Source of the DNA: Thermoplasmata archaeon
GTDB taxonomy: Archaea > Thermoplasmatota > Thermoplasmata > Thermoplasmatales > Thermoplasmataceae
Assembly: GCA_021846695.1 (NCBI GenBank)
Contig: JAJZWN010000001.1
Location: 31,313-95,312, forward strand
Length of the DNA: 64,000 nt
Direction: 5' to 3'
The translations under genes were made by a program, and so were the position numbers. The notes under the pieces were generated by a model. That model did not search any database, was not told the DNA's origin, and saw only the letters and a program-made list of their open reading frames with translations. Below, piece by piece: positions 1-64,000 of the stretch. Positions within the stretch are counted from its first letter, which is position 1. Every line of letters begins with the position of its first letter.

Positions 1-1166
1 GGCGGGAAGAAAATTCCTCTTTCCAGAAGACCATGGAACATTTTATTGAATTTAGCCGTATCTGACCGGGTTGCTGTACTGTAATCTGTAACATTTTTTT
101 TGTTGAAGAATATCTGGAACATTGAATAGCATCTATTTACAACAGCATTTATTCCGTATTCACTTACCATTGAATTTAGTTCTTTCTCAAGTCTTGCAGC
201 GTAGCCATTTATTTGTGAATAATCCTTTGCCTTTAATATATCAAGTGTGGCAATTCCTGCGGCCATGGTAAGGGGATTGCCGGAAAAGGTGCCTGCTTCA
301 TACACATTTCCTGCTGGAGCAATTTTCTCCATTATATCTTTCCTTCCGCCGAACATTCCAACTGGGGCACCCCCACCAATTATTTTACCCATAGTCGTGA
401 TATCAGGCTTTATTCCTATTATATCCTGATACCCGCTAAAGGCAAATCTGAATCCTGTAATAACCTCATCAAATATGAGCAGGGATGAGTATTTTTCAGT
501 TATTTCCCTGAGAGATTTTAAAAAATCCTTTTCTGGATTAACAACGCCTATGTTTCCAAGAACAGGTTCTGTTATTACTGCAGCTATGTCATTTCCATAT
601 TCTCTGAACAATTTTTCTATGCTTTCAGTATCATTATACTGCCCAACTAGAACTGTTCTGGAAACTTCCTCTGGAACGCCGGAAGAGGATGGGACACCGA
701 ATGTCATTGTTCCACTTCCGGATTTTATCAGGGCATAATCATGGGCACCGTGGTATCCTCCCTCCATTTTCAGTATATATTTTTTTCCTGTGAAGCCCCT
801 GGCCACCCTTATGGCATGCATTGTTGCCTCTGTTCCGGAGTTGGTGAAACGAAGCATGTCTATTGATTTGACAGCATTTTTTATTATTTTCCCCAATTTG
901 ATTTCGTTTTCAGTAAGGGACCCGAAAAGAATGCCCCGATCTACCTGCTCCTTTATTTTCATTCCAACCTCAGGATTTGCATGGCCAAGTATCATGGGGC
1001 CGAATCCCATTGAATAATCTATATATTCTTTGCCATTAACGTCTATGGCCCTGGAACCTCTGGCCTGCTGAAACATTACAGGCTCAGGTGAATAGTATCT
1101 AACCGGAGAATTTACGCCCATTGGAAATATCTCCATAGCCTCTTTAAATAAATCTGATGACTTCAT
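1..1166 (-). CDS. hemL: Glutamate-1-semialdehyde 2,1-aminomutase, 3' end cut by window edge
   Basis: PLP enzyme that converts glutamate-1-semialdehyde to 5-aminolevulinate, the C5 route to haem; cytosolic. About 388 residues are visible of a family length near 430, because the C-terminus lies beyond base 1. Family marks on the minus strand are the N-terminal MGVNSPVR region, a [10 protein letters not shown] stretch, GGYHGAHD, and DEVITGFRF followed by [10 protein letters not shown] containing the PLP lysine. The ATG at 1166 is the only sensible start, and AT-rich non-coding DNA lies upstream. Haem supply fits the haem-copper oxidase and the ctaA/ctaB genes later in the window, although they are not adjacent. 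Identification is firm; only completeness is unknown. Confidence 0.95.
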
Positions 1167-1371
1167 ACTTCTACATTAGTTTTAAGGATTTATGCTTTTA
1201 TACATCTGGTTTTACAGGTCTCTTTCAGTTTTCTGATTATAATAGTTTAACTGACCACCTGGCTGGTATGTTTCGTTTGTTATGTATAATAATGTCTGAC
1301 ATATTATTTACTAAAAAATAAATTTTTTACTTAAAATGAAAGGGTAATATATACAAGTCATATATCTATGT

Positions 1372-1710
1372 ATGTCAGACAAAGAGGATAATTCAATAAT
1401 GTATGTAATAGCATATTTAATTCCGATTCTCACAGGAATTTTTGTATACATATTTTATGGGGAAAATAAAAGACTGAAATTTAATGCTGTGCAGTCCATA
1501 AGCCTTGGTATTGCTATAATTATACTGGATGTAATTTTCTATTTAATTTCATTTTCTATACTGGCTCCTGTTTCATATATATCGGATATTATTGGCATTC
1601 TTCTATGGATCTATGGACTCTATATTGGGTATAAGGCATCTCTGGGAACTGATATATACATACCATACATAGGAGAATATGCGGCCCGTTTGAGTGGTCT
1701 AAACAGATAA
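1372..1710 (+). CDS. Small four-helix membrane protein, DUF4870/UPF0132-like
   Basis: A 112-residue protein with about three to four hydrophobic segments: residues 10-27, 41-60, 66-80 and 84-95. The pattern YLIPILTGIFVY, a short charged turn with GENKRLKF, and then NAVQSI resembles the DUF4870 (UPF0132/Tic20-like) family of small membrane proteins. That assignment rests on pattern memory, not a search. A TATA-like AATATATAC lies about 24 bases before the ATG, so the message is probably leaderless and monocistronic. The gene is isolated between hemL and the esterase. The function is unknown. Confidence 0.75.
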   Translation: MSDKEDNSIMYVIAYLIPILTGIFVYIFYGENKRLKFNAVQSISLGIAIIILDVIFYLISFSILAPVSYISDIIGILLWIYGLYIGYKASLGTDIYIPYIGEYAARLSGLNR

Positions 1711-1874
1711 AAGAAAAGAAGTCGCTTTTGCCCATCATTTATTTATAGAGAGAAGTTTGAAACATTTTATTTTTAAAATGAATTATTTTGTATATCTATT
1801 ATGAGTATTCAATTAAATTATCTTGAAAATACATAATAAATACTGAATATGTGCTAGAAAATTATAAAATCTAT

Positions 1875-2837
1875 TTATTCATTTAATTTTTTGGCGAGAT
1901 AGGGGAGCGACTCTTCGTAGCGTGGGGTATTATAGAAATGACCCCCGTTGAATTCCTGATATGAATGGTTGATACCCAGTGTTTTCATTTTATCATGTAA
2001 TGTACGCATTCCCATAAAGAGACTGTATTCATCTTTTGTTCCAACATCCATGTATATTGCCTTCAATTTTTTCAGATTGTCAGCCCTGAATTCAACGTTT
2101 CTAACAGGATCGTATTCCGACCACTTCTTCCAGATATCCTCACGGAACATTCCGGTATCCATATTGAATGGAAGTTCTGGTTTGCCATTTTCAGTATCAT
2201 AGGAATAAAATGCAGACATGCCGATTATGTTGAGTGCCCTTATCTCTTCATCCTTGAGGTCGTCTTTTCTGGACTTTTCCTCAAGATAATTCTGCACAGA
2301 GGTGCCGTACAATTCACGATATGCAACAGGGATATCCGGTATATACACGTATTCGAACCCACTATCTCCGAAATGATTGGCAAAACCGCTGATAATGTCT
2401 GGGTGATTGGATGCAAGTGTGTAAGACCCGAAACCGCCGGAAGATTTCCCGAAGAGTCCTACATTTCCGGTTTTATATTTTTCTGATATAAATGGTATTA
2501 TTTCTTTAATTATGAAATCTTCATAGTTTCCTGCGCCAGGAGAATTTATGTACTGGTTCACATGGTACTTAGTTGAAAAATCAGGATTTATAATAACAGA
2601 GTTTTCCAGCATATTTTTACTGTAAAGCTTCTTCAAAACCTGGGAAAATCTATTATTGAGCTTTGGAGTTCCATTCAATCCAGCAAGCTCAATCAAAAGC
2701 GGTGCGTCCTTCACCGGCCTGTCAGGATGGAATACAAGTATCTTACGTTCAATCGGATCTCCAAGAGGATTCCATTTGAGTGCATTGCTATTTATTTCTA
2801 CTAGTTCGGCCTCAAGTGTCATGTATGTTAATCGCAC
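1875..2837 (-). CDS. Alpha/beta-hydrolase esterase (esterase D-like)
   Basis: A 320-residue soluble hydrolase. The nucleophile elbow GLFGKSSGG near residue 130 contains the expected serine in a G-x-S-x-G setting. A C-terminal NGGHFYNTPRYEESLPYL supplies the catalytic histidine, and an aspartate is expected in the preceding DVGTKDEY segment. The layout matches the esterase D / putative esterase family acting on carboxyl or thio-esters; the substrate cannot be inferred. The start is ambiguous. A GTG at 2837 sits about 23 bases from a TTTTAAAG TATA-like box and would suit a leaderless message. The ATG at 2822 (315 residues) is the alternative. No operon partner. Confidence 0.85.
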   Translation of the reverse strand: MRLTYMTLEAELVEINSNALKWNPLGDPIERKILVFHPDRPVKDAPLLIELAGLNGTPKLNNRFSQVLKKLYSKNMLENSVIINPDFSTKYHVNQYINSPGAGNYEDFIIKEIIPFISEKYKTGNVGLFGKSSGGFGSYTLASNHPDIISGFANHFGDSGFEYVYIPDIPVAYRELYGTSVQNYLEEKSRKDDLKDEEIRALNIIGMSAFYSYDTENGKPELPFNMDTGMFREDIWKKWSEYDPVRNVEFRADNLKKLKAIYMDVGTKDEYSLFMGMRTLHDKMKTLGINHSYQEFNGGHFYNTPRYEESLPYLAKKLNE

Positions 2838-2966
2838 AGGAATACTTACGTTTAACTTTAAAATCTTGGGATGCCATGGCCCATCTGTAATTGTAACTCT
2901 ATGATTTATTATTTACTCGGTAATTTATTATATGATCTGAAAGTTCATTACTCACATTCTAACATG

Positions 2967-3135
2967 CTATGTGAAAGGTGAGCCGCCTCTTGCTAATGCA
3001 ATGAGGCTTTCTGATTCAAGGACTATGCCTGCCTTAACATACGTACTTATATTTAGACCTGGGGCATTGGCATTCATCTCCACAGGCGTATATTCCCTTA
3101 AACGCCCTGTAGGTACTATATAAAAGCCAAAGATT
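2967..3135 (-). pseudogene. Decayed C-terminal tail of a TnpB (IS200/IS605 OrfB-type) protein
   Basis: In the 447-base gap between the esterase and taw2, the minus strand has an open stretch of about 50 codons ending in TAG at 2967. It reads GRLREYTPVEMNANAPG and closes with ESLIALARGGSPFT. A variable tail containing TPVE and ending in a short ARGG-like segment is typical of archaeal TnpB C-termini. No start codon, RuvC motif or zinc ribbon is present upstream, and stops appear before base 3136. I read it as a remnant of a lost insertion sequence. The rest of the gap shows only AT-rich DNA and the taw2 promoter. Confidence 0.5.
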
Positions 3136-3284
3136 TAATTCAAGTGCCTATATTATAATATTATTGAAATATATTCTTACAAATATTTCTATTCCAGAGA
3201 TTCATCCACACAATAAATTCAGTGGCTTTCTTTCTGGTAAATTGATTTGTAAAAGTATTAAATTCCCTGATCTAATATACTTTT

Positions 3285-4262
3285 ATGATACGACCGTGCC
3301 TGGCAGTCAGTAAATTTAAAGCAGATTCTACTATCAAACAAGTGCGGGAACAGCATTTGCTCGACAGTGGCTACCAGATTGAGCAATCTGGAAATACTGT
3401 ATATGTGCCATTGATTAGGAAGATAGACAATTCAATATATTTCAATTTCAGGACCAGGAAAACAGGAATTGAAAGAATAATAGGTGATATCTCAAAACGG
3501 GAAGTAGATACCGAAAAATTGTCCTATATAAGACTTGGAAACTCCCTGATTTTTAAACAAAAGATATCATCAAAAATTGCCAGAATATTTGCCAGGATGC
3601 CTGGAATAGAAAATATATATTACGAAACGGGAAAGACTACAGGTACTATGAGAAAACCGTCATTGAGGCTGGTATACGGACCTGGGGGAAATACAAAATT
3701 AATGGAATATGGAATTATATACATTATGGATCTTCAGAAGGTTATGTTCTCACCGGGCAATATCAACACAAGGAGCAAGATGCGTTCTATCAACCTCTCA
3801 GGTTCCACTGTAATAGATATGTTTTGCGGAATAGGCTATTTTTCACTGCAGGTAATGAAAAATAGTATGCCCGGAAGGATGATATGCTGTGATATTAATC
3901 CAGATTCTACATATTACCTTAAGCAAAATATTCTTGCGAACAAAATCAGTTATCAGGTCGACGTTCTCACAGGTGATTCACGTACTGTGATTCCGTTCAT
4001 TATTGCAGATTATATAATAATGGGTAATTTCAACAGTCCATATTTTATCAGTGCCGCGCTGATCAGATCACATCCTGGCACTGAAATATCCATGCATTAT
4101 CTTGCAACCGTAGAGAACGTAGGACGACGCGAAGACAGTATAATTGCCATGGCAAGGAAGCTGGGTTTTCTATTAACGTGCAAATCCAGTTATACCGTGA
4201 AATCTGTTGGCCCCAGCTATATTCATGTAAATTCAATATTTAAAGTCGTGCTGGCCCTCTGA
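3285..4262 (+). CDS. taw2: tRNA wybutosine-synthesis aminocarboxypropyltransferase Taw2 (Trm5/Met-10 fold)
   Basis: Predicted to transfer the aminocarboxypropyl group of S-adenosylmethionine to the modified guanosine at position 37 of tRNA-Phe. The 325-residue protein has an N-terminal substrate domain and a class I methyltransferase-like fold with DMFCGIGYFSL near residue 180 and CDINPDSTYYLKQN near 204. At the place where Trm5 methyltransferases carry NLP, this protein reads IIMGNFNSP. That resembles the MGY signature that separates TYW2/Taw2 from Trm5, so Taw2 is preferred over Trm5. A TATA-like box about 25 bases upstream of the ATG suggests a leaderless transcript. Confidence 0.85.
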   Translation: MIRPCLAVSKFKADSTIKQVREQHLLDSGYQIEQSGNTVYVPLIRKIDNSIYFNFRTRKTGIERIIGDISKREVDTEKLSYIRLGNSLIFKQKISSKIARIFARMPGIENIYYETGKTTGTMRKPSLRLVYGPGGNTKLMEYGIIYIMDLQKVMFSPGNINTRSKMRSINLSGSTVIDMFCGIGYFSLQVMKNSMPGRMICCDINPDSTYYLKQNILANKISYQVDVLTGDSRTVIPFIIADYIIMGNFNSPYFISAALIRSHPGTEISMHYLATVENVGRREDSIIAMARKLGFLLTCKSSYTVKSVGPSYIHVNSIFKVVLAL

Positions 4263-4298
4263 GCAAAAATTAATAAAGGTACTAATGATCTTATTTTT

Positions 4299-4757
4299 AT
4301 GCCTGACCGCATGGACATTAGTTTCATTGATGCTGTATCGCTTCTGCTACGGATCCTACTCCTTATTGCCTTCGGAGCGGTAATTCTGCATATGTTTATT
4401 GGAATGTATTATGCTGTACTCGGCGCAGTGAGTAACCCTGCATCCACCGAAAGCGCTATTTATAATTTTATTGACATTATAGTTGAGGATTCACTTCTTG
4501 CTGTTGTTATATTTGAGATCTATGAAAGCATAATACAGTTTTTCCGCGGGGAGGGCGATACCATACTTTACATTATAAATGCAGCCATATCCTTTACTGC
4601 CAGGGAGATAATCCTTACTATTTTTGCTGCACACGTATTCGAGCTGGTAAATACCTATGAACTGATGGGATTTTCCGCACTTATTCTTGCACTTGCTGGA
4701 ACAAGGTATCTGTTTATACTGGCAGATAAGAATAAAAAACCTGCAAAACTTCAATAA
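4299..4757 (+). CDS. PsiE-like (phosphate-starvation-inducible family) membrane protein
   Basis: A 152-residue integral membrane protein with four predicted helices: about residues 14-40, 52-75, 83-108 and 112-138. Charged residues within or next to helices, notably the FEIYESIIQF and ARE-II segments, match the PsiE family. Its members are widespread membrane proteins of unclear role, named from E. coli phosphate-starvation expression. A TATA-like AATTAATAA about 26 bases upstream of the ATG indicates an independent leaderless message. The gene lies 75 bases before LSm. The family assignment is from pattern recognition; no function is claimed. Confidence 0.7.
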   Translation: MPDRMDISFIDAVSLLLRILLLIAFGAVILHMFIGMYYAVLGAVSNPASTESAIYNFIDIIVEDSLLAVVIFEIYESIIQFFRGEGDTILYIINAAISFTAREIILTIFAAHVFELVNTYELMGFSALILALAGTRYLFILADKNKKPAKLQ

Positions 4758-4832
4758 TGGCATAAAAGTTATTATATTATTTTCTAATCACCATCTTGAA
4801 TAATGGTAAAAACATTAAACTGGTGATAATAA

Positions 4833-5087
4833 ATGGTAAATAATAATAGAACAGGCTATGTTCCAAAACCCATGGAAACATTAAAAAATTCATTATCAAA
4901 AAACATAATGATAGACGTCAGGGGAAACAGAACATATTCAGGTGTACTCGAGGGATATGACATATACATGAATTTAGTGTTGAAAAACGCAACAGAGACC
5001 ATAAACAATGAAAATAAGGGAACGTTCAGCATGATGCTACTTCGTGGGGACAACATAATATTTGTATCACCATCAGGAGGGGAATAA
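4833..5087 (+). CDS. Sm-like archaeal RNA-binding protein (LSm)
   Basis: An 84-residue LSm protein that should assemble as a ring and bind U-rich RNA. Sm1 is seen as [18 protein letters not shown] followed by NLVL; Sm2 is seen as [12 protein letters not shown]. The length equals the usual archaeal LSm1 protein. A GGTGAT ribosome-binding sequence sits five bases before the ATG. It forms an operon with L37e (one base between) and purF, an arrangement seen in several other archaea, which supports all three assignments. Confidence 0.95.
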
Positions 5088-5088
5088 G

Positions 5089-5253
5089 ATGAGCAATGGA
5101 ACGTCATCAATGGGAAAGGCAAATAATAAAAAGATTCACATAAGATGCAGAAGATGTGGGCATAATAGCTACAACGTTAGGGAAAAAAGGTGTTCTTACT
5201 GTGGATTTCCTTCCCCGAGAATCAGACATTATAACTGGGCAAAAGCCAAGTGA
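5089..5253 (+). CDS. rpl37e: Ribosomal protein L37e (eL37)
   Basis: A 54-residue zinc-ribbon protein of the large subunit. Two CxxC pairs are visible, [12 protein letters not shown] and [13 protein letters not shown], followed by the conserved HYNWAKAK end. I chose the ATG at 5089 because an AGGAGG ribosome-binding site ends about eight bases upstream. A longer reading from 5062 would run back into LSm without family support. The 3' third overlaps the start of purF in another frame. Confidence 0.95.
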
Positions 5254-6598
5254 GGAGTGCGCTGTTGTCGGTTATACCGGTAATGACGCATTCACCACCA
5301 TCAACTTTTCTTTGAGGGCCCTGCAACATAGGGGGCAGGAAAGCTCTGGCATAGCTACCTTTGATGGAAAAATCCATATAACCAAGGGTATGGGGCTTGT
5401 TTCAGAAGTTTTTAGAGGAGAGATTTTACCCGGGAGAATAGGAATAGGGCATAACAGATATTCAACTGCCGGGTCCAAGGGTGTTGAAAATGCAGGGCCC
5501 TTTGTCATTTCCTCATCACTCGGATACATAGGTATATCCCATAATGGTGAGATTACAAATGCCCATGACCTGAGGGAGAGACTAAAGGAAAAGGGGTATA
5601 TATTTTACAGCTCCAGTGATACCGAAGTACTTCTCACGGAAATTGTCAGCGAAATCGGGAAGTACGGAATTATAGACGGAATCAAAAAGGCAATGCTGAA
5701 GATCAGGGGTGCATATGCCCTGGCGATTCTAATAAACGATGTACTTTATGCTCTTCGGGATCCTTTCGGATTCAGGCCATTGATACTTGGGAAGACAGAG
5801 GGAGGGTATATTATTGCCTCTGAAAGCGCAGCGATAGATACAGTATCAGGAGAAATTATAAGAGATATAGCCCCTGGAGAACTTGTAGAGGTAAGGGAAT
5901 CCGGTTACAGGAGTGTCTTTACCGTCGATCATAAAACATCGCACTGCATGTTTGAATACGTTTACTTTGCCAGGCCTGATAGCATAATAGACAAAAGAGA
6001 GGTATTCGATGTCAGATACAATATAGGGATAAAACTTGCAAAGGAGAATCCGGTTGATGCCGATGTTGTAGTCCCGGTTCCCGACTCCGGAAGATCTCAG
6101 GCTCTGGGGTATTCTGTATATTCTAATATACCCTACAGTGAGGGCTTAATCAAAAACAGGTATTCTGATAGGACATTTATTTTGCCAGATCAGAAATCCA
6201 GGTACGATGCAATAAAAATAAAGCTCAATACTATTAAATCTGTCATAAAGGGAAAGAGGGTTGTTCTTGTTGATGACAGCATAGTCCGTGGAAATACCAT
6301 GAGGCACATAATAAACATACTGAGAAAAGACGGTGCCACGGAAGTTCACGTGCGTGTTGGGTCTCCTCCCATAATAGCACCCTGTTATTTCGGTGTTGAC
6401 ATGAAAACCAGCAGTGATTTTATAGCCGGCGGCCATACAATAGAGGAGATAAGAAAGGCAATAAATGCAGATTCATTGGGATATTTAACCATAGACGGTT
6501 TACGTGAGAGCATCGGCATGAACAACCTCTGTGTCGGATGCCTGACAGGGAACTATCCTGATGAAATTCCAGAGGGTGCCAAGCCAAATTATACCTGA
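5201..6598 (+). CDS. purF: Amidophosphoribosyltransferase (glutamine PRPP amidotransferase)
   Basis: First committed step of purine synthesis: PRPP plus glutamine gives 5-phosphoribosylamine. The N-terminal Ntn-glutaminase domain begins at the catalytic cysteine (codon at 5258) in [10 protein letters not shown] and continues with [14 protein letters not shown] and SSDTEVLL. The phosphoribosyltransferase domain has [13 protein letters not shown]. Four cysteines (SHCMFEY, APCYFG, LCVGC) match the iron-sulfur-cluster type known from Bacillus. No ATG, GTG or TTG follows the L37e stop in this frame, so the start must lie inside L37e. GTG 5201 with AAAAGGTG upstream is preferred; ATG 5156 is the alternative. 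The residues before the cysteine would be a propeptide. Confidence 0.93.
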
Positions 6599-7401
6599 TC
6601 CGACATTCTGTTTTTTATCTCAGAAATCATGCTATCTATATTTCCTCCGGTTTTAAAATAATCCATTTTGAGGGTTATGGCCATTTTATTGGCTATTGTT
6701 CTTGCCACCTTTCCCCTTTTATTTGGTGGAAGTGCGGATAACCCGGGATAATTGAAGATAATTCCGTGCTTTGGTGGTGGAGTACCCTTTCTCATATGGT
6801 TAAAGAAAGCCTTTTCTGCCCCAAGTATCTGCAGTGTTCCGGATGGGTATTTCACAAGATTTTTAAGGCTTCCGGCCTTAAGAAGAAAATCAAGAGAGAG
6901 CCCGGGGCCTATAAGATGAACGGTACTGGGCATATAGTCTTCAATTTCATTTCGGAGATAGGTGTCCAGATAGGCCCTGAAAGCACATAATGATGAACCC
7001 ATCTCAGCAGCCCGACCATCCACCTCATTTAATCCCGCATTCTTGAGCCTTGAAAAGTAAAGGCAAGGATCATTGCTGTATTTTATATCCAGGAGTGTGT
7101 AAATAGACACAAGTTTTTCAAGATAGATATTGATAATGCTATCTATTTCCTTTCTCACAGAATACATTTTAATTATATACTGATCATGTGAAAACTCAGA
7201 ATTTATTCTTTCCTTTTCGTATTTTAGCAGGAGGTCTCTTAAATCTGGGATTCTTTCTGAACATGTCTCTTCCGTTTCTGGGATTCTTCCGTTCCTCAGG
7301 CTCTCGAATATGTTCATGTAATCTTTTTCCAGGTTTCTGTACAGGTATATTTTTTTGTTTATTATCTTTCCGTACCACATTATTTTCTCCATATTTATCA
7401 C
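6589..7401 (-). CDS. nop5: Archaeal Nop5 (Nop56/58-like) C/D-box sRNP core protein, short form
   Basis: Scaffold of the C/D-box guide RNP that 2'-O-methylates rRNA; it joins L7Ae-bound RNA to fibrillarin. The 270-residue protein is shorter than the usual 370-400. Residues 1-60 are a compressed fibrillarin-binding domain (MWYGKII.. IYLYRNLEKD) and residues 60-140 are coiled-coil-like. The Nop domain shows HLIGPGLSLDFLLKAG, GAEKAFFNHMRKG, PPKHGIIFNYP and RGKVARTIANK. The first 206 bases overlap the end of cbf5 in another frame. Starting after the overlap (Met79) would remove the whole N-terminal domain, so the long form is preferred. The 3' end overlaps the convergent purF by 10 bases. Confidence 0.88.
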   Translation of the reverse strand: MINMEKIMWYGKIINKKIYLYRNLEKDYMNIFESLRNGRIPETEETCSERIPDLRDLLLKYEKERINSEFSHDQYIIKMYSVRKEIDSIINIYLEKLVSIYTLLDIKYSNDPCLYFSRLKNAGLNEVDGRAAEMGSSLCAFRAYLDTYLRNEIEDYMPSTVHLIGPGLSLDFLLKAGSLKNLVKYPSGTLQILGAEKAFFNHMRKGTPPPKHGIIFNYPGLSALPPNKRGKVARTIANKMAITLKMDYFKTGGNIDSMISEIKNRMSDQV

Positions 7402-8251
7402 TCAGTATACCATCAAGGTCAATTGTCTTTAGATCATTAAGTTCATCCACCAGCATCGTCCCATAGGCAATAAGATCATTGCTATCAGTGTATATGGCAA
7501 CCCTGCTCCCCTTGTGGAATTCTCCTACTATGGCCTTTATTCCGGCAGGATATATATCTGATCCATGCATAATATTTTTAACTGCTGTATTTTTAACTAT
7601 AACCTTAGGTGATTCTGAAAAAACGAAATCCATGGGAATTACCATGCTATTGAATAATGATGGATTCCCTTCCCTCTTAATAACAGCCGCATCGCTGAGT
7701 TCCTGAAGTGTGTGCATCTGGGTTTCATTAAAATCACCTGTGGAGAGCCTTCTGAGGTCTGCCATCTGTGCGCCGGTCCCGATTACGTACCCCATATCGG
7801 TGCAGAGGGTTCGGATATATGTACCTGACTCACATTTAACTCTGAATAATATCAGTTTATCAGCAATTTCAAGTATATCCATACTGTATATGGTACGCTC
7901 CCTGACCTGCCTGGAAACTGCGGATCTCACAGGAGGAAGCTGGTATATTTTCCCGGTAAATTCGTTAAAAACCCTTTCGATAGTCCCCCTATCTGCCTGA
8001 GAATACAATCTCATTACCGATATATATTCCTTGGATTTTTCATGAACTATATCTATAAGTTTTGTAGCCTTTCCCAGAGCCATAACCAGTACGCCAGACA
8101 CACCTGGATCAAGGGTGCCAATGTGTCCCACCCGTTTTTCTCCTGTGATGTCCCTGATCCATGAGTCTACCTGATGGCTTGTAGGCCCCTTGGGCTTATC
8201 AATTACTATAAATCCGTTTATTTCGTCTTTATTTAATCCTGAAGTGTACAT
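7196..8251 (-). CDS. cbf5: tRNA/rRNA pseudouridine synthase Cbf5 (TruB family, H/ACA RNP)
   Basis: Catalytic subunit of H/ACA guide RNPs, also acting on tRNA U55. The N-terminus IDKPKGPTSHQVDSW and the catalytic motif GHIGTLDPGVSG with Asp48 are present, followed by ESGTYIRTLC. A C-terminal PUA domain (residues about 215-280) contains GSDIYPAGI, GSRVAIY and AYGTM. Residues 284-351 form a basic, low-complexity tail rich in Lys, Arg, Asn and Pro beyond the normal family end. This tail coincides exactly with the overlap with nop5. The gene follows cmk at the end of the ribosomal superoperon. Confidence 0.93.
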   Translation of the reverse strand: MYTSGLNKDEINGFIVIDKPKGPTSHQVDSWIRDITGEKRVGHIGTLDPGVSGVLVMALGKATKLIDIVHEKSKEYISVMRLYSQADRGTIERVFNEFTGKIYQLPPVRSAVSRQVRERTIYSMDILEIADKLILFRVKCESGTYIRTLCTDMGYVIGTGAQMADLRRLSTGDFNETQMHTLQELSDAAVIKREGNPSLFNSMVIPMDFVFSESPKVIVKNTAVKNIMHGSDIYPAGIKAIVGEFHKGSRVAIYTDSNDLIAYGTMLVDELNDLKTIDLDGILSDKYGENNVVRKDNKQKNIPVQKPGKRLHEHIREPEERKNPRNGRDMFRKNPRFKRPPAKIRKGKNKF

Positions 8252-8278
8252 AATTTATACTCTATTGTAAATCTGATT

Positions 8279-8815
8279 TTAATCTTTGTTTTTGACCTGT
8301 GTATTGCTTATGTAGTTCATAAGCCATTCTACTATGGTTTCGGGTGTAAAATCATCTGTGTCTACAATATAATCATAATAGCTGAATACTCTGTAATCCA
8401 GTCCGTAAAATTCCATATAACGTAAAATTTCAGACCTTGATCTGGCCAGTATGTGTTTCTCATCGGTACCTGCGTCCCTTTCCATTAATCTCCTGCTTCT
8501 AACACAAAAAGAGGTATCGAGATATATTTTAACTGCAATTGCTTCCCGGTATGCCAGAACTCCAGAAAGCCTGGATTCCATAACTATATTATCATGATTT
8601 TTCATGAAATCTAGAATCATTTTGTCCTGATCGAGGTCAATTTCAGGGTGTTTTTCTGCATAGCCACTGAAATCAAGGAGGCTCATGCCGTATTCTTCCG
8701 CCTTTTTCCTAAAAAAATATCCTCCAGAAAAAAATTGGTAATTAAGTTTTTCGGCAAGCAATTTGCCAACTGTTGTTTTACCCGATCCGGATTCGCCACT
8801 GATAGTTACTATCAT
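8279..8815 (-). CDS. cmk: Cytidylate kinase, archaeal type
   Basis: Phosphorylates CMP/dCMP with ATP. The 178-residue P-loop protein opens with VTISGESGSGKTTVGKLLAEKL. FSGGYFFRKKAEEYG follows, where the archaeal family has a G-x-x-FR motif for nucleoside-monophosphate binding, and then an arginine-rich lid region (RSRRLMERDAGTDEK). The start overlaps the upstream DUF106 stop as ATGA (8812-8815), so the two are translationally coupled. Position between DUF106 and cbf5 is as in other archaea, except that the L34e and L14e genes often found here are absent. Confidence 0.92.
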   Translation of the reverse strand: MIVTISGESGSGKTTVGKLLAEKLNYQFFSGGYFFRKKAEEYGMSLLDFSGYAEKHPEIDLDQDKMILDFMKNHDNIVMESRLSGVLAYREAIAVKIYLDTSFCVRSRRLMERDAGTDEKHILARSRSEILRYMEFYGLDYRVFSYYDYIVDTDDFTPETIVEWLMNYISNTQVKNKD

Positions 8816-9495
8816 ATTGATTGCGCCGTATCCTCATCAATTTTCCTGAGCTTGTATGTAAAGTCAACATACTTCATAATCATGGTGACGAAGTACCCGA
8901 CTGCAAGATTACCCAGTGTATACAGGGCCATCCAGAGTGGCATAATGTATATCTTCGATGTGACTATGTTGAGATTTAAATCCCATGGCATGGACACATA
9001 CTGATAATGTATAGTAAGCATGAAGACATAAAGCCAGATAAATATCAGGAAGAAGAATATTTCAGTAACCATTAACGGCTTCATTGTGTTCATTGAAAGT
9101 GCGGCCTGATCCATCTGTCTCTGCATCTGCATCTTCTGAAGTTTTTGTTGTCTTGTGCGGTCACCTGATCTGTATGCTTCCCTCATTGCCTTGGAATAGG
9201 CCTTGCTGATCATCTGCATTTTTCCCATCTTGAGCCAGTCCGTAAAGAAATATCTCGGAATTGATGAGATTAGACCAAGGATAATGCCTGTAAGCATAAG
9301 TGTTAATATTGGGAGTTTATAGTTGAATCCGAGAAGTGGCATGAAAGCATAATTTAGATAATGCCCAAGAGGATTTCTGATGGAGGGATCACTTATGATG
9401 AAAATTAGACCAAGCCCTGCAAACATAAAGATAAACTCTATCATCATAAACTTCGTCATCTGTGGATTCTGTGCTGGTCTATTACCCTGTTGCAT
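8812..9495 (-). CDS. DUF106/EMC3-like membrane insertase homologue (archaeal YidC-like)
   Basis: A 227-residue membrane protein with an N-out helix (residues 16-35), a second helix (58-78), a long cytosolic segment rich in Lys, Arg, Gln and Met (residues 88-135, predicted coiled coil), and two further helices (140-160, 178-205). This is the archaeal DUF106 layout, related to YidC, Oxa1, EMC3 and TMCO1 insertases. It lies next to secY, consistent with a role in membrane-protein insertion. It follows adkA by one base and overlaps cmk by ATGA. Confidence 0.9.
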   Translation of the reverse strand: MQQGNRPAQNPQMTKFMMIEFIFMFAGLGLIFIISDPSIRNPLGHYLNYAFMPLLGFNYKLPILTLMLTGIILGLISSIPRYFFTDWLKMGKMQMISKAYSKAMREAYRSGDRTRQQKLQKMQMQRQMDQAALSMNTMKPLMVTEIFFFLIFIWLYVFMLTIHYQYVSMPWDLNLNIVTSKIYIMPLWMALYTLGNLAVGYFVTMIMKYVDFTYKLRKIDEDTAQSI

Positions 9496-9496
9496 T

Positions 9497-10039
9497 TTAT
9501 AAACCTCCTAATATGCTTTCTGCAGCTATCTCTGGATGATTGTCAGGATTATATATATACTTTATTGTAGCCCCTGAATAGACTGAATATGCGGCAGCAT
9601 AATACCTGTTAACCTCCTGATGTTCCTTTATATCCTGTACGGTATCACTGTCACGGCTTCTGGATGAATCGTTCTCCCTTCTGCGCTTAATTTCCTCTGG
9701 AGTGGATTCTATAAGAAAATAGGAAGAAACCATCAATTCCCTGAGCACCCATTCCGGTAGGCCCGGGAGATAACCTGCAGGAGATTTTATGGACATATGG
9801 GTATCTATTATTATATTGTCCATCTTTCCTATCTTATTTGATGCCTTTTTCTGCAGATTTTTCTGTGTATCTACATCAAGCCGCCGTATGTCGTCCCTGG
9901 ATTTCACCAGATCAAGGTCCACAGCCATGTCAAACATCAGGGAACCGAAATTAATTATCTCGTACTGTGTTTTTTTTGAAACCATTTCCAGGATTGTTGA
10001 TTTTCCAACACCTGGAATGCCTGAAATTACTACTCTCAT
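9497..10039 (-). CDS. adkA: Adenylate kinase, archaeal trimeric type
   Basis: Interconverts ATP plus AMP and two ADP. The 180-residue protein starts MRVVISGIPGVGKSTI (P-loop), has FGSLMFDMAVDLDLV and IIIDTHMSIKSPAGYLPGLP, and RRRENDSSRSRD in the lid. These are features of the archaeal AdkA family rather than the bacterial type. It is located two bases after secY, as in many archaea, and one base before DUF106. Confidence 0.94.
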   Translation of the reverse strand: MRVVISGIPGVGKSTILEMVSKKTQYEIINFGSLMFDMAVDLDLVKSRDDIRRLDVDTQKNLQKKASNKIGKMDNIIIDTHMSIKSPAGYLPGLPEWVLRELMVSSYFLIESTPEEIKRRRENDSSRSRDSDTVQDIKEHQEVNRYYAAAYSVYSGATIKYIYNPDNHPEIAAESILGGL

Positions 10040-10041
10040 GT

Positions 10042-11802
10042 TTATCCACCACTGAAGAACTGCCTTATCAATGGATGCATTTCCATCAACTGTTCTCTGC
10101 CCATTGCTTCATAGAATTGTATTACAATTCCAACAGCAAGCAACAGACCGGTACCGCTGGTATCCCCAACTGTACCTATCAGATCGGCAGCTCCTGCCAG
10201 TATTCCCACAATTGCACCGCTGAATATAGTTATTGCGGGTATATACTTGCTCAGTACCTTGGCCATTATACGTGGATCACGCCGGAAACCTGGTATCTGC
10301 ATTCCACTGGAACGTATCTGCTTCGCTACAGCATCCGGGCCCATATTGGTTGTTTCAATCCAGAATTTTGCAAATAGTATACTGAATCCGACCAGGAAAG
10401 CCATGAATACTATGATATGGATTAACTCCTCCACCGGCGTGTGACCCAATAGCACGCTCTGTGAGACAGAGGGTTGCAATATTGGGAACAACCAGTCGGA
10501 TAGACCATTAGGCGTATAAAGATAAAACGCCAGTCCTCCAGTGGGTGTCGTAGAAGATATGCCCAGTGCCGATATCTGCGCTGAGGAAGCATATGATCCA
10601 AGCAAATGACTATGACCCAATATAGGAATCTTATCCAGAACCGGACTGTGCCAGAATAGCAGAGTCCACATTGATATGTTAGCCAGAAGCGCTGTGGCAA
10701 GTATAACCGGTATATTTGAAGCGTATAAAAGCTGCAATGGATATCTCCCCCTGGCACCCCTTACACGCTCATGTGCTATAGGCAGCTCAATCTTGCTGCT
10801 CTGGAAGAAGGCTACTACAAAGAATATAAGCAGAGTTCCTACAAGTGCTATCATTGGATTTGGCTGCGCAAAGAGTATCTGTTCCATTCCTGTGTTTGTC
10901 AGGTAAGACCCCGGTGCATTCATGAAAAGGTAAAGTGCCTTTGGTATTGCCCCAGCTGGAGGATTGGAAAGAGAAAGCGGTGAGGTTATTGTGGATGGTA
11001 TCCAGTTAAATGTACCTGTAAAGAGCTGCTGTGATACCCCTGCAGCAATAAACAGGGAGATACCTGAGCCGATACCGTATTTGGATACCACCTCATCCAT
11101 GAGGAACACCAGATATGATCCGAAGAATAGCTGAAGTATGATAATACTCTGAGCCAGGAATTCACCGTAACCAGGAACAACGTGTGCTATGCTGGATACC
11201 AGACCGGCATCTGGCACGAGAAATCCGAATGCCTGGGGAATTGCCTCTACAAATATCATTATAATTACCAGGAGTTTCTGGAATCCCTGATACATGGCCT
11301 TATCACTGGAATCACTGAGATCTAGATTGAATATTTTTGCTCCAGCAAATAACTGCATTACTATACTTGCTGTTACGATGGGGCCTATACCCAGATCCAT
11401 AAGTGAACCGGATGCACCGGCGAAAATTGCCCTGAAAGATGCAAATACATCTACGGTCTTTGATGTGTTGAGACCGTATATATAAATATTTGTCAGGGCA
11501 AAATATATCAGGACAACAACTGCGGTCCACATTAATTTGTATTTAAATGGAACATGTCCCTTAGCTTTTTTAACTGCAGGAAGTTTTGCCGTAAGGTTTT
11601 CAAGCCCGTATAGCTTGCTCTTTTTCGGTCCACTGTAGCTCAGTAGCAGGTATGCGATAATAAAAAGTGGCGATGATAGCAGTCCAAGTATGAATAATTT
11701 AAGCCCGGTATAATGAGAAAAATAATAAAATACAACAATAAACAGGGCGAATATAAATATTATGGGAATGGCAGCTCCCTTATTTCTACGGATTTCAGTC
11801 AT
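10042..11802 (-). CDS. secY: Protein translocase subunit SecY with N-terminal membrane extension
   Basis: Channel of the Sec translocon. At 586 residues it is well above the roughly 430-490 usual for archaea. The normal SecY start (LPAVKK..HVPFKYKLMWTAVVVLIYF) begins only near residue 73. Residues 1-60 add two extra hydrophobic helices, about 10-28 and 33-56. The core includes the plug/TM2 region GIGPIVTASIVMQLFAGAKI and the cytosolic loop ahead of the C-terminal helices. Two extracytosolic loops (near residues 265-310 and 370-430) also look enlarged. The start overlaps the L15 stop by eight bases. The enlarged surface may be an adaptation to acid, but that is speculation. Confidence 0.95.
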   Translation of the reverse strand: MTEIRRNKGAAIPIIFIFALFIVVFYYFSHYTGLKLFILGLLSSPLFIIAYLLLSYSGPKKSKLYGLENLTAKLPAVKKAKGHVPFKYKLMWTAVVVLIYFALTNIYIYGLNTSKTVDVFASFRAIFAGASGSLMDLGIGPIVTASIVMQLFAGAKIFNLDLSDSSDKAMYQGFQKLLVIIMIFVEAIPQAFGFLVPDAGLVSSIAHVVPGYGEFLAQSIIILQLFFGSYLVFLMDEVVSKYGIGSGISLFIAAGVSQQLFTGTFNWIPSTITSPLSLSNPPAGAIPKALYLFMNAPGSYLTNTGMEQILFAQPNPMIALVGTLLIFFVVAFFQSSKIELPIAHERVRGARGRYPLQLLYASNIPVILATALLANISMWTLLFWHSPVLDKIPILGHSHLLGSYASSAQISALGISSTTPTGGLAFYLYTPNGLSDWLFPILQPSVSQSVLLGHTPVEELIHIIVFMAFLVGFSILFAKFWIETTNMGPDAVAKQIRSSGMQIPGFRRDPRIMAKVLSKYIPAITIFSGAIVGILAGAADLIGTVGDTSGTGLLLAVGIVIQFYEAMGREQLMEMHPLIRQFFSGG

Positions 11803-12202
11803 TTTCTATCTTAGTACCGTAATTGGAAAGCTTATTAATAGATTTTTCGGTAGCCTGCGGTATTTTGATTCTGCACTTCACCTCAAAGGTTCCGGTGCCC
11901 AGCAGCTTGGTATAACCTGCACCTTCCAGATCTATTAAGTCATCCACAACGTAGCCCATTGCCTTTAATTCCTCATAACGGTCATTAAGCTGATTAAGGG
12001 TTATAGGGTTTTCATAGGTTTTGGAATGGCTTGTAAACCCGTGAACTCCGTAATGCTTTTTATCATGAAGTATCAGCCATATTTTCCTATGACCCCCAAG
12101 ACCGGCCATTCCATTACCTCCTTTTTTACCCTTGCCTCTGCCGGATTTCATTCCTCTGCCATAATGGCCTCCTCTTAATTTTTTAGTTTTTGTTCTCACC
12201 AT
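11795..12202 (-). CDS. rpl15: Ribosomal protein L15 (uL15)
   Basis: A 135-residue large-subunit protein. The start [29 protein letters not shown] is the glycine- and basic-rich archaeal uL15 N-terminus, followed by [10 protein letters not shown]. Its start overlaps the end of L30 by 20 bases and its end overlaps secY. The order L30-L15-SecY is the classical spc operon end. Confidence 0.95.
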
Positions 12203-12677
12203 TTAAATTCACCCCCGGAATAATCATCCGCCTTATCAGTTTATTAATTTCACTGCCCCTGTAACCTGCAGAACCTTTCTGGTGGAATGGTTTCTGAATC
12301 GCCTCATAACCACCCTTTGGAGGGTTCAACCTTATTACAGGATTAACATCAGGTAGATCTTTAAATTTTAGTGTGCCTTCAGCCAATTTATTTGCCAGTT
12401 CACTGATAGAGGAGTAACCAGACTCCTTCAGATAATCATCGGTTAATTTTTTGTGACCTTGTAATAGAACTCTATCCTTGAGAACAAGCTCCAGGGTCTC
12501 TTCGTCTATTTCTCCCCATGTCACGTAATCCTTTACACGGTTAAGCATACCGTTTAAGCTTTCTGACTCAGGAAAAATAACCATATGGTTTATTCTGTTG
12601 AGATTCAGTAATTCTGCAGTTTTTTCAGCACTGGGCTTTATTCCCGTGCTCCCCCTAATCCTTATTATTGCTATCAT
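12183..12677 (-). CDS. rpl30: Ribosomal protein L30 (uL30)
   Basis: A 164-residue protein of the archaeal/eukaryal long L30 (L7) type. It starts [15 protein letters not shown] and has [35 protein letters not shown] and a C-terminal [13 protein letters not shown] and [14 protein letters not shown]. The start overlaps S5 by 23 bases, indicating translational coupling. Confidence 0.95.
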
Positions 12678-13326
12678 GTTCTATTCCTCCTACATATATG
12701 GGCGTTGTCAGATTGATTTTGGGGTTCATTTTCATTGATACCGTTTCTTTCAGGGCATCGAATGTTGCCAGTGCATAGTTTACAGTTGTCTTTGTATGGC
12801 CGGATGCAAAACCCCATGCATCTTCTATGCCTGCCATTTTCAGGATAATTTTTACAACATCCCCCACTGCAAGCCCAACTCCCTGAGGAGCAGGTTTAAG
12901 CTTGACGACAACTGAACCTGACTTTCCGGTAATTTCGAACGGTAGTGAATGTGGTCTCCCGCATCCACATTCCCATGAACCACATCCTCTCTTAATTTCT
13001 ATAATATTGGTTTTGGCATTGTTTATTGCCTTTCTTATGGCCGGTGCAGCCTCTTTTGCCTTGCCACGGCCTATCCCTATATAGCCATTGCCATTACCAA
13101 CAACTGCAGTAATAGAATAATTCATCCTCCTTCCGGAATCGGTCATTCTCTGGGCCCTTTCAATGTTAATAACCTCATCCTGAAGATCAGGAATAAGATA
13201 ATCGACTATCTGATACTCCTGCAGTGGTAGTTTTGTGTGCAGAGCGTCACCTATGCTCTGAATTTCGTTATTGGCCACAAGCCTTCCCAGTTCCGTTTTA
13301 GGAATCCATTCTTCATCCATATTCAT
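12655..13326 (-). CDS. rps5: Ribosomal protein S5 (uS5)
   Basis: A 223-residue small-subunit protein. The N-terminal dsRBD-like S5 domain has [23 protein letters not shown], and the C-terminal domain has [56 protein letters not shown] segment is typical of archaeal S5. It overlaps L18 by four bases (ATGA-type) and L30 by 23. Confidence 0.96.
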
Positions 13327-13796
13327 TCACCCTTTTTAACAAATTTTGAAATGTCCACCTTATTCTTCAGGTGTTCACCGTTTATCCTGGATTCAGCCGG
13401 GAATGCATCTTCGTCTGCGGGAATATCAATACCAGAGTCTATAATGCCCTTCAATGCTGCGGAAAGTCTGCCTCCATGAATGAATTTATACCTTCCGGTA
13501 TCCAGTATGGCCTCTTCTATTCCCTTTTCTGCTGCTTTCTTTCCAGCAAGATATCCAGCCAGGTACATTGCCTGTATGTTATTCCCGTACACACCATATT
13601 CCTTTTGCAGGGTTTTATCTGTAACAGTTACCCTTACAACATCCCCTGCTGGATCATAGTCAACGAACTGAATCATTAACCCTTTGTTGCTGGGCCTTAC
13701 TACAGCCCTTGTTATTTCCGATTTTAATAGTTTATAACGTTTACCGTAATCCGTAATACCGGACTTCCTTCTTTTAAGAACTGGTGTTGTTTTCAT
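13323..13796 (-). CDS. rpl18: Ribosomal protein L18 (uL18)
   Basis: A 157-residue 5S-rRNA-binding protein. RRKSGITDYGKRYKLLKSEITRAVVRPSNKG is the archaeal L18 start, followed by the AMYLAGYLAGKKAAEKGIEEAILDTG segment. The ATG at 13796 overlaps the L19e end by 23 bases. The C-terminus is rich in Lys and Glu. Confidence 0.95.
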   Translation of the reverse strand: MKTTPVLKRRKSGITDYGKRYKLLKSEITRAVVRPSNKGLMIQFVDYDPAGDVVRVTVTDKTLQKEYGVYGNNIQAMYLAGYLAGKKAAEKGIEEAILDTGRYKFIHGGRLSAALKGIIDSGIDIPADEDAFPAESRINGEHLKNKVDISKFVKKGE

Positions 13797-14250
13797 TTTT
13801 ATCCTCCTTTATTAATGATTCTGTCTTTAGATGCGAAACAAGCTGCGCTCTTGAAGTGAAGGATCCGCTTTTTATGGTTCTGTAATATTTACGATAGGTA
13901 GTTCTATCAATGGCATCTTTTTCTCTTAATGTCTTTAGTTCATTTCTCAATGCCCTTATGGTTGTTATCCATCTTCTCTTCCTGGGATACCTTGCATATT
14001 TTGTGCCCCTGACAGATCCGGGTCCTCTTCTCCTCCCTTTGCTTAGCTGGTTTATTCTCTTCTTTAATCTCTGATTTGAATGGTTTTTCTTATCCTTTTT
14101 CTGTATAACGTTGAGCCCGATTAACTTTTTAATATCATCTCTTGACGTGGCATCCAGTACCTTATCAAGGTTATTTGTATCTATCCATACCCTTGATTTG
14201 CCTACTTTCAGCTCATCCGCCGAGATTTCCCTTATACTGGACATTTTCAT
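13774..14250 (-). CDS. rpl19e: Ribosomal protein L19e (eL19)
   Basis: A 158-residue, very basic large-subunit protein with [12 protein letters not shown] near the N-terminus and the [31 protein letters not shown] hallmark. A longer C-terminal helix ends in a short Asn/Ser tail. The start overlaps the stop of L32e as ATGA. Confidence 0.96.
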
Positions 14251-14651
14251 TTTACCACCTTATTAAACACATGTATACCAAGATTCTCGGCCTCTGATTC
14301 AATATCAATTCTTTTCTTATAACCTACTGTTGAGGCTATTCTTGCTCCTTCCAGATCAGGGTTTATTAGAGACAGCTCTTTAACATTATGTACAAGAACC
14401 TCCCTGAAGCCGGATGGATGCAATCCACGCACAGCCTTCGGTGTTCTGTAACCCGGGCCCACAACCGGTGGCCTGTAGCCAAGATGTGTCCTGAGCTTTG
14501 AATGCTTTCCTCTTGGCCTTCTCCATGAATCGTCAAATTTCTTGTATCTGAACCATTCCTGTCTGTGGAATTCTACTCTTCTTCTATTTGCTTCATTTTT
14601 CTTTTTTAACAGTATTTTCTGTTCCTTGGTTAATAAGGGTTTATAGCTCAT
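14247..14651 (-). CDS. rpl32e: Ribosomal protein L32e (eL32)
   Basis: A 134-residue protein. The core [47 protein letters not shown] is diagnostic of eL32. It overlaps L6 by 11 bases upstream and L19e by four downstream, within the archaeal insertion L32e-L19e of the spc operon. Confidence 0.96.
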
Positions 14652-15186
14652 CTGGATTCACCCCCTTTAATAGATATATTCCATCCTGGAAGACCCTTGC
14701 ATCGAAGTGCTTTATGTATGTTGCCCTTTCTATATTTGATGCAGTATCTCCCATATCTCTCTTATCTATGCCCTCGATAATAACACGGTCTCCTCTTACA
14801 GATACCTTGCAATTCTTGATTTTTGCAATTCTTGGTGCCTTGCTACCCAGGAAGTTCTCCACATAAAGAAGGTCCCCACGAACTGAAACTCTCATGGGAA
14901 AATGGGTGAAATCTATTTTCATTTCATATTTGAACCCCTCAGTAACCCCATGAAATACAAGCTTAAGTTCGGAATACCATGTTCCTACTATGCCGTTAGT
15001 GAATTTATTTTCCTTGCTAACAGCTATCATTATGGAATTTTCCTTTTTGTAGACCTTTACATACTTGTCCCTGAAATTCCTGGATGTTGCACCAAGCTTG
15101 CCTTTGACATTGATTACTGTTCCATCAATGTTCACGTTTATTCCATCTGGAATTTTTAATTCCATTCTATCTTTCCAATTTATCAT
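14641..15186 (-). CDS. rpl6: Ribosomal protein L6 (uL6)
   Basis: A 181-residue protein with two L6 repeats. The first starts [31 protein letters not shown]; the second contains [22 protein letters not shown] and [20 protein letters not shown] ribosome-binding sequence precedes the ATG at 15186, which supports that start over the in-frame ATG seven codons later. Confidence 0.95.
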
Positions 15187-15199
15187 TTAATCCACCTCA

Positions 15200-15589
15200 T
15201 CAATAAATATAGGCCAGAAGCTTGCCACCAATGCCGAATTTCCTGGCTTCGAGGTGGCTCATCACACCTTTTGTTGTGGTGAGAATTATTATCCCGAAAT
15301 CCTGTGCAGGGAGGTATCTTGATTCATATCTTCCTATGCTTGACCTTGTAACAGATAACCTTGGTTTTATTACACCACAGTTATTTATTGTATCGCTTAG
15401 TTTTACACTGAATTTGCCGCCTCTTTCCTCCTCTATTACCTCAAAGCTCTTAATATAGTTATAATCCTGCATTACTTTCAGGACTCTTCCTATTATTCTT
15501 GAAGCGGGTGCAATTGTTATCTCATTTTCCCCGATACGGGAAGCCATTTTAATTGTGTTTATTACATCATTTAAAGGATCACTTTTCAT
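15200..15589 (-). CDS. rps8: Ribosomal protein S8 (uS8)
   Basis: A 129-residue small-subunit protein with the SDPLNDVINTIKMASRIGENEITI start and the C-terminal SSIGRYESRYLPAQDFGIIILTTTKGVMSHLEARKFGIGGKLLAYIY. The longer reading from 15598 starts at a GTG that is actually part of the ribosome-binding site GAGGTGAT. The ATG at 15589 follows it at the right spacing and is preferred. Two bases lie between the shared S14 stop region and that site. Confidence 0.95.
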   Translation of the reverse strand: MKSDPLNDVINTIKMASRIGENEITIAPASRIIGRVLKVMQDYNYIKSFEVIEEERGGKFSVKLSDTINNCGVIKPRLSVTRSSIGRYESRYLPAQDFGIIILTTTKGVMSHLEARKFGIGGKLLAYIY

Positions 15590-15599
15590 TACTATCACC

Positions 15600-15758
15600 T
15601 CAACTGTATTTGCGGAAACCGATCTTCTCAGCCGTTTCCCTGAAACATTGCCTGCATAGCCTGATACCGTATCTCCTTACCAGACCTCTTTTCCTTCCGC
15701 ATCTGGCACATCCCTGTGAATGCCCATAATTCTTTTTTGGCTGTAATTTTACCTGCAT
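15600..15758 (-). CDS. rps14: Ribosomal protein S14, zinc-binding type (uS14)
   Basis: A 52-residue protein too short for a 60-residue ORF cutoff. It reads [20 protein letters not shown], then [18 protein letters not shown] and ends in GFRKYS. Cys17, Cys20, Cys35 and Cys38 form the zinc site of the archaeal/eukaryal short S14. It lies between L5 and S8, exactly where S14 belongs. A GAGGTAATATC ribosome-binding sequence precedes the ATG at 15758. Confidence 0.96.
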
Positions 15759-15763
15759 TGATA

Positions 15764-16291
15764 TTACCTCACTATCTGAGCATTAAAGTTTTCTTCGAGG
15801 AATTTTATGCTTTCCTCTCTGGATATACCTATACTGGTTGGTATTCCCTTGCTCCCTATTCTTCTCCTGGGCAGCCTGTATCCTCCGGCTCTCTTCAGGA
15901 CTATGGCTATATCCATCCCGAATATTCCAATATCAGGGTCATATTTCATCCCCTTGAAATCGGTATAGTCCGTTATTCCAAAATAGGCATTTCCCTGTCT
16001 GTCAAAGGAATAGACTGGTATCTTGTAATCCTTTGCATAAAATGCCTCCTTCAGAAATTTATATGCATCAGCCTTTCTGAGTGTGACTTTTGCTCCTATG
16101 CTGAGTCCCTTTCTTATATTGAAATCCCTTATGGTCTTTTTCGCAGTTGTTATAACGGGTTTATGGCCGGTTAAAAGTTCAATAACCTTTGTGGCCTTGT
16201 TTAATCTTTCACCTGCTGCACCTACACCTATATTTATAACAACCTTGTCTATTGAGATTTTTCTCATTGGATTCTCTGTCTTACTCATCAT
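15764..16291 (-). CDS. rpl5: Ribosomal protein L5 (uL5)
   Basis: A 175-residue 5S-rRNA-contacting protein. Seen are [60 protein letters not shown] and [23 protein letters not shown]. Two consecutive ATGs occur (16291 and 16288). The start overlaps the S4e end by 11 bases. Confidence 0.96.
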
Positions 16292-16997
16292 TTCTGGTCA
16301 CCCCCAGCTCTGGAGTTTTGAATGTGTATTTTGGTGTCCCCACAACAAATATGTAATCCTTAATTGTGGAAAAGCCTTCGTTTAAATGCACCATATTTTT
16401 GACTGAAGACTGCTTTACCTCTATAGATTTTATTGATGCAAGTTCACCTACATGGGAACCGCCTGTGATAAACACCTTATCGCCGTCAGCAAGTTTCAGA
16501 ACATCTACTATCTCAAGGTCTGGCACTTTCATCAGCAAAACATCTGATGTATGTATATCCTTCCTCTCTGTTGTAATTGTTTTCCCGTCATGCATTCCAA
16601 GCTGTATTTTATTGTTACCTGCAACGGTTTTCCTCACAACCTTAAACAATTTCACACCCTTATTTTCCTGCGGGTTTCTTCTTGCAACCAGTTTGCCCTT
16701 TAAATCGTACATTATAATGTAATCATCATCCATGCCTTCAATTGTAAGCACGTCCATGAAGCCTACAGGGAATCTTCTGTCCTTTACAATTTTTCCATCT
16801 ACGCGTACCAGATTGTTGTTCAATATTCTTGTTATTTCTCGCTCCTTGTCCCCGAGTTTTAAATAATCCCTCAGTACAATAAGCATGGGAATTGAATCCT
16901 GCTTCTTATGTGTGGCCGGAGTCGGAGTAACTGACCAGAAATTTGTTTTTCTGGGTATTTTCAGTTTTCTCGAGGCCATCATTATCTTAGTTTTCAT
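16281..16997 (-). CDS. rps4e: Ribosomal protein S4e (eS4)
   Basis: A 238-residue small-subunit protein with an S4-like RNA-binding segment (SIPMLIVLRDYLKLGDKEREITRIL), the central RFPVGFMDVLTI and a C-terminal KOW region with DGDKVFITGGSHVGELASI. Candidate ATGs lie at 17006, 16997, 16982 and 16979. The one at 16997 has GAGG nine bases upstream and is chosen. It overlaps the L24 end by 11 bases. Confidence 0.93.
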   Translation of the reverse strand: MKTKIMMASRKLKIPRKTNFWSVTPTPATHKKQDSIPMLIVLRDYLKLGDKEREITRILNNNLVRVDGKIVKDRRFPVGFMDVLTIEGMDDDYIIMYDLKGKLVARRNPQENKGVKLFKVVRKTVAGNNKIQLGMHDGKTITTERKDIHTSDVLLMKVPDLEIVDVLKLADGDKVFITGGSHVGELASIKSIEVKQSSVKNMVHLNEGFSTIKDYIFVVGTPKYTFKTPELGVTRNDE

Positions 16998-17472
16998 TAT
17001 TATCATCCTCTTCTAAATTTTCATCTTCTTCCGTAGAAGTATCATTTTCCTCTTCCTGTTCTGGAAGGTCAATAGTCTCGCCCTCAGTTTGTTCCTCAAC
17101 TGGCTCGGACTCCACCGGTGTTGCTTCCGACTCCGCCGGTTTTTCCGGTTCAGGTGCTGGTAGGTTTCTTCTCGCCGTTATATCCTTAATTTTGTTATAT
17201 CTACCTTCAATAGACAGGTCAAGCTTTGTTATCACAAGATTGCTATGGTCGATATAATAGGCAACCTGCTTACCATCTGCTTTTGGTAAGGTAATTCCCT
17301 CTATTGAAATTTTATTGGTTTTATGGCTAACCGCAATTACCTTGCCACCTTCTCCCTTTCTGGATCCGGAAACAATTTTTACAATGTCTCCCTTTACTAC
17401 CGGAAAGCGGCGTATGCCGTATTTCTTTCTTAGTTCCTGATTTAATGCCACATTTATTTTTGTATTTAACAT
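16987..17472 (-). CDS. rpl24: Ribosomal protein L24 (uL24) with acidic C-terminal tail
   Basis: The first 110 residues are a normal archaeal L24: LRKKYGIRRFPVVKGDIVKIVSGSRKGEGGKVIAV (KOW motif) and YYIDHSNLVITKL. Residues about 112-161 are an added tail of mostly Glu, Asp, Pro, Thr and Asn with no hydrophobic core. The tail makes the protein about 40 residues longer than usual and is unexpected for an rRNA-binding protein. It sits between L14 (10-base gap) and S4e (overlap). Confidence 0.94.
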   Translation of the reverse strand: MLNTKINVALNQELRKKYGIRRFPVVKGDIVKIVSGSRKGEGGKVIAVSHKTNKISIEGITLPKADGKQVAYYIDHSNLVITKLDLSIEGRYNKIKDITARRNLPAPEPEKPAESEATPVESEPVEEQTEGETIDLPEQEEENDTSTEEDENLEEDDNNEN

Positions 17473-17482
17473 GATACTTACC

Positions 17483-17881
17483 TCATACTATTGTAGACGC
17501 TATTGCGGCAATTCTTGGCCACCTCTCGGCCGCCTCCCTGGCAACTGGCCCTTTAATTTCTGAACCTCTTACCTCTCCCTCTGGAGTGACAAGAACAGCT
17601 GCATTATCTTCGAATTCTATTATATTGCCATCTGCCCTTCTATACGGCCTTCTCTGCCTTACCACCACAGCGTATACAACCTTAGCACGCATTTCTGGAG
17701 TTCCCTTTTTGACACTGGCAATAAACAGGTCTCCGATTCCTGCTGCTGGTATTCTTCTGGCAACTGTGTGCAAATCTTTTACTCCTATCAAACTGATTAC
17801 CTTTGCACCTGTATTGTCTGCACATGGAATAACAGCACCCAGGGGAAGACCTCTTGATTCATTTCCGGAAATTCCTTTCAT
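17483..17881 (-). CDS. rpl14: Ribosomal protein L14 (uL14)
   Basis: A 132-residue protein. GLPLGAVIPCADNTGAKVISLIGV is the uL14 start, and VVRQRRPYRRADGNIIEFEDNAAVLV and RGSEIKGPVAREAAERWPRIAAIA complete the family pattern. It lies one base after the S17 stop. Confidence 0.97.
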   Translation of the reverse strand: MKGISGNESRGLPLGAVIPCADNTGAKVISLIGVKDLHTVARRIPAAGIGDLFIASVKKGTPEMRAKVVYAVVVRQRRPYRRADGNIIEFEDNAAVLVTPEGEVRGSEIKGPVAREAAERWPRIAAIASTIV

Positions 17882-17882
17882 C

Positions 17883-18203
17883 TTAGTTCACCTTCTCAAT
17901 TACTACAAAATCAATTGTTTTTGCCAGTTTTCTGCATTCAGCTGCCCTTACGCTGTCACCGACCTTTACATCGATGCAGTCCGGAAGGTGTGCATGGTAT
18001 TTCGTGAATTTGGTTATGTATCTTTCATATTTCTTAATGTACACCTTTGCTTCCCTTCGAATCACCACGCTTCGCTTCATTTTTACTGAAACAACCTTAC
18101 CAGTAAGTATCTGTCCCCTTACTGGCAGTTCACCATGAAAGGGGCAGTTGACATCATTACATTCCTTTTCAGGTGGCTTAACATCTATTCCTATATTTCT
18201 CAT
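17883..18203 (-). CDS. rps17: Ribosomal protein S17 (uS17)
   Basis: A 106-residue small-subunit protein with the archaeal N-terminal CNDVNCPFHGELPVRGQ segment and the OB-fold core GKVVSVKMKRSVVIRREAKVYIKKYERYITKFTKYHAHLPDC. It overlaps the RNase P p29 gene by four bases (ATGA). Confidence 0.97.
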   Translation of the reverse strand: MRNIGIDVKPPEKECNDVNCPFHGELPVRGQILTGKVVSVKMKRSVVIRREAKVYIKKYERYITKFTKYHAHLPDCIDVKVGDSVRAAECRKLAKTIDFVVIEKVN

Positions 18204-18499
18204 CTTGAATCATACCTCCTAAGTTTTTTGTATATTTTTCTTTTCTCCTTGGTTCTGTCTTCCGGTTTCAGCAGTATAGCATCGCCCTGGATATCATACC
18301 AGCCATCGCCAAACTCCACACGGAATACAGCACCGGTTTTGGGTATGTTACATACCCTGTTTCCGGCATCTATTGCGATCATATTCCTTGACTCATCAAT
18401 TATCTTACCATTAATGCCAACATTATTCATGTTAGGCGAATTCTTGACTTTAATACTCTTACCGATTAATTCCTTTAAATAGACTTCATTGGTATTCAT
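18200..18499 (-). CDS. rnp1: RNase P protein subunit p29 (Rpp29/Pop4)
   Basis: A 99-residue protein component of ribonuclease P, which trims tRNA 5' ends. The Sm-like barrel is visible in LIGKSIKVKNSPNMNNVGINGKIIDES, followed by the MIAIDAGN and IPKTGAVFRVE pattern. Location between SUI1 and S17 is the standard archaeal place. It overlaps both neighbours by four bases. Confidence 0.93.
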   Translation of the reverse strand: MNTNEVYLKELIGKSIKVKNSPNMNNVGINGKIIDESRNMIAIDAGNRVCNIPKTGAVFRVEFGDGWYDIQGDAILLKPEDRTKEKRKIYKKLRRYDSR

Positions 18500-18795
18500 G
18501 CCATCTGCACCTTGAATCCCATGCTTTCCAGCTCTTTCTTCATAACATCCCTGTGATCGCCCTGCAATTCTATGCTTTTCCCATCTTTTACGGTTCCGCC
18601 TGAAGCCGCCTTTTTCTTCAATGCTTTGGCGATTTCGTTGATGTTTTCTGTTTTTGGGTCTATTCCATCAATAACTGTGACAAGCTTTCCATATCGTCTC
18701 TTGTCAACACTGATTTTTACAAGCTCACTGTCACGGTTAAATCCTTCCCAAGGCTGCAGTTCCTTTGGCATTCCTGTGAAATCTTTATCTTTCAT
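18496..18795 (-). CDS. SUI1/eIF1-like translation initiation factor (aIF1)
   Basis: A 99-residue factor that helps start-codon selection on the small subunit. The family core YGKLVTVIDGIDP, IAKALKKKAASGGTVKDGKSIELQGDHRDVMKKELESMGFKV is clear. It overlaps the L29 end by one base and p29 by four. Placement beside L29 is conserved in archaea. Confidence 0.95.
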   Translation of the reverse strand: MKDKDFTGMPKELQPWEGFNRDSELVKISVDKRRYGKLVTVIDGIDPKTENINEIAKALKKKAASGGTVKDGKSIELQGDHRDVMKKELESMGFKVQMA

Positions 18796-18989
18796 TATCT
18801 TTTTTCCTCCATTATGGTAAGTATCCTGGCTATCTGCTTCTTTATTGAGTGCATTGTGCCCGGGCTTGCTGGAGCTCCACCCATTGCAATTGCAGATCTC
18901 TCTTTAAGAAGAGACTCTTTCAATGATTTTAATTTTTCATTCAGTTCTTCCGGAGTCATCTCCCTCAATTCTCTGGCCTTCATTTCCAT
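18795..18989 (-). CDS. rpl29: Ribosomal protein L29 (uL29)
   Basis: A 64-residue helical hairpin protein near the tunnel exit. It starts MEMKARELREMTPEELNEKLKSLKESLLKERS and ends with SIKKQIARILTIMEEKR. The family length is normal. It lies one base after S3. Confidence 0.96.
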   Translation of the reverse strand: MEMKARELREMTPEELNEKLKSLKESLLKERSAIAMGGAPASPGTMHSIKKQIARILTIMEEKR

Positions 18990-18990
18990 T

Positions 18991-19641
18991 TCATTCTACC
19001 TCGTTACTATCTTCATTTTCTGGTTTCTCTGGTGCAGCAGGAATCTTGGCAACCGTATTAATTGATATTTCATCAGGAAGACGGTAATCCTGTCTTAGTA
19101 GCCTGACATATATGCCTATGGCACCTGTTTTGAGCATGGCCACTGAATAGCCACTTATCACTCCAGATCTGGCCGGCTCTCCAGAGTATTTTATCTCACC
19201 AAACATGAATTTCTGGGTTCTGGCACGCTCACCTGATATCTTTCCGCCTATTCTTATCAGAACCCCTCTTGCATGCTGGTCTATTATTCTCCTCAGCGTT
19301 GTGTTTCCTGCCTTTCTATAATTCCAGCCTTTTTCAAGGGACAGTGCTATTTTCTTTGAAATAATCTGGGGGTTAAGGTCCGGGTTCTCGACTTCCTTGA
19401 CCTCTATCTGCGGTGATTCAAGCCCGTATTTTGATTCAAGAGTTGCGGTCATGGCCTTTATTTTAGACCCGTGCCTTCCTATTACAAGGCCTGGCCTGTT
19501 TACATACAGTGTTATATTTGTTCCGAACGGTGTTCTCTTCATCTCCATGCCACCGAAACCTGCACTATCATTTTCAGACTGTAAATACTCGGTAACAAGC
19601 AGCTTTTTAATGTTATCACTAACAAATTTCTTCTCCTTCAT
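18991..19641 (-). CDS. rps3: Ribosomal protein S3 (uS3)
   Basis: A 216-residue protein with the KH domain [26 protein letters not shown] and the C-terminal [24 protein letters not shown] pattern. The last 16 residues are acidic ([11 protein letters not shown]), a smaller version of the tail on L24. Gaps to L22 and L29 are four and one bases. Confidence 0.97.
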
Positions 19642-19645
19642 CTAA

Positions 19646-20095
19646 TCACTCCTTTTCATTTTCTATTACAACTACATCCAGATTTATGAGGTCTTTAAAG
19701 AATGCCCCGGCCCTTCCATATGCTTTCGGGGTAAATTTTTTAATCATCCTTCCCTTAGATGCGGAGATATGGTATATCTTTAAGTCGTCTGTTAATCCCT
19801 TAAATTCTGCGTTTGCTGAGACATCATCAAGCAGTTTTTTGAATGCCTTGACAGCCTTGACTGGATACCTTCCAGGGCCAATAGCCTTCCTGTGCGAAAC
19901 TGAATCAAGATATCTGAAATATGGAACTGCCATTTTCTTTTCCAGAACAAGATCCAGTGCATTTTTGGCTGCCTCCAGGTTCATGCCCCTGATGAAATGG
20001 GCAACGTTAACCGCATCCTTCATAGATATATCTGTCTCTTTTACCTGCGCTCTAGCGTGCTTTTCTGGCATGTTATCTATACTGTATCCTTTCAT
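19646..20095 (-). CDS. rpl22: Ribosomal protein L22 (uL22)
   Basis: A 149-residue protein lining the exit tunnel. Archaeal features are ARAQVKETDISMKDAVNVAHFIRGMNLEAAKNAL, the YPVKAVKAFKKLLDD helix and the KGRMIKKFTPKAYGRAGAFFK beta-hairpin. Four bases separate it from S19 and from S3. Confidence 0.96.
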   Translation of the reverse strand: MKGYSIDNMPEKHARAQVKETDISMKDAVNVAHFIRGMNLEAAKNALDLVLEKKMAVPYFRYLDSVSHRKAIGPGRYPVKAVKAFKKLLDDVSANAEFKGLTDDLKIYHISASKGRMIKKFTPKAYGRAGAFFKDLINLDVVVIENEKE

Positions 20096-20099
20096 AATA

Positions 20100-20555
20100 T
20101 CACTTCAGTGGCAGGAATTTTGATGACCTTGTAGCTCCGACTCCTGGACCGGAATGCTTTACTTCTTTTCTCGTCGGTGCAAACTCTCCCAGATAATGAC
20201 CTATCATTTCTGGCTTTATTTCAAATTTTAAATAGGATGTGCCGTTGTAAAGCTCTATTTTCTTGCCTATAAACTGGGGAAGTATGATAATGTCTCTTAC
20301 ATGAGTCTTAATTATTTCTTTCTCACCGAGAAGATCGTCAAACACTTTTTTTTGCTCGTGATTCATTTCCCTGTTATAAGATCTCCTTACACGTGCCGGG
20401 AAAATTTCCAGAAGTTCCGGAAGCTCCATTTCTTCCAGTTCTTCTATGGACTTTCCACGGTAGGAAAACTCCCTTGCCCTTCCTGTTATAGCCTTCTGGG
20501 CTTTTCGGGCCCTTCTTTTAATAGATTTTACTGTTACCTGTCTTCTAACTACCAT
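20100..20555 (-). CDS. rps19: Ribosomal protein S19 (uS19)
   Basis: A 151-residue protein with the archaeal N-terminal extension ([28 protein letters not shown]). The uS19 core follows: [58 protein letters not shown]. It overlaps L2 by seven bases. Confidence 0.97.
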
Positions 20556-21247
20556 TTCTTATCCCTCCTTTTAGGTGATAATCTACCAACCTTGGCACCT
20601 GGTGGGGCACCTCTTGCTACTGTGCTTGGTCCTCCAACGTGCTGGTGGTTTCCTCCTCCATGTGGATGGTTGACTGCATTCATTGCTACACCCCTCACAG
20701 TGTACGCCCTTTTAGCCTTACTCTGTAGATATTTGATGTGTCTCCCTGCCTTCAATATAGGTATATCCCTGGCTCCAGAACCTGCAACAACCCCTACAGT
20801 GGCATGGCAGTTCGGGTTCAGCTCCCTGGTTTTACCCGAGGGAAGCTTAACCGATACATAATTCCCGTGACTTATTATAAGGCCGGATGATCCTGCTGTT
20901 CTGCAAAACTTTCCACCATCGCCGGGATGGTTTTCAATGTTGTATACATAAGTTCCATCATCGATCTTGGAAAGTGTTGTGGTTGTACCTAGGTTTGAAT
21001 TGCCCATTTCTCCAGAATACAGTTTCTGCCCTTTAAATGCACCATTAAAGGCTATCATATAATTTATTTCATTTTTTTCATTTTTTAATGACAGAATTGG
21101 AGCATTTCTTCCCGGAGCCTGCACAATATCGTATACTGTGTAATTTCCATCAGAAAGATGCTTTATTTCTGATAGATGTCTATGGCTCGGGCTCATATAT
21201 GTTAATGAGCCATGTCCTCTTCTCTGTGCTACTATATGTTTTCCCAT
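20549..21247 (-). CDS. rpl2: Ribosomal protein L2 (uL2)
   Basis: A 232-residue core protein of the peptidyl transferase region. Seen are [40 protein letters not shown] and the invariant [38 protein letters not shown], which holds the conserved histidine. L23 ends 10 bases upstream. Confidence 0.98.
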
Positions 21248-21257
21248 TCATTTCACC

Positions 21258-21506
21258 TTAGAATATTCCAATCCTTCCGCCTATTTCTTCAGCAGAGTAA
21301 TCAGAGGAAAGCCTTGCAATTGCTTTTTTCCCCTTTTTTGTGATAAGGATGTTGAGTCCTTCCACCTTCACGTCAAACCTCTCTTCGATTTCTTTTTTTA
21401 TATCTGCCTTTTTTGCCCTGCGATCAACAATGAATGTCAATTTATTCTCCTTCTCCATCATTAGTGTAGTCTTTTCAGTAACTACCGGAGATATTATGTA
21501 ATCCAT
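21258..21506 (-). CDS. rpl23: Ribosomal protein L23 (uL23)
   Basis: An 82-residue tunnel-exit protein. It begins MDYIISPVVTEKTTLMMEKENKLTFIVDRRAKKADIKKEIEERFDVKVEGLNILITKKGKKA, matching the short archaeal form. It is immediately adjacent to L4 with no gap. Confidence 0.97.
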   Translation of the reverse strand: MDYIISPVVTEKTTLMMEKENKLTFIVDRRAKKADIKKEIEERFDVKVEGLNILITKKGKKAIARLSSDYSAEEIGGRIGIF

Positions 21507-22277
21507 TTAATCCACCTCCCTCAAATTCTCTATTGCCGATGCCGTGTATATAGTCAGCCTACCTGGGTTTCCGCCTGGAGCAAGCTTGGTTATGCTGAGA
21601 CTATTCAGGGATGCAAGATCAACTCCGGGAAGGGATGAAAATGCCCTGAGATTTTCGCTGGAAGATCCAACTATCAAAAGGCTTTTAGGCTGTTTATATG
21701 TCCTGTTTCTCATTTTACCTCTTCCTGCCCTGATTTTCTTCCCGTTTTTAGATCTTAGAACGTCATCATATACGCCTAAATTTGCCAGTACCTGAACTGC
21801 GTCTTTGACCTTTTTTATGTTCTCTATATCATCTTCCACAACTATCGGAAAAGTCAGCTTATCTACATAATCCTCAGAAATCTTATGCCCACGTGCAATT
21901 ATACGTTCCTTGTTGGCTGTCATTGCTATGGCACTTAATTTTGCCATTTTTCTTTCTTTTTTATTGATTTTCTTGTACAGTACCTTATCACTTCTCGGGG
22001 ATAGAGCACTTCTACCGCCTACCATACTGGCAAGCAATACACCTCTGGATCCACTGGCAAGTCTTGGAATCCTGGAAATACCATGGTTTGGGCCAAGGTT
22101 ATGCCCAACTCTTCTTGTTCCTGCAAGTGGACTTGACCCATAGGGCTGCCTCATTGAAAGGGATATAGCCCTGAAAGCCTTGTGAATAAGATCTTCTCTT
22201 GGATCAATATCGAATACAGGAGGTAAGTCTATTTCCTTGCTGACCTCCCCGTCTATAGAATAAATATTAGCCTTCAT
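21507..22277 (-). CDS. rpl4: Ribosomal protein L4 (uL4)
   Basis: A 256-residue protein in the archaeal form. IDLPPVFDIDPREDLIHKAFRAISLSMRQPYGSSPLAGTRRVGHNLG and the GRSALSPRSDKVLYKKINKKERKMAKLSAIAMTA stretch are diagnostic. A GTG at 22286 is part of the ribosome-binding sequence GGGTGAT that overlaps the L3 stop. The ATG at 22277, one base after that stop, is the preferred start. Confidence 0.97.
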   Translation of the reverse strand: MKANIYSIDGEVSKEIDLPPVFDIDPREDLIHKAFRAISLSMRQPYGSSPLAGTRRVGHNLGPNHGISRIPRLASGSRGVLLASMVGGRSALSPRSDKVLYKKINKKERKMAKLSAIAMTANKERIIARGHKISEDYVDKLTFPIVVEDDIENIKKVKDAVQVLANLGVYDDVLRSKNGKKIRAGRGKMRNRTYKQPKSLLIVGSSSENLRAFSSLPGVDLASLNSLSITKLAPGGNPGRLTIYTASAIENLREVD

Positions 22278-22278
22278 T

Positions 22279-23271
22279 TTAATCACCCTGCTTTGATTCT
22301 CTGGAGATGTATGTTATCTCAACCTTTTCTGCATTTGATACTTTCTGTCTTGCCGGGTCCCTTAGTTTTATTAACCTCTTAGCAGGACCGGATATGGACC
22401 CGTAAAGTAATATATAATCATTCCTTACCAGGCCGTAGTTGAGGAAACCGCCCTTAACGTTAATTTCATCAACATTGTCCTTTTTTCCGAATTTCATAAC
22501 TCTTATATTATGTAAGGTCCTCTGATGCAGACCAACCTGACCTGCCTGAGGTACAGTATTCCTTACCCAATCAGGATGCCACGGACCAAGAGTTCCTATC
22601 ATTCTCCTGTGTTTCCTGTTACTTCTGGGCAGAAGTTTTACACCGAATCTTTTTACTACACCCTGAAAACCCTTCCCTTTTGTAACTGAAATTACATCAA
22701 CAAAAGAGCCTTCAGCATTGAAATCGGAGAAGTGCAATTCCTTGCCAAGCTTCTCTTCTGCTAGTTTAATTCTGTCAGCGATTGTAGATCCTGCTATTCT
22801 AACCTCGAATATCTCCGGGGTTTTATTAGGTATTCCTGTAACAAGTTTTGGATTAGTATTAACCAGCAGACGTACATCTGCCACATCCTTGATCTCTACA
22901 TTTTTTGAATCCTTATTCTTGATTTCGGGTATCCTCTTAAAAACTTCTTTTTCAATATTTTCCGCCCTCTTTTCAGTGAATACTCTAAGGCCATTGTCAC
23001 CATCTTCATAGTAACGAATAGCTATAACATTCAATGGAGGGACTTCTACTACTGTTACAGGCACCATGATGGTTTTTCCAGCTGTTACACTGGTTTTCCT
23101 ATAATCTGTTACCTGAACGTGTGTCATTCCTACCTTATATCCAGCGAATGCCTGAATTTTCGACTTGCCTTCTATCTCTGGCCATGATCGAATTCCAGCC
23201 CCAATCTTTTTAGCACGTACTCTGGGATAGTACGCCATTGATCCCCTACGGGAATGATGCGGTGTTGCCAT
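22279..23271 (-). CDS. rpl3: Ribosomal protein L3 (uL3), first gene of the superoperon
   Basis: A 330-residue protein starting MATPHHSRRGSMAYYPRVRAKK, with FAGYKVGMTHV, SVTKGKGFQGVVKRFGVKLLPR and GTLGPWHPDWVRNTVPQAGQVGLHQRT as archaeal L3 marks. A GGTGATATAAA ribosome-binding sequence precedes the ATG, so this message has a leader. All genes from here to nop5 run in the same direction with gaps of at most about 28 bases, so they are probably one transcription unit or a few nested ones. Confidence 0.97.
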   Translation of the reverse strand: MATPHHSRRGSMAYYPRVRAKKIGAGIRSWPEIEGKSKIQAFAGYKVGMTHVQVTDYRKTSVTAGKTIMVPVTVVEVPPLNVIAIRYYEDGDNGLRVFTEKRAENIEKEVFKRIPEIKNKDSKNVEIKDVADVRLLVNTNPKLVTGIPNKTPEIFEVRIAGSTIADRIKLAEEKLGKELHFSDFNAEGSFVDVISVTKGKGFQGVVKRFGVKLLPRSNRKHRRMIGTLGPWHPDWVRNTVPQAGQVGLHQRTLHNIRVMKFGKKDNVDEINVKGGFLNYGLVRNDYILLYGSISGPAKRLIKLRDPARQKVSNAEKVEITYISRESKQGD

Positions 23272-23624
23272 TTTATATCACCAACCGTTACACTTACTAT
23301 ATTGCCAATAAATTGCAATATTCCGGGTTGCTATTTGCATTGCCCAATGTGTATGGTTAAATTGCGAAAGGTTATTGGATTAATATTTATTAAGTTTGTT
23401 ATTATAATTTCTTATTTTCCTAACAATTTCTACGGATAATTAATCTGTTCATTGTTTAAACGAAAATGTACTATAATAGATTTATCTTTTATAATGCTGG
23501 TGACAATCACTTAATAAATATTGTTAATGTGGCACCAACTAATCTATTACAGACATTTCGAACTGAACATAATGAATATCGTAATTTATTGCCAATTATT
23601 AATTTTCAAAAATATTATATTATT
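23272..23624 (-). promoter_or_regulatory. 353-base gap with probable promoter of the ribosomal superoperon
   Basis: No coding potential is seen. On the minus strand there is a TATA-like AATAAATATTA at about 23381-23391, which would place transcription about 90 bases before the L3 ATG. A second weaker A/T box (AATTTATTGG, about 23305-23314) would give a leader of about 12 bases just containing the L3 ribosome-binding site. Which is used cannot be told by eye. The part beyond 23450 is AT-rich DNA downstream of the metallo-beta-lactamase-fold gene, with no clear structure. Confidence 0.4.
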
Positions 23625-24239
23625 CTATGAGCAATTATAAGGTTCTCCATGAGACGGCAGTATGGTTACAGGGCATAAATCTTTAATTTTGTGTAGGGAC
23701 TCTCTAGCATCTTCCATATTCTGCGTGAACATGGGGTCAATCTTAAATTTTTTTCTCTTAATAGTAAATGCATCACCAACGAATATTGCGTTTTTCTCTT
23801 TATAATATATGGATACATTATCCTGAGAGTACCCTGGCGTATCTATAACTTCCAGGAAATCAATTTCCATTTTATTATAAGAATATACGTGCTGAATTCC
23901 CTCAAATCTTAACCCCTTTCCTTCTATTTCCAGAATTCCCTTTAATTTAGGGCCATTTTTCATGGTTCCCATGCCGCGTTTAGGCACATATATTTTAGGA
24001 TTGTAAGTATCGTAAATATCACGCAATGCACCTACATGAATGTAATCTACAGCGGTTATCAACACATAGTCGGGAGAACTACCAGTTGCACTATAATAAT
24101 CCATTATTTTATTGAAGTCTGCCTGTATCCCGGCATCTATCTGAATGGTAGTACCATTACGTTTTAGTACATATGTATGAACAACCGTGCCAGGTATCAT
24201 ATCGATGGTCTCAGGAAAATTAAAAACAATTTTAGACAA
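23625..24239 (-). CDS. Metallo-beta-lactamase-fold protein lacking most metal ligands
   Basis: A 204-residue protein with the MBL fold order: N-terminal IDMIPGTVVHTYVLKRNGTTIQIDAG, then the loop where the family has THxHxDH. Here that loop reads LITAVDYIHVGAL, so two histidines and the aspartate are gone and only the last histidine remains. The next ligand is also changed (TPGYSQD instead of PGHS). The later GDAF aspartate and the LPSHGEP histidine are kept. It is probably non-hydrolytic or binds metal differently. It is the last gene of the oxidase-linked run, 32 bases after ctaB. The function is unknown. Confidence 0.82.
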   Translation of the reverse strand: MSKIVFNFPETIDMIPGTVVHTYVLKRNGTTIQIDAGIQADFNKIMDYYSATGSSPDYVLITAVDYIHVGALRDIYDTYNPKIYVPKRGMGTMKNGPKLKGILEIEGKGLRFEGIQHVYSYNKMEIDFLEVIDTPGYSQDNVSIYYKEKNAIFVGDAFTIKRKKFKIDPMFTQNMEDARESLHKIKDLCPVTILPSHGEPYNCS

Positions 24240-24271
24240 TACATTTACCTCCTATCACAAATATATTAAAA

Positions 24272-25138
24272 TTATATAAAAGGGTATATTATTATGACGA
24301 GCAAAAGAATCAATAGATACATATTTGAAAATCCGAATGCACTTCTGAAATATTTTTTGTTATATTGCTTAAAGGCTGGTCTGGCGACGTAGTAGAGTAA
24401 GATAGCATCCATGATTACTGCTATAGGCAGATATGCAAGTCCAAGTTTAATTGCGGGTACTAGGAATGGTATAAGAGAGTAAAAGACAAGTATTACCGTA
24501 TTGACGATAATCCAGAATTCAGTTTTTTTAACACCAACCATTGCAGGTAACATTGGAACCTTACTAGATTTATAATCATCAACATTATTTATGGAAAGAT
24601 TCCAGAAGTGAGTGGGTGTCCACATGAATACAAGGAAAGCTAGAAATAGCGATGTAAGTGAGACCGAATTTGTTAGGGCTGCCCATCCTGCAAGGGCAGG
24701 AAAGCCACCTGCTATTCCACCTATGACAATATTAAGGCTAGTCCTCCTTTTAAGAAATACAGTGTACAAAAATACATAACTAAGGAACCCTCCAAAGATA
24801 AATAATGCTGTCAGTAAATTTATGAATAATGAGCTAACTGCGAATGATACAATAATCATAATGAGAGCGATAGAGAATATATAATTTCTTGTGTTTTCAT
24901 TTAGTGTGCCTGATCTGGACCTGGTCCTCTTCATTTTTGTATCTATATCCATATCATAGATGTTATTGAACATGCTTGCTGACATAGAGCCAAGAGTTCC
25001 AGTAAGTATAAGCAAGAATAACAACATTGGATGAGAGAAACTGCCCGGTGCTAGAATAAAAGCTGTGACGGCAACTAAATCTATTAAAATCGTAATTTCC
25101 AGTTTAGTTATTTTCATGAAGTTTGCTAATTTACTCAT
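24272..25138 (-). CDS. ctaB: Protohaem IX farnesyltransferase (haem O synthase)
   Basis: Attaches the farnesyl chain to haem B to make haem O, for the terminal oxidase. The 288-residue UbiA-family membrane protein has about eight helices. The prenyl-diphosphate/Mg motif NNIYDMDIDTKMKRTRSRSG lies near residue 60. A second conserved loop, FLVFMWTPTHFWNLSINNVDDYKSSKVPMLP, contains the CtaB-typical WTPTHFW. It lies 48 bases after coxB on the same strand, so it is probably co-transcribed with the oxidase. Confidence 0.95.
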   Translation of the reverse strand: MSKLANFMKITKLEITILIDLVAVTAFILAPGSFSHPMLLFLLILTGTLGSMSASMFNNIYDMDIDTKMKRTRSRSGTLNENTRNYIFSIALIMIIVSFAVSSLFINLLTALFIFGGFLSYVFLYTVFLKRRTSLNIVIGGIAGGFPALAGWAALTNSVSLTSLFLAFLVFMWTPTHFWNLSINNVDDYKSSKVPMLPAMVGVKKTEFWIIVNTVILVFYSLIPFLVPAIKLGLAYLPIAVIMDAILLYYVARPAFKQYNKKYFRSAFGFSNMYLLILLLVIIIYPFI

Positions 25139-25186
25139 ATTTAGTCACCCTGCTTAAAGTAATAATTTAAGATAAAATAAAAATAT

Positions 25187-26014
25187 TTATGCACCAGCTG
25201 ATGGTGGTGCTGTTGTGCCATTATAGTAGTTGTTAGGTCCGTAGTTTTCAGAATACCCGTCAAGGTGGAATTTCTCTACCATCTCACCGTGTACTGTTGT
25301 GTTTAACCAGCTTTCATACTGTGTTTTAGGTAACACAAATGCCGGACCCCTCATATGGGCATGTCCGAGTCCGCAGAGCTCTACGCACTCAAAGTGGAAT
25401 TCCCCTGTCTCTGTAATATTGGTCCATATGTAATTATAATGCCCCGGAAAAGCGTCAACTTTAGAGACATTAATTAGATAGAACGAATGCATTACATCAA
25501 CACTGGTTACATTGAACTGAATCGGAGTATCTGCTGGCAGTACAACAAAGTGCCTTGATGATGCGCCATTGGGATATATGAATATCCACTGCCACTGGTA
25601 GCCTATTACCTTAATATCCATATAGTGGTGGGCATCTGTGGGAGCTGATGGTGCGGCCCCTGCAACCCTTATTCCGTATGCAGGTGGTAGATCGTAGACC
25701 AACAGTGACAGTAATATAAGCACCACGAAGAGAACGAATAACTTGAAAATGGTTTTATTTCCACGTTCAAGGTTTTCAATTCTTCCCGGCCTCATATCTA
25801 CATCCTTATTGTACTTTGAATTTTCAAAGTCATCCGCTTTTTTTGGCTTGTAACTTTTTAGGAATACATACACATACCATAGAGCAAAACCTGCCCCTAT
25901 TAAAATACCAGGGACGATGTATGCTAAGAATATGGATGTAATCTCCGCTCCCGTAATGGAGCCTCTTGGTATCAGATGATACACACTTGGTAATATATTA
26001 TATAGTTCTAACAC
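25187..26014 (-). CDS. coxB: Haem-copper oxidase subunit II with CuA site
   Basis: Accepts electrons from the donor through the binuclear CuA centre. Two N-terminal helices (about residues 25-48 and 90-112) are followed by a cupredoxin domain outside the cell. This carries the aromatic GYQWQWIFIYPNG, the first CuA histidine in VDVMHSFYLI and the loop CVELCGLGHAHM with both cysteines, the glutamate, the second histidine and the methionine. All CuA ligands are present. GTG 26014 is preferred because the GTG at 26023 lies inside AAGGTGA, the likely ribosome-binding site. It follows the sulfocyanin gene by 10 bases. Confidence 0.95.
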   Translation of the reverse strand: MLELYNILPSVYHLIPRGSITGAEITSIFLAYIVPGILIGAGFALWYVYVFLKSYKPKKADDFENSKYNKDVDMRPGRIENLERGNKTIFKLFVLFVVLILLSLLVYDLPPAYGIRVAGAAPSAPTDAHHYMDIKVIGYQWQWIFIYPNGASSRHFVVLPADTPIQFNVTSVDVMHSFYLINVSKVDAFPGHYNYIWTNITETGEFHFECVELCGLGHAHMRGPAFVLPKTQYESWLNTTVHGEMVEKFHLDGYSENYGPNNYYNGTTAPPSAGA

Positions 26015-26024
26015 TTTTCTCACC

Positions 26025-26639
26025 TTATTTTATTGTATAGTACGGTACATGAACCGAAGAGCTAACTATTACAAATACGTACATCCCTGCCTCTGCATGG
26101 GTGGTTAATCCGCACACTGCCCAGTAATGGCCTGGTTGTGTGTCATTCCACCATATGGATCTGTAATGTGCAACGTTTCCATACCATATTGGATCTATTG
26201 TACCCGTACTATTTATGACCTTTTGGACATGCACACTGGTATGTGCCCATATGGGCCCACGTGCCCACTGTGATTTATATGGAAGTTCGAATTTAAGTGT
26301 ATGTGGCTTAACCTCATAATTTGTCATATTGGCATGTATATCTGCATTAGCAGGCAGATATATGGTCATAGCACCATAGGACGTACCGTTGAAATTAAAT
26401 GGATATGCGTTGGGATGACCATTTCCCTCTCCCCATGCAGCAAGTGAAAGGTTCACTATTTGAACCTTTGACCCGTTGACGGTGGTATTATAGTACGGGA
26501 TTGCCTTGTAGCTGACCTTGCCCTGGTCCGACATAACTGTATTCGTTGGCTGGTAAGAAGCTACAGTTATCCCAATGGCCGCTATTAGTACTATAGCTAT
26601 GGCCAGAACCGCAAACGCTGCCTTTGTTACTGGTTTCAA
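26025..26639 (-). CDS. Sulfocyanin-like blue copper protein, membrane-anchored
   Basis: A single-copper electron carrier, likely the donor to the oxidase in acidophilic archaea. An N-terminal hydrophobic helix (residues 4-26) anchors a roughly 175-residue cupredoxin domain on the outside. The type 1 site is visible as KPHTLKFEL (first His) and CGLTTHAEAGM (Cys, His, Met). The start is inferred to be TTG 26639. GGAAGGTGGT is the ribosome-binding site, and TTGA overlaps the stop of the upstream small subunit. A reading from GTG 26648 begins inside that site. Sulfocyanin is established in Ferroplasma as part of the iron-oxidising chain; that role here is inferred. Confidence 0.9.
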   Translation of the reverse strand: MKPVTKAAFAVLAIAIVLIAAIGITVASYQPTNTVMSDQGKVSYKAIPYYNTTVNGSKVQIVNLSLAAWGEGNGHPNAYPFNFNGTSYGAMTIYLPANADIHANMTNYEVKPHTLKFELPYKSQWARGPIWAHTSVHVQKVINSTGTIDPIWYGNVAHYRSIWWNDTQPGHYWAVCGLTTHAEAGMYVFVIVSSSVHVPYYTIK

Positions 26640-26863
26640 CTGAACCACCTTCCCATAAATACCTGGAGAAATAGCCAGAGGCTAAACCATATGGCTATTA
26701 TGATTACAGCCACAGCATACGGGTTTTTCCATATGCCCACTTCTCCATATTCAAGGTCGTCGTCCCCCAGTTCCATATCCACATCTTCATAACTATACGA
26801 AGATGCCACTCCAGTTTTATTCTTGCTTATTGTTTCTGCATTTTCTTTATTTATATTATCCAT
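26636..26863 (-). CDS. Small single-helix oxidase-associated protein
   Basis: A 75-residue protein with an acidic cytosolic head (residues 1-45, including MELGDDDLEYGE) and one transmembrane helix (about 50-70, AVAVIIIAIWFSLWLFLQVF). It lies between the fused subunit I/III gene (nine-base gap) and the sulfocyanin gene (TTGA overlap), so it is very probably a structural small subunit of the same complex, like the subunit IV peptides of other oxidases. No sequence family is recognised. Confidence 0.85.
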   Translation of the reverse strand: MDNINKENAETISKNKTGVASSYSYEDVDMELGDDDLEYGEVGIWKNPYAVAVIIIAIWFSLWLFLQVFMGRWFS

Positions 26864-26872
26864 TTTTTCACC

Positions 26873-29380
26873 TCATGCTATGAATGCAACAGTGGTAAAC
26901 ACTGTTGTAAGGAATACAAACGCTACAAACCACATTATAACGTCCGCACTTGTTGCAGTTCTGCCCCAAAGGAACTTTTTGGAATACTTGACCCTTACTG
27001 CATAACCGATCATTACTGCTATCACACCTATTCCAAATAGCAAGTCCATTAAAGATATAAGCCAGTACATAGAGGCTATAGGATTGTTCGCTGTTGCACC
27101 CCCAAGACTTAAAGCAGAGTACGAGTTGATATTAACTAGTGAAAGCAGAGATGTTATAATGAATATTATTCCAAATACAGCTCCAACAGCCATATAACTT
27201 GCACTCTTTCCTGGGGATTTCTTTATAGCGCCATATAATGATCCCCATGCAAGTAGGGCGGCTATTCCTATGGCAGCTATGGAAATGTATATGTAAATAG
27301 ATGCCAGTGATGGGAAGAACCATGTTACTGGGTCATTTCCTTCTACGTATGGAGATACTGACTGAAGTTTTAACCATTCAACCATTCCATAGAATGTAGC
27401 CATCCAGATCATATCTCCAGCCAAGAATATCAGCATACCAAGCCTTGTGTTGTTGAATCCTATTGTTACTGGATCTTTCTTGTACGTTGGAGGAACATTT
27501 GGCGATTTGAGTTTGTAATCATCATACATCCATCCAATAGTTCCAACCAGGAACAGTGCAGCTGCCACTGCCACTATTGCATATCCTAGATAAGCATAGA
27601 ATATTCCGAATGCATAGGGTTTGTACCCCATCATTGCCACTACTGCACCTATGAATCCTATTACCACTCCAAGTGCGATGTATAATGGCCTTGTAGATAA
27701 TTCGACTTTAGGTGGTTTTATAGGTTTATTCTTATCCAGTAACAGGTCTCTGTTATCCTCTCCGCCAACATATGGCTCATAATCAAAATTATAGTACTTC
27801 GGTGGGTTTGTTGTGAACCACACAAATCCTGCAGTGGCTTTGTATGGGTTCTGATCTGTTAATGGCGCATGTTTTTTCATGGAATATGCAAAGTTTGCGA
27901 ACATTATCAGGAACGATAAACCGAAGATAAATGCTCCAACTGTGGATATTTCATTGAATATAGTATAACCGAAACCGGACTGATATGTATATACCCTTCT
28001 TGGTAAATCGTAGAGGAAGAACATTGGAAAATAGAGCGTATTAACCCCTATGTACGCAATTGCCCAGTGTATCCTTCCCAGTGTTTCATTATACATTTTT
28101 CCTGTGAACTTTGGGAAATAATAATACAGATTTCCCATTAGCCCCATTACGGCCACACCAACCATGAAATAATGGAAATGTGCAACGACATAATAGTCTC
28201 CATGAACAATAGTATCTATAGCAAGTGAAGATTGTGTAACGCCTGTTATACCACCGATCATGAAGGATGTAGATGCTGCAAGTGCAAATAGTATGGGTGT
28301 CTGGAATTTGTGTTTTGCTCCTAGGAGTGTTGCTATCAATCCAACTATCAACATTCCGGTAGGTATAGATATAGTTTCTGTGAATACACTAGTTGCCATT
28401 AACCATGCAAAGACTATACCGGTCATAAATGTGTGATGAAGAAAAACCATAACACTATCAACTGATATAGCACCCATTGCTGCTATCATCCATTTTTTCA
28501 GATAAGGGGCCCTGTGACCTAAATTCGATAGGTAATCAAACATTGCCCCGGTACCAGGTAGTAGAAGTAAATACACCTCCGGATGCCCAAAGTACCAGAA
28601 TAGGTTTTCCCACATAAGAGCACCCCCGTATGTTGAAATAAATCCACTTAATCCCAGAAGGTTTGAGACAACAAGAACGAAGAATAGTGCACTTATTTCA
28701 GGGAATACAAACCATGATATCATTGCAACCCACAGTACGGCCCACACAAATAATGGTAGATTCATTAACCTAAAACCACGTGCCCTGGCCTTGAAGACAG
28801 TAGCTATAACCTCCGTCGAGGCAATGATTGTACCAAGCCCTCTCACCACCACTGCGGCAGCAGCCGTATCAGCCCCTATATATGGTGTAAACTTAAATGA
28901 TGATAATGGCTGATAAACTGTCCATCCTGTATCGAGATTTCCGCCAGGAAGGAAGAATCCCATCCAGAGAAGTATACCACTGAATAAGTATAACCAGTAA
29001 CCCAGGGCATTAATCCTTGGGTATATCATATCTCTAGAACCAATAGCAAGCGGTACCAAATAAATACCAAATCCAAAACCTAGTGGACCAAGGAACCATA
29101 TTAGCATTGTAAGGCCATGTATGGTTACAAGCTGATTATACTGAAGTGCGTCCAGAAATCTTCCGGAGAATAGACCATAATGAACAAGGTCATATCTTGG
29201 TATTGCCAGCTGTACTCTCATCAAGAGCGCTAGAACACCGCCACCTATAAAGAAAACCAGAGATGTCAGTATATACAGCAGCCCTATTTGTTTGTGATTT
29301 GTAGTGAAAATCCAGCCTCTGACTGAATTGTATATCCTGTTATTCTTTTCATATAATTCATCGTTACTACCGACTTCCAT
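26873..29380 (-). CDS. coxA: Haem-copper oxidase subunit I fused to a subunit III-like domain
   Basis: Reduces oxygen to water. Residues 1-520 are subunit I, with low-spin haem ligand His88 (QLVTIHGLTML), CuB site GHPEVY (His266, Glu268, Tyr270), His315-His316, and the haem pair in VAHFHYFMVG (His401, His403). Residues about 610-835 form a seven-helix subunit III-like part, as in other archaeal I+III fusions. Glu268 and the DMIYPR segment point to the A family. However, the K-channel lysine expected after PTG is missing (PTGMLIV). A TATA-like box about 24 bases upstream of the ATG indicates a leaderless mRNA. First gene of the operon. Confidence 0.95.
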   Translation of the reverse strand: MEVGSNDELYEKNNRIYNSVRGWIFTTNHKQIGLLYILTSLVFFIGGGVLALLMRVQLAIPRYDLVHYGLFSGRFLDALQYNQLVTIHGLTMLIWFLGPLGFGFGIYLVPLAIGSRDMIYPRINALGYWLYLFSGILLWMGFFLPGGNLDTGWTVYQPLSSFKFTPYIGADTAAAAVVVRGLGTIIASTEVIATVFKARARGFRLMNLPLFVWAVLWVAMISWFVFPEISALFFVLVVSNLLGLSGFISTYGGALMWENLFWYFGHPEVYLLLLPGTGAMFDYLSNLGHRAPYLKKWMIAAMGAISVDSVMVFLHHTFMTGIVFAWLMATSVFTETISIPTGMLIVGLIATLLGAKHKFQTPILFALAASTSFMIGGITGVTQSSLAIDTIVHGDYYVVAHFHYFMVGVAVMGLMGNLYYYFPKFTGKMYNETLGRIHWAIAYIGVNTLYFPMFFLYDLPRRVYTYQSGFGYTIFNEISTVGAFIFGLSFLIMFANFAYSMKKHAPLTDQNPYKATAGFVWFTTNPPKYYNFDYEPYVGGEDNRDLLLDKNKPIKPPKVELSTRPLYIALGVVIGFIGAVVAMMGYKPYAFGIFYAYLGYAIVAVAAALFLVGTIGWMYDDYKLKSPNVPPTYKKDPVTIGFNNTRLGMLIFLAGDMIWMATFYGMVEWLKLQSVSPYVEGNDPVTWFFPSLASIYIYISIAAIGIAALLAWGSLYGAIKKSPGKSASYMAVGAVFGIIFIITSLLSLVNINSYSALSLGGATANNPIASMYWLISLMDLLFGIGVIAVMIGYAVRVKYSKKFLWGRTATSADVIMWFVAFVFLTTVFTTVAFIA

Positions 29381-29398
29381 GTTAAATAATTTCTATGT

Positions 29399-29408
29399 AA
29401 AATATAAG
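29399..29408 (-). promoter_or_regulatory. TATA-like box of the oxidase operon
   Basis: On the minus strand CTTATATTTT lies with its centre about 24 bases before the coxA ATG, the spacing expected for transcription starting at or next to the start codon. Confidence 0.6.
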
Positions 29409-29459
29409 AGTAATTATAGAATATTTTCGTAACTTATTCCCATATAAATTTAAAAACTT

Positions 29460-29504
29460 AGCATATTATGCTATTTTCATTCATGGATGTGTTGTATATC
29501 AACA
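29460..29504. promoter_or_regulatory. Two short inverted repeats in the oxidase/DUF929 intergenic region
   Basis: AGCATATTATGCT (29460-29472) is a perfect 6+1+6 inverted repeat and TGTTGTATATCAACA (29490-29504) is a 5+5+5 inverted repeat. They sit 80-125 bases upstream of coxA within the 371-base divergent gap 29381-29751. Apart from these and the two TATA-like boxes, the gap shows only AT-rich DNA. An operator role is possible but unproven, since such repeats also arise by chance in AT-rich DNA. Confidence 0.3.
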
Positions 29505-29721
29505 TATAATTAGATAAAACGCAATATATGTATATTTAACGTGAACTTAAGATAAGATGTTAATGCCTGTAAATATACTAAAACGAGAAGAACATAAAAT
29601 CTTTACAAATTTATAATTTGATACAAAAATTCGAGATGATATAATAGAACCATAGAATCTTAGACACAGAGTCTGCCAAATTGATGCCATTGAGGGATAG
29701 TGTGGTCTACAATACAAATCT

Positions 29722-29729
29722 CTAAATAA
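29722..29729 (+). promoter_or_regulatory. TATA-like box of the DUF929-like gene
   Basis: CTAAATAA is centred about 26 bases before the ATG at 29752, consistent with a leaderless transcript and supporting that ATG over the upstream TTG at 29743. Confidence 0.55.
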
Positions 29730-29751
29730 CATTTTTAACTTATTGCAACAA

Positions 29752-30513
29752 ATGAGCCAAAAAGAGCATTATAATAAAAAGTTACTGGCATTCTTTATAG
29801 CTTTCTTTATAGTTATAACTTTTCTTGCAGTTTACGGTGCTGAACATTATAACGGACATGATGAAACAGTAGAGCTTGAACAATACTGCAAAATATCAGA
29901 TAATGACCTGGTTAAGGACAATACCAGCACATGCTTGTACTATATAACATGGGATGGAAGTCCTACTGGTAATGCTGGATCCTGGGCGTTATATGAATTT
30001 TTAAATGACCATGGATATAATATGGATAAAAATGGTTATGTTAAAACATCTCAATCTATGGATAATTTTGAGTATAACAGTACCCCAGGAGTAATATTCA
30101 ATAATTCTACATATACTGTAGATTATAGTGGGCACACAACTATAATTAAACCAATATACATTTATGGTGAGAACCTCACAAATAACACTACAATAGCCGC
30201 TGGCCTACAAAAATTGAAAGGAGATGTGCCTAGTGGAGTATATAACGAGGTTAAAATATATACAACAGAGGCCATAGTTGATGGGCTAAGCATACCAAGC
30301 GACAATATCAGCCAGTACCATCACATTAATTCTGTTACATTAATAAATGGACCGGCAGGAGCATATATATTTAATGGATACCTTATAAACCCAACAAATT
30401 TTGAACATGAGACACCACATCAAGTTATAACAGATTTAAGGGACAACCCATCATATAAGCCAGTAGGAGATGCGGTCAAAGGTCTAGAAACATATATCAA
30501 GGATTCTGATTAA
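29752..30513 (+). CDS. Secreted or membrane-anchored DUF929-like protein without CxxC
   Basis: A 253-residue protein with one N-terminal hydrophobic helix (about residues 9-28) and a hydrophilic exterior domain carrying several N-x-S/T sequons. The segment YYITWDGSPTGNAGSWALYEFLNDHG resembles the DUF929 family. Those archaeal proteins have a thioredoxin-like GCPYCAAESW at this place, so here the two cysteines are replaced. Two cysteines remain earlier (QYCKIS and TSTC). It is divergent from the oxidase operon. ATG 29752 is chosen over TTG 29743 from promoter spacing. Family assignment is moderate; function unknown. Confidence 0.7.
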   Translation: MSQKEHYNKKLLAFFIAFFIVITFLAVYGAEHYNGHDETVELEQYCKISDNDLVKDNTSTCLYYITWDGSPTGNAGSWALYEFLNDHGYNMDKNGYVKTSQSMDNFEYNSTPGVIFNNSTYTVDYSGHTTIIKPIYIYGENLTNNTTIAAGLQKLKGDVPSGVYNEVKIYTTEAIVDGLSIPSDNISQYHHINSVTLINGPAGAYIFNGYLINPTNFEHETPHQVITDLRDNPSYKPVGDAVKGLETYIKDSD

Positions 30514-30726
30514 TTATTTACCAAAATTTTAATTATAAGATTATTTATAAAGAGGACTTGCCTATAATTTAAAGGTATGAGAGAAATAAGGGAAAATTCC
30601 AGATATAACAAGTATCCTCGTAAAAGAGAAAAATGGATAAAGATGATCTATTGCACAAAATGATGCACGTTTATAAAAATTATTTGATTTGGATTAACCT
30701 GGTCGCTCAAATTATCTATGCTGGCA

Positions 30727-30948
30727 TTATGATTCCTTATTTTTATCTCTGAACTTTAGAATTATCATTATAGCAATAAATGCTAGTGCTATAGCTAACA
30801 TAAATAAGTCTACAGCATATCCATCCGCATAAAATCCAGAAACAATAGAGCTGGTAGAATATGGTTTAAATGCCAGCAAAAGTCCGAATATACCCATCAT
30901 AGGCACGGAAAAGAATCTATTTTTTATTTCTTTACCCTGAGTTTTCAT
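30727..30948 (-). CDS. Small two-helix membrane protein, unrecognised
   Basis: A 73-residue protein with two hydrophobic helices, about residues 14-35 and 43-64, and a basic C-terminus (KFRDKNKES). No family is recognised. It belongs to a run of three tiny membrane proteins between the oxidase region and the polytopic protein at 31615-33153. The ATG at 30948 is preceded by AT-rich DNA suitable for a promoter. The gap 30514-30726 before it shows no convincing gene. Confidence 0.6.
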   Translation of the reverse strand: MKTQGKEIKNRFFSVPMMGIFGLLLAFKPYSTSSIVSGFYADGYAVDLFMLAIALAFIAIMIILKFRDKNKES

Positions 30949-31017
30949 AATTATGTATAATTTTGTATATTACTTAAAAGTTATTATAAAATATATTTAT
31001 ATTTTAAATATACGGGT

Positions 31018-31236
31018 TTAAATTTTATTTGAACCATTATTCTCTGGGCCATGCAGTGATATCTGGGTGGAGGCTAATGCTGTAAGTCCGAGGCCAATTA
31101 TAAAGGCTGCTACCCCAATCACACCGGTGTATGATGCGTATGGCAATAATCCATAAATTGATAATATCGCTAATCCGAATCCACCGATCAATAACGAAAG
31201 TCCGGCCGTTAAAAGTTTCATTCCTTTAGGTAACAT
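31018..31236 (-). CDS. Small two-helix membrane protein, unrecognised
   Basis: A 72-residue protein with two glycine-rich hydrophobic helices, about residues 8-27 and 34-55, and a polar C-terminus (LHGPENNGSNKI). The longer reading from 31245 begins at a GTG that looks like part of a CAGTGATA ribosome-binding sequence, so ATG 31236 is preferred. Family unknown. It lies 69 bases from the next small gene on the same strand. Confidence 0.6.
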   Translation of the reverse strand: MLPKGMKLLTAGLSLLIGGFGLAILSIYGLLPYASYTGVIGVAAFIIGLGLTALASTQISLHGPENNGSNKI

Positions 31237-31368
31237 ATTTATCACTGAGTGATTATAATTTAATTCTATTTAATATTTTTTATAGAAATCATTTGCCTAC
31301 ATACGTTTATATTAAAGTTTGAATATATTCATTAATAAGTATTTTATACATACAGATAATATGTACAT

Positions 31369-31524
31369 ATGACGTTTGACATAACATCTGCATTAATAAC
31401 ACTGCATGCAGCGGCTTATAATCCCAATTCAGAGACCCTGTTCTTGCTTGTTATAATGGGTATGTGTGCTGCAATAGCTATAGGAGCAACAATATTTGTA
31501 AAGGAATTTATACTTAGAAGGTAA
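31369..31524 (+). CDS. Tiny single-helix membrane protein (51 residues)
   Basis: An ORF of 51 codons beginning MTFDITSALITLHAAAYNPN, with one hydrophobic helix (about residues 24-43, containing LFLLVIMGMCAAIAIGATIF) and a basic end KEFILRR. A TTTTATA box at 31342-31348 is centred 24 bases before the ATG, matching the leaderless promoters of neighbouring real genes. That is the main reason to call it. The upstream ATG at 31361 is blocked by a stop. It could be a respiratory small subunit by location only. Confidence 0.5.
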   Translation: MTFDITSALITLHAAAYNPNSETLFLLVIMGMCAAIAIGATIFVKEFILRR

Positions 31525-31614
31525 ACAAGGAGTAAAGATATTTTCTATAAGTTATAAATATTACAGGTAAATATTTTTATTACAAAACTAGTTTTTAAAT
31601 AATTATTGAACATC

Positions 31615-33153
31615 TTATTTTTCTGCTGGAACAACCATCTTAGAATTATGGTTTTTTACCAATATTGGTGTTTCTGGAATAGAATATCTATACATTGTAT
31701 CTATTGTGCTAAGCCACATAAACGGAAGTGAGACTGCCCATAGAATTGCAGAGAAATAAAGCTGCTGTTTAATTCCGAAGAATGGAAATATGTCTGTAAG
31801 CGATATAATTGATATGTAGAAAAATACAAGTGCGGTCATGCTGAACATCATTGAATTAAATTCTATATATGCAGCCTTTAGCTTTTCCAGGCTGAAATAC
31901 ACAAGATATGTTAGAATACCTGCCCCAATACCCATTATATTCATCATTATATAAATATTATAGTTAGAATATGCGTAGTAAGCCAGTGAAGGTACGAACC
32001 ATATAAACATCATAACAGATGCTATAGTCATTAAAGCTGCCTTTACTTTTACAGTTTTTATGAATGGTTTCATTCCCAATTTTGTTATGGCATACATGAG
32101 GAAAATACCAGAAATAAACATCAGTATATTTACCCCATAAAAGAATAGCATAGAGGTTTTTTGCAAATGGAAAAATATTCCAATCACTTCTAGCACTGGA
32201 ATCAGCATAACAAAGAATATAGCCAGCAACGGAAAATAGTTACTGTTTCTCAAATTTTTGATGGAGGATACAAATTTTATTTTTGCCCTACGATTAATAA
32301 AAACACTGAGCATAAAGTTACTCAACAGCAGCAATAGAATACTTTCCGAGAGTAATGTAGTGCTAATAACAGTGGCCACCACTGCAGCTACAGTTGGCAG
32401 TATGGCTGTAAGACCCTCGCACTGGCAACTTAAGGCTGAAACACCACCGCTTATAGCTGGAGTAACAAGATTTGTTGCCTGTCTTCTTGCGCGTGATTTT
32501 TTCCCCAGAATTCCGGTATTTAAATTCACAATGCTAAAAATAAGAAAGTAGTTCTCAGTTAAAAGTGCTGCAAGTATTATATAGAGTATGATGGACTGTA
32601 ATCCCATTGTAAAATATATATAATTAACACGCATTATAATACCATAGTAAAACAGGTATGGAACCTTTGATGAAGAAAAATCTGCGTATATTGAGTCGAC
32701 AACTATTTTCGTAGGTTCCACCGGAACAGATATTACAAAAAATCTGGAAATAATTAACATAATAAATAGAATTAATATGAATGCGGCCCCACGGTAAAAC
32801 ATTGGCTTACTTTTTTTGAAATATAGATTATCAATTATATCAGTGTAAAAAGCCAGTGTAAGAAGGATCATTATTTCCATTAATGGATACACTATATAGG
32901 TAAAGAGGAGAACTATAAATGTAAATAATCCAATAAACAGGAAATACAAATAAATCCTATTTATTACTGAATTTTTCCTGAAAAAAACCAGAAGTGGGAA
33001 TATTATATAGGGTATTAACAGGGCTATAAATTGGTATACAGAAGGATAGAGTCTGGTTGAAAATACCACGAATATTCCTGATATGGCGGAATAGATAAAC
33101 AGATATAAGGTAAATACTGAAATTATTATACTTTCTACTGCTTCTCGCTTCAT
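31615..33153 (-). CDS. Polytopic membrane protein, about 14 helices, unrecognised
   Basis: A 512-residue integral membrane protein with around 13-14 hydrophobic helices spread over its whole length. A mid-protein segment, VTPAISGGVSALSCQCEGLTAILP, follows a basic stretch (GKKSRARRQATN). It contains a Cys-Gln-Cys-Glu motif preceding a helix, the only striking polar feature within the membrane part. I do not recognise the family. It is divergently transcribed from the membrane polyferredoxin with a 93-base shared promoter region, and lies among oxidase and haem-modification genes. A role in the respiratory chain is therefore plausible but unproven. Confidence 0.85.
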   Translation of the reverse strand: MKREAVESIIISVFTLYLFIYSAISGIFVVFSTRLYPSVYQFIALLIPYIIFPLLVFFRKNSVINRIYLYFLFIGLFTFIVLLFTYIVYPLMEIMILLTLAFYTDIIDNLYFKKSKPMFYRGAAFILILFIMLIISRFFVISVPVEPTKIVVDSIYADFSSSKVPYLFYYGIIMRVNYIYFTMGLQSIILYIILAALLTENYFLIFSIVNLNTGILGKKSRARRQATNLVTPAISGGVSALSCQCEGLTAILPTVAAVVATVISTTLLSESILLLLLSNFMLSVFINRRAKIKFVSSIKNLRNSNYFPLLAIFFVMLIPVLEVIGIFFHLQKTSMLFFYGVNILMFISGIFLMYAITKLGMKPFIKTVKVKAALMTIASVMMFIWFVPSLAYYAYSNYNIYIMMNIMGIGAGILTYLVYFSLEKLKAAYIEFNSMMFSMTALVFFYISIISLTDIFPFFGIKQQLYFSAILWAVSLPFMWLSTIDTMYRYSIPETPILVKNHNSKMVVPAEK

Positions 33154-33246
33154 TATATTTTTTGATTATTTCTAAGTAAGGATAAGTTTAATTATAGAAC
33201 AATATCTACAATTAACTAATAATAAAATTGTTTAATCGAGAATTAC

Positions 33247-35460
33247 ATGCTTGATATTGTATTTTTAATAGGTATCATAACAATTATAGTTATGGTAACG
33301 TATATCATTTTTGTATTTTCATACCTAATCAGGCATAAATATGACATATCATTTTTAAAGGTAGCCGCCATTGGGATATTTACTGCAATGATGGCTAGCA
33401 TGCTTGACGCATTCCTGCTTTACATAACAACAGTACATGATTTTATCGATACAGCACTGGCTTTTTCTTTTGGGATGATTTTAATGTCCCAGCCAATAGT
33501 GGCTACCTTTGTAGGAGTATTGCATGGTGGCCTGGACAGAAAAGGTTTAACCCGGGCAAATTCCACTGCGTTCACAGGGCTAATAATATGGAATGAAGTT
33601 TCCATGGGATTGTTTCTGTTCTATTTATTCAACCCGACTATAATACATTTTGATTACTATCATGCCTTCTATTCACTTGATTTTGTTTCCGATCTAAGTA
33701 ATGGAATTAATACAATATATTTCCTTGTCCCTATGAGCGTAGAAATGTTCTTCCTTTATCTGGTTTATAAACCTAAGGGAATGCATAAATACGCATCAAT
33801 TTCTATATTTACTATGGATCTATTTGCGCCTACCCTGCTGGGAAACAATAAATTTGTATTTATAGGTGGCGTCGGGGAAACTGCAGTAATGATAATATTT
33901 ATGATTATATTCTTCGAGTATATAGCAAAACACCGGTTAATGCTGCCGGAGGACGATGCTTACCATATTAAAATGATTTTTATCGATTACCTGTTAATGG
34001 GGGCCGGAACGTTTATCGGGACTCTGCTTTTAGATCCATTTGGCCTTGCCTGGATATTTTTTGCAATGGCAATCGTATTTGGGATGATCTACTATTTTCA
34101 GAGTATGTTCTCAATACAGAAACCAAAAGTTGAGGAAAAAACAAGTAATAATGTGGTAGTGAAACGGAAGAAAATAGTAAACAAACCTGCAAGACTCATA
34201 TTTTTTGTTCTTGTCGCTTCCTTTGTTTCTGAACTTTTCATGGCCGGTTCAATGGATTTTGCCACGTATAATTATCTGCCATTTTTCCGCGTGATTGATA
34301 CCTTGCCAGTTTATCATGGAGCCAGTGTGGCAGGTTTCTACTCCCGTGATGTTTTAAAAGAGTTTGTATCGGCTTTTGTTCCAGCAAGCACCGGGCCGTA
34401 TAATCTGATTGTTTTTTACGGTATGGTTGGAGGTGTATACAAATTTACACCGGTTTCAACATTTATAGAAATTCTTTATGTAATAGGCTACATAACAGAC
34501 TCTCCAACATTTCTTTTGATTATGGGAATAGAGATGATAACTCTAGTTGTGGCACAGATACGTATATTGAAGGACAGGGGAAAAAAGATCAATTTGATGT
34601 TCGCAATTGCAGCCTACCTCCTTTATACAACTATAGGCCCTAATTTTCTGAATCCTTTATATTATAACCGGCTTCCATTCTGGGCAAATACTGGTGCACA
34701 GGCAGCACTTTATCCATATCTCGTTCTCCCACTCTTAGGATCTTATGCATTATATGCGCTTCTTGCCCTGCTTTTCGGGAGGAGGTCGTACTGCTCAACA
34801 CTATGCCCATCCGCTGTGATGTACGGCGGAACTCTTGGGCAGTCTATGATAAAATACAATTACGAGTCCAAAGTAAGCAGGAAACAGAGAACAAGTTATT
34901 TCACGGATTCTGTCCTGTTTATAGCTACGGGTTCATGGATTTGGGCAATACTTGCCTCTTTATTTTCGTATATGTATACAACTACAGGAAGCCTGAGGTT
35001 TAGTATATATGGAATTGATCCTTCAGTTTTCTATTCATATTTTATATGGAATATTTTATGGTATGTTTTCTTTTTCTCCATACCGTTTGTAGGCATGAGC
35101 CCGTGCAGAAAATATGGATGGTGCTCAACCGGAACGCTTGTAGGATTTTTCAGTGTCCTTGGATTTTTCAAACTCAAGGTAAAGGATAAAAATGTATGCA
35201 GAACATGTAAGACAAAGGACTGTGCAACATCATGTGAGGTTGGTTTATCCACAATGCCTGGCTCTTTTATCAAGAGTGGGCAGTTCAAAAGTGTAAAATG
35301 TGTAGGCTCTGGAGACTGCATAAGAGCGTGCCCCTATGGAAATATTTATTTTTATGATGTGAGGAATTACCTACGTGAAAAATTTGGACATAAGAATAAA
35401 GAATTAAATAATGATGACGGATTTGTAATGGTGAAAAAAAACACAGAACTTAAAAAGTAA
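33247..35460 (+). CDS. Membrane polyferredoxin, NapH/FoxG-like iron-sulfur protein
   Basis: A 737-residue protein with roughly 12 or more helices and cytosolic iron-sulfur motifs at the end. The NapH-type loop GRRSYCSTLCPSA lies near residue 515, and SPCRKYGWCST near 617 is a matching second loop. Two ferredoxin-like sites follow: CRTCKTKDCATSC near 650 and CVGSGDCIRACPYGN near 684. The last has C-x5-C-x3-CP instead of the usual CxxCxxCxxxCP. Such proteins move electrons between quinones and iron-sulfur partners. A related gene (foxG) belongs to the iron-oxidation cluster of Sulfolobales. The N-terminal half (about eight helices) is unfamiliar. It is followed by ctaA with a 12-base gap. Confidence 0.85.
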   Translation: MLDIVFLIGIITIIVMVTYIIFVFSYLIRHKYDISFLKVAAIGIFTAMMASMLDAFLLYITTVHDFIDTALAFSFGMILMSQPIVATFVGVLHGGLDRKGLTRANSTAFTGLIIWNEVSMGLFLFYLFNPTIIHFDYYHAFYSLDFVSDLSNGINTIYFLVPMSVEMFFLYLVYKPKGMHKYASISIFTMDLFAPTLLGNNKFVFIGGVGETAVMIIFMIIFFEYIAKHRLMLPEDDAYHIKMIFIDYLLMGAGTFIGTLLLDPFGLAWIFFAMAIVFGMIYYFQSMFSIQKPKVEEKTSNNVVVKRKKIVNKPARLIFFVLVASFVSELFMAGSMDFATYNYLPFFRVIDTLPVYHGASVAGFYSRDVLKEFVSAFVPASTGPYNLIVFYGMVGGVYKFTPVSTFIEILYVIGYITDSPTFLLIMGIEMITLVVAQIRILKDRGKKINLMFAIAAYLLYTTIGPNFLNPLYYNRLPFWANTGAQAALYPYLVLPLLGSYALYALLALLFGRRSYCSTLCPSAVMYGGTLGQSMIKYNYESKVSRKQRTSYFTDSVLFIATGSWIWAILASLFSYMYTTTGSLRFSIYGIDPSVFYSYFIWNILWYVFFFSIPFVGMSPCRKYGWCSTGTLVGFFSVLGFFKLKVKDKNVCRTCKTKDCATSCEVGLSTMPGSFIKSGQFKSVKCVGSGDCIRACPYGNIYFYDVRNYLREKFGHKNKELNNDDGFVMVKKNTELKK

Positions 35461-35472
35461 ATGGTGAGGTGA

Positions 35473-36249
35473 ATGAATGTTATTTTGTATTATTATTTTG
35501 TATTCCAGGTAATTCTTGCTTTTGGAATAGTTGTGGTTGGCGGGACTGTTGAGGGATATGGATACGGGTTATCCCTGGGGACAAAATGGCCATATACTAA
35601 GGATATGCCATTGAAAGCAAAAGCTGGTGACCCGGAGGTCTGGCATAGGATACTTGCCACATTACTTGGCGTAAATGCAGTAATTATGGTTGTTTTAATA
35701 CATGGTTCCCTGGAAATAACAGGTTTAATTCTTGTAGTTATAACTGCACTTCTGGGCATGGCCACACTTTATACTCTGGCCGGAAAAGCACCATCAGTAG
35801 TTCAGGGTTTACATGATATTCTGGCCTACTCTACTGCTCTTACATATCTTTTAATTGTTTATCCTGTGGCTGGAAATGTTCTCTCTTTGATTTATAAGAA
35901 TATACCCCTGTACTTTTTCTTTGCAGTCATATATATGGGAGGTATGACAACAGGAGAAAGAGGGTACCAGAAGGCCATTGGATACTTCAAAATACCAAAA
36001 ACAAAGGCACAGTGGATATGGACCATACATGGACTGGCAGTATTGCTATTCCTGTTCTCACTTATATTATTCTTCTTCAATTACAATGTAGCCCTCATAA
36101 TAATCGGTTTCCAGATCATTGTGGGAATAATAGTATTCATTTCCGTCAATAAATCAGCATCAAGACCGGGATTCATAGTGCCAATGCATCAGTTTTTTAC
36201 CATACTAATTGTACTTTCCATAGTATTCCAGTTAAGTGTTTTCAGATAG
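35473..36249 (+). CDS. ctaA: Haem A synthase, archaeal half-size CtaA/COX15 type
   Basis: Oxidises haem O to haem A for the oxidase. The 258-residue protein has about seven to eight helices. The N-terminal VVGGTVEGYGYGLSLGTKWP matches the GG..xxGxGLS..WP motif of the family. Haem-ligand histidines are visible in PEVWHRILATLLG, VQGLHDILAY, IWTIHGLAVLL and PMHQFF. A GGTGAGGTGA ribosome-binding sequence lies directly before the ATG. It is co-directional with the polyferredoxin. Together with ctaB it indicates that the oxidase carries A-type haem. Confidence 0.85.
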   Translation: MNVILYYYFVFQVILAFGIVVVGGTVEGYGYGLSLGTKWPYTKDMPLKAKAGDPEVWHRILATLLGVNAVIMVVLIHGSLEITGLILVVITALLGMATLYTLAGKAPSVVQGLHDILAYSTALTYLLIVYPVAGNVLSLIYKNIPLYFFFAVIYMGGMTTGERGYQKAIGYFKIPKTKAQWIWTIHGLAVLLFLFSLILFFFNYNVALIIIGFQIIVGIIVFISVNKSASRPGFIVPMHQFFTILIVLSIVFQLSVFR

Positions 36250-36327
36250 GTTAAATAAATTTATTTTTTATGTTATAAATGGGTTTTATATAATATTGCT
36301 CAGCTAAAAATTATTTATAAAAATAGC

Positions 36328-36954
36328 TTATTTTATTGTTTTCTGGATAACCTGCCTCAACTGCCGCCTCAAAAGAAGGTCAAGAGTTGTGGGCGGTATA
36401 TCCAGTGTTGAAGAAAGTTCCTTAAGGCCTATTTTTTTGGGCACGTCGAAATATCCGCGTTCAAATGCCTCTTTCAGTATATATTCAGATTTAACATTAA
36501 TATGCCTTCCATTATATATTCTTATATTACTATCCTTGATATCATACGTTTCTTTTAATGATTCATCTATGTGCCTTATTTTATTATAGTTATTGACATT
36601 CATTTCCCAGAATATATTTCCAGAATAATCTATCCTTTCAAGTTTTATTTTATTTGATGGGCTCATGAGTTTACGCCTCATTAGTTCAACCAGAGGGCAG
36701 CTCTTCGTTAAAATGTTTACTGTTACACAGTTATTCTCCCTTCCAACTATCTCAATTTCATAAGAATGCGGGTAATTTTCCAGGTATTCCACAGATTTAT
36801 CCAGGAGGTCTTCAGATTCCGCATATATAGCCAATGTTTCATAAACATAATTATCACGCAGTTCCTGGTTTACTATCTTAATTCGCACATTATAATCGCT
36901 TATCAGCTGTGATGCGAAACATTTTTCATATTTAAATGAGTACAGTATCTGCAT
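36328..36954 (-). CDS. HTH_10 (bacterio-opsin-activator-like) transcription regulator
   Basis: A 208-residue protein whose last 50 residues match the archaeal HTH_10 domain: ILKEAFERGYFDVPKKIGLKELSSTLDIPPTTLDLLLRRQLRQV. The N-terminal 150 residues form an unidentified sensor-like domain; it contains two cysteines (YEKCFAS and TKSCPLV) that could sense metal or redox state. The location directly after ctaA, facing it, suggests control of the respiratory genes, but that is inference. ATG 36954 begins MQILYSFKYEKC. Confidence 0.85.
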   Translation of the reverse strand: MQILYSFKYEKCFASQLISDYNVRIKIVNQELRDNYVYETLAIYAESEDLLDKSVEYLENYPHSYEIEIVGRENNCVTVNILTKSCPLVELMRRKLMSPSNKIKLERIDYSGNIFWEMNVNNYNKIRHIDESLKETYDIKDSNIRIYNGRHINVKSEYILKEAFERGYFDVPKKIGLKELSSTLDIPPTTLDLLLRRQLRQVIQKTIK

Positions 36955-37146
36955 GCAATATCAAACATTTATAACGTTTTAATTATTAAATGTTGTTATC
37001 TATAAGAGCAATTGTGAAATATATAATTCGATTCTATTCATAGAATGACATAATATGATATTATATTATACTAATTCTGACAATTTTAAATGATTTTTTA
37101 AAATAGTATACAAAATGATTTAATAAATAACGGTATGTAGGTATAT

Positions 37147-38319
37147 ATGATGCGGGTATTTGACAGAAGCCAGTTCAGAATCCTTTCCCTGGTTTCTTTG
37201 ACAATAGGATTAAGAACACTTGGCCTTTTTATGGTTTTGCCCATATTTACGCTTTATGGAGAAAAATTTACTGATTCTTATTTGCTTATCGGAATAGCAC
37301 TGGGGGCTTATGGAATAACAATGGCTATTTTTCAGACACCGTTGGGGAGGCTATCAGATCGTTATGGAAGGAAGTTAATTATATCCATAGGCATTTTAAC
37401 ATTTGTAATAGGCAATCTGATATGTGCTGATCCAATTAATATTTATGGACTTATACTTGGCAGGCTAGTTGAGGGGGCGGGTGCAGTAAGTTCAGCTGGA
37501 ATAGCACTGGTACACGAAAGTGTTCCTGTAGAAAGGAGGAATATTTCTGATGCTATTATAGGTGTAGCCATAGGTTTTTCATTTATGGTCGGTGTTATTA
37601 TAGGACCTTTACTGACAACAATTATTAATTATTCATTTATATTCATTATAGCCGCAGTTATAGGAATAGCCTCATTTATTCCTCTGTTAATGGTGAGGGA
37701 GGCCAAAAAGGAAAGGATGTTTAAGATAAAGAGCAGGATTGATTCTAAACTTGCAGTAATATCTATCATTAGCTTTTTTATCTATTTTTATATGATTGTT
37801 TTCTACTTTTATCTTCCATTGTACTCACTTAGATATTTTCCCGTTAACAGGTTCTATGAATTCCTGATACCTGTGGTTATTATAGCTGGAATTATAGGAC
37901 TCGCCATTGCAAGACCGGCAGACAAAAATAAAACTGTATTATTTTCGCTTGTATCATTGGTCGTTTTATTGATAAGCATTCCATTATTCTTCCTTAATAA
38001 TAGAGTCAACGATGTGACATACTTCGGTTTGAGTGTTGCGGCATTCTACTCCGGATATATAATAAGTGAAACGGTGTTCCCTACACTTATAACAAGACTG
38101 GCCCCCAGGAACAGTTATGGAGGAAATCTTGGATTTTATACATCTATGCAGCATGCAGGTGTATTTTTTGGGGCCCTGTTTACAGGGCTATTAATAGTTA
38201 AGATAAATCTGGATACATCCATTATGGTTCTTCTTATTGTATCTTTTATATTCAGCATAGTCCTTCTGTATTTCATTACACATTTCCGGGAAATCTATCT
38301 AGCGAGGAAAAACGAATAA
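37147..38319 (+). CDS. MFS transporter
   Basis: A 390-residue, 12-helix transporter of the major facilitator superfamily. The loop 2-3 signature GRLSDRYGRKLIISIG (near residue 75) and LGRLVEGAGAVSSAGIAL are seen. The closest overall impression is of drug- or sugar-efflux type permeases; the substrate cannot be read from sequence. Tandem ATGs occur at the start (37147, 37150). It stands alone between the HTH_10 regulator and a small membrane protein. Confidence 0.9.
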   Translation: MMRVFDRSQFRILSLVSLTIGLRTLGLFMVLPIFTLYGEKFTDSYLLIGIALGAYGITMAIFQTPLGRLSDRYGRKLIISIGILTFVIGNLICADPINIYGLILGRLVEGAGAVSSAGIALVHESVPVERRNISDAIIGVAIGFSFMVGVIIGPLLTTIINYSFIFIIAAVIGIASFIPLLMVREAKKERMFKIKSRIDSKLAVISIISFFIYFYMIVFYFYLPLYSLRYFPVNRFYEFLIPVVIIAGIIGLAIARPADKNKTVLFSLVSLVVLLISIPLFFLNNRVNDVTYFGLSVAAFYSGYIISETVFPTLITRLAPRNSYGGNLGFYTSMQHAGVFFGALFTGLLIVKINLDTSIMVLLIVSFIFSIVLLYFITHFREIYLARKNE

Positions 38320-38396
38320 ATTCTATATATAACAGTATTTGTAGAATATATTAAACAATTTATAATTTAAAACATTATTGGATATTAGCGACACCT

Positions 38397-38894
38397 ATGA
38401 AAAAATGGATACTTATACTTGGCATAATAATGGTACTTATTGGTGCATCCTTATATGCTTACAGTAGTTTTGAAAAACCGAAAATAAGTGAAAGTAGTTT
38501 TACTGTAAAAGGCAATGAATATATATCAAAGAATATAACAGTCAGTTCTAACAATTTTATAATATCCATAACAAATCCGGCGAGCCATTCTGGACTGGTA
38601 ATGTCTAAAAATGTAAGTGAGATAACGAATATTTCTATGCTTTCAAGCATGTCAATGCCAACATATACCAGCTTCGGGAATATAAAGGAATATAGAAACA
38701 TGGCGAGGGGGAATTATTCTTTTATAGAATTTTCCACAGCAAAACCGGCAACATCAATAACATACGGGCCAACCGGATATCTTGTTTACATAGGATATGT
38801 TGGTGATTTTGCAACAACGCTTCTGGTTATAGGCGGGATTGTTCTTATTGCCGGTGTGGTGCTTAATAAAAACTTTAAGCTCAGCAAGTTTTGA
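38397..38894 (+). CDS. Membrane protein with two terminal helices, unrecognised
   Basis: A 165-residue protein: an N-terminal helix (residues 4-23), a polar exterior domain of about 110 residues rich in Ser, Asn and Thr, and a C-terminal helix (about 134-155) with a basic end. The layout resembles other small thermoplasmatal exported proteins, but no family is recognised. A single gene between the MFS transporter and tRNA-Lys. Confidence 0.7.
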   Translation: MKKWILILGIIMVLIGASLYAYSSFEKPKISESSFTVKGNEYISKNITVSSNNFIISITNPASHSGLVMSKNVSEITNISMLSSMSMPTYTSFGNIKEYRNMARGNYSFIEFSTAKPATSITYGPTGYLVYIGYVGDFATTLLVIGGIVLIAGVVLNKNFKLSKF

Positions 38895-38954
38895 GCAAGT
38901 GTTTTAACTATAAAAAGTTAAAATAGTATTTTAGCATAACCTATTTAACTAACT

Positions 38955-39028
38955 GGGTCCGTAGCTCAGCTAGGTAGAGCGATGGACTCTTAATCCATCG
39001 GTCAAGGGTTCAAATCCCTTCGGACCCG
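38955..39028 (+). tRNA. tRNA-Lys (anticodon CTT)
   Basis: A cloverleaf is readable: acceptor GGGTCCG pairs with CGGACCC (39021-39027), D arm GCTCAGCTAGGTAGAGC, anticodon stem ATGGA/TCCAT around the loop CTCTTAA giving anticodon CTT, and T arm AAGGGTTCAAATCCCTT. The discriminator base is G. There is no intron and no encoded CCA. Confidence 0.97.
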
Positions 39029-39103
39029 TTCTTTTTTATTAATGTGCATATTGTTATATCTTTTTCGACAAAAGATTATATATGGATATTTATATAAGGA
39101 ACC

Positions 39104-39499
39104 ATGAAGACCAAAGTAAAGGAATTCAGTGGAAAAAATATAGATCTGGATAAATTATCCGGGGTTATTGAGAAATATTTTGCAGACGAAAAGTTCAAAA
39201 CACAGTTAGGGAAACACCCAAATGGAACTTTAATACAGGCAACAAAGGAAGGACTATTGAGAAGCATAGCAGGAATGGACAGGGCATATTCAATTACAGT
39301 TTCAGGTACTCCAGACGATGTGAAGATTAGCATTGGAATGGGGAAATGGCTTCAGGATCTCGGGGTCGCGGCTTTAGAAAGCTTTCTTCTTACACCTGAA
39401 CTGGCATTTTTTGAGGTGCCCGAATCCCTATGGAGTTTTGAGATAGAGGATAAATTCTGGAAATATATTGAAAACCAGATTGATCTTGGCATACAATAA
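39104..39499 (+). CDS. Hypothetical soluble protein, unrecognised
   Basis: A 131-residue, mixed alpha/beta protein without membrane segments or cysteines. It starts MKTKVKEFSGKNIDLDKLSG and has a central RSIAGMDRAYSITVSGTPDDVKISIGMGKWLQDLG, with an aromatic-rich C-terminus (SLWSFEIEDKFWKYIENQ). A TATA-like box (TATATGG..TATATAA) lies within 30 bases upstream. I recognise no family. It precedes rmuC by 49 bases on the same strand. Confidence 0.75.
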   Translation: MKTKVKEFSGKNIDLDKLSGVIEKYFADEKFKTQLGKHPNGTLIQATKEGLLRSIAGMDRAYSITVSGTPDDVKISIGMGKWLQDLGVAALESFLLTPELAFFEVPESLWSFEIEDKFWKYIENQIDLGIQ

Positions 39500-39548
39500 C
39501 CTAAATTTGTATGACAAATTTATTTTATAAGTTTAATATATACTATTT

Positions 39549-40700
39549 ATGTATTTTTCAGGAGCCATAGACGTAATAATAGGGTTTATTGCGGGAATTG
39601 CTGTTGGTATGCTTTTATACTTCATAATTTCAAGAAAGTTATACACAAATATGGAGGGCAGGCTGAGATCAAGCATGCATGAATTTATGGAGTCAGAAAA
39701 TAGAAATCTTCTGAATACAAGCACTGTTGCCTTCAGGAACGCACTGGAAACTGAGAGGTCGGATAGAGAAAACACAGGGCTCAGATTGAATAGCCTCATA
39801 GACCCACTGCGGGATTCATTACAGAAATACCAGAGTTATATAGAAAGTGTTGAAAATGAGAGGAAATCCGAAACTGGCGCTTTAAAGGACAATTTAGATA
39901 ACCTGTCAAAGAAAATTACAGACCTTGAACATGACACAATAAAACTTTCCAGTGCACTGAAAAATCCCTCTATAAGGGGAAAATGGGGAGAAATAACCCT
40001 AAGAAGAACAGTTGAGATAGCCGGAATGATGCCTTACTGCGATTTTATAGAACAGGCAGTATCAGAAGATAAATCCAAACCGGATATGATAATAAAATTG
40101 CCTAATATGAGGAATATAGTGGTAGATTCAAAAGTTCCTCTGAGCGGATTCTTTGAAAGTCAGGACGATGCCACTAACCCAGGCGAGATAGAGAGATATT
40201 TAAACGCATTCAATACCCACATTAGGGAGCTAGCCTCAAAGAGGTACTGGGAAAAATTTGATGGCTCAGTAGATTTTGTTGTCATGTTCCTGCCCATGGA
40301 ATCCCTTTTAAGTACTGTAATGTCCAGTAGGCCAGAGATGATAGAGGAAGCAATTTCAAAAAGGGTTATTGTGGCCACACCGGTAACCCTTATTTCTTTA
40401 TTACTAACAGTCCATATGGGATGGAAGGATGTGAATACCGTAGAGAATTTCAATGAACTCACTGTAAAAATAAAGGACTTTTATAACAATATGGAAACAT
40501 TTGTCAGTGATTTCAATGATACATCAAAGAATCTTTCACGTTCCATAGATTCATTCAACCGTATGACAGCAGATATACAGAAAAAACTGGGTCCGATTAT
40601 AGAAAATATCATAAAAACAGATATGGTCACTAATAAAAATAATATTGGCCTAAATGCTGTAGACCGTAAGCCTGGGGAAATTAATGATCATCTGAAATGA
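39549..40700 (+). CDS. rmuC: RmuC-family DNA recombination protein
   Basis: A 383-residue protein: N-terminal helix (residues 8-27), coiled-coil region (about 30-140) and RmuC nuclease-like core. The core shows GKWGEITLRRTVEIAGM, PDMIIKLPNMRNIVVDSKVPLSGF and FVVMFLPMESLLS, then ATPVTLISLLLTVHMGWK. In bacteria RmuC limits inversions at repeats; the protein has a PD-(D/E)xK-related core. It is common in bacteria, so the presence here may reflect old transfer. The end overlaps the convergent DUF357 gene by 13 bases. Confidence 0.92.
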   Translation: MYFSGAIDVIIGFIAGIAVGMLLYFIISRKLYTNMEGRLRSSMHEFMESENRNLLNTSTVAFRNALETERSDRENTGLRLNSLIDPLRDSLQKYQSYIESVENERKSETGALKDNLDNLSKKITDLEHDTIKLSSALKNPSIRGKWGEITLRRTVEIAGMMPYCDFIEQAVSEDKSKPDMIIKLPNMRNIVVDSKVPLSGFFESQDDATNPGEIERYLNAFNTHIRELASKRYWEKFDGSVDFVVMFLPMESLLSTVMSSRPEMIEEAISKRVIVATPVTLISLLLTVHMGWKDVNTVENFNELTVKIKDFYNNMETFVSDFNDTSKNLSRSIDSFNRMTADIQKKLGPIIENIIKTDMVTNKNNIGLNAVDRKPGEINDHLK

Positions 40701-40972
40701 GTGAATAGCCTGTGATCGGAATCCCCATCGAATAAACCTATTCTTATGGCAGAATCTATCCATCCATACGAGTAATTTAATGATGCAAATGCATTTATAA
40801 GATCATTTTTACTGTAGAAATATCTGGCATCGTTATAGTAGTTCATCACCATATCCAGATGGTCTTTTGCTATGCCGTAGAGGTACGAATCTTCAGGAAC
40901 ACTGATATGTATTTTGTCCAGTGCCGATTTTTCTATTTCAAAATATCTTTCCACTTTTTCCTTTAATTCCAT
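40688..40972 (-). CDS. DUF357-family protein
   Basis: A 94-residue helical protein. The family pattern is YYNDARYFYSKNDLINAFASLNYSYGWIDSAIRIGLFDG. DUF357 proteins are small archaeal proteins of unknown function. A TATA-like stretch precedes the ATG at 40972. It is convergent with rmuC (13-base overlap) and 88 bases downstream of the aIF2-gamma gene. Confidence 0.85.
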   Translation of the reverse strand: MELKEKVERYFEIEKSALDKIHISVPEDSYLYGIAKDHLDMVMNYYNDARYFYSKNDLINAFASLNYSYGWIDSAIRIGLFDGDSDHRLFTHFR

Positions 40973-41060
40973 AGTAACCAGTATTATAATTGGATATATT
41001 AATGATAGAAGAATTACATCTATTATTATTAGTACAGAGATATATTTTGTGATTGATTTT

Positions 41061-42278
41061 TTATATGCTCAGTATTGATCCGTAACCTATTAGGCGCCAT
41101 CTGTTAGATATACGCCGGCCTATTGCCATACGATCATTTATATTTGCAGCCACCGGGTATTTTAATGCGACGCTGACCCTGTTGTCTTTTATGGATGTTA
41201 CTGATCCGATAGTATTGGCAGTTCCAATGGTGAGCATTATAATTTCATTTGGCTTTAGTGGCTCAACTGTCACCTCTTCATCAAAACCCACAACCCTGTT
41301 CAGTAGATGTATATCCATTTCAAGGTTGAATATGGTTTTGGGTACATGCCCCTTTAATCCAACTATCCGGCCAGTAAAGGAATCACCCTTGGTCAGGAAT
41401 GGATCAAGTTCGGTACCAACCGCAGCCAGACCTCCGGGAACTATTGATTTGTATGAAGATGAACCTGCCATAAGAGAGGTTATCTTGGTTGTGACATTTT
41501 CCCATACAGTTTTATTGCCTTTTGTGGATTGGACACCTGGGGAAATTTCTATCTCATCGCCAACTGTTAATTTCCCACGTATAAGTGCCCCACCAAGTAC
41601 ACCGCCCTTTAGGTCTGCCGGTTTTGTACCCGGTTTATTTATGTCAAAAGACCGGGCGATATACATCATAGGTGTGTCATCTTCCCTGAATTCTGGTGTT
41701 TTTATGATTTTCTCTATGGCCTCCAGAACTATATCGATATTTGTATTATGATATGCACTTACGGGTATTACAGGTGCATTCTCGGCTATGCTGCCCTTTA
41801 AAAAAGTCTTGATTTCATTATAACTTTCCAGTGCCCTTTCACGGGTAACGAGGTCTATCTTATTCTGCACGACTATTATTTCCTTTATACCCATTATTTC
41901 CAGGGCTGTTAAATGCTCCCGCGTTTGTGGTTGCGGGCATGCTTCATTGGCTGCTATCACAAGAATTGCCCCATTCATAATGGCAGATCCTGCAAGCATT
42001 GTGGCCATAAGAGTTTCATGGCCTGGTGCATCAACAATTGAAATTACCCGGGAAAGTTTGCAATTTTCAGATGATTTTTTATTCGAGTAAAATTCCTTTC
42101 CAGTATCATCTGTGCAACGATATATAGGCGTATCTGCATACCCCAGCTTGATAGAAATACCACGCTTGACTTCCTCTGAATGAACATCCGTTTTTTTTCC
42201 GGTAAGGGCAAAAGTTAGGGTGCTCTTCCCGTGGTCAACGTGACCAACCATACCTATGTTGACAGAAGGCTGTTCCAT
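41061..42278 (-). CDS. Translation initiation factor aIF2 gamma subunit
   Basis: GTP-binding core of aIF2, which delivers initiator Met-tRNA. The 405-residue protein has GHVDHGKSTL (P-loop), IVDAPGHE (G3) and VQNKIDL (G4). The archaeal zinc-knuckle region appears changed: YRCTDDTGKE and SENCKLS give two cysteines rather than four. Beta-barrel domains II and III follow with KGGVLGGALIRGKL. ATG overlaps the S6e stop by one base; S6e-aIF2-gamma is a conserved archaeal pair. Confidence 0.96.
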   Translation of the reverse strand: MEQPSVNIGMVGHVDHGKSTLTFALTGKKTDVHSEEVKRGISIKLGYADTPIYRCTDDTGKEFYSNKKSSENCKLSRVISIVDAPGHETLMATMLAGSAIMNGAILVIAANEACPQPQTREHLTALEIMGIKEIIVVQNKIDLVTRERALESYNEIKTFLKGSIAENAPVIPVSAYHNTNIDIVLEAIEKIIKTPEFREDDTPMMYIARSFDINKPGTKPADLKGGVLGGALIRGKLTVGDEIEISPGVQSTKGNKTVWENVTTKITSLMAGSSSYKSIVPGGLAAVGTELDPFLTKGDSFTGRIVGLKGHVPKTIFNLEMDIHLLNRVVGFDEEVTVEPLKPNEIIMLTIGTANTIGSVTSIKDNRVSVALKYPVAANINDRMAIGRRISNRWRLIGYGSILSI

Positions 42279-42667
42279 TACTGTTCTCCTTTCTGTTCCT
42301 CTTCTTCGCCGGCATCAAGAGGCTTTGTTCCATACTGTGTAACAACCAGATTCAGCTGCGATATATCTGAACCTATAATGTTCCCCCTGAACGTTACCCT
42401 TTTTCTAATGCCATTTTTCCCTTTTCTGCCTGAATTGTAGGATACCAGTATTCTTTTCTTTCCGGCTATAGACAGATCTTTTTTCATGGGAAATCCATCA
42501 TTCGCACTTCCGCCTGTAACCTTCAATTTATATCCGGGCATTTCGAAGAATATGCCATCTATTTCTTCACCGATTTTTCTGCCGGCCAGGGAACCCAGAA
42601 CATCCTCTGAAATTTCCTTTTTGTATGTTTTGCCGGTTTTCCTGTCTGCAATTACTGCTACAACCAT
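42278..42667 (-). CDS. rps6e: Ribosomal protein S6e (eS6)
   Basis: A 129-residue protein. The family core is ADRKTGKTYKKEISEDVLGSLAGRKIGEEIDGIFF, ITGG..-like KVTGGSANDGFPMKKDL and KGKNGIRKRVTFRGNIIGSDISQLNLVV. The C-terminus is acidic (EEEEQKGEQ). A TAATG overlap couples it to aIF2-gamma. Confidence 0.96.
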   Translation of the reverse strand: MVVAVIADRKTGKTYKKEISEDVLGSLAGRKIGEEIDGIFFEMPGYKLKVTGGSANDGFPMKKDLSIAGKKRILVSYNSGRKGKNGIRKRVTFRGNIIGSDISQLNLVVTQYGTKPLDAGEEEEQKGEQ

Positions 42668-42829
42668 AATCTACACCTTAAGTTTTATTTATTCCTCTTT
42701 TTGAAGTTTTTGCTGAAACTTGTTATTCCCCAACTTATAACTGTTTGCTCTTACATAGAGTGCCTTACCATTTCAGGTGTGGGCGATACTGGATTATATA
42801 TTGATATATAAGTTTATTTTTATTAATAA

Positions 42830-42916
42830 ATGTTGCAGCCCATGTTTTTGCCACAGGAAGATGACCTTATTGCATCATTTGCTGGCCTACAGTTCCAGTT
42901 ACGCATCCTAAGTTGA
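42830..42916 (+). CDS. Candidate leaderless 28-codon small ORF
   Basis: Within the 252-base gap between S6e and rdgB there is a locally less AT-rich patch with an ORF of 28 codons (MLQPMFLPQEDDLIASFAGL at the start). A GATATATAAG box at 42803-42812 sits about 23-25 bases before its ATG, the same spacing as genuine leaderless genes here. It stops four bases from the convergent rdgB stop. It may be a small protein, part of an RNA gene, or chance. The same box could instead serve S6e on the other strand. Confidence 0.25.
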   Translation: MLQPMFLPQEDDLIASFAGLQFQLRILS

Positions 42917-42919
42917 GGT

Positions 42920-43471
42920 TTACTTTATATGGTTAGATATAAGGAAACCCATTAAATTGTCCAGTGCCTTTCCCCTATGCGATATCACATTTTTTTCATA
43001 AGGGGAGAGCTCCGCAAGGGATATGCTGTACCCATCAGGAATAAATATGGGGTCGTAACCAAATTTGTTTCCCAGACTTTCCTCATCTGATATTTTTCCT
43101 TTTAGTATTCCAGTAAACTGGTGTACCTTATTTTCTATCATCAAGGAAATTACCGTTTTAAAATATGCATTAGATCCGGAAGCCAGTTTGATTATGCCAG
43201 AATTGCCAATTGTATCCTGTACATACGAGGCATATGGCCCAGGGAATCCGTTCAGCCTTTCTATATATAGTCCAGTATCATCAATGAAGAAGGGCTGTTC
43301 TATATGTTCTGCAAGTTTCATACAGCTATCCCTGCTAATAGTCTCATTATCTGCAGCCTGTATTTCTTCATATTTTTTCATTTGCCATGATAGGTAAAGC
43401 CCGTTTTTCTGGAAGGCTGCAGAAACTTCCCTGTATTTATGTTCATTACTTGTTATAAATTTTAACACCAT
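42920..43471 (-). CDS. rdgB: XTP/dITP diphosphatase (RdgB/HAM1 family)
   Basis: Removes non-canonical purine nucleoside triphosphates. The 183-residue protein starts [16 protein letters not shown] (family motif TxNxxK), has [25 protein letters not shown] with the catalytic/metal aspartates, and [19 protein letters not shown] and ISHRGKAL near the end. It is located 37 bases downstream of kae1-bud32 on the same strand, so co-transcription is likely. Confidence 0.95.
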
Positions 43472-43508
43472 TCTATATCACACCCATATTAGAATTAATT
43501 TATGTTAT

Positions 43509-45107
43509 CTATACGTATCTCCTTCTCTGCCTTATTTCATCCAAGACACTGGCTATTTCTATGTAATTATTTGATACTTCACTGTATGATTCAATGAGTG
43601 TTTTTTCCAGTGGTTGGCTGAATTGAGAAAACAGACTTTTAAAAGATTCTGTTAAAAGAAAGATATCATCAGCCATTTCCTCTATACTGCAGCTGACCGA
43701 CCCCATACTTGGATCAATGAGATATATCTGGTTTTCCCGCACCATAATATTATTTGGATTTAGGTCTCCGTGTGAAAGCAATTTGTTGTGCATATGTGCC
43801 AGCAGAATGCCGAGGCTCCTTATTTTATCCAGCGGCAAATTATTCTCATTTATTAATTTATTAAGTGTTATCCCCTCAATTTTTTCCATTGTTAGTGAAT
43901 AGTCATATTTATCAAAATCATAGATTACAGGTACATTTATTCCGTTCTCCTTCAATTTGAATAGGAGATTGAATTCGTTCCTGATTCTTTCATTTCTTAT
44001 TCTTCTACCCAGTTCTGCATTCCTGTAATTTTTTTCCATGCGTGTTTTTTTGATTGCTTTTCTGCCATAAAATTCCGTATCAATTATGGAAGCTTCGGCC
44101 CCCCTGCGATCATTTATCCGTGTTTCCTCTGATTTAATCCAGGGAACTGAAACCTCATCTATCCGGAATTTCTGATTAACCCTGGTATCCATTATATCCT
44201 GCCTCTGGCCGGATAGATACATAAGCATGCCGGCCTGGGCAATCATGGCACCGTTATCCATGCAGTATTTTTTATCGGTTAAATACGCCCTGTAACCTGA
44301 AGATGCCGACATTTGATGTACCATATCCCTTAATCTGTCATTTCTGGCAACGCCGCCGGCCAGGAGTATTTCTTCTTTATTCGTATAGTAGAGTGCCCTT
44401 TCCAGCACCTCTACCAGCATAGCAAATGTGGTTTCCTGGACACTATAGCATATATTTTCAGATGATTCCTTTCCAATGAGATTCCGTGCAGCCGTATATA
44501 TTCCTGAAAATGATGTATCCATCCCCTTTACTGAATAGGGAAGTTCAAGAAGTTTGTCTCCCCTGGATGCAAGTTTTTCTATAACAGGTCCCCCGGGAAA
44601 CGGTATTCCCAGATCCCTGGCAAACTTATCAAGCATGTTGCCTAAACCTATATCCATGGTTTCTCCCAGTACCCTGTACGAACCGTTTTCATGTGCTATA
44701 ACCTGAGTGTTTCCTCCGGAGATATACAGCATAACCGGGTCTTTCGCACCGGAAAGTTTTCTTCCTATCTCAACATGCCCAAGTGGATGGTTTACACCTA
44801 TTACCGGAATATTGTATTTTATTGAAAAAGCCCGTGCTGCGGTAGCAACCACACGTAGGCAGGGGCCCAGGCCGGGACCCATAGAAAAGGCTACCAGGCT
44901 GATCTCATCAGGTGTTGCATTGCACTGTTCAAATGCCTCCTTGATAACCGGAACAATTTTATCGGCATGATGGATGGCCGCTTCTCTAGGATGTATTCCC
45001 CCTGAGGCTGGTATGTATGTTGAAGAAACATTGGAAAGTATAGATTTTTCATCTACAATGCCTGCGCTCACAGTATGGGCAGTGCCTTCCAGTCCCAGAA
45101 CTTTCAT
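43509..45107 (-). CDS. Kae1-Bud32 fusion of the KEOPS complex (tRNA t6A synthesis)
   Basis: A 532-residue two-domain protein. Residues 1-325 are Kae1/TsaD, the threonylcarbamoyl transferase that makes t6A37. [12 protein letters not shown] supplies the two metal histidines, [10 protein letters not shown] binds nucleotide, and [15 protein letters not shown] follows. Residues about 335-532 are Bud32, a small atypical kinase/ATPase. There GRKAIKKTR is the ATP-lysine region, [12 protein letters not shown] the catalytic loop and IDPSMGS the DFG-equivalent. The fusion is known in Thermoplasma and some methanogens. It sits upstream of rdgB. Confidence 0.97.
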
Positions 45108-45213
45108 AAAACTCCATTGCAGTATATTATTTTATAGTTGAGTTCTCCAAAAATTGTAAGTTATATCGGTAATTTAAAATTGCCAATATAGATTTAAAAA
45201 TAATATTTGTATT

Positions 45214-45486
45214 TTAATCCTTGTATTTGATTGCAGATGATGCTCTGAACACAAATTTGTCCTTGGCAGGAACCTTTATTTCTTCCCTGGTCTTTGGGTT
45301 TCTTGCAACTCTTTCTTTCTGTTCTTTTCTCTCGAAAATGCCGAAATCAGCAAGGTTTACCTTCTTTCCTTCATTTACTGAGTCAACAGTCTCCTTCAGA
45401 AATGCTGTTATTATTTCAGCTGTCTTCTTCTGGGTTGTGTTGGTCGTGCTGGCAACTTTCTTTGATAATTCACTTATGCCTACCAT
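45214..45486 (-). CDS. HU-type DNA-binding protein (HTa)
   Basis: A 90-residue nucleoid protein of the bacterial HU/IHF family. It starts MVGISELSKKVASTTNTTQKK and has EGKKVNLADFGIFERKEQKERVARNPKTREEIKVPAKDKFVFRASSAIK, with the DNA-intercalating arm RNPKTRE. Thermoplasmatales use this HTa protein instead of archaeal histones, an established ancient acquisition. A TTATATAAAA box lies about 31 bases upstream, and a GGTGA element six bases upstream of the ATG. Confidence 0.96.
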   Translation of the reverse strand: MVGISELSKKVASTTNTTQKKTAEIITAFLKETVDSVNEGKKVNLADFGIFERKEQKERVARNPKTREEIKVPAKDKFVFRASSAIKYKD

Positions 45487-45712
45487 TATTTCACCAATAG
45501 TTAATGTAATTCGTTATATAAAAACTTTTCTCTAAAAAATCTAGCAGAGTACTGTTTTTACAGGTTGGTGCCAATTTTTAGGAATCAGAATCGTGATTTT
45601 AATATATATCATAGTTTATATATCTGAATATTAGCAGAGATAATGTGAATATAATTCAAAAATGCATCACCTGTCTACCTAAAAATTATATATGGAATAA
45701 ATATAAACTCCC

Positions 45713-46534
45713 ATGAGACTAATAGAAAACTGGTTTTCAGAGAGATATTCAGACAACCTGCAGCTTTCCTTCAGAATTAAGGATCAGCTCCTTTCAATAA
45801 AAACTGATTATCAGAGGATAGACCTTTTTGACACCTATGATTTCGGTAAATTACTATCTATAGATGGCACTGTTCAGCTAACCGAAAAGGACGAATATAT
45901 TTATCATGAAATGATAACAATGGTGCCATACTACTTTAATTCAAAACCCTCCAGGGTTCTAATTATAGGTGGAGGGGATGGCGGTGCTGCAAGGCGCCTT
46001 GTTGACCTTGGGATTAAAAACATAATTAACGTTGAAATAGATGGAAACGTTGTTGAAGTTGCCAAAAAGTATTTCCCGGCAATATCATCTTCATTCAAGG
46101 AAAGTGCAGTGAAGTTGATTATCGGCGATGGAATAAAATACATAAAAGAAAGCAGTGATAAGTTTGACAGAATTATAATTGATTCCACAGATCCTGTAGG
46201 GCCTGCAGAGGGATTATTTTCTCAGGAGTTCTATAATGACATAAAGTCACATTTAACCACAGATGGAATAGTGGTAACACAGTCAGGGTCCCCATATTAC
46301 CAGCCCACGGCTCTTGCTATGGCACATAAAGGAATGACAGAAGTTTTCAGGGATGTAAAAACATACTGTGCATTTATACCTACATACCCCAGTGGCCTCT
46401 GGTCCTTTACCATGGCATCCCCTGACCGGATAGTAGGAAGGGATGAGTCTACAGTAACGGGGAAATATTTCAACAGTGATGTTTTGACCGGGTCATTTTA
46501 TCTACCAGAATTTGTAAAAAATATCTTAAAATAA
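45713..46534 (+). CDS. speE: Polyamine aminopropyltransferase (spermidine synthase)
   Basis: Transfers an aminopropyl group from decarboxylated SAM to a polyamine. The 273-residue protein has [61 protein letters not shown] and [16 protein letters not shown]. These give the SAM-binding and catalytic aspartates of the family. Substrate range (putrescine, agmatine or longer amines) cannot be fixed by eye. Single gene; abuts the convergent membrane-protein gene with no gap. Confidence 0.95.
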
Positions 46535-46900
46535 TTATTTTTTGATGCCCCACTTATGCTTGGCCTCAGTAAGCAGGTCATCGTAGTGGGAACCGAATCT
46601 TTTAGATATTCGTTCAAGGTCGGGCATGTTTGAAATAAAGGTTTTTTTACTTGAACTTTGCAGGAGTTTTTTGAATTTTGACATATCGCTTATCAGGGAA
46701 TATGACATATATGCGAAATAAGAAAATAAAATCACAGATACAATCAAAACCCAGTACTGCCACGCACCTATAAATTTAAGGGAAAATAAATGAATCAGCG
46801 CTCCATTGCCAAATAAAAGATCGTTTATTGATACAATAAAGAAGAATAGTGAAACAATTGTTATTACAATGCTGATTATGTAAATTTTATCTTTAAACAT
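46535..46900 (-). CDS. Two-helix membrane protein, unrecognised
   Basis: A 121-residue protein with hydrophobic helices at about residues 6-26 and 47-69 and a basic, helical cytosolic tail (SKFKKLLQSSSKK..RISKRFGSHYDDLLTEAKHKWGIKK). The topology suggests a membrane-tethered small domain. No family is recognised with confidence. It is followed on the same strand by nothing and preceded by the small conserved protein at 46923-47210 (22-base gap). Confidence 0.75.
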   Translation of the reverse strand: MFKDKIYIISIVITIVSLFFFIVSINDLLFGNGALIHLFSLKFIGAWQYWVLIVSVILFSYFAYMSYSLISDMSKFKKLLQSSSKKTFISNMPDLERISKRFGSHYDDLLTEAKHKWGIKK

Positions 46901-46922
46901 TTATATCTTATAATAAAATAAA

Positions 46923-47210
46923 CTATTTAGATATTAGCTTCTTTCTTTCCTTTGATGTATAACCGGTCAATTTTTCCAGTAAATTATTGAAGAATTTAAT
47001 AGTTTCACCAGGATTCTTATACTCCATATCTGTTTCAGTTTCTGCATACAACTTTTTGCCATCGGTCCATAGTTCTATTTTTTTTAGACCTGGATAGGAT
47101 GACAGAATGTGACCATCCTTCTCTTCAAAATCCATATTGTAGGATTTAAGAATTTCAGATATGGTTGAAATGCTAATCTTTACGGTTTTCTTAACAGGAT
47201 ACTCTCTCAT
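46923..47210 (-). CDS. Small conserved hypothetical protein, possibly DUF5611-like
   Basis: A 95-residue soluble protein beginning MREYPVKKTVKISISTISEI, with predicted beta strands (HILSSYPGLKKIELWTDGKKLYAETETDM) and a basic C-terminal helix. The overall impression recalls a small archaeal family (DUF5611), but I cannot confirm that. It lies eight bases after the endonuclease IV-like gene, so the two are probably co-transcribed. Confidence 0.7.
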   Translation of the reverse strand: MREYPVKKTVKISISTISEILKSYNMDFEEKDGHILSSYPGLKKIELWTDGKKLYAETETDMEYKNPGETIKFFNNLLEKLTGYTSKERKKLISK

Positions 47211-47218
47211 TTTTTCAC

Positions 47219-48232
47219 CTATATTTTCTTTGCAAGTTTTTTCTGGTATTTTTTTGATAGTGCCCTCCAGTACATAAGCTCCATGTACTGTGCATCATGT
47301 TCCAGAAGAGGAGACATGGATATTATATCCATATCCCTATCTGTGGACGAGATAACATCAGCAAGGGTTTCAAATTTTAGATCCCCGTGCTTTATCGCAG
47401 TTATTTTTAATTCATTCCCGTTGTCATATTCGACCCCGCCGAATTCTGTATAGAGATCGTATTTAGAATATTTTGCAAATGAATTTATTACATCCTCAAA
47501 GTTCTTTGCATCTATCAGTGAACCGTTGTTTATGGAATGTATATGTGGAAAATTCAGTATAGGTTCAATATCAGGAATTCTGTCAGCCAGGTAGAATAGT
47601 TCTTTCTGTGTGCCGAATAGATCCTTTTTGCCAGCAGCCTCTATGCCTATGTATGGGTATCCCTTTTCATGTGAAAACTCCTTTGCTATATCTGAATATA
47701 TATCAAGCGCCCTTTTCAGGCTCTCGGATTTTTTCTTTGTATAAAATCCTGTATGTGTGATTATTCTCTTTGCACCCATGGCCCTACCAATTAGGAGTGA
47801 CCACCTCAAATGGTTGATAGATTTTTCAGCCATTTCTCCCCCGTTAAGCATATCCATATAATACGGGGCATGCATGGAGATGTCCACGTCTAATTCCCTG
47901 GCTATTTCACTACCGCTCCTCAGATCTTCATAGTTACGGGCCATATTCCAGAAAATTTCCTGTATAATATCGTCTTCCTCTATTTCATTCTCAGTTCCTA
48001 TACTTTTATAATTCCCGTTTTCATCTGGCCTTAAAACATCAACTATAATAGAATCCTCTACATCTTTTGGATACATACCAACATATTCAATCGCAGGGTC
48101 TTCACTTACATTGACCCTCAACAGCTGGACTTCCAGAGAATTCAATCCGAGGTTCCCTATATCTTCGATAGAATCTATATAGGTTCTCCCCTTGCTGGTA
48201 AGTGGTATTCCTGCAACACCAAACTTAATCAT
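47219..48232 (-). CDS. Endonuclease IV-like TIM-barrel protein (AP endonuclease family 2)
   Basis: A 337-residue TIM-barrel protein. Strand-end motifs of the Nfo/xylose-isomerase-like superfamily are visible: DISMHAPYYMD, RIITHTGFY, YIGIEAAGKKDLFGT, PILNFPHIHS and DLYTEFGG. They provide His and Glu residues for a metal cluster. AP-site cleavage in base-excision repair is the likely activity. The N-terminal 100 residues include an acidic insertion (GTENEIEEDDIIQE), which makes it longer than bacterial Nfo. An isomerase cannot be excluded. Confidence 0.85.
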   Translation of the reverse strand: MIKFGVAGIPLTSKGRTYIDSIEDIGNLGLNSLEVQLLRVNVSEDPAIEYVGMYPKDVEDSIIVDVLRPDENGNYKSIGTENEIEEDDIIQEIFWNMARNYEDLRSGSEIARELDVDISMHAPYYMDMLNGGEMAEKSINHLRWSLLIGRAMGAKRIITHTGFYTKKKSESLKRALDIYSDIAKEFSHEKGYPYIGIEAAGKKDLFGTQKELFYLADRIPDIEPILNFPHIHSINNGSLIDAKNFEDVINSFAKYSKYDLYTEFGGVEYDNGNELKITAIKHGDLKFETLADVISSTDRDMDIISMSPLLEHDAQYMELMYWRALSKKYQKKLAKKI

Positions 48233-48521
48233 TCTTTAAATGATATATCTGCCTTATTTTAACCTTTTGCAAGTTACTCCATCTTTCTTCACATATTTAC
48301 TATGCATTTTACCTGGAATACATGAAAAAAATTTGAACCAAAATATAAAGTACACAGTCGACCAGATCTTCTATTATGTATAGATGTTATTTTTTATGCT
48401 AAAATTATATTACCATATCATATTGGGCAACGAATAGATTATATACATTTTAAACATAACAATTTAATGGTAACTAAAAATTATCATAATGACTTAATTA
48501 ACGCATATAACGGTGGTAATA

Positions 48522-49817
48522 ATGAATGTCGATCCAAACATAACAAAATATGTTATCAAAGCAAAGATAGTAACTGATGGTGTTGTTGAAAAGCCCGATG
48601 TTGTTGGTGCAATATTCGGGCAGACTGAAGGATTATTAGGTGAGGAATTAGACTTAAGGGATTTACAGAAAAGTGGCAAGATAGGCAGGATAGAGGTTGA
48701 AATAGATACCAAGAAAGGTAGAACAGAAGGGTTCGTATTAATTCCTTCCGGGCTTGATCAGGTAGAAAGTTCAATTCTAGCAGCAGCTCTTGAAACCATT
48801 GACAGGATAGGCCCATGCAAGGCAAAGGTAGACATAGAGGACGTTGAAGATGTACGTATAAACAAGAGGGACAAAGTTATTCAGAGGGCAGAAGAACTGT
48901 ATAAAAAAATGGGCACAAACGGAAAGAGCCTCAGTGAAAGCATAATCCAGTCTGTCAGGGAGGAAGTAGAGAAGAAAGAAATTTTATCATACGGAGAGGA
49001 ACACCTTCCAGCAGGTCCTGCAGTAGGTACGTCCGATTCAATTATAGTTGTTGAGGGCAGGAATGATGTGCTCAATCTTCTAAGGTACGGCATTAAAAAT
49101 ACCATAGCCGTTCAGGGCACCAGCGTTCCTAAAACTGTAAAGGAGCTCTCAAAGGCGAGAACTGTAACCTTATTTGTTGACGGTGACCATGGAGGCGAAC
49201 TTATTATAAAGGAAATGCTACAGGTTGCTGATGTGGATTTCATAGCAAGGGCCCCACCTGGAACAGAAGTTGAGGAGCTTACATACAAGCAAATTGTTAA
49301 AGCTTTAAAATACAAGGCTCCTGTAAATCAGTATCTTGAATCGCATGGGATGATAGAGGAGCTCAAAGAATTTACCGAGAAGAACAACAAGGCTGTTGCA
49401 GACATGAATGTAAATATTGAAAAAAAGCCTGAAACAAAGGAAGAACCTCATAAACCAGAAAAGGAAGAAAAGCATGTAGAACAGAGTGAGCCTGCTGCAA
49501 CAACTGTAGAAGAAGAGATCAGGGATGTTGAAGACCCACGCTTTGTAAGGAATAAATTAAATGAACTGTATGAAAGCAAGGCAGTTGAAATATATGACAG
49601 TACATCAAATCCGGTTGCAAGGTACCCAATTTCAGATGCTGTTGATCTCATGCAGGGGGTTAAAAATGCAAGTGTAATAATAAGTGGCGGTGTTATATCC
49701 CAGAGATTTGTTGATATAGCTTTCAACATGGGTATTAAATCCATTTACGGCATGAAAATGGGACATGTAACAAAGAAGCCGGACGGAATCAGGGTGGTTA
49801 CATGGGATCATATGTGA
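48522..49817 (+). CDS. dnaG: Archaeal DnaG primase-like protein
   Basis: A Toprim-domain protein; in archaea it primes DNA synthesis and also associates with the exosome. The 431-residue protein has an N-terminal domain (PDVVGAIFGQTEGLLGEELDLRDLQKSG) and Toprim with IIVVEGRNDVLNLL (catalytic Glu) and FVDGDHGG (DxD) near residues 175-230. A charged Glu/Lys linker follows (about 290-330), then a C-terminal exosome-binding-type domain. ATG 48522 is chosen, because the upstream GTG at 48513 is part of GGTGGTAATA, the ribosome-binding site. The end overlaps the next gene by 16 bases. Confidence 0.95.
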   Translation: MNVDPNITKYVIKAKIVTDGVVEKPDVVGAIFGQTEGLLGEELDLRDLQKSGKIGRIEVEIDTKKGRTEGFVLIPSGLDQVESSILAAALETIDRIGPCKAKVDIEDVEDVRINKRDKVIQRAEELYKKMGTNGKSLSESIIQSVREEVEKKEILSYGEEHLPAGPAVGTSDSIIVVEGRNDVLNLLRYGIKNTIAVQGTSVPKTVKELSKARTVTLFVDGDHGGELIIKEMLQVADVDFIARAPPGTEVEELTYKQIVKALKYKAPVNQYLESHGMIEELKEFTEKNNKAVADMNVNIEKKPETKEEPHKPEKEEKHVEQSEPAATTVEEEIRDVEDPRFVRNKLNELYESKAVEIYDSTSNPVARYPISDAVDLMQGVKNASVIISGGVISQRFVDIAFNMGIKSIYGMKMGHVTKKPDGIRVVTWDHM

Positions 49818-51283
49818 ATTACAGCGATTACCCTGATACATCATATTTAAAAATACCAACAAGCCCGCTGGAAAGGGTAATAGGTCAGGAGGAAGCTGTA
49901 CGCCTTGCACTTATAGCCGCAAAACAGAGGAGGAATCTTCTTCTTGTTGGCCCTCCGGGGGTCGGGAAATCCATGATAGCCCAGGCCATGTCTTTTTACA
50001 TTAGCAGGCCGGAGGAAGAAATCAGGGTTGTACATAACCCATCATATCCAGAAAGGCCATTTGTAGAGGTAAGAACTATCAGTGAGATCGAGAAGGAAAA
50101 ACATGAAATGAACTCCATAGAGGGAGAAATCATAGATCCCAAAGATGCGCCTGACAATGTTGCACAGAGACTGGGGTATAAGTGCCCCCACTGTGGTTTT
50201 TATTCCCCGCCCACAGAGAGTGTATGCCCCAACTGTAATAACAGCAAGGCGGCAAACAATACACAGGGGCCATTCAACGATGTTTTTAACGTTATAGGAG
50301 TAGCCTTTGGTGTGAATAACAACAATGACAGGGTAACCCAGACCAGAAAAGTCGGTGACAGGGAAGAGATAGTAGTATACGAGAAATATGGCGATAAGAT
50401 AAGGGTATTAGATGAAAAAACACTGGAAAGACGACGTAAACTTGAGAAGAAAAGTCCAAGCAAGGTAATAGTGCCCATCGACAGGAATCCATTTGTGCTG
50501 GCCACCGGTGCAAGCGAGACTGAGCTTCTTGGGGATGTAAGACATGATCCATATGGCGGGCACCCACAGCTGGGGACCATGCCATATGAACGTGTAGTTG
50601 CAGGTTCAGTACATATGGCACATGAAGGGGTCCTATTTATCGATGAAATTACACACTTAGGAAAGCTTCAGCGTTTCATACTCACTGCAATGCAGGAAAG
50701 GAAGTTCCCCATCGTGGGGAGAAATCCACAGAGTGCGGGAGCAAGTGTAAAGGTGGATGATGTCCCTACTGATTTCATACTTGTCGCAGCATGTAATATA
50801 CAGGATTTACAGTATATACTGAGCCCGCTCCGTTCAAGGATTGTTGGAAATGGCTACGAAATTTTAATGGAAAATTCTATGCCGGACACAAAGGAGAACA
50901 GAATGAGATACCTCCAGTTTATCGCCCAGGAAATCAATATGGATGGGAAAATACCTAATATGGCCATAGATGCAACGGATATCATTATAAACGAAGGAAG
51001 AAGAAGGGCACTTGAGGATCACAAAAGCAACGCTCTTACCCTTAAGCTCAGGGAACTTGGTGGACTAGTAAGGGCCTCTGGCGATATGGCAGTGGAAAAT
51101 CATCATAAGTTAATAGAAAAATCCGATGTCAAGGAGGCACTTTCTCTGTATGTCCCTGTAGAGGAAAAGATCAAAAAATACTATGGCAGTATGACCAACG
51201 CAATAGGTGAAGAGGCAACAGGATCCCAGAAAGGAGAGTACTATAATTATTACAATTATAGCGAGGATAGGTCTTATCAGTGA
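49802..51283 (+). CDS. Lon-like (LonB/COG1067-type) AAA+ ATPase without protease domain, with inserted zinc ribbon
   Basis: A 493-residue AAA+ protein. Walker A is LLVGPPGVGKS (residues about 47-57), Walker B is GVLFIDEITHLGKLQRFILTAMQERKFPIVGR (about 278-309), and AACNIQD is sensor 1. A zinc ribbon, YKCPHCGF..SVCPNCNN (about 122-145), and a charged segment lie between Walker A and B. LonB normally ends in a Ser-Lys protease domain and has two membrane helices; neither is present here. The C-terminus is tyrosine-rich. The start overlaps dnaG by 16 bases, so a replication- or RNA-related role is suggested by coupling only. Confidence 0.88.
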   Translation: MGSYVNYSDYPDTSYLKIPTSPLERVIGQEEAVRLALIAAKQRRNLLLVGPPGVGKSMIAQAMSFYISRPEEEIRVVHNPSYPERPFVEVRTISEIEKEKHEMNSIEGEIIDPKDAPDNVAQRLGYKCPHCGFYSPPTESVCPNCNNSKAANNTQGPFNDVFNVIGVAFGVNNNNDRVTQTRKVGDREEIVVYEKYGDKIRVLDEKTLERRRKLEKKSPSKVIVPIDRNPFVLATGASETELLGDVRHDPYGGHPQLGTMPYERVVAGSVHMAHEGVLFIDEITHLGKLQRFILTAMQERKFPIVGRNPQSAGASVKVDDVPTDFILVAACNIQDLQYILSPLRSRIVGNGYEILMENSMPDTKENRMRYLQFIAQEINMDGKIPNMAIDATDIIINEGRRRALEDHKSNALTLKLRELGGLVRASGDMAVENHHKLIEKSDVKEALSLYVPVEEKIKKYYGSMTNAIGEEATGSQKGEYYNYYNYSEDRSYQ

Positions 51284-51435
51284 TCTTAATTTAAAAATTT
51301 TTATTTAAGTATAGAATTTATAGATGCCAAGGTAACGGTTTTTTTGGTTTATATGGACTATAAAATTATACAAGATCATATGAATAAAATGACGGCAGGG
51401 CAAAAGAATTAATACGTTTTAATTATGGTGGGTAA

Positions 51436-52062
51436 ATGGCTATTCTGCTTCTATTTATAACCGTCTTCGTGGCACTGTTTGCAATAATTAACCCTATAGG
51501 GGCAGTGCCCATACTTATCACACTCACTGATGGCTACAGTCTGAAGGAGAGAAAGGAGGTTATCAGGAGAAGCGTTTACATGGCTTCCGGAATGCTCTTC
51601 GGCTTTATGTTCCTTGGTGTATATATATTTGATATTCTTGGAATCAGCATATATGATTTCGAAATAGCAGGCGGTATTCTACTTTTCAAGGTCGGTTTTG
51701 ATATGCTGCAGGGAAAAACCTCCCAGACAAAAATCACGAATGCAGAGCAGCAGGACTCAGCTGACAGGGAGGCAATAGCAATAGCCCCAATAGGAACACC
51801 ACTCCTTGCAGGCCCTGGATCCATAACAACGGCAATAATCTATTTTAATGGGACCGGAATAGATATACTGTCAAGAATGGTTGTAATTGCCGCAGTAATT
51901 CTTGTACTTATACTGGCATTCATTATACTAAAGTATTCTCTGAGAATTTTCCAGAGGATAGGTAAAACTGGGTCAATTGTAATATCCAGGATAATGGGAT
52001 TGCTTTTGACAGCCATAGCTGTTGACCTAATTACAACGGGAATTATTCATATTTTTCTCTGA
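51436..52062 (+). CDS. MarC-family integral membrane protein
   Basis: A 208-residue, six-helix protein. The family pattern is INPIGAVPILITLTDGYSLKERKEVIRRSV, IAGGILLFKVGFDMLQGK and the APIGTPLLAGPGSITTAII loop. MarC (UPF0056) proteins are membrane proteins of unknown function despite the name. It starts at ATG 51436 after GGTGGGTAA. The 3' end overlaps the convergent aroD by 20 bases. Confidence 0.93.
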   Translation: MAILLLFITVFVALFAIINPIGAVPILITLTDGYSLKERKEVIRRSVYMASGMLFGFMFLGVYIFDILGISIYDFEIAGGILLFKVGFDMLQGKTSQTKITNAEQQDSADREAIAIAPIGTPLLAGPGSITTAIIYFNGTGIDILSRMVVIAAVILVLILAFIILKYSLRIFQRIGKTGSIVISRIMGLLLTAIAVDLITTGIIHIFL

Positions 52063-52708
52063 AACGGTTCAATAGTGAAATAAATTCAGATGCTTCTATC
52101 TGACCTGGGGCTGTTGCATGCTTATATGAAGCATATGCATAATCAGAAACAGCAATAGCAGAAAAAAGCCTGAAAAGGCTATTATTGTTTCCCATGGGTA
52201 TATATGCAAGTTTGATTGTATGTTCTTTCTTATAATGATACAGATAATCTATATCCTCAAGAAATTTTCCTGTATCATTGTAAAGCAGGGCTATTTTATA
52301 TATATCAGGGGAAAGTGCTGACATATTATTTAATATAAGGTGCACATTGTCATCATTTAAACCGTGGAATGAAACCATGAGATTTGTATCATTAAAAAGG
52401 TCCCTCCTGAAATTGAAAGATCCAATATCAACGTCTACCGTAGGAGGAGAATAATTCATGGCATAATTATAAATTGTTGTTATCTGGTCAGGCTGTCTTG
52501 ATCTGAATGTAAATATGTAATCAACAAGATTTTTGTTTAAATATTCCAGTATTTTCCCCAAATTTGCAGTATCTCTGCACCCAAAGAGATCATATCTGAT
52601 TTCGTAACTATTTGAAAAGTCCATGGAGCCATTTTCAAATTCCGCTCTCATGTGGCTGAAATCATGGAAAAAAACGGATGTGTATACTTTACATGAGGTC
52701 CCGGCCAT
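52043..52708 (-). CDS. aroD: 3-Dehydroquinate dehydratase type I, divergent
   Basis: Third step of the shikimate pathway, dehydrating 3-dehydroquinate through a Schiff-base lysine. YEIRYDLF carries the Glu46/Arg48 equivalents, FTFRSR the Arg82 equivalent, NLMVSFHGLND the His143 equivalent and DIYKIALLY the Lys170 equivalent. PMGNNNSLFRLF and ATAPGQI close the active site. The glutamate usually four residues after the FTFR arginine is not seen. An upstream GTG (52789) allows a longer reading, but a TTTTATAG box about 24 bases before ATG 52708 and the family start favour 221 residues. Confidence 0.85.
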   Translation of the reverse strand: MAGTSCKVYTSVFFHDFSHMRAEFENGSMDFSNSYEIRYDLFGCRDTANLGKILEYLNKNLVDYIFTFRSRQPDQITTIYNYAMNYSPPTVDVDIGSFNFRRDLFNDTNLMVSFHGLNDDNVHLILNNMSALSPDIYKIALLYNDTGKFLEDIDYLYHYKKEHTIKLAYIPMGNNNSLFRLFSAIAVSDYAYASYKHATAPGQIEASEFISLLNRFREKYE

Positions 52709-52791
52709 GCTAAAGTATTTCAGTATACTATAAAAATTATCCACTGCATATGATATAATAAACCTTTTTACATAGAATATTATATCCACGC

Positions 52792-53058
52792 ATGGATATG
52801 ATAGAGATTAAGAAAGGAGGTAAGTATACTGTTGTTTCATCAAGCGGGGATGACAATCCCCTAGTAACAGAGGGGGAATATTTCGGCTACGCTATTCTTG
52901 GCGAGGAGGGATCCCTGGTATTCAGAATTACATCTGATGGAAAAACAAAATTGAGGCTCATACCGGTTGGTTCTGTATCATATATAGAATTCGATGAGGA
53001 GAATGTAATATCCAAAAATAAGGATGAAGACAGGGGTAAGACCACATATTTTAACTGA
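52792..53058 (+). CDS. Small conserved hypothetical protein
   Basis: An 88-residue, mostly beta-stranded protein. The sequence runs IEIKKGGKYTVVSSSGDDNP, then TEGEYFGYAILGEEGSLVFRI and RLIPVGSVSYIEFDE, which suggests a small barrel such as an Sm- or SH3-like fold. ATGs at 52792 and 52798 are both possible. It appears to be conserved among euryarchaea in my impression, but I cannot name the family. Divergent from aroD, with promoter elements partly inside the region upstream of the aroD start. Confidence 0.75.
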   Translation: MDMIEIKKGGKYTVVSSSGDDNPLVTEGEYFGYAILGEEGSLVFRITSDGKTKLRLIPVGSVSYIEFDEENVISKNKDEDRGKTTYFN

Positions 53059-53124
53059 GTTTTAGAATAATTTAACTTATATTTGTTTCACAGATAATAT
53101 TTTTATATTTATTTAATATAGATT

Positions 53125-54336
53125 ATGATGCCTTTTGATAAATCTGTTAGATCTGTTATTATAGTAGGTGGGGGAAGTACTGGATGCAGCATAGCGTATA
53201 ATCTTGCAATAAGAGGCGTAAAGGTAACATTACTGGATCGTGGCAATATTGCATCTGGAAATACCGGGAAATCCAGTGCACTGGTCAGAACCCATTACAG
53301 TAACAGGCTCATAGCATCAATGGCACTATATTCCATAAATCAATTCAACAATTTTAACATGGTTGGATACTCAGGATTTACAAGAACTGGCATGGTATTC
53401 CCATTTAACGGCAACAACGCCGAAACTGCAAGAAAAAACCGTGATATGCTGCTTGAACTCGGAATTCATGAAAATGAGATATCAGTATCACAGGTCAGGG
53501 AATTTTTCCCAGATATTGATTCCAGTGATTTTGATTACATACTTTATGAGCCTGAAAGTGGATATGCTGACCCTGTTGCAACTGCCTCTGCATATGCAAA
53601 CGCAGCAAGGGCTCTTGGTGCAGAAATATATACAGGCACGGAAGTCACAAAGGTTGAGAGCGGACGAAAAAGTGCATCGGTTTATCTTGCATCTGGTAAA
53701 AAATACAGTGCAGATGCAGTTATACTGGCTACCAACACCTGGACAAATAATCTTCTTCGATCTTCAGGCCTTGATGACAGTATGCTTCCTCCATTATATG
53801 CATCTGTACATGACATTATATACGTGAGGAGACCTGAGAATTGCCAGGGAATAAAACCAACATTGTGGGACCCGCAGAAGTCCGCCTATTATAAAATGGA
53901 GGGTGAAACGCTCACAGCAATCGGAAGTTTGGACCCGCACATAGATAAGCAGGTATTTGATGTCACTAAAAATATTGAGGATCATGTCACCGATAGTTAT
54001 ATAGAGGAGTATCTTGCCAAAATAACAGAAAGGATTCCTTCAATGGGCGATGCGTCTATTGTTGCGGCCATATCAGGTCTGTATGATATGTCACCGGATG
54101 GCCAGGCCATTATCGATTCCATGGCCTCCAATGGGATGGAAAATGTATATATCTGTGCCGGATTAAGCGGGCACGGATTCAAACTTTCTCCTGCTTATGG
54201 GGTTATTGTTGCTGATATGGTAACCGGTATTGCCCCGGAGAGTTCATTATTTGACTGGTCGCAATTCTCGCTAGCAAGATTCAAAAATGGTACAGGCATA
54301 AAATCTATGTATTCAGGAATAGGAACTATATACTGA
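53125..54336 (+). CDS. FAD-dependent oxidoreductase of the DAO / sarcosine oxidase-glycine oxidase family
   Basis: A 403-residue flavoprotein. The Rossmann motif VIIVGGGSTGCSIAYNLAIRG and the downstream LLDRGNIASGNTGKSSALVRTHYS match the amine-oxidising DAO family. The C-terminal ISGLYDMSPDGQAIIDSM and CAGLSGHGFKLSPAYGVIVADM match the FAD-binding end of sarcosine oxidase beta-like enzymes. The substrate is unknown: N-methyl amino acids, glycine or proline are options. A single gene with a TATA-like region upstream (TTTATATTTATTTAATA). Confidence 0.9.
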   Translation: MMPFDKSVRSVIIVGGGSTGCSIAYNLAIRGVKVTLLDRGNIASGNTGKSSALVRTHYSNRLIASMALYSINQFNNFNMVGYSGFTRTGMVFPFNGNNAETARKNRDMLLELGIHENEISVSQVREFFPDIDSSDFDYILYEPESGYADPVATASAYANAARALGAEIYTGTEVTKVESGRKSASVYLASGKKYSADAVILATNTWTNNLLRSSGLDDSMLPPLYASVHDIIYVRRPENCQGIKPTLWDPQKSAYYKMEGETLTAIGSLDPHIDKQVFDVTKNIEDHVTDSYIEEYLAKITERIPSMGDASIVAAISGLYDMSPDGQAIIDSMASNGMENVYICAGLSGHGFKLSPAYGVIVADMVTGIAPESSLFDWSQFSLARFKNGTGIKSMYSGIGTIY

Positions 54337-54357
54337 ATCTACTGAATAAAATTCATA

Positions 54358-54431
54358 AGCCATCGGAGGGATTCGATCCCCCGACCTGCTGATTACAAGT
54401 CAGCCGCTCTACCATGCTGAGCTACGATGGC
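54358..54431 (-). tRNA. tRNA-Thr (anticodon TGT)
   Basis: Minus-strand cloverleaf: acceptor GCCATCG (from 54431) pairs with CGATGGC (54359-54365 on the plus strand), D arm GCTCAGCATGGTAGAGC, anticodon stem around the loop CTTGTAA giving TGT, and T arm GGGGGATCGAATCCCTC. The discriminator is U, as usual for archaeal tRNA-Thr. No intron, no encoded CCA. Confidence 0.97.
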
Positions 54432-54495
54432 GCAGTTAGTGTATTTAAAATTCTTATATAAAATTTCTATTTATCTTAAACAAAAAATAAAAAAA

Positions 54496-55158
54496 TTATT
54501 CCTGGTGGTTGTAGGCTTCCATCACATACTCTGCGAACTGGTCGTCTGGATATGCTCCGGGGAATGTAACATCATCATTTATAACTATATGTGGTACTGC
54601 TGAAACCCCTGCGTCTGATGCTTCCTTATCGAATTCAAGTGATTCTATCATTTCACTCTTTATGTTCTTGTTCATCAGGGCAAATTTATGTGCTGTAATT
54701 ACGGCCTTCGGGCAGTACTGGCATGTTGGTGTTACATAAACTTTTATGGTCACAGGCTTTTCTATTTTTGAGATAAGTTCAACAGCCTTCTTGGATACGT
54801 CAGCCTCTCCACTTGATACATTCTCAAGGTCTTCTATAAGTGACCCGAATTCATATCCTGATGGAATACCATAGTAAATAATTCTTCCATCCTCATCACC
54901 ATGCCTTGCGACTATTGTTGCAGGATATTTCTCAACCTGGTATTTTTCAACCATTTCCTTATCTTTCTCATACACGTATTTTACAACATTTATCTTATCT
55001 GAGAGCGCACCAACCTCATCAACAAGGTTAAGAGTGTCCTTGCAGTACTTGCAGCTGTTATCTTCAGATGTAAAAACTACCAGGTCTACCGTGTTTGTTA
55101 ATTTTTTCTCGAAATCCTCTCTCAGGAATTTTGCATCCTCTTCTCTTATCAAACTCAT
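54496..55158 (-). CDS. Protein disulfide oxidoreductase (PDO), two thioredoxin-like units
   Basis: A 220-residue thermophile-type glutaredoxin-like protein that makes or shuffles cytosolic disulfides. Two redox sites are visible: NSCKYCKDT near residue 38 and PTCQYCPKA near 148. A cis-proline follows in VEKYPATI and AVPHIVI. Both CxxC motifs are intact. ATG 55158 has AT-rich promoter-like DNA upstream. Single gene divergent from alaX. Confidence 0.95.
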   Translation of the reverse strand: MSLIREEDAKFLREDFEKKLTNTVDLVVFTSEDNSCKYCKDTLNLVDEVGALSDKINVVKYVYEKDKEMVEKYQVEKYPATIVARHGDEDGRIIYYGIPSGYEFGSLIEDLENVSSGEADVSKKAVELISKIEKPVTIKVYVTPTCQYCPKAVITAHKFALMNKNIKSEMIESLEFDKEASDAGVSAVPHIVINDDVTFPGAYPDDQFAEYVMEAYNHQE

Positions 55159-55265
55159 AATTATCGTATTGATATTTTAATATGATATATAAATATTACT
55201 GCACAAATATGTATACTTATTTAAAGACAAAGTATATTAATATAATATATCGCATTACAAAATAG

Positions 55266-55982
55266 ATGACTGAAAAACTGTATTATACCGATATGTACGG
55301 GAAAGAGTTTGATGCTTCTGTTATTTCTGCTGAAAATGGAAGTATTGTGTTAGATAGAACATTATTTTATCCTACAAGTGGTGGGCAACCAAATGATACG
55401 GGAATTCTGAAAACGATAAATGGCGATATACGCATAGTTGATGTTAGGCAGGAAGATGGCACAATTATGCATATTGCCGACGGCCCTGTGACTTTAGCCA
55501 GTGGTGATAAGGTACATGGCATAATAGACTGGGAAAAGCGTTATATACATATGAGGTACCATACAGCGGTACACATAATTGATGGGGTGGTAAACAACGA
55601 CTACAAGAATGGCTTACTTACAGGGGGGCAGATATATGATGACCATGCCAGGGTTGATTTCAGCTTTGATATTATAGATAAAGAGCTTATTTCAGAGATA
55701 ATATCAAAAGCCCAGGATATTGTTGATTCGGGGTTGAAGGTATACCAGCGTGAGATAGAGCGATCCGAGGCCCTCAAGATTCCTGGGCTTTCAAGGACAG
55801 AGCCAGGGAGACAGTTAATAGAAAAACTGCCGGTTGTAAGAATAATAGAAATTGAAAATTTTGATTTCCAGGCCGACGGAGGTACCCATGTTGCAAATAC
55901 AAAAGAAGTTGGGCAGATAGAAATGTTAAAAATAGAAAATAAGGGAAAAGGACACAAAAGGCTGAGTTTCAGGCTAAATTGA
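55266..55982 (+). CDS. alaX: Alanyl-tRNA editing protein AlaX
   Basis: A free-standing editing factor that hydrolyses Ser-tRNA-Ala. The 238-residue protein has an N-terminal AlaRS-C-like barrel (LFYPTSGGQPNDTG) and an editing domain with HTAVHIIDG (HxxxH zinc motif). A second motif appears as DGGTHVANTKEVGQIEML, where many AlaX/AlaRS proteins have CGGTH. The cysteine zinc ligand is therefore an aspartate. The size fits AlaX-M. The end overlaps the convergent aminotransferase by 14 bases. Confidence 0.92.
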   Translation: MTEKLYYTDMYGKEFDASVISAENGSIVLDRTLFYPTSGGQPNDTGILKTINGDIRIVDVRQEDGTIMHIADGPVTLASGDKVHGIIDWEKRYIHMRYHTAVHIIDGVVNNDYKNGLLTGGQIYDDHARVDFSFDIIDKELISEIISKAQDIVDSGLKVYQREIERSEALKIPGLSRTEPGRQLIEKLPVVRIIEIENFDFQADGGTHVANTKEVGQIEMLKIENKGKGHKRLSFRLN

Positions 55983-57084
55983 TATCGTCCATGAGGAATG
56001 CCGGGAGCCGTGTTGCCTCAGGTATTTCATCCATATTTATTGTTTTATTAACACCGGATAATTTGAAATATGTATTCAAAAATTTGGCTATATAAAAGTT
56101 ATTTATAACTCCCATTGTACCTACTCTAAGAGTAGTGCCGGATATTGAACCCATTCCTCTTGACACAGAAATGCCAGCATTTAGAAGTTTTTTTATCATT
56201 TCACTATCGTTATTATAAAAGCAAACAACGGTACTGGAATATATATCCTTATTGCCAAATATTCTCACACCGTTTTCTGCGAGTTTATCCCTTATAAACT
56301 GTGAGGACGATTTTATTCTGTTTACACGGTTGATGAATCCTTCCCGATCAAGTATTTTCAATGCTAAGTTCATAGATTTAAATGCGCCTGTAGCCGGTGT
56401 GTATGCTGTCTCATTCTTGTCGAGAAACTTCATGGAAGTTTTAAGATCAAGATAGAATGGAGCGTTAACTGATGGTACATTTTCCATATCCTCACATGCC
56501 TCCCTGGACAGGAATATTATTCCGATTCCCGGGATAGCTGCAATATTTTTCTGGCTGCCGGTTACCATAGCATAGACCCCTTCCATTCCCATGGAATAAC
56601 CGCCGAAACCAGAAACATCGTCAATCAAAAGCTTTGCCCCCTTACCCCTCACTATTTTTATGATTTCAGACATATCACGTATTGCGGTTCCATTCGATGT
56701 TTCATTGTGCACTAAAAATAATTTGTCGTAATCCCTGTCCCTGATTTCATTTAACAGCAATTGCATATCAAGCATATCATATTTTATAAACTGGGTATTT
56801 TTTGTTTTTCTTGAGATAGATTCTATAAGCCTTTCACCGAAATCACCATAGCTGATGGAGAGAACCCGGTCATCCTCTTTTATTAGAGAAAATACCATGG
56901 TTTCCACGGCCAGAGTGCCTGATCCTGTAACCATTACAGTTTTATACGCACCTGAAAATTTATTTAGAAGAGACTGGTTCTCCTCCATAATTTGCCTGAA
57001 CTCATGAGAGCGGTGATTTACAACATAGGAGCCTGCATTCGCAACCGAGAATGGGACCTCAACAGGACCCGGAATTAACAGCAT
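55969..57084 (-). CDS. Class V PLP aminotransferase (serine-pyruvate/phosphoserine type)
   Basis: A 371-residue fold-type I PLP enzyme. LLIPGPVEVP, NHRSHEFRQIMEE, VTGSGTLAVETMVFSL, VHNETSNGTA and LLIDDVSGFGGY place it in the serine:pyruvate/alanine:glyoxylate group. The PLP lysine lies in VTGSQKNIAA. It lies three bases from serA, so it probably supplies the transamination step of serine synthesis or a serine-glyoxylate step. A GTG at 57093 is probably part of the ribosome-binding site GAGTGGTAATA; ATG 57084 is preferred. It is not the SerC subfamily by appearance. Confidence 0.88.
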   Translation of the reverse strand: MLLIPGPVEVPFSVANAGSYVVNHRSHEFRQIMEENQSLLNKFSGAYKTVMVTGSGTLAVETMVFSLIKEDDRVLSISYGDFGERLIESISRKTKNTQFIKYDMLDMQLLLNEIRDRDYDKLFLVHNETSNGTAIRDMSEIIKIVRGKGAKLLIDDVSGFGGYSMGMEGVYAMVTGSQKNIAAIPGIGIIFLSREACEDMENVPSVNAPFYLDLKTSMKFLDKNETAYTPATGAFKSMNLALKILDREGFINRVNRIKSSSQFIRDKLAENGVRIFGNKDIYSSTVVCFYNNDSEMIKKLLNAGISVSRGMGSISGTTLRVGTMGVINNFYIAKFLNTYFKLSGVNKTINMDEIPEATRLPAFLMDDINLA

Positions 57085-57086
57085 TA

Positions 57087-57989
57087 TTACCACTCATTGA
57101 TTATATTATCAGCAGTCATTATGGCAATTCTCTTCTGGGCCTCCTTCGTCTGGGCTCCAAGATGCGGGGTTATCATCACGTTATCCATGCTGAGCATTTC
57201 CAGTTCATAGTCTTCCTTTGCAGGCTCATTCCAGAATACATCGCTTACAAAAGCCGATATTTTACCATTTTTTAAATATTTAAGCATATCCTTTCCATTT
57301 ATTGCTCTTGCCCTTGAGGTGTTGACTATTATTACCCCTTCTTTTAATTTCGCCAGTTCAGGATCATTGAGTATATATGGGGAATCCTTCCTCATAGTTA
57401 CGTTTATTGATATAACGTCTGAATTCTGGAGAAGTTCCTCCAGAGAAACTTTTTTAACATATTCTGGATATTCAACAGGCATAGGGTCGTATGCTATAAA
57501 ATTCATCTTAAAAACCTTAGCTGCATCTACAATCGCTTTGCCAATTCTCCCGAATCCTAGAATTCCAAGAGTTTTTCCCTCAAGTTCAATTCCCTTTAAT
57601 TTTGTAAAATTATTCTTTTTTGTATTTTCTATGCCCTTAAACAGGGACCTGGCACCTATCACCATCATTGCAAGTGTGATCTCAACAACACTCTCTGTAG
57701 AGGATCCGGGAGCATAAACAACCTTTATGTGTTTTTCTTCAGCATAATCTGTGTCTATATTATCCACGCCGATTCCGGCCCTTGCAATTATCTTTAATTT
57801 TTTGGCCCTGGATATGACATCCCGGGTAATTTTGGTTCTGCTTCTAACAACAACAACATCATAATTTCCTATGACATTAAGAAGATCCTGTGCAGATATT
57901 TCAGGATTGTAGTCTATTTCAAATTTATCACTCAATTTTTCCCTTAGCACACTATCAACGGGGTCACATATCAGTACTTTTCCGTACAT
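57087..57989 (-). CDS. serA: D-3-phosphoglycerate dehydrogenase, short form without ACT domain
   Basis: First step of serine synthesis: 3-phosphoglycerate to phosphohydroxypyruvate with NAD. The 300-residue protein has VVVRSRTKITRDVI, the Rossmann motif LGILGFGRIGKAIVDAAK, IIVNTSRARAINGKDM and a catalytic His in ITPHLGAQTKEAQKR. It ends just after the catalytic core. The ACT or ASB regulatory domains of many SerA proteins are absent. Related 2-hydroxyacid dehydrogenases are possible, but the paired aminotransferase supports SerA. Confidence 0.88.
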   Translation of the reverse strand: MYGKVLICDPVDSVLREKLSDKFEIDYNPEISAQDLLNVIGNYDVVVVRSRTKITRDVISRAKKLKIIARAGIGVDNIDTDYAEEKHIKVVYAPGSSTESVVEITLAMMVIGARSLFKGIENTKKNNFTKLKGIELEGKTLGILGFGRIGKAIVDAAKVFKMNFIAYDPMPVEYPEYVKKVSLEELLQNSDVISINVTMRKDSPYILNDPELAKLKEGVIIVNTSRARAINGKDMLKYLKNGKISAFVSDVFWNEPAKEDYELEMLSMDNVMITPHLGAQTKEAQKRIAIMTADNIINEW

Positions 57990-58213
57990 ATAAAGTGATG
58001 GTATTATTACTTATAATAATTTCTTACGGTAATTGAAATCAAATACAATGACAAATAATTAATTGAAAAAGCAATTTATTAATTAACTTCGAAATATATT
58101 GTTAATGTTGTAACAGCAGACTTTCATGGGATTCATGCACATATAGGGATATTCGAATTTTTTCCAAAAGCAGTATCATATAAAGTATTTATAGGATACA
58201 GGATTTAAGATGT

Positions 58214-58801
58214 ATGCAGCTGGTCTTCGATGAATACTTTAAATCATATCCGGTAAAGAAAAAGATAATCGAAAAGCTGTATGCAAACGGGATATCCATA
58301 GTAAATGATAAATTTTTTGTAAACAATATAGAAGTCCCGCTGAGCAGCATTGCAAATGCTATAAAGGTGAACCGCAGGACGCTGTATGAAACTATTAAAT
58401 TCGTAAATGAAAATCCAGTAGTTAAGGAGATTATGCAGAATATTTCTGTGATCCCTGACATAAAAAGGGTCTCCTTGTTAATGAGAAATGAAATTGTAAC
58501 TGTATATATAGATAAAGGAATGTATTCAAAGGTTATAGTTGAGGTCATGGATATTTTAAGGAATCATACATCCAATATCAAAGAGGTATATTCACAGAAT
58601 TCTGACTATGAATCGAATTTCATCAGGATTATTTTTTACAATGAGCTGGATGGATCGACATTTCAGGGTCTTGATAGGATAGCCGGGGTGAACAGAATTA
58701 TTATCAATTCCCCGGAAAAGTTAAATGTTATATGCGATAAATGTGAAATAAAAATATGCCCGCATAAAATATCCTCAAGCCTGAGGGAGCATAATATTTG
58801 A
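58214..58801 (+). CDS. ACT-domain regulator of amino-acid metabolism (COG2150-like) with HTH
   Basis: A 195-residue protein. The N-terminal 65 residues hold a helix-turn-helix (VPLSSIANAIKVNRRTLYETIKFV), and about 80-160 is an ACT-like ligand domain. The C-terminus has a cysteine cluster, CDKCEIKICPHK, suited to metal binding. It is divergent from serA across 224 bases, so regulation of the serine genes by an amino-acid ligand is a reasonable inference. A TATTTATAG box lies about 23 bases before the ATG. Confidence 0.85.
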   Translation: MQLVFDEYFKSYPVKKKIIEKLYANGISIVNDKFFVNNIEVPLSSIANAIKVNRRTLYETIKFVNENPVVKEIMQNISVIPDIKRVSLLMRNEIVTVYIDKGMYSKVIVEVMDILRNHTSNIKEVYSQNSDYESNFIRIIFYNELDGSTFQGLDRIAGVNRIIINSPEKLNVICDKCEIKICPHKISSSLREHNI

Positions 58802-58864
58802 ATTAGATTATATAAAATTAGATATAATAGAAAAATATATATGTAACCATATTTTTAGTATATC

Positions 58865-59785
58865 GTGGATCCAAGGCAGGAACTAATAAAAAATATATAC
58901 GATTTTCTTAAGAAGAATGATTTTACAGTTTCAGAGCCAGGGCTTTACGGACTTGTCACCTTTGATTTAATATGCAGAAGGGGTAGTGAAAGATACATAC
59001 TCAAGATTCTTTACAATGTGAATACGTTCAGCAAGATAGGTGTAGTTCCTCTTATTAAGATGAGTGCAATGACTGATTCCACTGCACTGATCATCGGGGA
59101 AAAGGCCGGAAATGGAAAACTTGAAAGAGGAGTCCTTTATTTCAGGCACGGTGTACCTATACTTTCACTGGAAAGTTTCGAGGATTATATAAATGGAGAG
59201 GCTCCTTTTATATATTCTGCTCCTGGAGGATTTTACGTTGGAATAAATGGGCAGAAAATGAGGAATCTCAGGGAGGAAAAAGATTACTCAATAGGTTACA
59301 TCGCACAGAAACTGGGTGTCTCAAGAAGGTCGGTATCCCTATATGAATCAGGGAGCTCTGCAACAATAGATATATACCTTAAACTTGAGTCAATACTCAA
59401 GGGAGACATCAGCCGTGAGGTTGATATATCCATAACAGCTGAACCGGATATGCCAGTAAGTCCGGCGAGTGAGTTTATCAGTGAAGTTCTGAGCATTATG
59501 AACAGCATAGGCTATGTTTCCGAGTATATAAGCAGGAATCCATTTGACGGCCTTTCCTTCAGCTCTGACTCAAGATTGATAGTTGGAACATTCAATGATA
59601 CAGGAGAAAATTTAAACAGAATAAAATCCATAAAAAAGATAAGTGATGTGCTGGAGGAGATACCTATCATAATCAACAAAGAGAGAACATCCAGAAAAGA
59701 TGTATATGGATGCCGGATAATTAATTTTAATGATTTGAGAAAGGTTTATGATATTGACCGCTTTAATGAACTGTTAGAAAAATGA
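58865..59785 (+). CDS. XRE-family HTH transcription regulator, archaeal COG1395-like
   Basis: A 306-residue regulator. Residues 1-110 are an unknown N-terminal domain with a nuclease-like beta pattern (FDLICRRGSERYILKILYNV). Residues about 125-185 are a Cro/CI HTH, MRNLREEKDYSIGYIAQKLGVSRRSVSLYESG. A C-terminal domain of about 120 residues follows. The order matches an archaea-specific putative HTH regulator family. The start is GTG 58865, with a TATATATG box about 27 bases upstream. It is coupled to the next gene by an ATGA overlap. Confidence 0.88.
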   Translation: MDPRQELIKNIYDFLKKNDFTVSEPGLYGLVTFDLICRRGSERYILKILYNVNTFSKIGVVPLIKMSAMTDSTALIIGEKAGNGKLERGVLYFRHGVPILSLESFEDYINGEAPFIYSAPGGFYVGINGQKMRNLREEKDYSIGYIAQKLGVSRRSVSLYESGSSATIDIYLKLESILKGDISREVDISITAEPDMPVSPASEFISEVLSIMNSIGYVSEYISRNPFDGLSFSSDSRLIVGTFNDTGENLNRIKSIKKISDVLEEIPIIINKERTSRKDVYGCRIINFNDLRKVYDIDRFNELLEK

Positions 59786-60417
59786 ATATGATGTACCAGG
59801 TTAATGACAGGTTATATATATTTGGGGGGGTCAAGGGGCTTGTGCGTGATGGAGACGAACTGAGAAAGGAACTTCTTGAAAAAAGGCCAGATATAATATT
59901 TATAACCATTTCTCCAGAACAGGTAGAAGGCATGAAAGATTTTATAGAGGATCCCTTCGAGGTAGACCTTTCCGATTATGAAATACTTTATGGCATTAAC
60001 CTGGCCAATTACGGAGAAGTTATGACTCCATCACCTGTATACATAGAAGCAACAAAATACTGCAAGGAGAATAACGTTGAAATGATAGGCCTTGACATGG
60101 AAGAGGGAGAATATCAGATTCTTTACAGTAAATACATTAAAACCACAGATTTGCTCAGGCATTCAATGAGAAAGAAAAAAGTCAGCCGGTTTAAGTTTGA
60201 TCAGCAAACACCTGAGGAATTCGTGGAGGCATGGAACAGGGCTGTTGATTTAAAATCCTTCAAAAAGGTTAATGCAGCCAGAGAGGAATATATAATAAAT
60301 AGAATTGATAACCTTTTGAAAGAGTACGATGGCAGAAAAATTGTATGTGTTGTGGATTATGATTATTACAAAAGTATACTGAGGCATTTTGATGGGCACA
60401 TGAAACATTCTGAATGA
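59782..60417 (+). CDS. Unrecognised protein coupled to the XRE regulator
   Basis: A 211-residue soluble alpha/beta protein beginning MNMMYQVNDRLYIFGGVKGL, with RPDIIFITISPEQVEGMKDF and a later KIVCVVDYDYYKSILRHF. The pattern of a strand ending in a glutamate plus helices faintly recalls the TraB/PrgY group, but the usual GxxH motifs are not obvious. I do not assign a function. The start overlaps the regulator stop as ATGA, so the two proteins are made together and may act together. Confidence 0.75.
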   Translation: MNMMYQVNDRLYIFGGVKGLVRDGDELRKELLEKRPDIIFITISPEQVEGMKDFIEDPFEVDLSDYEILYGINLANYGEVMTPSPVYIEATKYCKENNVEMIGLDMEEGEYQILYSKYIKTTDLLRHSMRKKKVSRFKFDQQTPEEFVEAWNRAVDLKSFKKVNAAREEYIINRIDNLLKEYDGRKIVCVVDYDYYKSILRHFDGHMKHSE

Positions 60418-60435
60418 CTTCGCAATTTATGCATT

Positions 60436-61020
60436 TCAAATTTTTCCTTTGAACACAATGTATACCTCCCTGCTGTGCTGGCGGGATGCATTTGGTTTTG
60501 TGATTTTATAAAAATTAAAATATTTTTTCCATGTATTAACGAATGTATTTGTAGAATCTCCCTGAAACTGTTTCAAAACTGCGTTTCCACCACTTCCCAG
60601 TAAAGATAGGAAACGTTCCATAACGTTTTCACAGAGCAGGTAAGAACCGTAATGGTCACGATCGTAATTTCCACTTGTTTTTATCATTGCATCGGATATA
60701 ATGACATCAAGAGAATTCATGCCGGCTGATATCATGGAATCCCTGATTTTTGATGTAAGGCCAGGGTCGTTTATATTCCCCTGTATGAATAACACATTGT
60801 CTATGGGTTCCATTTTATTTATATCAACTGATATAACTGGTTTTTCAGTAAATTGCTGGACAACCTGCGTCCATCCACCCGGGGACGAACCGAACTCAAG
60901 TACATAGCTATCAGGTTTTATAATATTAAATTTTGACTGTATTTCAAGAAGTTTATAGGATGCCCTGCTTCTGTAATTCTCCTTTTTTGCCCTTGTATAA
61001 TATTTATCCTTTCTGTCCAT
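60436..61020 (-). CDS. rlmE: Ribosomal RNA 2'-O-methyltransferase RlmE (FtsJ/RrmJ family)
   Basis: Methylates a uridine in the large-subunit rRNA A-loop. The 194-residue protein starts DKYYTRAKKENYRSRASYKLLEIQSKF. The SAM motif is LEFGSSPGGWTQVV. The K-D-K-E tetrad is visible as SYKLLEI, IISDAMI, NAVLKQF and SREVYIV. It lies eight bases after gcvH on the same strand. Confidence 0.94.
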   Translation of the reverse strand: MDRKDKYYTRAKKENYRSRASYKLLEIQSKFNIIKPDSYVLEFGSSPGGWTQVVQQFTEKPVISVDINKMEPIDNVLFIQGNINDPGLTSKIRDSMISAGMNSLDVIISDAMIKTSGNYDRDHYGSYLLCENVMERFLSLLGSGGNAVLKQFQGDSTNTFVNTWKKYFNFYKITKPNASRQHSREVYIVFKGKI

Positions 61021-61028
61021 GGATAATT

Positions 61029-61403
61029 TTATTCTCCTGTGTAGCCTTTATACTCTTCCGGGCCCATAGATTCATACTTTTCATCGGACATTTTGATTTT
61101 AACGAGCCAGTATTTATAGGGATCAGAGTTTACCAGTTCAGGCTTTTCACTCAATTCCTGATTTGTTTCAATTACCTCCCCGCTTACCGGGAAATAAACG
61201 TCTTCGGCAGATTTTACAGATTCTATTGTGAGAAGTGTGTCGCCTGCCTTTCCCCTGGTTCCTTTTCCGGGCATATCTATGTAAACTATATCTGTAAGCT
61301 GATGCTGTGCAAAATCAGTTATTCCTACTGTTGCTATGCCGTTTTCTATTTTAAACCACTCATGTGACTTGGTATATCTTAAATCTGCAGGTATTATGGA
61401 CAT
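61029..61403 (-). CDS. gcvH: Glycine cleavage system H protein
   Basis: The 124-residue lipoyl carrier of glycine cleavage. SHEWFKIENGIATVGITDFAQHQLTDIVYIDMP is the family start and TIESVKSAEDVYFPVSGEVIETN contains the lipoylated lysine. No other gcv genes are in the window. It lies upstream of rlmE (eight-base gap), a pairing of unrelated pathways. Confidence 0.96.
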   Translation of the reverse strand: MSIIPADLRYTKSHEWFKIENGIATVGITDFAQHQLTDIVYIDMPGKGTRGKAGDTLLTIESVKSAEDVYFPVSGEVIETNQELSEKPELVNSDPYKYWLVKIKMSDEKYESMGPEEYKGYTGE

Positions 61404-61453
61404 AGTACTGTATAAATATTACATATAAAAATACATAGGCATGGCAATACTGT

Positions 61454-63460
61454 TTAGAATGCCTGTCCTATATCCTTATTTTTTATTTCATTCAACACCA
61501 CTGAAACAAACTCATCAAGACCGTATTCTCTTGTTTTATCATTGCGGTTTCTTACTGAAACGCTGTTGCTGCTTGATTCTTTTTCCCCTACAACTATTAT
61601 GTATGCCGGCCTCATTGGTCGTATCAGTTTAATTTTTTTGGATATTGTACCGTCTGATATATCAACTTTTGATCTGATGCCGTTTTCTATCAGTTTCTGG
61701 TTAATGCTTCTGGCGTAGTTATTGTAGTTTTCAGATACTGGAATTACATATGCCTGGATAGGCGTAAGCCACAGGGGAAGTTTTCCGTTGAAGTGTTCCA
61801 GAAGAATAGCGATAAAACGCTCATAACTTCCATATATGGCACGGTGAATGATTACGGGCCTTACCTTTTTATCACTGCTGTCAATATAGTAAAGGTCAAA
61901 ATTGCCTGGCATGAAGAAATCAATCTGTATTGTTGAAAGCTGCCACTGCCTCCCCAGAGCATCCTTTATATGCACATCTATTTTCGGCCCATAAAATGCA
62001 GCCTCGCCTGGATATTCAGTATATTTGAGACCGAGGCTGTCCAGAGCATTTCTCAGGTTCTCGGTTGCATTGTCCCACATTGTGAAATCGGCCTCAAGGT
62101 CTGTAGACCCGCAATTAGGACATTTAAATTCCTGTGATGCTGCCCTGAGCATGAATTTCTCTCCACAGGATGAGCACTTATATGACATAAGGTAATTTTC
62201 TGGGTGTTCCTTATCCATAACGCTGAGATCATACGTAATTTCATCTGTGCCCATTATGGTTTTAAATATGGATGGAATTATTTTCAGAAGTGATACGGTT
62301 TCATCAAATATCTGATCCTCTCTGACAAACCCATGGCCATCATCAATGGTAAATCCCCTTGGCCTTGTTAATCCTCCCATCTCACCGGATTTTTCATACC
62401 TGTAAACAGTGCCAGCCTCTGAGTATTTTATGGGCATATCACGGTAGCTGTAAATGTTCCTTTGAAAGATTGCTATGTGGCCGGGGCAGTTCATAGGCTT
62501 CAATCCATAGCTGTCGCCGTTTGGCAGTGTAAATAGAAACATATCATCCTTATACTTATAATAGTGGCCCGATTGCTTCCATATAATATCCTTAAATGCA
62601 TGGGCTGTCCATACCTCTTCCCAGCCACTTTTTGCGTTGAGTTCTTTCATATAGTTTATGAGTTCATTTCTGATTACTGCACCGTTTGGAGCGTAAAAAG
62701 GCATTCCTGGAGCCCGTTCATTGTCAAAGGTAAAGAGATCCATTTCCTGGCCGATTTTTCTATGGTCTCTTCTCATAGCTTCTTCCCGCCTCTGCAGGAA
62801 TTCTCTCAGCATCTTCCTGTCGGGAAATGCAGTTCCATAAATCCGGATCATTCTCTCCTTATTTACATCTCCCCCATAATTGGTACTTGATATAGATAAA
62901 AGCTTGAAAACTTTCACAAATCCGGTGGATGGTACATGCGGCCCTCTGCAGAATTCTTTGTAGTTTCCCTGGATATACATGCTGGATTCACTGCCATCCT
63001 TTACATTTTCATTGATCTTGTCCTGCTTATATTTATTTCCGGAGAATTCTTCCAGAAGCTTCAGTTTTGGTAGAATTTTTTTCTCTATTTTCAGATTCTT
63101 ATGAGAAATTTCCTCCATTTTCTTTTCTATTACTGGAAAATCTTCTATGGATATTGGCTGCATATTAAAATCATAATAAAATGTATCCTCTCCCTCATTG
63201 CTCGTATTGGGCAGTGCATCAGGGTAAAGTTCCACTATGGCGTTTGCCAGAAGGTGTGCAGCGCTGTGAAGCAGTATTTTTTCACCTTCCCTGGAACCAA
63301 TGCTGATAAGCTCTATGTTTCCTTCTTCAGGGGATGTTTCTGATAGGTCATATAATCTACCATTTAACTGTGCGGCTACAATATTATTTTTCTGGCTTGC
63401 GGGAACCACATCCTGAAATGCCTTTCCTTTTTTAATTTTAAAAAGTTGATTAGAATCCAT
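61454..63460 (-). CDS. thrS: Threonyl-tRNA synthetase, bacterial type with zinc-ribbon insertion
   Basis: Charges tRNA-Thr. The 668-residue protein has a TGS-like N-terminus and a bacterial editing domain (LHSAAHLLANAIVELYP and EFCRGPHVPSTG). A class II core follows with motif 2 YRYEKSGEMGGLTRPRGFTIDDGHGF. MNCPGH, DDGH and IHRAIYGSYERF hold the active-site zinc, and the anticodon domain is C-terminal. Between motifs 2 and 3 is an inserted CSSC...CPNC zinc ribbon (about residues 428-450). ATG 63460 is preferred over TTG 63469. The archaeal-type editing domain is absent, so the gene is of bacterial ancestry. Confidence 0.95.
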   Translation of the reverse strand: MDSNQLFKIKKGKAFQDVVPASQKNNIVAAQLNGRLYDLSETSPEEGNIELISIGSREGEKILLHSAAHLLANAIVELYPDALPNTSNEGEDTFYYDFNMQPISIEDFPVIEKKMEEISHKNLKIEKKILPKLKLLEEFSGNKYKQDKINENVKDGSESSMYIQGNYKEFCRGPHVPSTGFVKVFKLLSISSTNYGGDVNKERMIRIYGTAFPDRKMLREFLQRREEAMRRDHRKIGQEMDLFTFDNERAPGMPFYAPNGAVIRNELINYMKELNAKSGWEEVWTAHAFKDIIWKQSGHYYKYKDDMFLFTLPNGDSYGLKPMNCPGHIAIFQRNIYSYRDMPIKYSEAGTVYRYEKSGEMGGLTRPRGFTIDDGHGFVREDQIFDETVSLLKIIPSIFKTIMGTDEITYDLSVMDKEHPENYLMSYKCSSCGEKFMLRAASQEFKCPNCGSTDLEADFTMWDNATENLRNALDSLGLKYTEYPGEAAFYGPKIDVHIKDALGRQWQLSTIQIDFFMPGNFDLYYIDSSDKKVRPVIIHRAIYGSYERFIAILLEHFNGKLPLWLTPIQAYVIPVSENYNNYARSINQKLIENGIRSKVDISDGTISKKIKLIRPMRPAYIIVVGEKESSSNSVSVRNRNDKTREYGLDEFVSVVLNEIKNKDIGQAF

Positions 63461-63573
63461 TATAACCAATATTTCTAAGGTATATTAATTTATTTTGACT
63501 GTTGAATCAAATCCTGATTTGCCAGTACTTAAAGGCTAACCAATGTATTTATAATTTCATGCAATCTTCTAAC

Positions 63574-63909
63574 ATGTATAACGTAATTATATGTGGAAAT
63601 GATTATTCAATGGCAAAAACAATATTCAAACAGATTAAAAATTTAAAAAATTCCATGCCGGAAGCAAATATAGAGGTTGTTTTCAACAGGTCTGCAGTGA
63701 AAACCCTGCTGAAGGGAAACGAGTATATTCCCACTGTAAAAGAACTTATACAGTCAGGGATCAAAATAAATGCCTGCAGAAATACACTTAAAGAAATGAA
63801 ACTCAGTGAGGAGGAGGTTGATACCGGCGCCGGAATAGGTATGGTAAATGCAGCAGTGGAGGAAATAGTTAGAAAACAGGCAGATGGATATTTTTACCTG
63901 CAACTGTAA
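63574..63909 (+). CDS. DsrE-like family protein
   Basis: A 111-residue protein starting MYNVIICGNDYSMAKTIFKQIKNLKNSMPEANIEVVFN, followed by GIKINACRNTLKEMKLSEEE. These resemble DsrE/DsrF-like small sulfur-related or unknown proteins. The single cysteine in NACRNTLK lies where family members carry their conserved cysteine. The ATG at 63574 is preferred because a TATTTATAA box lies 25 bases upstream; longer readings from 63502 or 63559 would start before or inside that box. It is divergent from thrS. The remaining 91 bases of the window show no confident gene. Confidence 0.82.
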   Translation: MYNVIICGNDYSMAKTIFKQIKNLKNSMPEANIEVVFNRSAVKTLLKGNEYIPTVKELIQSGIKINACRNTLKEMKLSEEEVDTGAGIGMVNAAVEEIVRKQADGYFYLQL

Positions 63910-64000
63910 GTATTACTTATAATTTTCACTATAAAATAATGATTATGTTATAAACTTAAAAATGCAGGTGCCGTGCATCCCGTAAAATACTCAATGCACA

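Follow-up and report, generated by a model that had tools for sequence, protein, structure and literature searches.

A gene cluster for sulfocyanin-linked respiration has been described in Acidiplasma, Ferroplasma acidiphilum and Picrophilus, where it comprises coxAC, soxE, coxB, cyoE, a ferredoxin gene, COX15 and genes for hypothetical proteins (PMC12524180, PMC5473848; here and below, statements on published work refer to the portions of text available). It is treated there as an iron-oxidation cluster, and the available portions of both reports do not discuss a methionine-rich module, the membrane protein called m512 below or the supply of copper. In Acidiplasma, expression of the cluster is reported to be higher on sulfur than on ferrous iron, and lower on pyrite (PMC12524180). 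A related oxidase region of Oxyplasma meridianum (OXIME_000996-001001) encodes a cupredoxin-domain protein, oxidase subunits and a member of the 'polyferredoxin NapH superfamily', and the accessible part of that report proposes no function for these genes (PMC11349054). The m512 relative of this organism is OXIME_000994, which is annotated 'hypothetical protein'.

The window analysed here, 64,000 nucleotides in length, stems from a Ferroplasma-like host, and its respiratory genes are the cluster already published as the sulfocyanin respiratory cluster. Gene content and coordinates given in an earlier note on this DNA held on re-analysis with Pfam and NCBI family profiles. The genes are as follows.

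23625..24239, minus strand: metallo-beta-lactamase-fold protein (MBL; PF00753, 54.5 bits)
24272..25138, minus strand: ctaB, haem o synthase (TIGR01473, 248 bits; cut-off 210.3)
25187..26023, minus strand: coxB, oxidase subunit II with CuA site (PF00116, 55 bits)
26025..26648, minus strand: sulfocyanin, a blue copper protein (TIGR03094, 257 bits; cut-off 168.4)
26636..26863, minus strand: 75-aa protein for which a single membrane stretch is predicted; conserved across an alignment of 9 sequences
26873..29380, minus strand: coxA, haem-copper oxidase subunit I fused to III (835 aa), with CuB site (PF00115)
29743..30513, plus strand: DUF929 protein, divergent from coxA (PF06053, 109 bits)
30727..30948, minus strand: tiny membrane protein 1 (73 aa), with homologues in Ferroplasma, Acidiplasma and Picrophilus loci
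31018..31245, minus strand: tiny membrane protein 2 (75 aa), with homologues in the same genus and in Picrophilus (4e-5)
31369..31524, plus strand: tiny membrane protein 3 (51 aa), with homologues in Ferroplasma, Acidiplasma and Picrophilus loci
31615..33153, minus strand: m512, a membrane protein of about 14 helices with an invariant intramembrane C243-Q-C245-E246, proposed to load copper
33247..35460, plus strand: nap, a Met/Glu-rich membrane module (residues 1 to about 345) fused to a NapH-like polyferredoxin, proposed Cu(II) reductase or Cu(I) conduit
35473..36249, plus strand: four-His membrane protein ('ctaA'), co-directional with nap and 12 bp downstream of it
36328..36954, minus strand: HTH_10 regulator (PF04967, 43.2 bits; cut-off 23.1)

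Family matches and gaps of -13 to 48 agree with the tight operon of coxA, a small subunit gene, sulfocyanin and coxB, followed by ctaB and a degenerate MBL gene, that the note had described (coxA-75-aa gene, 9; 75-aa gene-sulfocyanin, -13; sulfocyanin-coxB, 1; coxB-ctaB, 48; ctaB-MBL, 32). With a fused COX1-III, sulfocyanin and a coxB that carries CuA encoded together, the operon is that of a Ferroplasma-type sulfocyanin-linked haem-copper oxidase. CoxA is the sole COX1 match of the genome (358 bits, residues 31-485; cut-off 34.8) and carries the motifs HPEVY (266), HH (315) and HFHY (401); its subunit III part, which has no Pfam match, was assigned from the length of the protein. The CuA motif of CoxB, CVELCGLGHAHM, is intact (residue 213), and sulfocyanin has the C179...H...M ligand pattern. 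The HxHxDH motif of MBL is degenerate (TAVDYIH, residue 62), and the 75-aa protein scored above the cut-off with no Pfam or NCBI family profile. Copper would be required by this operon for CuA of CoxB, CuB of CoxA and the blue copper site of sulfocyanin.

Loci of Ferroplasma, Acidiplasma and Picrophilus share this gene block far beyond chance, and the inversion of the ferredoxin and COX15 genes reported for Picrophilus in the published cluster fits the Picrophilus locus of our set (L036). Profiles, homologues and the helix model likewise agree with the DUF929 protein, the three tiny membrane proteins, the 14-helix protein and the HTH_10 regulator as initially described. The DUF929 protein is conserved across 9 aligned sequences, and six same-genus loci (L032, L033, L056-L059) contain homologues of the three tiny genes; tiny protein 1 matched no family in the profile scan and tiny protein 2 no Pfam family above cut-off. 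For 'ctaA' the picture is mixed. The protein does not match PF02628, and its genome has no COX15-CtaA match at all; on the other hand, four histidines are invariant in 12 sequences, and the Acidiplasma counterpart is labelled COX15 (PMC12524180, Fig. 4 legend). It is thus probably the CtaA/COX15 counterpart.

The motifs of nap fit a NapH-like polyferredoxin in part (CX3CP at 516, CX5C at 620, CX2CX4CX3C at 651, CX5CX3CP at 685), and its family score is low: NapH (TIGR02163) matches residues 495-697 with 40.2 bits only, against a cut-off of 213.05. Fer4_7 scores 26.5 bits at residues 651-698, slightly below its cut-off of 27, and the last Fe-S motif has one cysteine fewer than the usual four. 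Within residues 1-345 of nap, 13 positions are invariant among 19 divergent sequences; ten of them are Met or Glu and none is His. Invariant residues of nap in this alignment include M16, M48, M80, E117, M163, E166, M167, M215, M280, E329, E429 and M430. In a broader set (111 sequences, reduced to 79 with an identity limit of 85%), conservation reaches at least 90% in 34 columns ahead of the first conserved cysteine, with 11 Met, 5 Glu and no His among them. Stand-alone copies of the module show the same trend, six of eight such columns being Met (29 of 37 copies). By contrast, Met accounts for few conserved columns in proteins from these loci that served as controls (coxA, 1/46; ctaB, 2/65; ctaA-like, 2/96; MFS, 0/28). 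The invariant Met and Glu residues are placed inside predicted helices, in a structure model that is weak overall (mean pLDDT 66.3), and the conservation of Met could instead be due to helix packing.

The AF2 model of m512 (mean pLDDT 82.5) has 14 helices of at least 15 residues, and the C243-Q-C245-E246 motif lies within predicted helix 230-256. The motif is invariant in an alignment of 39 sequences, in which no histidine is invariant; its two cysteines are the only ones of the protein. Two CtaG matches below cut-off, with 19.3 bits each, fall within m512 genes of other genomes (G109, G115).

Known copper-insertion factors were searched for in 117 genomes of the order. Cox11 and PCuAC were found in none of them, and CtaG in none above cut-off. 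Sco is less clearly missing: PF02630 gave matches with E <= 0.001 in 52 genomes, 15 of them above cut-off with 22.8-24.8 bits and mostly partial; the best match in the genome of the window (19.3 bits) lies under the cut-off, and we tentatively read the Sco matches of the order as peroxiredoxin-like. For E-plasma, a copper-maturation ABC permease of the NosY type has been reported in seven copies (PMC10354927).

The conserved Met/Glu and C-x-C residues in helices of nap and m512, together with the lack of conserved His, point to handling of Cu(I), and since the usual copper helpers are not convincingly found in the relatives, the two proteins could fill this gap. We therefore propose, as a reading with about an even chance of being correct, that nap is a Cu(II) reductase or Cu(I) conduit and m512 a loader of extracytoplasmic copper sites, the two forming a membrane system that would supply the copper proteins of the oxidase operon. 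Electrons from the cytoplasm would pass via the 4Fe-4S clusters of nap and its CX3CP cysteines, and Cu(II) would be reduced to Cu(I). The latter may then travel along a membrane path lined with the conserved Met and Glu of the N-terminal module and be taken over by m512 at the intramembrane C-x-C-E and Met positions, from where it would be passed to an adjacent extracytoplasmic copper protein. Copper binding, Cu(II) reduction, the way in which transfer runs and the position of nap ahead of m512 in it are what we infer. To our knowledge, neither copper binding nor reductase activity is known for any relative.

The earlier note had also suggested that the unknown membrane genes belong with the oxidase, and the comparison of gene order across Thermoplasmatales that it called for bore this out. 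In the survey, m512 is present in 89 genomes and nap in at least 83. All 79 genomes with a substantial COX1 match have m512 and 28 genomes have neither; G027, with a COX1 match of 92 positions and no m512, would make this 79 of 80 if counted. (Short COX1 matches of about 47-95 positions, falling at model positions 310-430, were omitted in G027, G028, G039 (two), G048, G081 and G082; three sub-cut-off fragments at contig ends were retained in G065, G064 C2 and G111; small extra m512 fragments of G029, G050, G096 and G109 were left aside.) Roughly half of the m512 copies (56/114, from 19 of 23 genera) lie within 10 kb of coxA, 54 of these 56 on the same strand. Matches to the C-terminal part of nap were grouped by score and not by tree, leaving aside N-part-only matches and the fragment G064 C2:1-369; among those listed, 32 of 47 copies of the high-scoring group lie within 10 kb of coxA, and in the second group none of 43 lies near COX1 and four near m512. 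COX1 genomes without nap among the listed matches are G056, G075, G077 and G115, and in a further COX1 genome (G050) the nap match is confined to the N-module. The linkage is real, and the outcome that the note had named as refuting, unlinked genes together with lack of co-expression, did not arise; but the linkage tracks copper proteins and not iron oxidation.

This becomes apparent in genomes without oxidase. None of the five Thermoplasma genomes has a COX1 match, and all retain nap and m512, so that the oxidase cannot be the only target. In four Thermoplasma loci (L047, L052, L092, L104) the gene order is cupredoxin-like protein, m512, nap. Among 20 COX1-less regions, hand-picked from 58 m512 matches more than 10 kb from COX1, 11 contain a cupredoxin-like gene, ten of them in the order cupredoxin-like-Rieske-cytochrome b-m512. 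In L151, L161 and L162 this order also abuts an ATPase and a small regulator, named by Pfam in L151 (E1-E2 ATPase with YHS; Arc_trans_TRASH) and identified by eye in the other two. In the remaining nine regions, our profiles revealed no cupredoxin-like, oxidase or nap gene; seven of these m512 form one clade of two genera (L152, L157, L159, L160, L163, L164, L167), the others being L150 and L169. These nine regions and the 43 second-group nap copies weigh against the copper reading.

By profile similarity, the protein that is encoded ahead of m512 in Thermoplasma qualifies as a putative cupredoxin: its family aligns with 12 sulfocyanins at an hhalign E of 8.5e-6, in an alignment that is limited to the N-terminal 90 columns and leaves the putative ligands outside, compared with 0.13 for DUF929, 0.65 for HTH and 0.0096 for the lowest unrelated pair. 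H172, C210, C214 and M225 are invariant in the alignment (16 of 17 matches), with no second invariant His near the cysteines. Nothing exceeded a Pfam cut-off, Cupredoxin_1 being sub-cut-off in 2 of 16 members, and the PDB yielded no convincing match.

NapH and MauN proteins move quinol electrons. The 4Fe-4S motifs and NapH-like CX3CP and CX5C cysteines of nap, and its linkage to oxidase genes or, in Thermoplasma, to genes for cupredoxin-like and Rieske proteins and cytochrome b, could accordingly mean that nap and m512 carry respiratory electrons, derived from quinol or iron and possibly sent uphill to ferredoxin or NAD, within the chain to which the oxidase belongs. In view of the Fe-S motifs of nap, electron transfer stays a candidate, albeit one that we judge rather unlikely. 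Neither protein has an invariant His for haem, conserved membrane positions are rich in Met and Glu, many genomes with nap and m512 lack a strong sulfocyanin, and the Pfam matches of the window's cluster include no flavin or catalytic partner. Moreover, isolation of complexes from F. acidiphilum is described as having yielded an aa3-type cytochrome together with a blue copper protein, plus a ba complex (PMC10354927, PMC5461723). The iron-derived or 'uphill' path suggested in the earlier note loses ground in particular, given that 13 of the 117 genomes have strong SoxE matches (at least 65 bits), far fewer than have m512 or nap, that Thermoplasma keeps both genes without COX1, that Picrophilus, which carries the cluster, is no iron oxidizer, and that growth on sulfur raises expression of the Acidiplasma cluster above that on ferrous iron (PMC12524180).

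A further alternative, which we hold to be improbable, is that m512, perhaps with nap, is a structural or assembly partner of respiratory complexes without a role in copper, such as a scaffold between cytochrome b and oxidase complexes. It would suit the position of m512 downstream of coxA-ctaB in some loci and of Rieske-cytochrome b genes in others, two kinds that separate on the tree, but it leaves unexplained the two invariant cysteines of C-Q-C-E, the Met/Glu set of nap, and the P-type ATPase, TRASH-regulator and recurrent cupredoxin-like neighbours. NapH-like polyferredoxins, such as those of the FtrD type, also occur in ferrous-iron uptake systems, and with relatives that live on iron and a VIT1-like protein (PF01988, 22.6 bits; cut-off 28.1) adjoining one m512 of the neighbour-poor clade, one might assign nap to iron handling and m512 to a permease. 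We consider this very improbable: the conserved ligands are soft (Met, Cys), the neighbours are copper-type redox proteins, and no FTR1 or P19 family is among those found for scanned neighbours (25 of 147 families listed in one scan).

Returning to copper loading, it is tempting to speculate, with less confidence than for the locus itself, that acidophilic archaea possess a copper-insertion system not described so far that stands in for Sco, Cox11, PCuAC and CtaG, in which a polyferredoxin with a Met/Glu conduit would reduce and relay copper and an order-specific C-x-C-E membrane loader would have subfamilies for CuA/CuB of the oxidase and for the cupredoxin of a cytochrome b complex. The polyferredoxin family occurs in several archaeal groups (best 80 of 153 related loci). 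Among loci L105-L149 (319 ORFs, 117 of them Pfam-scanned, 25 of 147 families listed, by family and not by member), nap lies near a CuA/coxB-like domain in five loci and near a membrane protein with an invariant GxxxGAxCCxS in 12, mostly of Nitrososphaerales in both cases, which suggests that the principle extends to this group. Perhaps it also extends to Marsarchaeota and Sulfolobales; in Metallosphaera yellowstonensis (L143) a nap homologue, a candidate for FoxG of the Sulfolobales fox cluster, directly precedes coxA, and Pfam names transposase, COX1, ECH and ABC genes but no cytochrome b among the ten neighbours scanned. Copper insertion into CuA, CuB and blue-copper sites of archaea is little studied, as far as the literature searched shows. 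The locus supplies two concrete candidates with named residues to mutate, would reassign to enzyme maturation genes that are labelled 'hypothetical' and 'ferredoxin' in a cluster of interest for biomining and had been assumed to serve an iron pathway, and offers a testable role for a polyferredoxin family of several archaeal groups.

Caa3-type CtaG and CopD are membrane proteins tied to copper supply. Conserved positions of CtaG (120 sequences compared) include E218, M219, M230 and M231, but nap and m512 lack profile similarity to these proteins as well as an invariant His: no m512 member (0/39) matched Caa3_CtaG (PF09678) at E <= 1, and hhalign E values of the CtaG profile against m512, nap and the separate module (0.42, 0.2 and 0.073) are at the level of controls. 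With NapH/MauN, nap shares CX3CP and, save for the cysteine lacking in the last motif, the 4Fe-4S pattern; it differs by its low score (40 against 213 bits), the extra N-terminal module and a cluster without nap or mau genes. A precedent is CcoG (FixG/RdxA), a membrane protein with 4Fe-4S motifs that is described as reducing cupric ions for the assembly of cbb3 oxidase (PMC8267372). The C-terminal, Ig-like FixG_C domain gave no match in nap at E <= 1, and a list of 22 families in 19 relatives does not include it. Unlike CcoG, nap is archaeal, has a Met/Glu membrane module and is partnered by m512, yet the chemistry that we propose for it in the service of an oxidase would be the same.

The gene content reported in the earlier note proved real. 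The window belongs to a 1.47-Mb genome of 49 contigs with a single COX1 (oxidase subunit I) match by profile search. A minus-strand operon with intergenic gaps of -13 to 48 bases comprises coxA, a gene for a 75-aa protein, the sulfocyanin gene, coxB, ctaB and the gene of a metallo-beta-lactamase-fold protein (MBL). On the plus strand, nap, encoding a NapH-like polyferredoxin of 737 aa, is separated by 12 bases from a ctaA-like gene for a four-His membrane protein. A 93-base spacer lies between nap and m512, the gene of a 512-aa membrane protein with about 14 helices, which are transcribed divergently from either side of it. Assembly contig C22 starts within the window, the first 5.6 kb of which (about 1-5605) lie outside C22.

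22279-23625: stretch with a ribosomal protein gene resembling rpl3, on the strand of the oxidase operon and 353 bases downstream of it
31615-33153, minus strand: m512
33247-35460, plus strand: nap
38955-39028, plus strand: tRNA gene about 2 kb past the HTH_10 gene, a possible island border
54358-54431, minus strand: tRNA gene

As a unit, the cluster is already known. Fig. 4 of PMC12524180 shows it in Acidiplasma YE-1, F. acidiphilum and P. torridus, where a ferredoxin, COX15 and hypothetical genes left without labels also belong to it; according to that paper it is more strongly expressed on sulfur than on iron, more weakly on pyrite and unchanged on arsenopyrite, and P. torridus is non-iron-oxidising. 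Section 13 of PMC5473848 places the F. acidiphilum iron-oxidation chain on a genomic island and enters FAD_0146 (COG0348) merely as ferredoxin. FAD_0146 is presumably the nap counterpart. An island is consistent with profile searches in which one genome each of the genera Ferroplasma (G067, 91% complete) and Acidiplasma (G042, 96% complete) gave no match to nap, m512, COX1 or SoxE (sulfocyanin); the whole island is seemingly absent there. In ASS_A1 (L041), where the cluster includes sulfocyanin, coxB, ctaA-like, m512 and nap genes, the ctaB frame (4205-5956) spans 583 aa with an assumed start codon, roughly twice the usual length.

Among 117 genomes of the order Thermoplasmatales, nap relatives occur in 83, m512 in 89, COX1 in 80 (79 once one 92-position match is dropped) and SoxE at no less than 65 bits in 13. 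All 79 genomes with a substantial COX1 match contain m512. Ten have m512 without COX1, namely five of the genus Thermoplasma (98-99% complete) and five of 52-76% completeness, and 28 lack both. Fewer than 10 kb separate m512 from COX1 for 56 of 114 copies, 54 of them on the same strand, and this conserved linkage, found in 19 of 23 genera, is much wider than first supposed. A search of 389 genomes sampled from the phylum found no m512 outside the order. Named genomes that also carry nap relatives include Nitrososphaerales MAGs, Marsarchaeota G2, a crenarchaeote single cell and Metallosphaera yellowstonensis.

By score, nap splits into two groups. The high-scoring one (n=47) has m512 nearby in 39 cases, COX1 in 32 and both in 30; the lower-scoring one (43 matches, 18 genera) has m512 nearby in four and COX1 within 10 kb in none. 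In all 15 second-group loci that were read, the N-terminal module also occurs as an adjoining separate gene of 277-331 aa, while the large protein, about 640-670 aa where complete, retains its own Met-rich N-terminal part. Together they are possibly a general copper importer.

Second-group nap with separate module: L037, L039, L040, L043, L046, L048, L049, L051, L053, L055, L061, L063, L064, L065, L067

Copper-type proteins are often found near m512. Of 20 fetched m512 regions away from oxidase genes, 11 carry a gene of a cupredoxin-like family, and nine have no detected cupredoxin-like, oxidase or nap gene. Ten of the 11 show the order cupredoxin-like, Rieske, cytochrome b, m512, where Rieske and cytochrome b were identified from Pfam matches in L151 and L047 and by eye elsewhere; L161 has a short ORF in the Rieske place. 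In L151, the genes flanking m512 encode a P-type ATPase that bears a YHS domain and a regulator matching Arc_trans_TRASH (Pfam), a setting judged from sequence to recur in L161 and L162. Thermoplasma locus L047 reads cupredoxin-like, m512, nap, followed some 2 kb on by the Rieske and cytochrome b genes. The cupredoxin-like family matches sulfocyanin in profile comparison over its N-terminal 90 columns (E 8.5e-6) and has invariant H172, C210, C214 and M225; Pfam and PDB searches gave it no name.

In an m512 tree of 51 proteins, which has SH-aLRT support only and contains six long branches, all 15 copies with a linked cupredoxin-like gene fall in a 17-row group (support 99), the other rows being L064 (nap only) and L169 (without context). 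Oxidase-linked copies lie outside it, and seven copies without detected context fall in another group. The clade without copper neighbours (L152, L157, L159, L160, L163, L164, L167) spans two genera; its m512 adjoins an FAA-hydrolase gene (Pfam in L152, by eye elsewhere), joined in some loci by a VIT1-like gene and a small gene. One complete Thermoplasma genome has nap divided between two overlapping frames (L052:9662-11583) and one TAA stop within its m512 match (G097:C1:1300596-1301996); the two genes may be degenerating in that genome, or may be read in another way there.

Beside nap, mostly in Nitrososphaerales loci, CuA/coxB-like domains occur at five loci and proteins with an invariant CC in GAxCCxS at 12, two of them without the Nitrososphaerales label. 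The latter are membrane proteins of about 270 aa with an invariant GxxxGAxCCxS motif; three members scanned singly (L113, L118, L127) matched no Pfam family. A further family of membrane proteins, recognised by its LGACCST motif, is encoded immediately upstream of nap in MAGs of Thermoplasmata (JOPF, SubAcS15 series).

GxxxGAxCCxS family near nap: L105, L107, L110, L111, L113, L117, L118, L119, L127, L137, L139, L141
LGACCST family: L116:6286-7515, L134:8114-9499, L140:8083-9375, L149:265-1569

Over 19 divergent proteins, nap residues 1-345 hold 13 invariant positions, ten of them Met or Glu: M16, M48, M80, E117, F159, M163, E166, M167, P195, M215, M280, F326 and E329. Invariant positions past residue 345 include G427, E429, M430 and cysteines. 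In the structure model, all listed positions except P195 are inside predicted helices (2-29, 36-61, 66-94, 103-128, 157-174, 204-229, 270-288, 314-343, 420-440). Ahead of the first Cys, 34 columns reach 90% conservation or more, 11 of them Met and five Glu; in the separate modules (n=29), Met occupies six of eight columns of this class, and its share in four control proteins is 0-3%. In m512, C243-Q-C245-E246 is invariant over 39 rows, is placed by the model within helix 230-256 (mean pLDDT 82.5) and contains the only cysteines. Judged by sequence, the pattern of these residues would be that of Cu(I) sites and not of haem or Fe(II) sites.

Searches for standard copper-insertion factors in the 117 genomes yielded no Cox11, no PCuAC and no CtaG over the cut-off; the same searches matched 1, 3 and 2 of 14 control genomes, respectively. 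Sco matches at E <= 0.001 are ambiguous, with 15 genomes over the cut-off, each match being weak and most of them partial. These cells thus appear to make CuA, CuB and blue-copper proteins with no convincingly detected standard factor.

The earlier note had placed the unknown membrane proteins and the polyferredoxin in the same or an uphill electron path from iron or quinol. Its observation is confirmed; the iron path is now less favoured than a putative role of nap and m512 in copper supply, to which we would give an even chance. Since nap is plainly a redox protein, an electron path remains the main rival, one weakened by the spread of nap and m512 to genomes without strong sulfocyanin, the Thermoplasma case and the ligand set. 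Several results count against copper supply: some m512 copies have no detected copper context, the lower-scoring nap group lies away from oxidases, four COX1 genomes gave no nap match and a fifth gave one to the N-terminal module only, and Sco matches are present (52/117 genomes).

Under copper supply, electrons from the cytoplasmic side would reach the Fe-S centres of nap, which would reduce Cu(II) to Cu(I); Cu(I) would then pass along its Met/Glu conduit to m512, which may insert it into the neighbouring copper protein. The precedent is CcoG, a 4Fe-4S membrane protein described in PMC8267372 as a copper reductase for an oxidase. Nap would resemble CcoG in its proposed work; because its domain content is not that of CcoG and its score does not make it a NapH member, we claim likeness of work and not membership.
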